Origin: a virus
IMG/VR virus record: IMGVR_UViG_3300044641_009468
Location: 1-27,304 of that record
DNA length: 27,304 nt
Strand: one strand, 5' to 3'
The translations under genes and the position numbers were made by a program. The notes under the pieces are model-generated. The model was not told the DNA's origin and made no database searches. It worked only from the letters and a program-made list of their open reading frames with translations. This document shows, in pieces, positions 1-27,304 of this stretch (positions within the stretch are counted from its first letter, which is position 1; every line of letters starts with the position of its first letter).

Positions 1-195
1 CGCGGGCTCAGCGCCGGTCAGTTGCCGCTTCAGAATCACCAGCCCGCGCTCAAGGCTCAGACGCATCGCGTCTTGCTTGCTCAGCTTCACCTCAGCGGCC
101 GTGCTGGTAATCAGCTCATCCAGCTCGGCAGGCATGCACAGCGGCACGCGCACAGTTTTTATCGACGGTTCTTGGGGGGTCTTTTTCTTTGCCAT
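1..195 (-). CDS. Ribbon-helix-helix-like DNA-binding protein, 3' end outside window (partial)
   Basis: An open frame runs from an ATG at 193-195 off the left edge, giving the first 65 residues. It begins MAKKKTPQEPSIKTVRVPLC and continues with a PAELDELI helix and an LSKQDAMRLSLERGLVIL helix. A short beta-like strand followed by two helices fits small CopG/Arc-type regulators. The second helix matches that of the divergent gene at 285 (LSK-D-MRL-GLV-L), so the two look like paralogs. The shared intergenic region carries a perfect palindrome and a further half-site, which suits autoregulation. The fold is an inference from the pattern; the rest of the protein and its length are not visible. 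Confidence 0.65.
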   Translation of the reverse strand, partial: MAKKKTPQEPSIKTVRVPLCMPAELDELITSTAAEVKLSKQDAMRLSLERGLVILKRQLTGAEPA

Positions 196-203
196 GCCGC
201 GAA

Positions 204-245
204 ATATACGAAACGTATATGACGTGCAACAAAAATATACGTTTC
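204..245. promoter_or_regulatory. Operator-like palindrome plus half-site between divergent RHH genes
   Basis: ATATACGAAACGTATAT at 204-220 is a perfect 7-3-7 inverted repeat. A further half-site ATATACG lies at 235-241, 31 bp (about three helical turns) from the first arm. The segment is AT-rich in an otherwise GC-rich window and lies between two divergent start codons. It is the expected place for a dimeric ribbon-helix-helix repressor to bind; binding itself is inferred. Confidence 0.6.
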
Positions 246-284
246 TTATTTCTTTTTTCTTTTTGTGCCCGTAACTTGGGTTTC

Positions 285-767
285 ATGCAAACCAAACCCA
301 TCCCCATTGCCTTACCCACCGATCTCCTCGCCCAAATTGACCAGGCGCAGCAGCTCACCGGTTTGAGTAAGGCGGACGTCATGCGGCTTTGCATGCGAAT
401 CGGTCTTGTGGATCTGCGCGCCGCAGAACACGATTTCCCCGGCATCGTCAAACGCATTGCTGATGATAAAGGAATCAGCTTCCAATCCTTTGCCCATCAG
501 CAATCCGAGCCATTTTTGCATGGACAAACCCGCCAAAATCCGCTGGAATTCCCCGCATGCACGCCTCCGACATTTGCGACGCCTGCCCCTTCCACCGGCA
601 TTTCCCCGACCAAGAAACCGCCGCTGGAGACTGCCAACATTGTGACGCTGCCGCCTCCGCACGTTCTGTCATCGTTGAACGACAGCCAGACTGCCGAACC
701 TGCCCCCACCGATCAGCGCAGCGAAGCCAGTTTCAGCAAGCCCAAGCCGAAGCGCAAAGCCCGCTAA
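285..767 (+). CDS. Ribbon-helix-helix-like regulator with long disordered basic tail
   Basis: 160 residues from the ATG at 285. An earlier in-frame ATG at 189 would place coding sequence across the operator, so it is not used. Residues 1-45 (KPIPIALPTDLLAQIDQAQQ, then LSKADVMRLCMRIGLVDL) look like a strand-helix-helix DNA-binding domain paralogous to the divergent gene at 1-195. The remainder is rich in Pro, Thr, Ser and Ala and ends in a basic KPKPKRKAR tail that could bind nucleic acid. No obvious Shine-Dalgarno site precedes the start. Likely a phage or host transcription regulator controlled through the palindrome at 204-220; the targets are unknown. Confidence 0.6.
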   Translation: MQTKPIPIALPTDLLAQIDQAQQLTGLSKADVMRLCMRIGLVDLRAAEHDFPGIVKRIADDKGISFQSFAHQQSEPFLHGQTRQNPLEFPACTPPTFATPAPSTGISPTKKPPLETANIVTLPPPHVLSSLNDSQTAEPAPTDQRSEASFSKPKPKRKAR

Positions 768-771
768 ACAC

Positions 772-802
772 CTGTCAACAACGTCAACCCGGTCAATCCA
801 GG
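772..802 (+). repeat. 9-bp-type GTCAA repeats ahead of the 811 gene
   Basis: Three degenerate copies of a GTCAA-YCCG unit (GTCAACAAC, GTCAACCCG, GTCAATCCA) sit between the stop of the 285 gene and the start at 811. They belong to the same family as the minus-strand spacer repeats at 3720-3755, 7343-7383, 7811-7845, 12090-12125, 12990-13034 and 23352-23375. In each case they read the same way relative to the gene they precede. Confidence 0.6.
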
Positions 803-810
803 CACCCCTC

Positions 811-1191
811 ATGAACGCTTCCACCACCGAACCCATTTACACCTATCGGCGCGCCCGCAAAGTGCATGTCAGCGGCAGCGGCTTTGTCGCGCTGCTTTTC
901 CTCATCGCCGCGGCCTTGTGCTTCATTCCTTTCTGGCCCCTCAGCCTCATCTTCCTCGCCCTCACCATCGCGTGCGACGCCAAAACGAAAACCATTCACC
1001 ACTGCGATCACTGCGGAAACGAAGTCGCCGCCACCTGCCGCCTGTGTCCCACCTGCCGCGCCGATCTCGCCCCCGCGCCCCGCACACCGCTATGGAAAAG
1101 TCTCCTCATCACCACCGGGCAGCTCATCCTTACGCTCACCCTCATCGTCCTCGTCCTTTACGCCTTTCACATCTATAATCGCGCCGCTTGA
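811..1191 (+). CDS. Zinc-ribbon integral membrane protein
   Basis: 126 residues. Two hydrophobic segments lie at about residues 24-58. They are followed by a CxxC...CxxC zinc-ribbon (CDHCGN, then CRLCPTC) and a third membrane segment near the C-terminus (LLITTGQLILTLTLIVLVLY). The four cysteines would be held between membrane spans, probably on the cytoplasmic side. The gene follows the 285 gene by 43 bp and ends in a strong terminator at 1222-1247, so the two may be co-transcribed. The family is not recognised. Small zinc-ribbon membrane proteins occur in phages as superinfection or host-envelope modifiers, but nothing here proves that role. Confidence 0.6.
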   Translation: MNASTTEPIYTYRRARKVHVSGSGFVALLFLIAAALCFIPFWPLSLIFLALTIACDAKTKTIHHCDHCGNEVAATCRLCPTCRADLAPAPRTPLWKSLLITTGQLILTLTLIVLVLYAFHIYNRAA

Positions 1192-1221
1192 TTGCACGCT
1201 TCACAGATCTCATTCCCTATC

Positions 1222-1247
1222 AGCCCGCTCCAAGAGCGGGCTTTTTT
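1222..1247 (+). terminator. Intrinsic terminator after the 811 gene
   Basis: AGCCCGCTC (1222-1230), loop CAA, GAGCGGGCT (1234-1242), then a T run to 1247: a perfect 9-bp stem with a U-tract, reading on the + strand. Confidence 0.9.
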
Positions 1248-1265
1248 ACGCCCACAGCGCACCGT

Positions 1266-1289
1266 TTAGCACACCCCGATTAGCACACC
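1266..1289 (+). repeat. Left arm-type integrase repeats (TTAGCACACC x2)
   Basis: Two direct copies of TTAGCACACC at 1266-1275 and 1280-1289, 14 bp apart. The same word with the same 14-bp spacing recurs right of the tRNA fragment at 1441 and 1455. This arrangement is typical of arm-type sites bound by the N-terminal domain of a tyrosine integrase. Confidence 0.6.
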
Positions 1290-1338
1290 CGATCCAGATC
1301 CTCGCAAAATCAAGCCCTCCAGCCTCACGGCGCATTTC

Positions 1339-1383
<45 letters not shown>

Positions 1384-1413
1384 CTGTTGTTGACGGGAGA
1401 GGTTGCTTTGAGG

Positions 1414-1462
1414 GTGCTATTCGTGCTATTTGTGCGGCGATTAGCACACTTCGATTAGCACA
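1414..1462 (+). repeat. Right arm-type integrase repeats
   Basis: Two direct TTAGCACA copies at 1441-1448 and 1455-1462 (14 bp apart) and two inverted GTGCTATT copies at 1414-1421 and 1423-1430. Further copies occur at 1524-1531 inside the integrase gene and at its stop (TTAGCACA, 2502-2509). The last copy before the gene abuts the integrase ATG, so arm binding could also repress integrase expression. Confidence 0.55.
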
Positions 1463-2505
1463 TGAAAACCAAACGCACGGACGCCAAGGCGCGACTTCCA
1501 AAGGGGCTTTATCTTCGAGGGCGGTGCTATTGGTTGCGGTGGACGCCGGTGGAGGGTGGGGAGCAGGTGCGGCAATCACTCGGGACGGAAGATCTGGCGG
1601 AGGCGATCGCGGAGGCGAATCGGGTGCGGCGGGAAACGGGGGCGCAGTTGCGGGAGGTGGCGGGATCTTGTGAGGCGGAGATTGAGCGATACCTGGCGGC
1701 AAAGGCTCGCGAGGGACTGAGCACGAGCACGCTGTCATCCAGGCGGTATGTGCTGGCGGGGTTTGCGAGCTGGTGCGGGGCGGAGTCGCCGCGCGGGATT
1801 ACGCCGGGGATGTGTGCGCGGTGGTTTGAGGAGCGACTGGAACGGCATGAGCACACGGCGGTGGCGTATCTGCACCAGGTGCGCTGGTGGTTTGCGTGGC
1901 TCATGGAAAGCGGGCGGATCGGGCGTGATCCTTCGGCAGGGATCAAAATGCCGAAGCTGAAAATGCGGGCGCGGAAGCGGTTCATCACGGCAGCGGAGGC
2001 TCGGGCGGTGGTGGAGGCGTGCGAGGATGTGGAGCTGCGCTTTGCGGTGATGTGCGGGCTGCATGCGGGGATGCGAAAGCTGGAGGTGATCGAGGCGCGG
2101 CCGGAGTGGTTTGATCTGGAGGCGGGGTTGATCCACATTCAGAAAACGGCGACGTTTGAGCCGAAAGACAGGGACAATCGCACCGTGCCGATGAGTGACG
2201 ATTTGCGGGTGTTTTTACAGGGGTATGGGCTGCGCGGGCCGTTTATGCTGGCGAGCGCGGTGAAGCACGGGAAAGCGCGGTATCGGTTCGATTTCCGCAA
2301 GGCGTATGATTCGCTCATGCGGCGGTGCGGGCTGGATGATGTGACGTTCCACGATCTGCGGCGGACGTTTGCGTCGCTGCTGGTGTCGCGTGGGGTGTCG
2401 CTCTACAAGGTGGCGAAATGGCTGGGCGATGAGCTGGAGACGGTGCAGCTGCATTACGGGCATCTGATCCCGCAGGATGCGGAGATTAATGCGGCGTGGA
2501 GTTAG
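1462..2505 (+). CDS. int: Tyrosine-type site-specific integrase
   Basis: 347 residues. The N-terminal part (about 10-60) is a basic arm-binding region, 65-155 is a core-binding SAM-like helical domain, and 170-347 is the catalytic domain. Visible active-site residues are Arg205 (HAGMRKLEVIEAR), His297 and Arg300 (HDLRRTFAS) and the nucleophile Tyr332 (LHYGHL). The usual His/Trp of the LGH motif is replaced by Asp323 (WLGDE), a tolerated variant in some integrases. It catalyses phage integration and, with a directionality factor, excision. It lies directly beside the tRNA-derived core and converges with the late genes. The ATG at 1462 is chosen because it follows the arm repeats immediately and gives the full family length. 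Confidence 0.95.
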   Translation: MKTKRTDAKARLPKGLYLRGRCYWLRWTPVEGGEQVRQSLGTEDLAEAIAEANRVRRETGAQLREVAGSCEAEIERYLAAKAREGLSTSTLSSRRYVLAGFASWCGAESPRGITPGMCARWFEERLERHEHTAVAYLHQVRWWFAWLMESGRIGRDPSAGIKMPKLKMRARKRFITAAEARAVVEACEDVELRFAVMCGLHAGMRKLEVIEARPEWFDLEAGLIHIQKTATFEPKDRDNRTVPMSDDLRVFLQGYGLRGPFMLASAVKHGKARYRFDFRKAYDSLMRRCGLDDVTFHDLRRTFASLLVSRGVSLYKVAKWLGDELETVQLHYGHLIPQDAEINAAWS

Positions 2506-2525
2506 CACAACCGGAGTTGGTTTAA

Positions 2526-2822
2526 TTAGCTGTTCTCCTCAAGAGCGCAGCTTCCATTCTCGGCAGCGTGGTCGCACATCTCATCGAGCCAATTGCCGAT
2601 GCGGGATTGGGCCTCAAAATCGCCTTCTTCGTGCTCCATTTCGTGAGCCACATCTTTTGCCCACTCAAGCTCACTGCCGTCTTTGACTTTCCAGTTGCCA
2701 AGTTTCCCTCCATTGGCGGGATCGCAGGCAAACGCGAGAGTGTTGATGCCGATTTCGATGATGAGCTTTCCGCCAGTTACCTTGACGGCAAGCGGTGCGT
2801 CTTTGGGTGATTTCTTAGCCAT
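2526..2822 (-). CDS. Small protein of unknown function
   Basis: 98 residues from the ATG at 2822 (MAKKSPKDAPLAVKVTGGKL). An in-frame ATG at 2861 would add 13 residues that look like spacer sequence. The N-terminal half has alternating beta-like stretches (KLIIEIGINTLAFAC). The C-terminal half is helical, acidic and His-rich (WAKDVAHEMEHEEGDF), ending in CALEENS. It is the last gene of the leftward operon, downstream of the endolysin and convergent with the integrase (21 bp apart). Genes in this place are often lysis accessories or lysogenic-conversion genes. No family is recognised, and there is no signal peptide or membrane segment. Confidence 0.55.
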   Translation of the reverse strand: MAKKSPKDAPLAVKVTGGKLIIEIGINTLAFACDPANGGKLGNWKVKDGSELEWAKDVAHEMEHEEGDFEAQSRIGNWLDEMCDHAAENGSCALEENS

Positions 2823-2843
2823 AACGAGGAGAACTATTCGCTG

Positions 2844-2902
2844 GTGCCAAGCGGCGGGCATGGCGTTGGGGTTGATTCGCTGCCACCAGCCGCCGCTGGC
2901 AC
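2844..2902. repeat. Long interrupted stem-loop in spacer
   Basis: GTGCCAAGCGGCG at 2844-2856 pairs with CGCCGCTGGCAC at 2891-2902 apart from one bulged A. The loop is about 34 bases and contains a second short pairing. There is no T-tract on the minus strand, so it is not a standard terminator. ATTCGCTG is also directly repeated in it (2836 and 2875). Confidence 0.45.
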
Positions 2903-2918
2903 AGCTTGGACGTTCTGC

Positions 2919-3037
2919 TCACAATGGCGGGTTGTCGATGAATCCGAGTTCGATGAGCCAGCATTTGTCGAACTCCATGACAGCGAGGGATTTGTGCTGA
3001 CTTTGTAGTCCTGCTGGAAGTCCACGTGGATCATGCG
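2919..3037 (-). pseudogene. Possible C-terminal remnant of an amidase_3-type lysin
   Basis: Read on the minus strand, one frame between the endolysin end and 2919 gives HKSLAVMEFDKCWLIELGFI followed by DNPPL and TGA at 2919-2921. The pattern LIELGFIDNP resembles the zinc-ligand Glu motif near the end of N-acetylmuramoyl-L-alanine amidases (LVE-GF-NP). No upstream amidase domain is present; upstream this frame runs into the GH108 gene. It could be a relic of a replaced lysin or chance. A competing frame overlaps the endolysin stop by ATGA and gives a low-complexity 66-residue product that looks unreal. Confidence 0.3.
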
Positions 3038-3606
3038 AGGCTGAGGGCGAATTTGTAGGCGGCGTCCCAGCGGTTTACGAGGCCGCGCCAAAACTTCGCG
3101 CGAGATCCGACGGGTGGGGCGATGCGGCGCTCGTAGGTTTCGCGGGCGGCGCGGAGCTTGGTGAGAAAGGCGCGGCGGTCATCGAGTGCGTTGGAGGCGG
3201 CGAGGGTGAGCCGGCCGACGTGTCCATCGGAGGCGACGCCGAGGGCGATTTGGAAAATCTTGGCGGCTCCGCCGGGGCCTCGGTTGAAGGCGCAGTCGCG
3301 CAGGAAAGCCTCGACGCAGCTCCAGCGGCACCAGGCGGCGACGAGGTCGGTGTAGCTACAGATGTATTCCACGGCGAGGTTTTCGGCGATGTCGTGTTTG
3401 CCGAGCTGGATGAGTTCGCGGAGGTGTTCGGCCGTGCGTGGGTGGTAGCAATCGTTGATGCCAGCGACTTCGAATTTGCCGCCGCCGTCGCCGCGCGGGA
3501 GTTTGTAAATGGCAATGCGGCCGCGGGCGTCGCGGCGGGCTTCACTGTTGACGATGAATTGGCCGATTTTGAGCTGGTAGGAGGGGCGAGGTGTTGGCGC
3601 GGGCAT
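3031..3606 (-). CDS. Endolysin, glycoside hydrolase 108-like muramidase
   Basis: 191 residues. The N-terminal domain carries the GH108 signature: the putative catalytic Glu22 in VNSEARRD, then YKLPRGDGGG and FEVAGIND. A helical region with CAFNRGPGGAAK follows, and a C-terminal FWRGLVNRWDAAYKFA module resembles the peptidoglycan-binding end of the family (usual length about 170-200). It would cleave murein glycan strands at the end of infection. There is no signal peptide, so it needs the holin candidate encoded just upstream. The start at 3606 lies 12 bp after a TTTTTGACA element. A terminator at 3680-3717 separates it from the holin gene. Confidence 0.85.
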   Translation of the reverse strand: MPAPTPRPSYQLKIGQFIVNSEARRDARGRIAIYKLPRGDGGGKFEVAGINDCYHPRTAEHLRELIQLGKHDIAENLAVEYICSYTDLVAAWCRWSCVEAFLRDCAFNRGPGGAAKIFQIALGVASDGHVGRLTLAASNALDDRRAFLTKLRAARETYERRIAPPVGSRAKFWRGLVNRWDAAYKFALSLA

Positions 3607-3679
3607 GCCGCGGCGGGATTGTCAAAAAGGCCAGACACGCTGAAATGACGAAACCAAAATGAGGAAGGACTAATGCGGG

Positions 3680-3717
3680 GAAACAAAAACGCCCCGCGCT
3701 CTTGCGAACGCGGGGCG
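3680..3717 (-). terminator. Intrinsic terminator between holin-like gene and endolysin
   Basis: On the minus strand, CGCCCCGCG (3717-3709) pairs with CGCGGGGCG (3698-3690) across a 10-base loop. GTTTTTGTTT follows at 3690-3681. Confidence 0.85.
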
Positions 3718-3719
3718 CT

Positions 3720-3755
3720 GTGACTGGATTGACCGGATTGACCGGATTGACGGGG
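3720..3755 (-). repeat. Tandem 9-bp repeat GTCAATCCG x4
   Basis: Directly after the TAA of the holin-like gene the minus strand reads GTCAATCCG twice, GTCAATCCA once and GTCACAGCG once, in exact 9-bp register. It ends at the terminator stem. This is the cleanest member of the spacer-repeat family. Confidence 0.85.
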
Positions 3756-3758
3756 TGA

Positions 3759-4241
3759 TTACGGCTGAACGTCCAGGGGCTGCTTGGCGGGGAGGGCTTT
3801 GGGGGCGGGGAGGATGATGGTTTCGGCTTGGCGGATGGCGGCGGCGTCGTCGGGGGTCAAAGCGCCGCGTTTAACGGCGACATCGACGGCGAGGTTGACG
3901 AGCTGCCCGAGGCGGGCGTTTTGCTCGGGCGTGGAGCAGGCGGGGAGGATGAGGAGGCAGAGAGTGGCAATGAGCACTTTGGGGCCGTTGGTGCCGTTGA
4001 TGATGGCGCTGAGCCAGCCTTTGATGCCACGGCCGTTGGCGAGGGCGGTCAGGAATCGCCCAAAGATCATGATGCCGAGAATGAAAGCGCTGCCGTAGCT
4101 GGCGTATTTGGCGGGGAGGGCCTCGGTGACGACTTGCTGGATGGCGGGATCGACGCCGGGGATGGGCGCGGCGGTTTGGGCGGAGGCGGTGGCGAGGGCG
4201 AGGAGGCCGAATGTGAAGAGGCAGAGAAGGAAGGTTTTCAT
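3759..4241 (-). CDS. Holin-like membrane protein with signal peptide and internal lipobox
   Basis: 160 residues. Residues 1-21 form a signal peptide (FLLCLFTFGLLALATASA with predicted cleavage before Gln22). A membrane segment at about 50-68 (GSAFILGIMIFGRFLTALA) and a second hydrophobic stretch at 88-101 follow. The second ends in LPAC at 99-102, a lipoprotein-like motif, and leads into a soluble helical tail (ARLGQLVNLAVDVAV, then LTPDDAAAIRQAETIIL). The position next to the endolysin and the membrane segments suggest a holin or a fused holin/outer-spanin. Whether Cys102 is lipidated is unknown, because a lipobox normally stands at the N-terminus. The ATG at 4241 follows a TTTTTTGACA element. 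Confidence 0.6.
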   Translation of the reverse strand: MKTFLLCLFTFGLLALATASAQTAAPIPGVDPAIQQVVTEALPAKYASYGSAFILGIMIFGRFLTALANGRGIKGWLSAIINGTNGPKVLIATLCLLILPACSTPEQNARLGQLVNLAVDVAVKRGALTPDDAAAIRQAETIILPAPKALPAKQPLDVQP

Positions 4242-4261
4242 GACGTGGGAGGGCGCTTGTC

Positions 4262-4293
4262 AAAAAACAAACCTGCGGGCAGGAGTGCCCGCA
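4262..4293 (-). terminator. Hairpin with T-tract upstream of the holin-like gene
   Basis: On the minus strand TGCGGGCA, loop CTCC, TGCCCGCA (4293-4274), then GGTTTGTTTTTT to 4262. The U-tract merges with the TTTTTTGACA element before the 4241 start. Confidence 0.65.
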
Positions 4294-4301
4294 TCACGGG
4301 A

Positions 4302-4802
4302 TCACTGCGGCTGAGTGCCGCAGTCTGCGGCAGGATGCGGCTGGATGCGGTAGTCTGCGGTGATGCGGTATTCGCGGCCTTGCTTTTGTGGGGGCGGGGT
4401 GATTTCGCCCTGGGCGATCATGTCCACGACTTCGCGCACGCTGACGTTTTCTTTGGCGGCGACGTCGGCGGTGGTGAGGTAGTCGCGGTGACTTTGTGCG
4501 GTGCCGGTGGCGGTGGCGGCATCGAGCAGACCGGGGCCGGATTGAGCATCGCCGGTGATGACGCTGGTGCTTTGATGGGGCGCGGTGGTTCCGGGTTTGC
4601 CGATGACGAGATTGAGGATGCCGACGAGGACGGCGGCGATGACGAGCCAGGCGAGTTTGGAGAGCGTGGCGTCGATTTTGGCGAGCATGGTTTCCGTCAT
4701 GTGCATGCGGGCAGAGAGTCCTTGGCTGCTGTCGTCGTCGCCAAAAAGGGCGCGTTCACAGCGGCTGAGGCGGGTTTCGAATTCATCGGCGTCATGGCCC
4801 AT
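4302..4802 (-). CDS. Single-pass membrane protein with excisionase-like helix-turn-helix tail
   Basis: 166 residues. The N-terminal 1-48 is an acidic, probably coiled-coil helix (DEFETRLSRCERALF, then SARMHMTETMLAKIDATLSK). A clear membrane segment at about 50-68 (LAWLVIAAVLVGILNLVIG) follows, then a Thr/Ser/Ala linker. A helix-turn-helix of the MerR/excisionase type occupies 108-152 (YLTTADVAAKENVSVREVVD, then GREYRITADYRI). The coiled-coil plus membrane half resembles small phage lysis-associated proteins of XhlA type. The HTH tail is unexpected for that role and suggests either a membrane-tethered regulator or a fusion. The gene lies between tail fibre and holin-like genes. The function is unresolved. 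Confidence 0.6.
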   Translation of the reverse strand: MGHDADEFETRLSRCERALFGDDDSSQGLSARMHMTETMLAKIDATLSKLAWLVIAAVLVGILNLVIGKPGTTAPHQSTSVITGDAQSGPGLLDAATATGTAQSHRDYLTTADVAAKENVSVREVVDMIAQGEITPPPQKQGREYRITADYRIQPHPAADCGTQPQ

Positions 4803-4867
4803 GGATAGCGGGTTAAGTCAAAGGATTAACGGGGCCACGTGGGAAGGATTGGAATGGAGAGGGGTGG

Positions 4868-6451
4868 TTATTTGGCAATCCAGCCGGTGTTGCCGGTGCC
4901 GCTTTCCTTGACATAGAGAGTCGTGGACGCACCGCCATCGGTGCGGGTATAGAGACTGCCTATGGGAGCGGTGAGCACGCCTTCAGGGCTGCCGCTGCCG
5001 CTGCTCCAGTTCACTCCGGTTTCGGTGGTGTGGTAGCTGGCGTTGCGACTGCTGCCGCCGCCGCTGCCTTTAACCGGGCCAAAGATGGCCGCGTTGCTGC
5101 TCCAGCGGATGCCAGCTGCCTCATAGCTCGTCGTGCTGGTGTATGTGTTCGCGACGTAGAAAGCCTGCGCGTTGGTGGAATCCCGTTGGATGGCGGTGTG
5201 CGCGGCAAGGGCGGACCATTGCGCATAGTTTCCGCCGGCATTGCCTGACGTTGAAACGCGGAGAAGGCCGGTAGCGCTGAACCCGCTGGAGAAGGCGTAG
5301 TGGCCTGCGCTGGTGATGCTGAGCTGTCCGCCTCCGAGATCGGTGATGGCCCCGGACCCAATGGTGAAAGTGCCGGTGACGACGGCTCCGCTCGTCGTCG
5401 TTCGGAATCGCTGGGTGCCGCTATTCGTGATGGCGATTTCATTGCTGGCGCTGCGGTAGATGCCGGTGGTTGAATCGCCAAACGTGAGAGCGGGCGCGGA
5501 AACGGTGCCTGCGGGCAACGTGAGCACACCGGTCATCGTGTCGCCATCCAGGCGGACCATGCCGGCAGACCATGAGGTGCCGTTGTGGAGCTGCATGCGG
5601 CCTGCGGTGGTGTTCCAGATGACCATGCCAGCGGAGCCGGTGAGGGCGTCGCGCTGGGTGGTGGTGAGGTTGTTGAGCTGGAGGCCGGCGTGATCGGTGC
5701 CGGTGAATTGTTGGAGGGCGGTGAAAGTGTTGGCTCCCAACGTCGCGGTGGTGACGCTGCCGCCGAGGGAGATGGCGGAGCCGTTGAGGGTGATGCTGCT
5801 GTTCGCGAGCTTGGCATTGGTGATGGAGGCATCGGCGAGGCGGGCGATGTTGAGCGTGCCGCTGGAGATGTTGCTGGCGTTGAGTCCGATGATTTCCGCG
5901 CCAAATCCGACGAAGCCGGCCGCGCTGACGCTGACGTCACCTTGGCCAAACATGACCTCCTCATCGAGCAGGTAAGGAGCTACCAAAGCGCGGAGATTGG
6001 TCTGGCCGGCGAGGGTGAGCAGGTTGCAACCAAAAGTGGTGGTGGTGACTGCGGCGATGGCGGTGAGATCGCTGTCCAGGGGCTGATACGTGCTCGCGGC
6101 GGTGGCGGTGGTGAGGTAGCCGCTGATGCTGGCCCCGCTGGGGATGGTGACGGTGCCGGTGAAGGTAGGGCTGGCGAGCGGGGCTTTGAGATCGAGGGCG
6201 GATTGCAGATCGGTCTGCGCGCTGAGGGTGCCGGTGATGCCGCCCCAAACGGCGTTGGCGGTGAAGCCAGTGATGGTGCTGCCTTCGGCGGCGGCGATGG
6301 TGGCACCGCTGGCGATGGTGAGGGTTTTGCCGCTGGGGACGACAAGGTTTTCCGTCAGGCCGTTGTTGCTGATGGTTTTGTTGACGGTTTTGGTCTGCGC
6401 GGAGGCGGCTGCGGTCAACAAGGCGAGTGCGGCGAGGAGTCGGAGGATCAT
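4868..6451 (-). CDS. Tail fibre/adhesin-like protein with N-terminal signal peptide
   Basis: 527 residues from the ATG at 6451. A longer frame to 6838 only overlaps the preceding gene. Residues 1-18 are a signal peptide (LRLLAALALLTAAASA before Gln19). A beta-rich repetitive body full of Thr, Ser, Gly and Ala follows, with phrases such as LTLPAGTVSAPALTFGDSTT and GIYRSASNEIAITNSGTQRF that are common in phage tail fibres. The C-terminus (GSLYTRTDGG, ASTTLYVKESG, TGWIAK) is a typical fibre tip or trimerisation end. It is the expected place for the receptor-binding protein, after the baseplate-like genes. A Sec signal on a tail fibre is unusual, since fibres normally assemble in the cytoplasm. 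Confidence 0.75.
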   Translation of the reverse strand: MILRLLAALALLTAAASAQTKTVNKTISNNGLTENLVVPSGKTLTIASGATIAAAEGSTITGFTANAVWGGITGTLSAQTDLQSALDLKAPLASPTFTGTVTIPSGASISGYLTTATAASTYQPLDSDLTAIAAVTTTTFGCNLLTLAGQTNLRALVAPYLLDEEVMFGQGDVSVSAAGFVGFGAEIIGLNASNISSGTLNIARLADASITNAKLANSSITLNGSAISLGGSVTTATLGANTFTALQQFTGTDHAGLQLNNLTTTQRDALTGSAGMVIWNTTAGRMQLHNGTSWSAGMVRLDGDTMTGVLTLPAGTVSAPALTFGDSTTGIYRSASNEIAITNSGTQRFRTTTSGAVVTGTFTIGSGAITDLGGGQLSITSAGHYAFSSGFSATGLLRVSTSGNAGGNYAQWSALAAHTAIQRDSTNAQAFYVANTYTSTTSYEAAGIRWSSNAAIFGPVKGSGGGSSRNASYHTTETGVNWSSGSGSPEGVLTAPIGSLYTRTDGGASTTLYVKESGTGNTGWIAK

Positions 6452-6506
6452 GACGGGCAGAGATGGTGGAACTGAGAAGGGAGGAATGGAGGAACTGAAA
6501 AGGGAG

Positions 6507-7289
6507 TTAGCGCAGACGCTTCCAGATTTGGGCGTTGGTGGAGGCGTTGTAGTCGTCGGGGCGCACGATGCCGTTGGCGGCGTCTTCGGCGGTGGTGCCT
6601 TCGAATAAGCGCCAGGTCTGCAGCTCGTCGGCGACGTAGAGTTCCACGAGCAGTTTGGTTTTGCCGACGGTGGAGATGCCATCGAGCGCGGTGGTGCCGC
6701 CGCCGGTGAGGGCGGTGATGGCTTTGTAATACAGCGGCGCGGAGGGCGTGGGCTGGGTGCTGCTGATGACGGCTCCGTCCGTGCTGCGGGCGACATCGGA
6801 GAGCACCATGAAGGGCACCCATTGGCTGCTGCGGACATCGCCGGAGATGTCCAGCTCGATTTGCAGGTGGCCGTAGGCTTGGGCGATGCCGGCGGTGAGC
6901 AGGGCAGCGAGGTCGTTGCCGCTCAGATCCAAAGTGCCGAGGTAGAAGCCCGCAGGATCGTCGGTGAGATCGGTGGCGGCGTTGTCGTCGAGATCGGCGG
7001 GCTTGTCCCACGCGTCGTCCTCGATGGCGGCGAGGGGATCGGCGAGGTGATCGTTCCACGGCTTCAGCACGGCGCGGAGCGTGGTGCCTGCGGGGAGGAG
7101 GATGGCTTCGTTGTCCTGGTAGGGATCAAAGACGCGCAGGCGGAGCTGCGGGGTGTCGTTTTGATTGGCGGTGAGGACGGCGGCCGGGGGGATGCCGTAG
7201 GCGGCCTCGGTGCCGCCAAAAGGGGTGTGCCCGCCCATGCTGGTGACGAGGCGGCCGGTGCGAAAGTTCAGATACGCGGTGAAGGTCAC
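6507..7289 (-). CDS. Baseplate/fibre-attachment-like structural protein
   Basis: 260 residues from a GTG at 7289, with a TTTTTGACACC element 11 bp upstream. The N-terminal part is beta-rich (LRLRVFDPYQDNEAILLPAG, FYLGTLDLSGNDLAAL). The middle has HLQIELDISGD and WVPFMVLSDVA. The C-terminal part contains TLYYKAITAL-like stretches and a short helical end (DDYNASTNAQIWKRLR). The order (distal tail, this gene, fibre) and the beta architecture suit an upper baseplate protein that carries the fibre. No family is recognised with certainty. The first ATG alternative (MGGHTPFGG) would remove a conserved-looking strand, so GTG is preferred. Confidence 0.6.
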   Translation of the reverse strand: MTFTAYLNFRTGRLVTSMGGHTPFGGTEAAYGIPPAAVLTANQNDTPQLRLRVFDPYQDNEAILLPAGTTLRAVLKPWNDHLADPLAAIEDDAWDKPADLDDNAATDLTDDPAGFYLGTLDLSGNDLAALLTAGIAQAYGHLQIELDISGDVRSSQWVPFMVLSDVARSTDGAVISSTQPTPSAPLYYKAITALTGGGTTALDGISTVGKTKLLVELYVADELQTWRLFEGTTAEDAANGIVRPDDYNASTNAQIWKRLR

Positions 7290-7342
7290 GCGGGCGCGTG
7301 GGTGTCAAAAAGCCAGACGGGGAGACTGTGAGACGGGAGACG

Positions 7343-7382
7343 GGCAGATTGACCGGAGTGACCTTAATGACCTGAGTAACGG
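7343..7382 (-). repeat. 9-bp GTCA-type spacer repeats
   Basis: On the minus strand after the stop of the 7383 gene: GTTACTCAG, GTCATTAAG, GTCACTCCG, GTCAATCTG in 9-bp register. A block of GTCTCCC-like units (7315-7342) follows and ends at a TTTTTGACACC element. Confidence 0.7.
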
Positions 7383-7775
7383 TCAAGCGGCCGCTTTGGC
7401 CTCCAACGCTTTCACGCGGGCTTCCAGCGCGGTTAGATCGGGGGCGGGGAAGCGCGCGGCAGGGCTTTTCACGGCGTCGGTGAAGCGGGTGAAGAGGGCG
7501 GCCAGCGCGGCATGTCCGGCGCGGTAGGCAGCGGCGTCGATGGCGGTGTCGATGTCGCGGAGGAGGTCTTCGACGTTGCCGGTGCGCTCCACGGTGATAT
7601 GGAGGTGCGGGAGGATGCCTTGACGGAGAAAGCCCATGGTGAGCGCCGTGGCGTCGCCAGATCGGAGATCGTTGGCGCTGGGCTTCACGGGGCGGAAGCC
7701 GCGGGCGCGGAGGCTGTTCACGACTTCGACGGGCCAGCCGGAGGTGATGAGTTCGGCGTGTTCTTCGGGGGGCAT
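7383..7775 (-). CDS. Tail-region protein with C-terminal coiled coil
   Basis: 130 residues from the ATG at 7775. A GTG at 7793, six codons earlier, is possible and would give an N-terminus MNNEFP like that of the G chaperone's alternative start. Residues 1-50 include PEEHAELITSGWPVEVVNSL; the middle has LPHLHITVERTGNVEDLLRD. The C-terminal DLTALEARVKALEAKAAA is a short heptad coiled coil. The size and place between distal-tail genes suggest a minor tail or assembly factor. The function is unknown. Confidence 0.6.
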   Translation of the reverse strand: MPPEEHAELITSGWPVEVVNSLRARGFRPVKPSANDLRSGDATALTMGFLRQGILPHLHITVERTGNVEDLLRDIDTAIDAAAYRAGHAALAALFTRFTDAVKSPAARFPAPDLTALEARVKALEAKAAA

Positions 7776-7786
7776 GGGAAATTCGT

Positions 7787-7807
7787 TGTTCACGCTTGAG
7801 CGTGGGT
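7787..7807 (-). repeat. Spacer hairpin copy 1
   Basis: CACGCT-TG-AGCGTG is a perfect 6-bp stem around 7791-7804, and GAACAACGAA follows on the minus strand just before the 7775 start. A near-identical copy stands before the 12952 start (12967-12988). Confidence 0.65.
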
Positions 7808-7810
7808 TTG

Positions 7811-7843
7811 GACCGGATTGACCGGAGTGACCCGAGTGACGAG
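7811..7843 (-). repeat. 9-bp GTCACTCCG/GTCAATCCG spacer repeats
   Basis: After the TGA of the 7844 gene the minus strand reads GTCACTCGG, GTCACTCCG, GTCAATCCG, GTCC in 9-bp register. It leads into the hairpin at 7791-7804. Confidence 0.8.
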
Positions 7844-8233
7844 TCAAACCACCTGCGCGAGGCGGAAGTTGTTGAAATAGGTGTATGAGGTCAGGGGCGT
7901 GGGACGCGGGGTCTTGGACTGGCTGTAGCTGTTCCTGGCTTCCAGCTCGGTGCTCGTCGTGACCCCGGTGCTGTGATTGTAGGCGCGCCTCGTGTATTTG
8001 ATGCGCAAAGGCTCCGCTTTGGTGGTGCTGATGGTGATGTCGGCGGATTCGGAGCTGAAATCGCTGCCGAAAAGCGTGCTGATGAGCGTGTCGGTTCCGA
8101 GCGGATGGCGGGCCATCTGAAACCATGAGATGGTGCCGGGCGTGACGGGCGCGAATTGGATCTTCACGCGCGCGGGCGCAGGCACCGGGGAGACGGCGCG
8201 CCAGTCGTTCGGATTGGTGGCAGGGGGGCGCAT
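7844..8233 (-). CDS. Small distal tail protein, unknown
   Basis: 129 residues from the ATG at 8233. The frame is open further upstream, but there it is translated from 7-bp repeats and from the end of the preceding gene. The protein is beta-rich (ARVKIQFAPVTPGTISWFQM, DITISTTKAEPLRIKYTRRA, SYTYFNNFRLAQVV). An RAYNHSTGVTTSTELEARNS segment could be a loop. It sits between two other small beta proteins in the distal-tail block. No family is recognised. Confidence 0.6.
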   Translation of the reverse strand: MRPPATNPNDWRAVSPVPAPARVKIQFAPVTPGTISWFQMARHPLGTDTLISTLFGSDFSSESADITISTTKAEPLRIKYTRRAYNHSTGVTTSTELEARNSYSQSKTPRPTPLTSYTYFNNFRLAQVV

Positions 8234-8244
8234 GAAAAGGAAAT

Positions 8245-8296
8245 GACGAAGGACGAAGGACGAATGACGAATGAGGAATGAGGAATGAGGAATGAA
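8245..8296 (+). repeat. 7-bp tandem repeats (GAATGAG type) in spacer
   Basis: Consecutive 7-mers GACGAAG, GACGAAG, GACGAAT, GACGAAT, GAGGAAT, GAGGAAT, GAGGAAT, GAACGGG fill the gap between the 8233 start and the 8307 stop. Confidence 0.85.
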
Positions 8297-8306
8297 CGGG
8301 ATGGTG

Positions 8307-8933
8307 CTACCAGGTGACCCAGTTGGCGGTGCCGGTGGCGGTGCCGTTGTCTTCGGCGCGGGCGCTGATGTTGTTGTAGCGCGTGCGGTTGACGAGGGCA
8401 CCGGCCTGCCAGCGGAACAACTCAATGAAACGCTTCGTGTTCGTGCTGGTCTGCGCGGAGCTGTGGGCCTCGATGGTGAGGTTGCTGCTGGTGGGTGACT
8501 TGATGGTGAAGCCGGTGACGAAATTGTCTGCGTTGGTGCTCAGCGTGGTATCGACGACGAGATAAACGATCTGCAGGCTGGTGGCATGAACGGTGAGCTG
8601 CGGCGGGGTGCTGGCATTGATGGCGGTGCCACCGATGAAGGGCGTGGTGGCGTTGAAGCTGCCGTTGCTGACGGTGATTGCGGTGGAGCTGACGAAGGTG
8701 GGCTGCCAGTTGCTCCAGATCTCACTCGCTCCGGCGGCGGTGCTGGCGGGCAGTTGGAGTTTCAGCCCGCCACCGCTGAGGGTTTGAGCGCGCTGGAGGC
8801 CGTCGATGTGCAGCTCCACGCCGAGCAGCGGCTCCAACTGCTCCAGGATGCGGAGGAGCTGCTTGGAAGTCACCAGCGGCCCCATGCGGGCAATGCGGAT
8901 TTTTTCGCGGCCTTCTTTGTTGCTGGCTTTCAT
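8307..8933 (-). CDS. Distal tail/fibre-like protein
   Basis: 208 residues. The N-terminal helical part (SNKEGREKIRIARMGPLVTS, LLRILEQLEPLLGVELHI) is followed by a beta-rich Ser/Thr body (TAITVSNGSFNATTPFIGGT, LQIVYLVVDTTLS) and ends WVTW. The helix-then-beta design is common in phage proteins that dock on the tail tip and display a beta domain. It lies 15 bp downstream of the large tail protein at 8949. No catalytic motif is visible and no family is assigned. Confidence 0.6.
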   Translation of the reverse strand: MKASNKEGREKIRIARMGPLVTSKQLLRILEQLEPLLGVELHIDGLQRAQTLSGGGLKLQLPASTAAGASEIWSNWQPTFVSSTAITVSNGSFNATTPFIGGTAINASTPPQLTVHATSLQIVYLVVDTTLSTNADNFVTGFTIKSPTSSNLTIEAHSSAQTSTNTKRFIELFRWQAGALVNRTRYNNISARAEDNGTATGTANWVTW

Positions 8934-8948
8934 GCTAGTTGTTCGCCG

Positions 8949-10370
8949 TTAGCCCGGTGTGGTCGGGCGTTGGTTGCGGAAGCTGAAGGTGCAGAGCCAG
9001 AGTTGCTGGCCGGGGATTTGTTCGGTTTGCAGATTGGCGAGGTTCCAGCCTTTCGGGAAATGCACGGTGTCATTGGTGCCGTAGAGCCCGACGTAGCTGA
9101 CGGTGGGGGCATCTTCCGGCGTCCAGCTATCACCACTGCCGAGCATCCACATGGGCGGCGTCTCGGTGAGGATCATGGTGTATTGCACCCCGACCTGCGG
9201 GATGTCGAACTCCACGTTGCCTTCGATGGCGGTGAACTTTGTGGACGCATCAAGCGTCATGGCGTCGTTGGAATACACGTAGCTCTCCCATAACGTCGAT
9301 TCGAAGTTTTCCACGCGCACCGCTTGAGCCGCGCCCTGCTGGCGGCGTGTGGTGAGTTTGATTTCGCCGTCCACCTGGTTGAGGCCTGCGAGCGTGAGAT
9401 CCAGCTCATAGTAGCCGGTGAGGTTGAGGGCTTCCGCCTCGATGCAGCCGCGCGCCTGGCGCTTTTGGCGGGCGATGATCCACATGCGGTCATAACCCGC
9501 TTTGATCGGCGTGATCGTCGCGCCGGTGCCGTCGCTGCTCACATTGAGCACGGGCACGATTTTCGTGAGCGAGCCCAGCAAGCCGCTGGTGATGTTCGTG
9601 GTGAAATCAATGGCGGCACCTCCAGCGGTGGCGGCGAGCTTGAAGGTGTTCGTGCTGGCATCGCGCACGTAATACATGGTGAAGGTGGAAAGGCCTGCGC
9701 CGCCGGTGATCTGCGGTAAAAAGACTTTTTGACCATCGCTCCAGCCGTGGGCGGTGACGGTGAGGACATCGGTGCTGGCGACACCCGTGGCGCGTTTGGC
9801 GGCGAGGGGATCGGCGATCACGAAGGAATCCGCGTCGATGCGAGCGAGCAGGTAGTTCTTCGCTTTCGTCACGCCACCGAAGCCGCTGCTGTAGTCAACT
9901 TGCACCAGTCGCCCACCGGTGAGGCCGTGGGCGGTTTTGCTCCACACATCCGTGCTGGCGGTGGCGGAGACGCCGGTGATGGCGGTATCCGTGATCTGCG
10001 CGCCTTTGAGGAACTGCGACGCATTCGGCGTGCTGGTGTAAAAGCGGCGCGCAATGGTGTCCCAGCCTTCCTGCGGCAGGTCCTCGCCGTGATCGAGCAT
10101 CTTGGAGGTCACGCCATCGGGCAGGCCTTCGGCGGTCACGGGGATGATCCACACGCTGCCGTCTTGCTGGGCCTCGCGCTCGATGATGCGCATGCCAGGG
10201 TAGCCATCCGGCGCGGAGCCGAGCGGATAATCCGTTTCGTCATCGGTGACAAAGCTGCATTGCAGCACATCCGGCCCGCCAGAGGACTGGCGCAGCGCGC
10301 GGCCTGCGCGGCGGAAGCCGGGCTCGCCGTGGGTGAGGATGGCGGAGAGGACGGGATTGGGTGGAGGCAT
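8949..10370 (-). CDS. Tail protein with duplicated beta module
   Basis: 473 residues. Two similar modules occur in tandem near residues 135-260. Both start with TAHG (KTAHGLTGGRLVQVDYSSGF; VTAHGWSDGQKVFLPQITGG) and end in a strand-rich F-V/K-LA segment (SFVIADPLAAK; TFKLAATAGGA). The remainder is beta-rich, with LTGYYELDLTLAGLNQVDGE and a C-terminal TFSFRNQRPTTPG. The place just after the tape measure corresponds to lambda M/L or a distal tail hub gene. The repeats resemble a small beta module common in phage tail proteins. Precise role unknown. Confidence 0.6.
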   Translation of the reverse strand: MPPPNPVLSAILTHGEPGFRRAGRALRQSSGGPDVLQCSFVTDDETDYPLGSAPDGYPGMRIIEREAQQDGSVWIIPVTAEGLPDGVTSKMLDHGEDLPQEGWDTIARRFYTSTPNASQFLKGAQITDTAITGVSATASTDVWSKTAHGLTGGRLVQVDYSSGFGGVTKAKNYLLARIDADSFVIADPLAAKRATGVASTDVLTVTAHGWSDGQKVFLPQITGGAGLSTFTMYYVRDASTNTFKLAATAGGAAIDFTTNITSGLLGSLTKIVPVLNVSSDGTGATITPIKAGYDRMWIIARQKRQARGCIEAEALNLTGYYELDLTLAGLNQVDGEIKLTTRRQQGAAQAVRVENFESTLWESYVYSNDAMTLDASTKFTAIEGNVEFDIPQVGVQYTMILTETPPMWMLGSGDSWTPEDAPTVSYVGLYGTNDTVHFPKGWNLANLQTEQIPGQQLWLCTFSFRNQRPTTPG

Positions 10371-10389
10371 GAAATTGAAGATTGGAAAA

Positions 10390-10410
10390 GGGAAATGGGA
10401 AATGGGAAAT
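10390..10410 (+). repeat. 7-bp tandem repeat GGGAAAT x3
   Basis: Three perfect GGGAAAT units at 10390-10396, 10397-10403 and 10404-10410 fill part of the 48-bp gap between the tape measure and the next gene. Confidence 0.85.
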
Positions 10411-10418
10411 GCCGCATG

Positions 10419-12041
10419 TCAGTTCTTCGTGAGGGCGTCGGCCATGGCTTGCGGCAGCAGGGTGAGGATGCGGTTCACGGCTTCGTTGGCATCGATCGGG
10501 CGCGCGGGGGCGGGCTCGGTGGCGTTGCGGGCGTTTTGCGGGCCGATCTTATCCTGCGCGGCGCGCTGCTGGAGCTGGTCAAAGGCGGACGGGGTGCGCT
10601 GGAGCTTGTCGAAGGCGCTTTCGCTTTGCTGCAGCTTGTCGAAGGTGGAAGGACCGCGCTGGAGATCGTAGAAATCGCTGAGGCCGCCCATGCGGCGTTC
10701 GCTTTGCACGCCGCGGATGCGCGTGGCGCGACCACCGTTGTCGGCGCGCTCTTGCAGGTTTTGCATGCGGGTGGCGAGCGCGGTGGCCTCGGTGCGGTTG
10801 AGGCCGTTGTCGCGCATGAGGCGATCGCGGCGCTGCTCGATGGCGACTTCGCGCTCCGCATCTTCGATGGCACGTTTGCGGCCGGTGGCGCGGGCTTCGA
10901 GGATCTTGAATTCCTGCGCGGTGCTCATCACCGCCTGTTTGCGCTGCTCATTGGCGCGCGCGGCTTCATCGGCCTCGCGTTTGGCGGTTTGGGCGGCGCG
11001 CTCCGCTTCCTGCGTGGCGCGGCTCTTGAGCTGCGTGAGCTGCTGCTGGATGTCCAGGCGGCGGCCTTCGATGTCGAGCGCGGCGCGTTGATCGAGCGCG
11101 CCTTCGGCTTCTTTTTGGCGTTCCTCCGCGCGGATGGCGGAAAGGCGGCTGTAGAGCTCGGTGATTTGCCCCTGGGTGTCCAGTTCCTCAAAGGCGAGCT
11201 TGGCGCGCTGCTCATCGAGCTGCTTTTGAGCGTCGAGGAGATCGCGCTTTTCTTCCGCGGCGGTGATGGTTTCCAGATCGGCCTTGATTTGGTCCTTCGC
11301 GTATTGCGGGACCGGCATGGCGTCGATTTTGGCGAGCTTCTGTTTCAGCACCATCTGGCGCTCGATGGCGTCCGCCGCTTCATCATCTCCCTGCGCGCGG
11401 AGCGCTGCGGCGCGGGCCTGCGCGGTGCTGGAGGCCAGCGCCTGCTCCACCATGTCGCCATAGATCATGCCCAGCTCACCCTGGAGCGCGGCGAGTTCGC
11501 GGGTTTTTTCCTCGGCGGACTTGTCGCCCATGAAAGTCTCACTGATGAGATTGAAAAGCTGGCCGCCGCTGGTGTAGAGTTTGGCCTGCTCCGCCTGGGC
11601 GGCGGTGATTTTTTGCGTGAGGGTATCGATGCTGCCACTCACGTTTTCGACATCGATGGTGGCGAGCGTGCGGGCCAGTGTGCCGCGATAGGCCTCCATA
11701 TCGGCCATCATGGAGGCAAAGCTGGTCTTGCTGGCCTCTGCGCCCATGTAAAGCGCGCCACCGATCGCGGCGACTGCGCCTGCGACGGCTCCTGCGGGGC
11801 CAAAGGCGGAGAGCATCTGCGAGCCCTGCTGCGCGAAAATGATGCTGGCGCGCGTGCCGCTCTGCATTTGCACGGCGATGTCTTGCAGCTGCATGGAGAC
11901 ATTCCCCAGCCCTGCGCCTGCACCGCCGCGGCGACCAAATTTCTGCACGTTTTGATCGAGCCCGGAGAGTCGCTTTTCAACGCGGTCGATGCCGGTGAAA
12001 ACGGCGGGGGCGGAGAATCCAAGTTCGACAACGGCGCTCAT
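10419..12041 (-). CDS. Tail tape measure protein
   Basis: 540 residues. The N-terminus (VFTGIDRVEKRLSGLDQNVQ) and a Gly/Ala hydrophobic patch (SAFGPAGAVAGAVAAIGGAL, about 78-97) resemble tape measure proteins. The long central part is alpha-helical and coiled-coil, rich in Ala, Glu, Gln and Arg (EAERAAQTAKREADEAARAN). Near the C-terminus an 11-residue repeat occurs (STFDKLQQSE, SAFDKLQRTP, SAFDQLQQRA). It follows the G/T chaperones, as in lambda. At about 1.5 angstrom per residue, 540 residues imply a tail near 80 nm; that is a family rule of thumb. Confidence 0.85.
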   Translation of the reverse strand: MSAVVELGFSAPAVFTGIDRVEKRLSGLDQNVQKFGRRGGAGAGLGNVSMQLQDIAVQMQSGTRASIIFAQQGSQMLSAFGPAGAVAGAVAAIGGALYMGAEASKTSFASMMADMEAYRGTLARTLATIDVENVSGSIDTLTQKITAAQAEQAKLYTSGGQLFNLISETFMGDKSAEEKTRELAALQGELGMIYGDMVEQALASSTAQARAAALRAQGDDEAADAIERQMVLKQKLAKIDAMPVPQYAKDQIKADLETITAAEEKRDLLDAQKQLDEQRAKLAFEELDTQGQITELYSRLSAIRAEERQKEAEGALDQRAALDIEGRRLDIQQQLTQLKSRATQEAERAAQTAKREADEAARANEQRKQAVMSTAQEFKILEARATGRKRAIEDAEREVAIEQRRDRLMRDNGLNRTEATALATRMQNLQERADNGGRATRIRGVQSERRMGGLSDFYDLQRGPSTFDKLQQSESAFDKLQRTPSAFDQLQQRAAQDKIGPQNARNATEPAPARPIDANEAVNRILTLLPQAMADALTKN

Positions 12042-12061
12042 GATGGAAGTGAGCGGGGCGG

Positions 12062-12089
12062 GGTGTCAAAACGGCCCGCCGGAGGCGGG
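12062..12089 (-). other. GC hairpin followed by TTTTGACACC before tape measure
   Basis: On the minus strand CCCGCC-TCC-GGCGGG (12089-12075), then CCGTTTTGACACC (12074-12062), 20 bp before the tape-measure ATG. It is one of several hairpin plus T-run plus GACACC units in this genome, and it could act as a weak terminator. Confidence 0.5.
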
Positions 12090-12125
12090 AATGACCTTAG
12101 TGACGGGATTGACCGGAGTGACAGT
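12090..12125 (-). repeat. 9-bp GTCA-type spacer repeats
   Basis: On the minus strand: GTCACTCCG, GTCAATCCC, GTCACTAAG, GTCATTCCC in 9-bp register, between the end of the T frame and the tape measure. Confidence 0.8.
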
Positions 12126-12142
12126 GAAGAAGGTGCGGCTGC

Positions 12143-12183
12143 ATTCCTCATTCCGCATTCGTCATTCCCGCGCGGAGCGCGGG
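12143..12183. repeat. Hairpin and 7-bp GAATGxx repeats at the end of the T frame
   Basis: CCCGCGC-GGA-GCGCGGG (12167-12183) is a perfect 7-bp stem overlapping the last codons of T. Toward the tape measure the minus strand then gives GAATGAC, GAATGCG, GAATGAG, GAATGCA in 7-bp register. Confidence 0.65.
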
Positions 12184-12437
12184 CTCCACATCTCCCGCAG
12201 TTTCTGCCACCATCGGCCGCGTTTGCTGAGCTGGGGATCGGGCCAGATCATGGCGTGGCCTTCGAGGATGGCGGCGGTGTGGAGGAGTCCGTGGGCTTCC
12301 ACAAGCGGGAGGTGATGGAGGATGTAATCGCGGGCGGTGATGGGGCGGTGGAGGTGATCCACGCAGTGGCTGAAAAGACCGGGCGCGGCCCTTGCCACCT
12401 GCACGAGGAAGGCGTGCAGGCTCAAGGGCTGGGCTAG
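12162..12437 (-). CDS. Tail assembly chaperone T extension (expressed by -1 frameshift from the 12952 gene)
   Basis: About 91 codons with no start codon of their own near the upstream stop. The sequence is protein-like, unlike neighbouring shadows: LAQPLSLHAFLVQVARAAPG, LHRPITARDYILHHLPLVEA, then WPDPQLSKRGRWWQKLREMW. The frame is -1 relative to the upstream gene and begins at the slippery heptamer GGGAAAC (12437-12443). This is the lambda G/GT arrangement, in which a few percent of ribosomes make a longer chaperone whose T part recruits the tail tube to the tape measure. The predicted fusion is about 263 residues from the ATG start. An unrelated separate gene is unlikely because there is no initiation codon. 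Confidence 0.75.
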   Translation of the reverse strand, partial: LAQPLSLHAFLVQVARAAPGLFSHCVDHLHRPITARDYILHHLPLVEAHGLLHTAAILEGHAMIWPDPQLSKRGRWWQKLREMWSPRSARE

Positions 12438-12952
12438 TTTCCCGCGTCTTCGCGTGGCGGTGTGGCGGCGGGGCGGAGGATGGCGCGGGTGGTTTCCGCG
12501 TCTTCGATGACGAGATCCACCACGCGCAGGATCTCCAGCAGATCGGCCTCGCTGGCGGCAGCGAGCTCGGCATCGCTCCACGCATCGATCACGCTGCGGA
12601 GATCGGCGGCGTCCGGGTGCGCGTTCCATTCGGCGGGCTGATGGGTCATGAGCCAGAGGGCCAGCACGGCATTGCGCAGGCGCGGGGTGCTGCGACCGCC
12701 CAGAGCGCGAAGCAGATCAGCGGTGGCGTGCTCGTGCTCGGCGGTGCCTTCCGCGCAGGCGGCACGGCGATCCATAGCGGCCTGCTGCGCGGGCGTGAGT
12801 GGCGCGGCTTTGAGGCGGATGAATTCAAACACGGATTCGCGGCTGAAGGTCCACAGCAGCGGCTTGCCGCGCCATTGGCGCGTGATGCGGGCGGCTTCCT
12901 CGCGCCGGGCATCGGCGGCGGGGGTGGGGTCGAAGGTGTCGTCGGTGAGCAT
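12434..12952 (-). CDS. Tail assembly chaperone (lambda G-like)
   Basis: 172 residues from the ATG at 12952. A GTG at 12973 would add MNNEPKP but lies in a hairpin-plus-tail element also found before another gene. The protein is mostly helical and Ala-rich (ARREEAARITRQWRGKPLLW, SRESVFEFIRLKAAPLTPAQ, AELAAASEADLLEILRVVDL). It sits directly upstream of the tape measure and ends in the codons GCG GGA AAC TAG, which form a -1 slippery site. Size, helical make-up, place and frameshift all fit the G/gp13-type chaperones that coat the tape measure during tail assembly. Sequence similarity to a named family is not obvious. Confidence 0.75.
   Translation of the reverse strand: MLTDDTFDPTPAADARREEAARITRQWRGKPLLWTFSRESVFEFIRLKAAPLTPAQQAAMDRRAACAEGTAEHEHATADLLRALGGRSTPRLRNAVLALWLMTHQPAEWNAHPDAADLRSVIDAWSDAELAAASEADLLEILRVVDLVIEDAETTRAILRPAATPPREDAGN
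12437..12443 (-). promoter_or_regulatory. -1 programmed ribosomal frameshift site G-GGA-AAC
   Basis: The minus strand reads GCG GGA AAC TAG. G-GGA-AAC fits the X-XXY-YYZ rule, and lambda uses GGGAAAG at the same gene junction. The zero-frame stop UAG follows immediately (12434-12436), and the -1 frame stays open for 91 codons. Confidence 0.85.
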
Positions 12953-12966
12953 GGGTTTGGGTTCGT

Positions 12967-12988
12967 TGTTCACGCTTCAGCGTGGGAT
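12967..12988 (-). repeat. Spacer hairpin copy 2
   Basis: CACGCT-TC-AGCGTG stem (12971-12984) followed on the minus strand by GAACAACGAA, before the start at 12952. It differs from the copy at 7787-7807 by only two bases over about 29 bp. Confidence 0.65.
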
Positions 12989-12994
12989 TGAGGT

Positions 12995-13034
12995 TTGGGA
13001 CGGGAGTGACGGGAGTGACAGGATTGACGGGGAT
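12995..13034 (-). repeat. 9-bp GTCA-type spacer repeats
   Basis: After the stop of the 13035 gene the minus strand reads GTCAATCCT, GTCACTCCC, GTCACTCCC, GTCCC in 9-bp register. Confidence 0.8.
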
Positions 13035-13799
13035 TCACCGCGGGACGCGGAAGAATTGGCGGACTTCGTTTTCCAGCTCGGGGCTGGGGTTTTCGGGGAT
13101 CAGGGCGCGGCGGGAGCTGTAGGGGTCCTTGGCGAGGATGCGGCGCGTTTTGACCTCGGCGAGGAGCTGCGCATACGCGCGCGTGGCGTTGTAGGCATGC
13201 ACCACGGGGTGCGCCGGATGCGTGAGGCCGAGCTGGAGCGCGTGGGGATGCGGCTCGGTGCCGCGACGATGGAAGTGCTGGGCAACGGTGAGGCCCTGCG
13301 AAGGCGCGAAGAAGTGAAACGCATCTGGAAACTCGATGCGGCGGCGCGGAGGCGCGCCCTCAAAGCCGGTGGCAGGGATGCCTGCGATGCTCACTGCGGC
13401 GGCGAGGGGCAGATCAGCGGTGCGGTGCAAGCGGGGGCTGGTGAGCATCTCATGCCACTCTGCGCCGGGCTGGTAGCGATAAAGGCCCTGCTCTTGAATT
13501 AGCCTGTGTGATTGCCCACGCATCATAAGGTGCAGCGCATCCATGTTGGCACACGCAGCGAGGCCGCAGAGCAGCGGGTGCAGGGGATCGGTCTTCGCCA
13601 AGGCTCCGTCAATGAAGAGCTGGTGCAGGTGACGACTGAAAAGCGTGGGCGTGCGGCTGAGTGTTTGATCCGCGATGTGAAAGCGGATGCTGGGCGTGCG
13701 GTTCTTTTCGCAGATGATGGTTTCGCGCGTTTCAATGGCGAAACCGATGCCGGCATACGCCGCGGCGGTTTTGGTGTCGGTGGTGGACCAGGTGGACAT
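13035..13799 (-). CDS. Tail-region protein of unknown function
   Basis: 254 residues from the ATG at 13799, which follows a TTTTTGACACC element by 25 bp. An in-frame ATG at 13844 would cross that element. The protein is His-rich (HHLHQLFIDG-like and HFHRRGTEPHPHALQLGLTH) with mixed alpha/beta character, and ends PSPELENEVRQFFRVPR. It lies between the tail tube candidate and the G chaperone, where lambda has no extra gene. No motif allows a functional call. The conserved operon position suggests a virion or assembly protein. Confidence 0.55.
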   Translation of the reverse strand: MSTWSTTDTKTAAAYAGIGFAIETRETIICEKNRTPSIRFHIADQTLSRTPTLFSRHLHQLFIDGALAKTDPLHPLLCGLAACANMDALHLMMRGQSHRLIQEQGLYRYQPGAEWHEMLTSPRLHRTADLPLAAAVSIAGIPATGFEGAPPRRRIEFPDAFHFFAPSQGLTVAQHFHRRGTEPHPHALQLGLTHPAHPVVHAYNATRAYAQLLAEVKTRRILAKDPYSSRRALIPENPSPELENEVRQFFRVPR

Positions 13800-13879
13800 G
13801 GAAGAATCGAAGTGATGGCCCGCGGGTGTCAAAAACCGGAGCACGCTGCTGCGAAGCCGCGAAGCGAACCGTTAACAAC

Positions 13880-13919
13880 AAACACGAAAAAGCCCGGTGC
13901 TCGTGAGAGACACCGGGCT
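13880..13919 (-). terminator. Intrinsic terminator after the tail tube candidate
   Basis: On the minus strand AGCCCGGTG (13919-13911), an 11-base loop, CACCGGGCT (13899-13891), then TTTTCGTGTTTG. The stem is a perfect 9 bp. It would reduce transcription into the later tail genes after an abundant product. Confidence 0.85.
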
Positions 13920-13940
13920 GAGAACAACACACTGGAACGA

Positions 13941-14381
13941 TTACGGAGCCGCGAGGGCGGCGGCGGATTTGACGAAGGGACGCACGGTGCCAGGGACGGT
14001 GCCGGAGAGGCCTTCATCATTGCTGGTGCGTTTCGGATTGCCCGCGATGACTGCCATGTCTGCGGTGACGACGAAGCCGAGGATGTCACGGCCTTCGGCG
14101 ACGTTGACGAGATCGGTGAGAGCTTGACCGGGATGCACGTTGCCGAGGCCCCAGCATTCGCCGAGGGCATTGAGGCGCGGGCGCAGGTTCAGCTCAAAGG
14201 TGAGGCGCGGATCGCGATACTCGGCATACACGACGGCATGGGTGTCGCCTTTGTGCAGGACTTCATCGCGCTCGCCCGTCCAGGTGCAATCGAGGATGAG
14301 GGCACCTTCCTCATCGGCGTGGACATCGGCGGGCTTCACGCCGTGGGAGATGATGGGTTCAACGTGGGGATCAGCAGGCAT
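13941..14381 (-). CDS. Candidate major tail tube protein
   Basis: 146 residues. The central part is beta-rich: GALILDCTWTGERDEVLHKG, AVVYAEYRDPRLTFELNLRP, then GRDILGFVVTADMAVIAG and NPKRTSNDEGLSGTVPGTV. The C-terminus is helical and small (VKSAAALAAP). It lies where lambda V (tail tube) stands, after the tail terminator and before the G/T chaperones. Its own terminator 22 bp downstream fits a highly expressed structural gene. The assignment rests on position, size and beta pattern rather than on a recognised signature. A decoration protein is an alternative. Confidence 0.5.
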   Translation of the reverse strand: MPADPHVEPIISHGVKPADVHADEEGALILDCTWTGERDEVLHKGDTHAVVYAEYRDPRLTFELNLRPRLNALGECWGLGNVHPGQALTDLVNVAEGRDILGFVVTADMAVIAGNPKRTSNDEGLSGTVPGTVRPFVKSAAALAAP

Positions 14382-14433
14382 GAGCGGAGAAAGGTGAGGG
14401 GTTCAGCGTGGAGGGGGTTTGAATCAGCCGCGA

Positions 14434-14922
14434 TTACGAGCCTGATGCGGCGGCGGTGAACTGGAGTCCGCGCGCCTTGAACAGGATGCACTTCGTGGTG
14501 CTTTTCGCGACGATGAACGGCTTTGGGTGCATGCCACTGGCGATGTCGGCCGTGGGAGCGATGCCGCCTGCGGTGCCGCTGAGCACATAGACCGGAGCCA
14601 CCATGGACAGCGTGGCACCGAGCGTAAGGTCATCGTCTTCATAAACCACGGCGAGCACTTGATCGACTGCGGCGGTGTGTGCGGCGAGTCCTTCGACTTC
14701 GGTGGTGCCGGTGCCATTGGCATCGGCGAGCTGCCATTTGCCATTGCCATCGAGATAGACGGCCTGCCCGGCGGTGATGGCGACGCCCGCGACGGCGTGT
14801 TTGAATTTGGCGCGCGCGCCGGTTTTGAAGGACGCGGCGGTGACGGTTAGATCAGCGGCGTGGGAGCCGATGGCAAGCGCAAGGGAAACGACGAGGGCGA
14901 AGAGGCGGAGGAGGTGCTTCAT
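14434..14922 (-). CDS. Signal-peptide-bearing DUF2190-like (capsid decoration type) protein
   Basis: 162 residues from the ATG at 14922. An ATG at 14961 would read repeat-like spacer. Residues 1-22 form a signal peptide (LLRLFALVVSLALAIGSHA, cleavage likely before Ala23-Asp24). The mature part has the pattern of small beta-barrel decoration proteins: AGQAVYLDGNGKWQLADANG, then VEGLAAHTAAVDQVLAVVYE and GATLSMVAPVYVLSGTAGGI. That family normally has no signal peptide. It lies between the tail terminator and the tube candidate. It may be an exported virion component or a protein recruited from the host. The family call is moderate. Confidence 0.6.
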   Translation of the reverse strand: MKHLLRLFALVVSLALAIGSHAADLTVTAASFKTGARAKFKHAVAGVAITAGQAVYLDGNGKWQLADANGTGTTEVEGLAAHTAAVDQVLAVVYEDDDLTLGATLSMVAPVYVLSGTAGGIAPTADIASGMHPKPFIVAKSTTKCILFKARGLQFTAAASGS

Positions 14923-14977
14923 GGGTGGAGTGATGGAGTGGTGGAGTGCTGGAGGTGTCAAAGTGGCTTGTGAGTCT

Positions 14978-15055
14978 TCCTCCTCCTCTTACTCTTACTC
15001 CTCCTCCCCCCCCCTGCACTGGAGGAAGAGTAGGAGGAGGAGGCGGAGGCGGATT
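14978..15055. repeat. Pyrimidine/purine mirror tract with hairpin potential
   Basis: A CT-only run (14978-15014) that ends in nine consecutive C's is followed, after TGCACT, by an almost pure AG run (GGAGGAAGAGTAGGAGGAGG). The two halves are partly complementary (CCTCC/GGAGG, TACTCTT/AAGAGTA), so RNA could fold into a long stem, and DNA could adopt a triplex-like form. Confidence 0.6.
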
Positions 15056-15061
15056 GTCTGG

Positions 15062-15493
15062 CTACCTCGGCAGGGTGACGTGGAAGGTGATGGCGATGCT
15101 GCTTTCGGTGGCTCCGGTGTCTTCGCGGCGGATGTTTTGCGGGGCGGGATAGCTGATGGCGTCGAGGTGGTAGCCGTTGCGCAGCGTGACGGCGGTGGCG
15201 GCGTAGTATTCGTAGAACGCGGACTGGTTGCGCAGGCGGGCCAGGGCGGCGTCGAGATAGACATCCGTGGTGCTGCGATCTGATTGGCTGTGCAGGGTGA
15301 CGAGGCACTGGATCTGCCGCGTGCGGCCCTCGCCCTGCTCATCGGCGGTGATGACGAGCGCGGGATCGGGCTTGTCCGCGCCGCTGTCCATTTTGAGCAC
15401 AGGGCAGACATCGACGGCGGGCATGCCATCGGCGCGGGCGGCGGTGGAGTTCAGGTAGCCATCGAGGAGGGTGACGAAGGTGGTGTCGAGCAT
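15062..15493 (-). CDS. Tail terminator/completion-like protein
   Basis: 143 residues. An N-terminal helix (LDTTFVTLLDGYLNSTAARA) is followed by alternating strands and helices: DPALVITADEQGEGRTRQIQ, CLVTLHSQSDRSTTDVYLDA, and a closing SIAITFHVTLPR strand. This alpha/beta pattern and size suit the lambda U / gp17-type tail terminator, which caps the tube and joins it to the head. It comes directly after the gp10-like neck gene, as in lambda-like operons. No signature is decisive. Confidence 0.6.
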   Translation of the reverse strand: MLDTTFVTLLDGYLNSTAARADGMPAVDVCPVLKMDSGADKPDPALVITADEQGEGRTRQIQCLVTLHSQSDRSTTDVYLDAALARLRNQSAFYEYYAATAVTLRNGYHLDAISYPAPQNIRREDTGATESSIAITFHVTLPR

Positions 15494-15511
15494 GATAAAT
15501 GAGGGGAGGTG

Positions 15512-16318
15512 TCAGAGCTTGAGGCTGCGCAGGTAGCCGCGGAGGGCGTGTGGGGCCTCGCGCTGCATGACGCCGAGACGGAAGCGACCGGCGGCGGTGA
15601 ATAAACGCTGCATGGCGCGCGAGGTATCGCCCGCCTTAAACTCCAGACGGACGCGCATGCCGGCGTTTTGGGTGAGGGTGGTCATGCGCGAGCTAGCGAA
15701 GCTGCGGCTGTGTCGCCGCACCCATCCAGGCACGCCGGACAGGGCTCCAAACCGGCCGTCATAGGCCAGCACCAATGAGGCGGCTGCCATGCCGACGTTT
15801 TTTTGTTTCCGCTTCAGCCAGGCGCGCAGGTAGCGCGGATCTTGAATGAAGGCGCTGGGCTTGTCTCCGCGCACGCGTCCATTTGGCCCACGTCGGCGCT
15901 GGTGCTCCGCGCCTTCATCGCGGGTGAAGTCGATCAGCTCGGGCAGGCTCAGCCGGCGTGCGAGCGCATTGGCGGCGACGAAGTCTTTGCGCTTGATGGC
16001 TGTCCAGTATCCCGCGGCGGCTTGGCGATTCTTTGCCTTCATCATGGCGTAGATGTGGCTGGCGGTGCCATAGACGCGGCTTACATCCCGCACGATGGCG
16101 GCTTCGCCTTGCTGGCGAGCGGCGGGGCCAAAAATGCCGCGATCTAAGCTCGCTGGCGGCACGATTTGCACCAGTCCTTTGTTTTTCCCGCTGCTGCTGA
16201 TGAGCGCGCGGGTGTGTTTTTTGATCAGGTCATCACCCACCTTCTTCACCTGCGCCGGGGTGGCGCGGAGCTTGCGGATCAGCTTGTCCATGCCTTTGAC
16301 CTGGGCGAGCGCGCTCAT
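15512..16318 (-). CDS. HK97 gp10-like neck/minor tail protein
   Basis: 268 residues. The start has the gp10/lambda Z-like phrase VKGMDKLIRKLRATPAQVKK, followed by a basic segment. The middle is very basic (AEHQRRRGPNGRVRGD), and the end is RLGVMQREAPHALRGYLRSL. Such proteins complete the tail or form the connector ring between head and tail. It is longer than usual (about 130-190), and the insertion at about 70-190 is unassigned. It starts 3 bp after the connector gene stop, so the two are probably translationally coupled. The TGA stop lies within a TGACACC element. Confidence 0.65.
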   Translation of the reverse strand: MSALAQVKGMDKLIRKLRATPAQVKKVGDDLIKKHTRALISSSGKNKGLVQIVPPASLDRGIFGPAARQQGEAAIVRDVSRVYGTASHIYAMMKAKNRQAAAGYWTAIKRKDFVAANALARRLSLPELIDFTRDEGAEHQRRRGPNGRVRGDKPSAFIQDPRYLRAWLKRKQKNVGMAAASLVLAYDGRFGALSGVPGWVRRHSRSFASSRMTTLTQNAGMRVRLEFKAGDTSRAMQRLFTAAGRFRLGVMQREAPHALRGYLRSLKL

Positions 16319-16321
16319 GCT

Positions 16322-16657
16322 TTACGAGGGGGAGGGCAGTTTGCGCTCGGCCTTGATGAGCCAGGCGACATCGGCGTCGTTTTGACCGGCGACATCGTCC
16401 ACTTGGTAATCGACGCCAGCATAACTAAGCACGCTGCGCTTCGCAGGCGCGGTGCGTAGGATACTTTTCAGCACGGTGGCGGTGAGCGGCTGCACGCGCT
16501 GCCAGAGGCCCGTGGCGGTGTCCATGCGATGCTGCACGGCCCCGAGGATGACAGCGGCGGTCATTGTGGCGCTGCCGATGGTGATGCGTTTCCCGTGGTG
16601 GGCCTCAGCATGGCGCTGATGGCGGAGGGCGGCATCTCGGACGGCGGAGGGGGACAT
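16322..16657 (-). CDS. Head-tail connector protein
   Basis: 111 residues. The first part is helical and His-rich (SAVRDAALRHQRHAEAHHGK). The rest is beta-rich (RITIGSATMTAAVILGAVQH, KRSVLSYAGVDYQVDDVAGQ) and ends WLIKAERKLPSPS. A small beta-barrel protein immediately upstream of the gp10-like neck gene fits lambda FII/gp6-type joining proteins. The assignment comes mainly from gene order and size. It is the first gene after the terminator that closes the glycosyltransferase cassette. Confidence 0.5.
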   Translation of the reverse strand: MSPSAVRDAALRHQRHAEAHHGKRITIGSATMTAAVILGAVQHRMDTATGLWQRVQPLTATVLKSILRTAPAKRSVLSYAGVDYQVDDVAGQNDADVAWLIKAERKLPSPS

Positions 16658-16691
16658 GGAGAAGAGGAGACTTGGAGACTGAGAGACTGGT

Positions 16692-16737
16692 CAGAAAAAA
16701 CCCGCCGCGCCCCCAACCATGAAGTGCGCGACGGGTT
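16692..16737 (-). terminator. Intrinsic terminator downstream of the glycosyltransferases
   Basis: On the minus strand AACCCGTCGCGC (16737-16726) pairs with GCGCGGCGGGTT (16710-16699) with one mismatch. A TTTTTTCTGA tract follows (16700-16692). Confidence 0.85.
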
Positions 16738-16793
16738 ATCTCTGAGCAACCAGACAACATCGAGGGCACGATGCTGATGGTGATTTCACGGTG

Positions 16794-17381
16794 TCAAACC
16801 TCCGGCGCGAGCGTGGTGCGGGCGTCGTGGCGGTAGGTGTGCAGGATACCATCGATGTGATGCGCGCGCGTGACATGCTGCCGCGCCTGCGCCACCCAGG
16901 CGGCGTCTTCGCCGTAGTTGGTATCTAGGAACTGGCAGTGGCGGATTTTCGTGCGCCGCCAAGCGCAGACGTGCCAGGGGCCACGCGTGATGCGCTGGTC
17001 ATCCGGGCCGTCGAGGATGAGCTTGTCATCTTTGGCCCCGAGCTGGAAATGCACGGTGAAGGGCTTGCCGTTGTAGATGGCAGCCTGGTCAAAGGTGATG
17101 ACATCGGCCTCCGGGTGCTCGATGATGGCCTCAATCAGACGCGTGACGTAGTCCTCGCTGACATCATCGTCATCGTCCACGAAAGCAATGAAGTCGCCGC
17201 GGGCGGAATTGAGCAGCGCTTGGCGTTTCATGCCGATGCTGCGGGCGCGGTTGTCGTAGAGCACGAGGTGCTCGATGTGTTGAGATCCACGCTGGCTGAT
17301 GATTTTACCATGAAGATGGCTGCCTTGCACGACGCGGTTCCAGCAGGCGGGTGTGAGGATGGAAAGGAGGGGAGGTTTCAT
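16794..17381 (-). CDS. Family 2-type glycosyltransferase (single domain)
   Basis: 195 residues. PPLLSILTPACWNR is the first strand of a GT-A fold. IGMKRQALLNSARGDFIAF leads to VDDDDDVSEDYVTRLIEAII, the metal and nucleotide-sugar site (Asp cluster at about 69-73). GPWHVCAWRRTKI and YGEDAAWVAQA resemble the late acceptor-side ED motif. It is shorter than free-standing GT2 enzymes (about 230-300), so it may be a minimal domain. The start ATG overlaps the stop of the upstream two-domain transferase (ATGA), so the two are co-translated. The product ends GAG GTT TGA inside a TTTGACACC element. The acceptor is unknown; the neighbouring capsid or tail proteins are candidates. Confidence 0.8.
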   Translation of the reverse strand: MKPPLLSILTPACWNRVVQGSHLHGKIISQRGSQHIEHLVLYDNRARSIGMKRQALLNSARGDFIAFVDDDDDVSEDYVTRLIEAIIEHPEADVITFDQAAIYNGKPFTVHFQLGAKDDKLILDGPDDQRITRGPWHVCAWRRTKIRHCQFLDTNYGEDAAWVAQARQHVTRAHHIDGILHTYRHDARTTLAPEV

Positions 17382-19063
17382 GCGGTGCGGGGTTTGATGC
17401 CGGTGAGTTCTTCGAAGATGGCAGCGCCTTCGGCGTAGCGTTCGGGGCTATTGTGGATGGCATAGACTTCGTCCCAGCCTTTGCCCTCGTTAAAGAAGGG
17501 ATGGTGGTGCTCGATGACGATGTGATTGGCGTCGATGACGATGCCGTCTTTGTAGGCAGACCAGGAGTGGAAATCGTCGCTGAAGACGGACTTGAATCGG
17601 GGATGGAGGAAGAATCCTTGCTGCTGGTAGCGGGCGCGGTTGATGACGGCGATGCAGAGCAAATCATCGGTGCGGTGCCCGTCGCTGACTTTGAGGGCAG
17701 CGGGATCGGCATACTTGGCGGCGAAGGCTTGCTCGATCATCACATCCCAGCCCATCGGCGGCTCAAAGTCGTCGTTGATCTGGATGAGGATTTCTCCACA
17801 CGAGGCGGCGGCGGCGAGATTCCACGCGCCGACGCTGGCACCATTGCCGGTCTGGATGACGTGGCGATAGACGGCGAGCGGCATGCTTTGCTCGTCGTTG
17901 AAGTCGAAGGCGAAGAGGTGCTCGACGCGGTCGGGATGCGTGGCGCGATTCAACCACTGGCGGCGGGCATCGGCGGCGATCTTTGGACGGCCGCGCGTGG
18001 CATGGAGGAGGCTGATGACGGGATGGCGCTGGGCCTTCAAGTGATTGATTTCGCGCACATCAGCTTCCTTGAAGCGACCATTGGCACGAAGGGCCATGCC
18101 ATGGAGCTGCACGCCCAGGTAGCCGTAGTATTTGCCGCGGCGGTTCCAGATGTATTCCGGCGGATCGCTGAGTCCGCCCATGGCCTCGGCATACGCGAGG
18201 GCGGCGCGGGGATCGCCGAGGCGCAGCTTGCAGTTCACCATCTCGCCAAAGGCCTCGCGGCGATAGGGCGCGGCATTGAGGGCTTGCAGCAGGTATTGCT
18301 CCTGCGCACGCACGTTGGTGGAGACCTGAGCGATGTTGATGAGTAGCTCGTAGCCTTCATCGGGGCCGAGATCGGGGTGCTTCAGTGCCTGCTGGGCGAT
18401 CTGCACGCCTTCTTCGATGCGGCCGACAAAGCGCATGGACTGCCACAGGTGGAAGAGGTGGGAGAGAGTGCGCTCGGTCTCGGGGATGCTTTCGAGTATT
18501 CGTAGATTTCGCTCGTTGTTTGGCGTGCGGTCTTTGTGCGTGGCGTGATGCCAAACGGGCGATTCCTGAACAATGACGCGAGGCGCTTCCATGTTCACCT
18601 TGAAGCTCTCATGGATGGGTGAGATCCAAGTGCCGGTATCGCGGCGCAGGATGCGCTCACGCAGCACGCAGAGCTGGTCCTCGGGCACGACGTAGGGCAG
18701 GGTGACGACATCCGGCCGCTCGGTGGCGATGCGTTTGCGCAAAGCCTGCCATTCCTCCATGGTGCCGCCATAGACATCATCGGTGTCCGCCCAGGCGATG
18801 TAGTCACCATCGGCGAGCTTGAAGGCGAGATTGCGAGCGGCGGCGAAGTCGTCGACATGAGGCCAGTCGGCATGCTCGGGCTGGTTGTGATACTCGGCGG
18901 TGATGCAGCCACGGCTGCGGGCGATGTCGAGGCTGGCATCGGGCTCTTGATTGCCGATGGCTCGCACGACGATGATTTGATCGAAGAGCGGCGAGAAGGA
19001 GTCGAGGAAGCGAGGCATCCAGTGCTCCACATTTCCGGCGATGATGGCGAGGCTGATTTTCAT
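17378..19063 (-). CDS. Two-domain glycosyltransferase with central TPR-like region
   Basis: 561 residues from the ATG at 19063; the frame is open further but then overlaps the capsid gene. Domain 1 (1-200) is a GT-A fold: ISLAIIAGNVEHWMPRFLDS, NLAFKLADGDYIAWADTDDV with the DxD-type site at 93-96, and WISPIHESF. Residues about 200-330 are helical repeats resembling TPRs (ERTLSHLFHLWQSMRFVGRI, QQALKHPDLGPDEGYELLIN, YLLQALNAAPYRREAFGEMV). Domain 2 (about 335-555) begins VISLLHATRGRP and holds a second acidic site, ILIQINDDFEPP, then HSWSAYKDG and IVIEHHHPFFNEG. Two transferase sites joined by TPRs suggest polymerising or two-step sugar addition to a protein. It lies directly after the capsid gene. 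Confidence 0.85.
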   Translation of the reverse strand: MKISLAIIAGNVEHWMPRFLDSFSPLFDQIIVVRAIGNQEPDASLDIARSRGCITAEYHNQPEHADWPHVDDFAAARNLAFKLADGDYIAWADTDDVYGGTMEEWQALRKRIATERPDVVTLPYVVPEDQLCVLRERILRRDTGTWISPIHESFKVNMEAPRVIVQESPVWHHATHKDRTPNNERNLRILESIPETERTLSHLFHLWQSMRFVGRIEEGVQIAQQALKHPDLGPDEGYELLINIAQVSTNVRAQEQYLLQALNAAPYRREAFGEMVNCKLRLGDPRAALAYAEAMGGLSDPPEYIWNRRGKYYGYLGVQLHGMALRANGRFKEADVREINHLKAQRHPVISLLHATRGRPKIAADARRQWLNRATHPDRVEHLFAFDFNDEQSMPLAVYRHVIQTGNGASVGAWNLAAAASCGEILIQINDDFEPPMGWDVMIEQAFAAKYADPAALKVSDGHRTDDLLCIAVINRARYQQQGFFLHPRFKSVFSDDFHSWSAYKDGIVIDANHIVIEHHHPFFNEGKGWDEVYAIHNSPERYAEGAAIFEELTGIKPRTA

Positions 19064-19072
19064 GTGACGTAG

Positions 19073-19160
19073 AAACAAAAAACCCGCGCCGGTGGTGCTC
19101 CGAACGCGGGCGGGATTACTCCCAGATTGTAACCGCCCGCTGCGAGCACCAATCGCAGCG
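19073..19160 (-). promoter_or_regulatory. Tandem hairpins with complementary loops (terminator/attenuator) between capsid and glycosyltransferase genes
   Basis: Minus-strand hairpin 1: CGCTGCGA/TCGCAGCG (19160-19138). Hairpin 2: CCCGCG/CGCGGG (19110-19083), then TTTTTTGTTT, which is a terminator ending 10 bp before the 19063 start. TGGTGCTC, spanning the loop of hairpin 1 (19151-19144), is perfectly complementary to GAGCACCA in the loop of hairpin 2 (19100-19093). The two could kiss or form an alternative fold. TACAAT between them is a possible -10 box. Confidence 0.6.
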
Positions 19161-19179
19161 AGCGGGAGTGAGGAGCCGA

Positions 19180-20073
19180 TTACGAGGTCGGCGTGGTGAA
19201 GAGCTTGACGGCACCGGTGACGGCGGCGGAATAGCCGAAGAGCACGTGGGTGTTGATGAACCACTTGCCCGCGGCGCGGTTCCAGTGGCGGGTGTAGAGC
19301 ATGCTGATGCCGCTGTCGGGATCGACATACTGCTCGAAGGCGGAATACTCTTCCGAGGGCAGGTAGTTGCCGAGGTTGCGCATAGCAACCGCGATGCCTT
19401 CCTTGCCAGCGCAAAAGCCAATGAGGCTGATGCTGTTCGTGGGCAGGACATCGCTGGAATAGATGTCAAGGCCCATGAGACGGCCGAGCATGCCCTCCTT
19501 GATCGCCATGTTGTCACCGCGATTGAGTGCGAGGGTGATCTTGTCATCACCGAGCATGGCGGCCTCCACGTCCATGTTCACGACGAGGGATTTAGGGCCA
19601 CGGATGCCCGCCTGAAGCATCGCCTTGCGAATGGCGATGAGCTGCGTGCGGCTGTAGTTGGCGGAGGCAGTGGTAAGGACAGCCGCGCCGAAGTTCGTGG
19701 TGGTGAGGACGCTGAACACGTCCTGAAGGAGCTTGTTCGCGGTGGCGTTGGCGAGCTGAGCGCCAAACTGCTCCAGACGGCTGGCATTGCTGCTGTCGGC
19801 GAGCTGCTGCGGCGTCACGTCGATGGGCGTGATGTAGCGTTTGTCCACATTCACCGTGATGGCGGAGATGGTGCCGCCAGTGCCTTCATAGGCGGACGCA
19901 CCCTGCACGAAGGAGGTGGAGGTGACATTGCCGAAGAGCGGCACCACGACGGCAGCGCCAGGCGTGGCGACTTCCGAGGAGATGTCGGTGGAGAAGACAT
20001 TCAGCGGCAGCAGAATGTCCACGAGCTGCTGGAAAACAGTCTGGCCGAAGAGGGTATCGTTGAACGTATTCAT
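19180..20073 (-). CDS. Major capsid protein (HK97-fold type)
   Basis: 297 residues. Typical features: an N-terminal arm (FNDTLFGQTVFQQLVDILLP), TPGAAVVVPLFGN, TVNVDKRYITPIDVTPQQLA, a spine-helix-like LEQFGAQLANATANKLLQDV, IRKAMLQAGIRGPKSLVVNM, and a late RHWNRAAGKWFINTHVLFGY segment. The order protease/scaffold then capsid matches lambda-like heads, and no other gene here fits. It lies 41 bp after the protease-scaffold stop and is followed by a strong terminator, as expected for the most abundant product. Confidence 0.85.
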   Translation of the reverse strand: MNTFNDTLFGQTVFQQLVDILLPLNVFSTDISSEVATPGAAVVVPLFGNVTSTSFVQGASAYEGTGGTISAITVNVDKRYITPIDVTPQQLADSSNASRLEQFGAQLANATANKLLQDVFSVLTTTNFGAAVLTTASANYSRTQLIAIRKAMLQAGIRGPKSLVVNMDVEAAMLGDDKITLALNRGDNMAIKEGMLGRLMGLDIYSSDVLPTNSISLIGFCAGKEGIAVAMRNLGNYLPSEEYSAFEQYVDPDSGISMLYTRHWNRAAGKWFINTHVLFGYSAAVTGAVKLFTTPTS

Positions 20074-20114
20074 TTAGATGGAGATGCGGGGTGGTGTGAG
20101 GGTGAGGGTGTCAA

Positions 20115-20540
20115 TCAGGCAGCGGACTGGTTGAAATAGGCAGATGGCTTTTTGAGCTCGCCCTTGTGCTTGTTATAGAAGCGGGTGCGCTCGGCGGGAT
20201 CGGTGATGGCGGCGTATTGCTCCTGCACGTTCTTGACCGTGCTCACAGCGGCAGCCGTGACAGGCGCATTGCCACCGGCGGCACCAGCTGCGCCATTGGC
20301 GAGGAGAGCGGTGATTTTGGCGAGCTCGGCTTTGAGGGCGGTGATCTCGGCTTTGTCGTCCTTGGTGGCGTCGGTGATGCGCGCGGTGAAGGCGGCTTTC
20401 ACATCGGCGTCTTCGAAGTCGATGACGACGTTTTTGGCGGCGGGTTTGTGCGCCTTGAAGGCCTCAACGGCCTGGTCTTCGGTGCAGTTTTCCGGCAGTT
20501 GGATGCCGAGGGCGGAGGCGAGAGCGATGATGGCTTTCAT
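20115..20540 (-). CDS. Possible internally started scaffold protein (lambda Nu3-like)
   Basis: Same frame as the protease gene, from the ATG at 20540, giving 141 residues (MKAIIALASALGIQLPENCT and onward). Upstream, at 20589-20597, the minus strand has TTTGACACC, the element found just before other starts in this genome. Lambda makes its scaffold Nu3 from an internal start in gene C in the same way. Independent translation is inferred. Confidence 0.45.
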   Translation of the reverse strand: MKAIIALASALGIQLPENCTEDQAVEAFKAHKPAAKNVVIDFEDADVKAAFTARITDATKDDKAEITALKAELAKITALLANGAAGAAGGNAPVTAAAVSTVKNVQEQYAAITDPAERTRFYNKHKGELKKPSAYFNQSAA

Positions 20541-21206
20541 GTGTTCAGTTGTGGAGGTGAGGGCCGTGATGGGCGCAACGGGCGGCGGGGTGTCAAAGAG
20601 GGCGCGGGGCGCATGGCGCAGCGCGGCGGTGATGCGGGCGGTCTTGAAGGCGGAGGCGCTGAGCGCGACTTCATCGGTGGTGGCATCGGCGAAGCCGTGC
20701 TCCACCGCTTCTTCGCCGGTGAGCCAGGTCTCGGCGTCCATCATGTCCATGATGTCCTCGTCGGTTTTTTTGGTGCGGTCGCGGTAGGCGGCGACGAGGC
20801 TGCTCTTGATCTTGTCGAGCAGGTCAGCGAGCTGGCGCATGTCCGCCGCATCTCCCATGGCGAAGCCGCTGGGGTTGTGGATCATGAGGAAGGCATTGCG
20901 CGGCATCTCAATCCGCGTGCCTGCCATGGCGATGACGGAGGCCATCGAGGCGGCGAGGCCTTCAATGCGCACGGTGACATTGCCGCGAGCCTTTAGCGCG
21001 TGGTAGATGGCAAGACCGTCAAAAACCTCACCGCCGGGCGAGTGGAGTGAAAGATGGATCGGAGTCGCTGCCGCGATGCTGCGGAGCTGGGCGAGGAAGT
21101 CTTTGGCACTGACGCCCCAGGCTCCAATCTCGTCGTGGATGGAGATTTCAGCGGCGGGGGCATCGGCGGCATTGGTGATTGTGAACCAAGTCTTAGAGCG
21201 GGACAT
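20115..21206 (-). CDS. ClpP-type prohead protease fused to scaffold
   Basis: 363 residues. Residues 1-190 are a ClpP/S49-like serine protease: HLSLHSPGGEVFDGLAIYHA, nucleophile Ser87 in GLAASMAS, His110 in FLMIHNPSG, and a likely Asp157 in MDAETWLTGEEAVEHGFAD. Residues 223-363 form an Ala/Lys/Glu-rich scaffold with a coiled-coil stretch (DKAEITALKAELAKITALLA) and a helical end (ERTRFYNKHKGELKKPSAYF). An internal ATG at 20540 could start a separate scaffold, like lambda C/Nu3. The linker contains TTTGACACC, otherwise seen only between genes here, suggesting an old gene boundary. It degrades scaffold and itself during head maturation. Confidence 0.85.
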   Translation of the reverse strand: MSRSKTWFTITNAADAPAAEISIHDEIGAWGVSAKDFLAQLRSIAAATPIHLSLHSPGGEVFDGLAIYHALKARGNVTVRIEGLAASMASVIAMAGTRIEMPRNAFLMIHNPSGFAMGDAADMRQLADLLDKIKSSLVAAYRDRTKKTDEDIMDMMDAETWLTGEEAVEHGFADATTDEVALSASAFKTARITAALRHAPRALFDTPPPVAPITALTSTTEHMKAIIALASALGIQLPENCTEDQAVEAFKAHKPAAKNVVIDFEDADVKAAFTARITDATKDDKAEITALKAELAKITALLANGAAGAAGGNAPVTAAAVSTVKNVQEQYAAITDPAERTRFYNKHKGELKKPSAYFNQSAA

Positions 21207-21240
21207 GCTCGCCGCGAGGTGTCAAAGGACGTGGAAGTGA

Positions 21241-21298
21241 AGACAAAAAGATGACAGACAAAAACATGCTGATTTTTTTGTCTGTCATTTTTTTGTCT
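21241..21298. terminator. Long AT-rich palindrome between portal and protease genes
   Basis: Arms at 21241-21264 and 21274-21298 each contain AGACAAAAA-ATGACAGACAAAAA in inverted orientation, with about one mismatch over 24 bp and a loop of about 8 bases. T runs lie on both sides, so it could act as a bidirectional terminator, an RNase III site or an attenuator. Within each arm AGACAAAAA is repeated. Its low GC is striking in this genome. Confidence 0.6.
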
Positions 21299-22946
21299 AT
21301 GCATCAATCGCCGCGATGTCGGCGGCGAGAGTTTCGGGGCTGAGGGTGTTGAGCGTGCCCGCGGCGGCTTGGAGGGTCTTGAGTCCCATGCCGATGGAGA
21401 TGGCGATGGAGGCGGGGATTTCGACCTGGTCGATGGGGATGCGTTTGGCCTGCGAGATGGCAAAGCGGATGCTGTTGAGCTTTTGATCAATGGCGGCGTG
21501 GCGGACGGCTTCGCCATCCATGCCGGTGCGGCGCTCGATGAAATCATCGGGAGTGATGAGGTTTTCGCCGAGGTTTTCGAGGTCGGCTTTGTTGTCGCGG
21601 CCGGCATCAACGGTGGGGTCGGGATCGGTGACGAAGTCAATCTGATTCCAATCTTCAACGGTGGCGTAGGCGTAGAGCGGGCCGCCGGGCTGCATGGCGG
21701 TGCCGATGACTTTTTCCCAGAGCCATTCGAGGAAGGGATACAAACGGGCGCGCAGTCCCTCATGGGCGCGGGCGACTTGCTGAAGCAATCCGCGATATTC
21801 AACACCGCCGACTTTGCCGCGGGTGAAGATCCACTCAGGCGGATACTTCAGCTCGAAGAGGAAGGGGTGGATGAGATCGGCGAGGATGTCGCGGAAGGGG
21901 ATGCCTTCGGAGGGGTTGTTGAAGAAATTGAAGGATTCGTTGTCGCTGAGAGGCAGGAAAACGGCTCCTTCGGCGACTTCGACGAAGCGGCGGCCGGTAT
22001 CGGCGGCGGGGGTGCCGCTCTGCTCGGCGACGGCGATCTGCTGCATGGCATTGAGCATTTTGCCGTCTCGCGTGGTGGTGGCTCCGAGGAGGGAGGCGCG
22101 GACTTTGGCGGAGTGCTTGCGGAGGGCTTTGAGATCGAGGGAATCAAGGAGATCGCGGCCGCTGGCAAAGATGATGGGATCGCCGTGGTATTGATGAATC
22201 CGCGTGGGGTCTTTGAGGTGGAAGATGTTCCGGTGCCCCATGGCATTGACGGCGGGGATGTCGGTGAATTTTTTGGAGGGCGTGTAGCCGGTGGCATCCG
22301 CGTCTTGATTGAGGCGGAGAAGCTGGAGCTGATCGAGGCCGTTGTATTGGAGGCCATCGAACCAGCGGAGGGTGCGGGCGGCGTTGGACGGCACATCGCC
22401 ATTGGTGAGCTGGTCACGGCTGACGAGCTGAATTTGAAAGGCTCGCTTGCTGCGGTCATTCAGGCTCCAAGATGCGCCGCCGGGCTCATAGACGGGGAGG
22501 ATGAAGAGCTCGCCATCGCCCAGCATGGCGGAGAGGAGCATGGGCTGGATGGCAAAGAGATTGTGCTCCTTGCGGATGTCGATCGCAGGGGATTCGGCCC
22601 ACTTCTTGAAAAGGGCGGTGGCTTCGCGGCGGAAGTCGGCGTTTTGCGAGATCGACTTGCAGCCGATGCCTTTGCCGACGGCCTCGCGCGGAAGCTGCTG
22701 GATGCCGTAGCGCACCTGCGGAATGCCTTCTTCGCTTTGCAGGAATCGGGAGATTTGCACGAGGTCCTTGCTGCGCTGCATGCGCTCGACGCTTTTGAGG
22801 CTCCATGGGGTGTAGCGCGGGGTGCTGCGGTAGCTGCCGGGCGTGGTGGAGGTGGCGACGTTGGTGATGCCGTGAGGGCTGTTGACGATGCCCGTGGTGC
22901 CAGAAATGGCGGGCGTGCGGGGCGACTTGGAGGAGCGTTTTGCCAT
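21297..22946 (-). CDS. Portal protein (lambda B family)
   Basis: 549 residues, the usual length for lambda-type portals. The N-terminus has an RYTPWSLKSVERMQRSKDLV helix; GIPQVRYGIQQLPREAVGKG and the wing region follow. LSAMLGDGELFILPVYEPGG, FQIQLVSRDQLTNGD, NIFHLKDPTRIHQYHGDPII and LKYPPEWIFTRGKVGGVEYR are family-like phrases for the clip and crown. The tail of the protein carries TPDDFIERRTGMDGEAVRHA. Twelve copies would form the DNA entry ring. The gene follows the W-like joining gene by 26 bp. Confidence 0.9.
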   Translation of the reverse strand: MAKRSSKSPRTPAISGTTGIVNSPHGITNVATSTTPGSYRSTPRYTPWSLKSVERMQRSKDLVQISRFLQSEEGIPQVRYGIQQLPREAVGKGIGCKSISQNADFRREATALFKKWAESPAIDIRKEHNLFAIQPMLLSAMLGDGELFILPVYEPGGASWSLNDRSKRAFQIQLVSRDQLTNGDVPSNAARTLRWFDGLQYNGLDQLQLLRLNQDADATGYTPSKKFTDIPAVNAMGHRNIFHLKDPTRIHQYHGDPIIFASGRDLLDSLDLKALRKHSAKVRASLLGATTTRDGKMLNAMQQIAVAEQSGTPAADTGRRFVEVAEGAVFLPLSDNESFNFFNNPSEGIPFRDILADLIHPFLFELKYPPEWIFTRGKVGGVEYRGLLQQVARAHEGLRARLYPFLEWLWEKVIGTAMQPGGPLYAYATVEDWNQIDFVTDPDPTVDAGRDNKADLENLGENLITPDDFIERRTGMDGEAVRHAAIDQKLNSIRFAISQAKRIPIDQVEIPASIAISIGMGLKTLQAAAGTLNTLSPETLAADIAAIDA

Positions 22947-22972
22947 GGCGAGGAGAGTGGAGGGCGATGGGA

Positions 22973-23311
22973 TCAGCCAAGGAGGGCGGCGGGTTCACGG
23001 CCAGGGGCGAAGCGGAAGCCGAAGGGTCGGCGCTCGGAATTGTCCACGAGGCCCGCGATTTTGGCCTCGACGGCTTCAATGGCGGCCTGGACGGCCTGAC
23101 GGCGCTGCTCGGGTGAGGAATCGCGGAATTGCGCGGAGTGGGAGGAGCCTTCAAAGGCATGGGCGGTGATCTCGGCACCGCTGCGATCTTCCGCGAGGAG
23201 TAGGTATTGATCGGTGAGCCATTGGAGCTGCGCGGCGTTGTCGCCCGGATGCAGGATGCGGGCGTGGAAACGATAGTCGGAGGTGAGGTCTGCGATGGAT
23301 ACGGCCGCCAT
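22973..23311 (-). CDS. Head-tail joining protein (lambda W-like)
   Basis: 112 residues: DLTSDYRFHARILHPGDNAA, AQLQWLTDQYLLLAEDRSGA, then a helical RRQAVQAAIEAVEAKIAGLV and RRPFGFRFAPGREPAALLG. Small proteins with a helix-rich AIE-KIA pattern between terminase and portal correspond to lambda W, which stabilises packaged heads. The identification rests on place, size and helical pattern. The ATG at 23311 follows TTTGACACC by 11 bp. Confidence 0.5.
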   Translation of the reverse strand: MAAVSIADLTSDYRFHARILHPGDNAAQLQWLTDQYLLLAEDRSGAEITAHAFEGSSHSAQFRDSSPEQRRQAVQAAIEAVEAKIAGLVDNSERRPFGFRFAPGREPAALLG

Positions 23312-23322
23312 GCGGGCGGGCG

Positions 23323-23375
23323 GGTGTCAAAGGCCCGGCGGTGGACCGCCATGACGGGATTGACCGGAGTGACAG
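23323..23375 (-). repeat. Spacer unit: 9-bp repeats, hairpin, TTTGACACC
   Basis: On the minus strand: GTCACTCCG, GTCAATCCC, GTCATGGCG, then a GGCGG-TCCA-CCGCC hairpin (23350-23337), then GGGCC and TTTGACACC (23331-23323), 11 bp before the 23311 ATG. All the recurring spacer parts are present in order. Confidence 0.7.
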
Positions 23376-23416
23376 CGGCGAACTGGCGCTGGATCCGACA
23401 GACACGCCAAGGCTCG

Positions 23417-23812
23417 CTAGTTGCCGAGCTGGAGGTTCCCCCAATACCATATTGCGGAGCCGGGATCTGCTTCGATGCCTTCACCGTGGATGGCGGGGTC
23501 GTATTCCACGCGGCAGCACAGGCCAGCGGATTGCGCGAGAGGCAGTATGTCCTCGCTGATTTCCTCACCGCAGAAGTCGCCGCCTTGGTTGGTGATGTAT
23601 TTCCACATCGCCTCTCCGAATCGGGCATATCTGGGGTCGGCAGGCGGTGGCGTGTAGTGCGGGCATCGCGGGTGATGACGGCTCATCATGTCGCGCCCAT
23701 CGCGGCACCAGTCGCGGCACTCGCAAGGGGGAACAAGGCGCGGCAGATCAACCGCCGGGACGTTTGTAGTTTGGACGGTTTCCGCCGCCTCTGGGTCTTG
23801 TAGTGTGTTCAT
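23417..23812 (-). CDS. Cysteine-rich small protein, unknown
   Basis: 131 residues. A Cys/His cluster (CECRDWCRDGRDMMSRHHPR then CPHY) could bind zinc. More cysteines occur at DFCGEE and GLCCRVEYDP. The C-terminus is acidic and aromatic (GSAIWYWGNLQLGN). The start overlaps the stop of the 24009 gene (ATGA), so it belongs to a translationally coupled four-gene set inserted between terminase and head genes. No family recognised. The set is not structural by order and may be a moron-type cargo. Confidence 0.6.
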   Translation of the reverse strand: MNTLQDPEAAETVQTTNVPAVDLPRLVPPCECRDWCRDGRDMMSRHHPRCPHYTPPPADPRYARFGEAMWKYITNQGGDFCGEEISEDILPLAQSAGLCCRVEYDPAIHGEGIEADPGSAIWYWGNLQLGN

Positions 23813-24009
23813 AGATTTTTGGTGCCGGAGTCCGGCGGTGTCTGCGCTGTGGCGTTAGCTGGCTCAGAAGGCGTTTCGGCCTTCGGTGTTTTCCGAGGCC
23901 GCCCGCCCTTTGCGCCGTTTGCTTTTGCAGCGGCGCTTTTTGCCTTCGAGCGTTGGCTCCCCATGAGGGAGCCGACGTTGATCTTGTGTCCGCAGTGGGG
24001 GCAGTTCAT
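23809..24009 (-). CDS. Small zinc-ribbon and AT-hook-like protein
   Basis: 66 residues from the ATG at 24009. That start overlaps the previous stop (ATGA) and has the best Shine-Dalgarno in the window, GGGAGG seven bases upstream. An earlier ATG at 24039 would skip this site. CPHCGHKI at the N-terminus is half a zinc ribbon. A basic KAKSAAAKANGAKGGRPRK stretch looks like an AT-hook or other nucleic-acid contact. The rest is Pro/Thr-rich. A DNA-binding or dimerising regulator is plausible. Confidence 0.6.
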   Translation of the reverse strand: MNCPHCGHKINVGSLMGSQRSKAKSAAAKANGAKGGRPRKTPKAETPSEPANATAQTPPDSGTKNL

Positions 24010-24281
24010 TTTATTACCTCCCAAACTTTTGAGCGACACACCCAGCCTCCTGTTTCGCGAATGACACTGCGGCGCTTGAGGACGGTAAAAGCATTTTGGA
24101 GCTGGCGTTGGGTGAAGTGTGGCATTGCCGCTAAGGCTGCGTCAGAGAGGAATGGTGCATCTTGCTTTGTCACCCAGTCCTTTAGCGCGGCTGTTGCCCC
24201 TGTTCTTGGCACACGTCTGTGATTTGGGTTAGCGTATTTTGCTTTCTGCCCACGCCAGCGACCCGATTTGATATTACTCAT
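24006..24281 (-). CDS. Winged-helix/HTH-like small protein
   Basis: 91 residues from the ATG at 24281, overlapping the previous gene by 8 bp; longer starts would lie inside that gene. A basic N-terminus (SGRWRGQKAKYANPNHRRVP) is followed by a helical domain with HTH spacing: LSDAALAAMPHFTQRQLQNA, then FTVLKRRSVIRETGGWVCRS. Ending with a beta-hairpin-like wing (VIRETGGWVCRSKVWEVIK), it resembles winged-helix regulators. It lies in the coupled small-gene cassette behind a likely promoter. The target is unknown. Confidence 0.6.
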   Translation of the reverse strand: MSNIKSGRWRGQKAKYANPNHRRVPRTGATAALKDWVTKQDAPFLSDAALAAMPHFTQRQLQNAFTVLKRRSVIRETGGWVCRSKVWEVIK

Positions 24282-24525
24282 TTTCAGCGGCCTCCCGTTC
24301 TGCGATTTCAGTTTCGAGTGTGGCGACGAGATCAGCGGCGGTCCATTCCCACTGGCGGTGGGCATTTGCCCATGAGTTAGCGGATTCTTCCGTGATGGCG
24401 CGGACGGCATCACCTTCCGTGGTGTTTACTTCCCCAAAACCGGGAAGGCTGATTGCGTGGTTGGCGGGAAGGCCGCGGAGATAATTGAAGGCGGATTCAG
24501 CAGAGGTGAGGTCGATGTTTTTCAT
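24274..24525 (-). CDS. Acidic small protein, first gene of inserted cassette
   Basis: 83 residues: KNIDLTSAESAFNYLRGLPA, NHAISLPGFGEVNTTEGDAV, then helical SANSWANAHRQWEWTAADLV and a very acidic end. It is probably alpha-helical with no membrane segment or cysteine. It is the first of four overlapping genes (24525 to 23417) whose base composition is lower in GC than the flanking structural genes. A candidate promoter lies 37 bp upstream. No family recognised; small acidic phage proteins sometimes act as DNA mimics or anti-defence factors, but nothing specific supports that. Confidence 0.55.
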   Translation of the reverse strand: MKNIDLTSAESAFNYLRGLPANHAISLPGFGEVNTTEGDAVRAITEESANSWANAHRQWEWTAADLVATLETEIAEREAAENE

Positions 24526-24561
24526 GATGTTTGGTGAGTTGAGTTTTCCGTTGACCCCGTT

Positions 24562-24591
24562 TCTATAAACCCAACTGTTAGGTTTTGCAAA
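24562..24591 (-). promoter_or_regulatory. Candidate promoter of the small-gene cassette
   Basis: On the minus strand TTTGCA (24591-24586), 18 bp, TATAGA (24567-24562), upstream of the ATG at 24525. The spacer holds AAACC...GGGTTT, a small inverted repeat. The 186-bp gap after terminase (24526-24711) is AT-rich for this genome and holds no gene. Confidence 0.45.
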
Positions 24592-24711
24592 TGAAGATTT
24601 AATTTATTTTCATCACCCTCGCGCTGCCGCGTTTTCAAAGCTCCAGACCAGCCAGCTAACCAGCGGCTGGAGGATCAACCTCGCTAAGGCTCGGTGCCTC
24701 AGTCTTGTTGT

Positions 24712-26535
24712 TCAAAGCATGCCGCCAGCACGGAGGAGCTGGTAGTCAATGCAGGTGTATTTGGAGCAGTCGCCGAAGTGGTCGTGGGGGACGCGTTGCC
24801 ATTCGCCGTCGGCGTCGCGTTTTTGGCCCGTGTGTCCGAGTTTGAGTTCCGGGTCGGCATCGACGGGGAGGTGGAAGGCTCCGTCGATGCGCTTCATCAT
24901 GCGATTGGCGTAGAGCATGTTTTTCACCTCGCGGTCATTGAAGACGAGGAGGGACATCTGCGGACGCGTGGCGACGCGGGTTTCGTGGAGTTGTCCATGT
25001 TTGGCATCGGAGCCTTTGACAGGGATGAAAAAGCCTTTCGACGCGGCGCACACGTCGAGCTGATCGTCCTGCTGCCACCCGGTGTCGAGGTAGCCGCGGA
25101 CGGGGAAGATTTTTTCGCCAGTGCCTTCAACGATGATGTGGCGGGCTTTGAGGAAGTCGGTGGCGAGGAGGTCTTTCGATGAGACGACGGTGCCCCAGTC
25201 GCAAACCCAAACGCCGCCGTCGTGGGCGAGGGCGGTGAGTTCCCAGTGCGTGGTGGCTTCACCGGGATCGGCATTGAGGAGGAGGCGGAGGGGCTTGAAT
25301 GGCAGCGTGCCGCGTCGATACAAGGGGCGTCCGTTTTTGCCGTCGGCGATGGCTTTGACCACGTCGTCCATTCTGAGGTTGACGTTGAACTCGGTCCACG
25401 GGCGAGCCAGGCGGCTGTTGTGATAGTCCTGCAAGCCGAACATGTCCTTGAGTGAGTCGAGGAAGTCCCAGGCCATGGTGCCGAAGCTCTTGGTGGGCGA
25501 GTAAAACGAGGGCAGAATGAAGGTGCGGCGGTTTTTGGCGGCGAGTAAGTTGTGGCGTTTTTCAAGACAGCCTTCGACCATGGCTTGCTTGTGCAGCTCG
25601 GTGATCTCGCAGCCGTTGTGGGGGCAGAGGTAGCGGACGGATTCGCGCACGCGGGTCTCGTCCCACTGGCCGGAGGCTTCACGAGCGGACTTGTCCCAGG
25701 TGAGCGATTGATAGTCGCTGGGCAGCGTGAGGCCGAGGTGGGTGTTGTAGTCTTCGACATCCTCGGGGCGGCCGATGAAGTCGAGATAGAACCAGCCGTG
25801 GCAGTGCGGGCACTCGGTGTAAAAATGGGTCTGGTCTCCGGCGAGGATGTATTTCCAGAAGGGGTGCGTGGGGCTGTTCGGCGTGCTGGAGTAGTAGTGG
25901 AATTCGAGGGCACCGAAGCCGTCGGTGCGTTTGGCTATGAGGTGGAAAGGATGCGCCTCAGGGGCTTGGTCGCTTTCGCTTTGGATGAGCTTCGAGGCTT
26001 CGTCGCAAAGGGTGATGCCGTAGGAGCCACCAGAGAGGGCACCGGGGGAGTTGCCGCCGACGAAGTTGACCATGCCGCCGGAGAGGTCCATGGACATGGA
26101 GCGATAGCGGTCGGAGTTGGCAGGCTTGCAGGCGGCGAGGATGGGGTTCTCGTCGATGAGCACCTGCATCCGCTTTTCGCTCAGCTCGGTCTTGGTCCAG
26201 TCGCGTGAGCTGCCGATCATGAGGATGGGCATGGGGGCGTTCACCAGGCGATACGCGGCCCCGAGCGTGAGCATGGTCGTTTTTGCGATCTGCACCCCGG
26301 CGGAGACGCCGCATTCGTTGATGCCGACCTCGGGGTTGAAACATTCGAGGATGGGCCGCTGAAACGGGCGCGAGGCGGTGCGAAAGGGACCGGCGGAGTT
26401 CGGGGCCATTTTGCGGGGGAGGATGATGTTTTCCTCCAACCATGGCACGACGGCTTTTCGTCGCTGGGTGCGGAACATGCCGAGGACTTCGCTTTGCACG
26501 GCGGCGGCGCGGCGCTGCTGCGGGGTGGGATTCAT
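24712..26535 (-). CDS. Terminase large subunit (GpA family)
   Basis: 607 residues from the ATG at 26535, which overlaps the small-subunit stop (ATGA); an earlier in-frame start at 26592 lies inside that gene. The ATPase half has WLEENIILP, a Walker A-like SAGVQIAKTT (78-87, Lys85) and a Walker B ITLCDEAS (174-181). A Cys cluster (CPHCHGWF, CPHNGCEI) sits between the domains, as in GpA-type terminases. The nuclease half has acidic candidates in LLLNADPGEATT and VWVCDWGTV, then DTGWQQDDQ. It translocates DNA into the prohead and cuts it. Walker A is a relaxed variant, as is usual for this family. Confidence 0.95.
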   Translation of the reverse strand: MNPTPQQRRAAAVQSEVLGMFRTQRRKAVVPWLEENIILPRKMAPNSAGPFRTASRPFQRPILECFNPEVGINECGVSAGVQIAKTTMLTLGAAYRLVNAPMPILMIGSSRDWTKTELSEKRMQVLIDENPILAACKPANSDRYRSMSMDLSGGMVNFVGGNSPGALSGGSYGITLCDEASKLIQSESDQAPEAHPFHLIAKRTDGFGALEFHYYSSTPNSPTHPFWKYILAGDQTHFYTECPHCHGWFYLDFIGRPEDVEDYNTHLGLTLPSDYQSLTWDKSAREASGQWDETRVRESVRYLCPHNGCEITELHKQAMVEGCLEKRHNLLAAKNRRTFILPSFYSPTKSFGTMAWDFLDSLKDMFGLQDYHNSRLARPWTEFNVNLRMDDVVKAIADGKNGRPLYRRGTLPFKPLRLLLNADPGEATTHWELTALAHDGGVWVCDWGTVVSSKDLLATDFLKARHIIVEGTGEKIFPVRGYLDTGWQQDDQLDVCAASKGFFIPVKGSDAKHGQLHETRVATRPQMSLLVFNDREVKNMLYANRMMKRIDGAFHLPVDADPELKLGHTGQKRDADGEWQRVPHDHFGDCSKYTCIDYQLLRAGGML

Positions 26536-27188
26536 AGAGCAAGCTCCGCGAGCACGTTTTCGAGCGCGGGGTTGAATTCTTCCTCGCGCCACTGCGAGAT
26601 CGCCCGCATGGCGTGCTGGGGGTTGTCGGGATTCGCCCGCTGAGCGATGCGGCCCTCAAATGACGCGAAGAGCGAAACGAATTTCATGAGTGCCGCTTTG
26701 GCGTCCTGCCAGGCGGACATGGGCTGCAGCCGTCCGCTTTCCAGCTCGGCCTGGACGCGACGCTGCCGGGCGAGGTGGTAGCTTTTGAGGGAGTCGGCGG
26801 CGATTTTTACGAATCCTATGGCAGCCATCGGATCACCGCGATCCAGTGCGACCTGCCGCTGCGCATTGGCAGCCACCATGCCCGCCCAGGCCTGGCACTC
26901 GGCATATTCCTCGGGCGTCCACTGATTTTGCGGCTTTTCCATCGCAGGCGGAGCCACATGCACCAGCCGATCCCCCGGCGGCGTCTGCCCGCCCATCACG
27001 GCGACCAGTGCGCGTTTTTGTTCTTCACTCGGGTCAGAGACTTCCAATGCCTTTGCCCCCTGCGTCGCCAAAAACGCCACATAGTCCGGGTGCCGGTTTT
27101 TGGCATGAAGCTGCGCCGTGCGAAGGGCCACCCCCTTCGCAGCCATGTAGAGCTTCACCAGCCCCGATTCTGCATGCGACCGCGCCAT
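26532..27188 (-). CDS. Terminase small subunit-like protein
   Basis: 218 residues. The N-terminal helices (GLVKLYMAAKGVALRTAQLH and HPDYVAFL) have HTH spacing. The rest is helical, with a long central helix region (ALDRGDPMAAIGFVKIAADS). It overlaps the GpA gene by ATGA, the normal arrangement for the pair. It would recognise the packaging site and load the large subunit; the repeats at 27192-27271 upstream are a candidate target. The protein is larger than many small subunits (about 160-180). Confidence 0.75.
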   Translation of the reverse strand: MARSHAESGLVKLYMAAKGVALRTAQLHAKNRHPDYVAFLATQGAKALEVSDPSEEQKRALVAVMGGQTPPGDRLVHVAPPAMEKPQNQWTPEEYAECQAWAGMVAANAQRQVALDRGDPMAAIGFVKIAADSLKSYHLARQRRVQAELESGRLQPMSAWQDAKAALMKFVSLFASFEGRIAQRANPDNPQHAMRAISQWREEEFNPALENVLAELAL

Positions 27189-27191
27189 GGT

Positions 27192-27271
27192 GCGCTTTCT
27201 GTGTCAAAGCGCATCAAATCCGCGCAAAACGCAATCCTTGCGCCTAAACCATGCGCAAACACGTTTGCGCA
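27192..27271. promoter_or_regulatory. GCGCAAA repeats and palindromes upstream of terminase (possible cos/pac or operator)
   Basis: TGCGCAAAC-AC-GTTTGCGCA (27252-27271) is a perfect 9-bp inverted repeat. Related words are CGCGCAAAAC (27221-27230) and TTGCGC (27238-27243). GCGCTTT...AAAGCGC (27192-27198/27206-27212) forms a second inverted repeat around TTTGACAC, 4 bp before the small-subunit start. Repeats beside the small terminase gene are typical of packaging-site binding sequences. Confidence 0.5.
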
Positions 27272-27304
27272 CCCGCTCGCTCAAAAGCGTGGAGACGTTA
27301 AACC

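Follow-up and report, generated by a model that had tools for sequence, protein, structure and literature searches.

The window, that is, the whole stretch of viral DNA that was analysed (27,304 nucleotides), contained the following genes and features, given with their coordinates and strand.

3031..3606 (-), endolysin (PG_binding_3), no signal peptide
3759..4241 (-), holin-like membrane protein, 160 aa, with a leader and two further hydrophobic segments, one a TM segment and the other closed by a lipobox-like LPAC
4179..4241 (-), leader of the holin-like protein, MKTFLLCLFTFGLLALATASA followed by QTAA, predicted cleavage before Gln22
4868..6451 (-), tail fibre and probable receptor-binding protein (RBP), 527 aa
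6398..6451 (-), signal peptide of the fibre, MILRLLAALALLTAAASA followed by QTKT, predicted cleavage before Gln19
6507..7289 (-), adaptor, putative BppU-like protein of the upper baseplate, no signal peptide
10419..12041 (-), tape measure protein (PHROG), no signal peptide
14434..14922 (-), predicted capsid decoration (cement) protein, 162 aa
14857..14922 (-), signal peptide of the decoration protein, MKHLLRLFALVVSLALAIGSHA followed by ADLT, predicted cleavage before Ala23, outside the best fold matches
19180..20073 (-), major capsid protein (Pfam PF25209, PHROG), no signal peptide
21297..22946 (-), portal protein (Pfam PF05136), no signal peptide

Signal peptides were detected with a home-made rule rather than with SignalP (basic n-region, uncharged hydrophobic core, -3/-1 rule). 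Fifteen of the 481 ATGs of the window followed by 40 open codons were positive, and the only real phage structural or lysis gene starts among them were those of the fibre, the decoration protein and the holin-like protein. Sec-type leaders on these three proteins had been proposed in an earlier sequence-only reading, whose starts, strands and cleavage sites (Gln19, Ala23 and Gln22) were all reproduced; the interval to which it assigned them, 4868-14922, holds the fibre and decoration genes but not the holin-like gene, which is found slightly beyond it at 3759-4241. The background of the rule was about 2.5% of the ATGs in the window, and about 0.75 positives per 30 genes would be expected by chance in one genome. 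Chance is therefore not negligible for a single genome, and the case rests on the relatives. Across these, rule-positive N-termini were found in 10 of 12 fibres, 3 of 3 holin-like proteins and 20 of 75 decoration proteins, and in only 1 of the 199 distinct N-termini of the other structural and lysis families. Among 42 structural-region genes of phages 16-3 and lambda, the sole positive was Lom, which in lambda is annotated as an outer host membrane protein.

The fibre matched a PHROG tail family (E 9.9e-10) and is encoded as a separate gene directly after the putative BppU-like adaptor, suggesting that it is an RBP; we consider it probable that it is the RBP of the virion, and the gene position and the tail-family match suggest that it may bind a host receptor. 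The adaptor was tentatively assigned from family alignments (A5-A7), its fold being taken from homologous members: the family model (first row L190) matched 3uh8 (Z 8.1), 4v96 (8.3) and 6v8i (8.3), with neck proteins reaching 9.4 and other beta-sandwiches 6-7, and the window adaptor is tied to the modelled branch only through intermediates. An RBP start at the upstream in-frame ATG 6838 was rejected, as this stretch overlaps the adaptor gene and the relatives share the start at 6451. Matches of the fibre to Cellulophaga, Maribacter and Pseudomonas phages lay downstream of its N-terminus, in proteins with different starts and no signal peptide.

Separate RBPs carried a signal peptide in all 34 viral loci (the rule detected 32, inspection by eye the other 2) and in all 11 Verrucomicrobiales loci, against 17.6% positives when the identical next-gene procedure was applied at other gene ends. 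Two adaptor-fibre fusions (L195 and L199) had no leader; the C-terminus of L199 shared 45-50% identity with the distal ends of fibres that carry a signal peptide, which indicates that the latter are virion-type fibres. A third candidate fusion, L225, proved to be an unrelated tail protein. The RBP leaders were only 28% identical where the mature ends were 90% identical, suggesting selection on the properties of the leader and not on its sequence, and 28 of 29 had Gln directly after a cleavage site of the A-x-A type. Other signal-bearing proteins were encoded just 3' of the RBP in G007, G009, G011 and G041.

The protein that the earlier reading had called DUF2190-like is, according to its AF2 model (pLDDT 87), a decoration protein of the gpD/cement fold, with matches to HFTV1 (Z 12.2), Adjutor (10.7), Pam3 (10.6) and lambda gpD (6.4). 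In this model the leader formed a helix (residues 2-19), and the best structural matches began at residue 28 or later. The DUF2190 family itself (Pfam PF09956, Phage_cement_2) gave the window protein 13.3 bits, below the curated cut-off of 24, and the assignment was made by fold and not by membership of this Pfam family. Phage_cement_2 was matched at E <= 0.01 by 22 of 50 family members (best 1.1e-5), and p009 of Rhizobium phage 16-3 also belongs to the family. The neck fibre gp82 of A-1(L), matched by the decoration profile (E 0.013), was discarded as an alternative, the cement fold match being far stronger.

Most members of the decoration family begin with Met followed by AD[LI][ST][IV]TA, and a divergent leader stood in place of exactly that Met in 24 of the 84 distinct members that were classified. 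The leaderless relatives thus start exactly at the cleavage site and encode no leader, and the mature ends of the leader-bearing proteins, once processed, would equal the Met-trimmed leaderless proteins. The 21 tabulated decoration leaders had 18-29 aa and no D/E, and every one had K/R in the n-region, Ala at -1 and a small residue at -3. Together with the window proteins and 29 RBP leaders, they have the anatomy of Sec/signal peptidase I substrates, the RBP exceptions being one acidic residue in two leaders and Leu at -3 in six. The first 18 mature residues of the leader-bearing decoration proteins were approximately neutral (mean net charge +0.12); an acidic mature N-terminus would be expected of well-exported proteins, and the decoration proteins do not match this. 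A need for disulphides as the reason for export was rejected, cysteines being few and no more frequent in leader-bearing members. Leader presence differed among close relatives (the L030 and L026 groups were leaderless), and the tree of the decoration domain requires at least 6 leader changes, but its starred branches force only 2, so no number of leader gains is claimed. The decoration gene lies in a conserved head-tail block, between a U-like gene and tail genes. This large phage family with a cement fold makes the capture of a host surface protein, also suggested earlier, unlikely for the decoration protein, though the host may be the source of the leaders themselves.

The leader of the holin-like protein is real but unremarkable, as this protein is membrane-bound anyway. 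Its position and hydrophobic segments fit a holin, no Pfam or PHROG holin family was matched, and a divergent relative in G008 kept both the leader and LP[AS]C.

All leader-bearing decoration proteins came from Verrucomicrobiales wherever a host was named; this host link was obtained by a genome scan with the decoration alignment, the same scan with the portal giving no host match. Among 50,697 phage records, no match was found to the window (megablast) or to its portal or adaptor (protein searches). A large uncultured group of Verrucomicrobial tailed viruses appears to export its fibre, and often its decoration protein, via cleavable signal peptides. We found no report of an exported RBP or decoration protein of a tailed phage in PMC full text, which covers few subscription papers.

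The exact decoration junction, the leaders of separate RBPs, the fusions without leader, the divergence of the leaders and the single positive among 199 other N-termini support Sec targeting well, and the fibre and decoration leaders are very probably functional. The earlier proposal that the phage may export some structural proteins is in this respect well supported by the comparative evidence. As our preferred explanation, to which we give an even chance, the two proteins would be Sec pre-proteins that form a periplasmic pool and join the virions at lysis. The leader would send both pre-proteins to the host Sec translocon, signal peptidase I would remove it, and the mature fibre (from Gln19) and decoration protein (from Ala23) would be held in the periplasm, while leaderless heads, tails and the BppU-like adaptor would be put together in the cytoplasm. 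At lysis the compartments would mix and these two outermost, last-added parts would attach, the RBP docking on the adaptor sockets of the tail and the decoration protein on the expanded capsid. For attachment at lysis or later, taken by itself, the odds are a little below even. Decoration proteins can join finished capsids: in vitro, Dec of phage L binds capsids of P22 that are already mature (PMC7602432). Close relatives have fused RBPs and leaderless decoration proteins, so cytoplasmic versions work and export would not be essential for assembly.

The main rival to attachment at lysis, which we regard as unlikely, is that the exported proteins act on the producing cell and not on the virion: free RBP might mask or occupy receptors (superinfection exclusion, or keeping progeny off debris), and the decoration-like protein might belong to the periplasm or the surface of a lysogen or infected cell. 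Export, the best-supported step, serves this explanation, and the additional signal-bearing proteins after the RBP and the variable decoration leader speak for it. However, the fusions L195 and L199 tie the RBP to the baseplate, no second separate RBP was seen in the loci studied, and the leader-bearing loci examined had no second copy of the decoration gene, which remains within the head-tail block. The hydrophobic N-terminus could also be an uncleaved anchor that plugs a separate RBP into the adaptor, which would account for the fusions without leader. This is improbable, as an anchor fitting one conserved socket should itself be conserved, whereas the leaders are near-random in sequence yet keep the cleavage site and Gln; moreover, the holin-like protein and the decoration protein have a similar leader, and the leaderless relatives of the latter do without an anchor. 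Leaders on the outermost parts only are compatible with tethering of the nascent proteins at the Sec translocon and completion of particles at the inner membrane, perhaps with late cleavage, but this too is improbable, with no other sign of membrane-bound assembly, and neither Pfam nor PHROGs recognised a sorting domain on either of the two proteins. In a GC-rich genome, hydrophobic N-termini could also arise by chance or from miscalled start codons, and the rule background and the 17.6% of the looser next-gene procedure could be invoked for this. The relatives already refute it in practice, the pattern being kept in all of the 45 separate RBPs and in 24 distinct leaders of decoration proteins despite sequence change. 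True starts downstream of the hydrophobic segment, which the earlier reading had named as decisive against it, fail for the window phage, whose leader-bearing decoration gene lacks a start codon where the mature protein begins.

Assembly of part of the virion in the periplasm, as the earlier reading proposed, is the best of several candidate mechanisms. In the accepted view, tailed phages assemble in the cytoplasm; if outer virion parts are exported, virion assembly has a second compartment. We propose tentatively that virion completion in the tailed dsDNA phages of Verrucomicrobiales takes place outside the cytoplasm, with the RBP, and often the decoration protein, stored in the periplasm via Sec and added at lysis to otherwise complete particles. 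With such export, annotation pipelines and secretome predictions would wrongly count phage RBPs among the surface proteins of the host; the absence of a signal peptide has been taken as a sign of the phage origin of a protein (PMC6199706, on Bacteroides DGRs). More speculatively, a periplasmic store of RBPs could serve more than one co-resident phage or keep the RBPs out of reach of cytoplasmic defences, Tai being a cytoplasmic defence that blocks tail assembly (PMC11364771).

Verrucophage P8625 is likewise a tailed siphovirus of Verrucomicrobia, but according to its authors none of its proteins has a signal peptide (PMC4642752), a report that counts against the export explanation. Secreted and SAR endolysins are described in PMC7143992 as Sec-exported phage lysis proteins; together with lambda Lom they use host Sec in a similar way, but they are lysis or envelope proteins and not virion parts. 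The known gpD-fold cement proteins (HFTV1, Adjutor, Pam3, T1, TW1 and lambda gpD) have their fold in common with the window protein (Z 12.2 to 6.4), but a subset of the proteins described here has an added signal peptide, and the gene lies between the U-like and tail genes, not beside the capsid gene. The baseplates of TP901-1 (BppU/BppL) and of the 80alpha type are comparable in adaptor fold and gene order: the RBP gene directly follows that of an adaptor with a putative fold like the BppU N-domain (Z about 8 for the family model), and fused and separate RBPs both occur. TP901-1 BppL is not known to have a signal peptide, whereas every separate RBP in the loci studied starts with one. The filamentous phage coat proteins pIII and pVIII are virion proteins with Sec signal peptides, and these phages assemble in the inner membrane and are then extruded. 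The phages described here are instead lambda-type tailed phages with portal, terminase and endolysin, but Sec signals on virion proteins are common to both.

Sec signal peptides (leaders) had been placed by the sequence-only reading on three proteins, the fibre, the DUF2190-like protein and the holin-like protein, and all three N-termini and cleavage points were exactly as it gave them. The genes considered here were:

4868-6451, minus strand, fibre, the probable receptor-binding protein (RBP)
14434-14922, minus strand, DUF2190-like decoration protein
3759-4241, minus strand, holin-like protein
6507-7289, minus strand, candidate BppU-like baseplate gene (adaptor)
1462-2505, plus strand, tyrosine-recombinase-like ORF
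16794-17381 and 17378-19067, two glycosyltransferases

Genes were called by a home-made procedure and signal peptides by a simple rule of our own. Of the 481 open ATGs in the window the rule matched 15, and apart from these three none of the 15 starts a structural or lysis gene. As three in about 30 genes only mildly exceeds the background rate, relatives were examined. Signal-like N-termini were found in 10 of 12 fibres, 3 of 3 holin-like proteins and 20 of 75 decoration proteins, and in 1 of 199 distinct N-termini from other families (terminase, portal, protease, capsid, connector, tape measure, adaptor and others). Among 42 structural-region genes of Rhizobium phage 16-3 and lambda, the rule picked out Lom alone, a protein annotated as outer-membrane. 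By this distribution, the predicted exported set is the outermost, last-added virion parts plus the lysis proteins.

Scanning IMG/VR with the adaptor gave 37 loci, one of which (L225) proved unrelated and was dropped. Wherever the fibre was a separate gene, it began with a signal peptide (34 of 34 loci; the rule detected 32 and inspection by eye the other 2); the same next-gene procedure run at other gene ends gave 17.6% signal-like starts. The two adaptor-fibre fusions had none: the C-terminus of L199 shared 45-50% identity with the distal ends of fibres that carry a signal peptide, and the evidence for L195 was weaker, its matches being short and repetitive. In Verrucomicrobiales genomes, a signal-bearing RBP followed short adaptors in 11 of 11 loci and long adaptors (at least 395 aa, taken from their length to be fusions) in 0 of 10, five further cut-off or ambiguous loci being left out. 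Extra proteins with a signal peptide, 137 to 257 aa long, adjoined the RBP in some relatives (G007 21476-22195, G009 16992-17765, G011 7379-7792 and the G041 locus 33124).

Most decoration proteins, including p009 of phage 16-3, began with M-A-D-[LI]-[ST]-[IV]-T-A or nearly so. Relatives of the window protein carried an 18 to 29-residue leader in place of that Met, with nothing else changed, so that the processed N-terminus would be that of Met-trimmed leaderless relatives. The 21 distinct leaders tabulated differed in sequence; all had Ala at -1, a small residue at -3 and Lys or Arg in the n-region, and none contained an acidic residue. Leader-bearing copies of known genome came from Verrucomicrobiales (UBA11399, a Verrucomicrobiaceae MAG, Prosthecobacter) or genomes of that order (G041, G092); leaderless ones came from Rhizobiales, Hyphomicrobiales, Anaerolineae and Marinobacterium, and a Planctomycetia copy had a start that was not signal-like (its position is ambiguous). 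Leaderless copies also occurred in phages with portals close to that of the window (L030 and L026 groups), so even close relatives can differ by gain or loss of the leader. In the proteobacterial-type half of the tree (support 81), where the other members lack a leader, one leader-bearing protein (L083, 1025-1504) is possibly an independent gain. Two family matches, L085 and L087, lay in one locus, the only case of this kind seen, and a match in a Verrucomicrobiales genome (G033:C76:98080-98496) contained one TGA.

The family was large (411 confirmed IMG/VR hits). The window protein scored 13.3 bits against Pfam Phage_cement_2, below the cut-off of 24; 22 of 50 members matched that model at E <= 0.01. 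Its AlphaFold2 model (pLDDT 87) matched capsid decoration proteins of HFTV1 (Z 12.2), Adjutor (10.7), Pam3 (10.6), FCWL1 (9.2) and T1 (9.0), and lambda gpD (6.4). The best alignments started no earlier than residue 28, the leader forming a separate helix (residues 2-19).

The holin-like leader is unsurprising, since holins are membrane proteins. It was kept in a 38% identical relative in G008 (MKTLIAFVALLFAASLASA, cleaved before Q), and inside both proteins lay an LP[AS]C motif that no ATG precedes. In the window and in L165 (3806-4270), the leader was followed by one TM segment and then by another hydrophobic stretch, which ends with this conserved lipobox-like motif, as if a holin were fused to a small lipoprotein; separate small lipoproteins occurred in other phages of the group (G006, G007, G011, G041).

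The window is a virus record of 27,304 bases. Its late genes were almost all on the minus strand, in a lambda-like order: terminase, gpW-like, portal, ClpP-type protease, capsid, two glycosyltransferases, head-tail joining genes, decoration protein, tail genes, tape measure, baseplate genes, adaptor, fibre, xis-like, holin-like and endolysin. Both glycosyltransferase genes lay within the structural operon, directly after the capsid gene. The recombinase-like ORF, read from sequence, points to a temperate phage. The portal had no relative among 50,697 phage records, and 45 in IMG/VR. TTTGACA occurred 12 times (2.1 expected; 0 of 100 shuffles reached 12), for example on the minus strand at 27202-27208, 23325-23331, 21220-21226, 7303-7309 and 3620-3626, mostly shortly upstream of gene starts and at exactly -20 in five genes. 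This spacing was also enriched in related Verrucomicrobial phages or prophages (L143, G011, L201, G041, G092), with no enrichment in lambda, 16-3 or two proteobacterial loci. A -35 box of the gene directly downstream was ruled out; the motif may mark gene starts in this host group.

Export of the fibre and decoration protein is predicted: both would be translocated, lose their leaders, form a periplasmic pool and attach to particles at lysis. Late attachment of decoration proteins is plausible by analogy with phage L, whose Dec protein binds to mature P22 capsids in vitro (PMC7602432). The strongest evidence that export is not necessary comes from relatives, in which RBPs may be fused and decoration proteins may lack a leader. 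The main competing reading has the exported proteins acting on the cell that makes them. Cleavage sites and leader turnover bear on a weaker alternative. Gln followed the cleavage site in 28 of 29 RBP N-termini, with Ala, Gly or Ser at -1 in all 29. RBP leaders were 28% identical (15.5% predicted from composition alone) in pairs averaging 90% identity over the first 18 mature residues, and in the decoration genes of the window and L002 leader DNA was 75% identical vs. 95.5% for mature DNA. Function is conserved without sequence, and such divergence ahead of conserved mature ends is the signal-peptide mode of evolution; it is hard to reconcile with leaders serving as structural anchors.

No publication describing export of an RBP or a decoration protein by a tailed phage was found in the PMC open subset. 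One paper takes the absence of signal peptides to be typical of phage target proteins (PMC6199706), and the lytic verrucophage described first reportedly has none (PMC4642752).

Across these phages, the genes preceding the fibre encoded related proteins of a single family, some joined only via intermediates. The family model, whose first row came from phage G006 and which is confident for residues 1-130, resembled the N-domain of TP901-1 BppU (3uh8, Z 8.1; 4v96, Z 8.3) and the 80alpha baseplate (6v8i, Z 8.3); neck proteins of Sf14 and Bas63 scored higher (Z 9.3-9.4), which makes this a resemblance to a class of phage beta-sandwiches and not to BppU uniquely. In TP901-1, the BppU gene is followed by the RBP gene (BppL). 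The window group may be alike, with a candidate BppU-like adaptor, its fold taken from the family model, and then a probable RBP.
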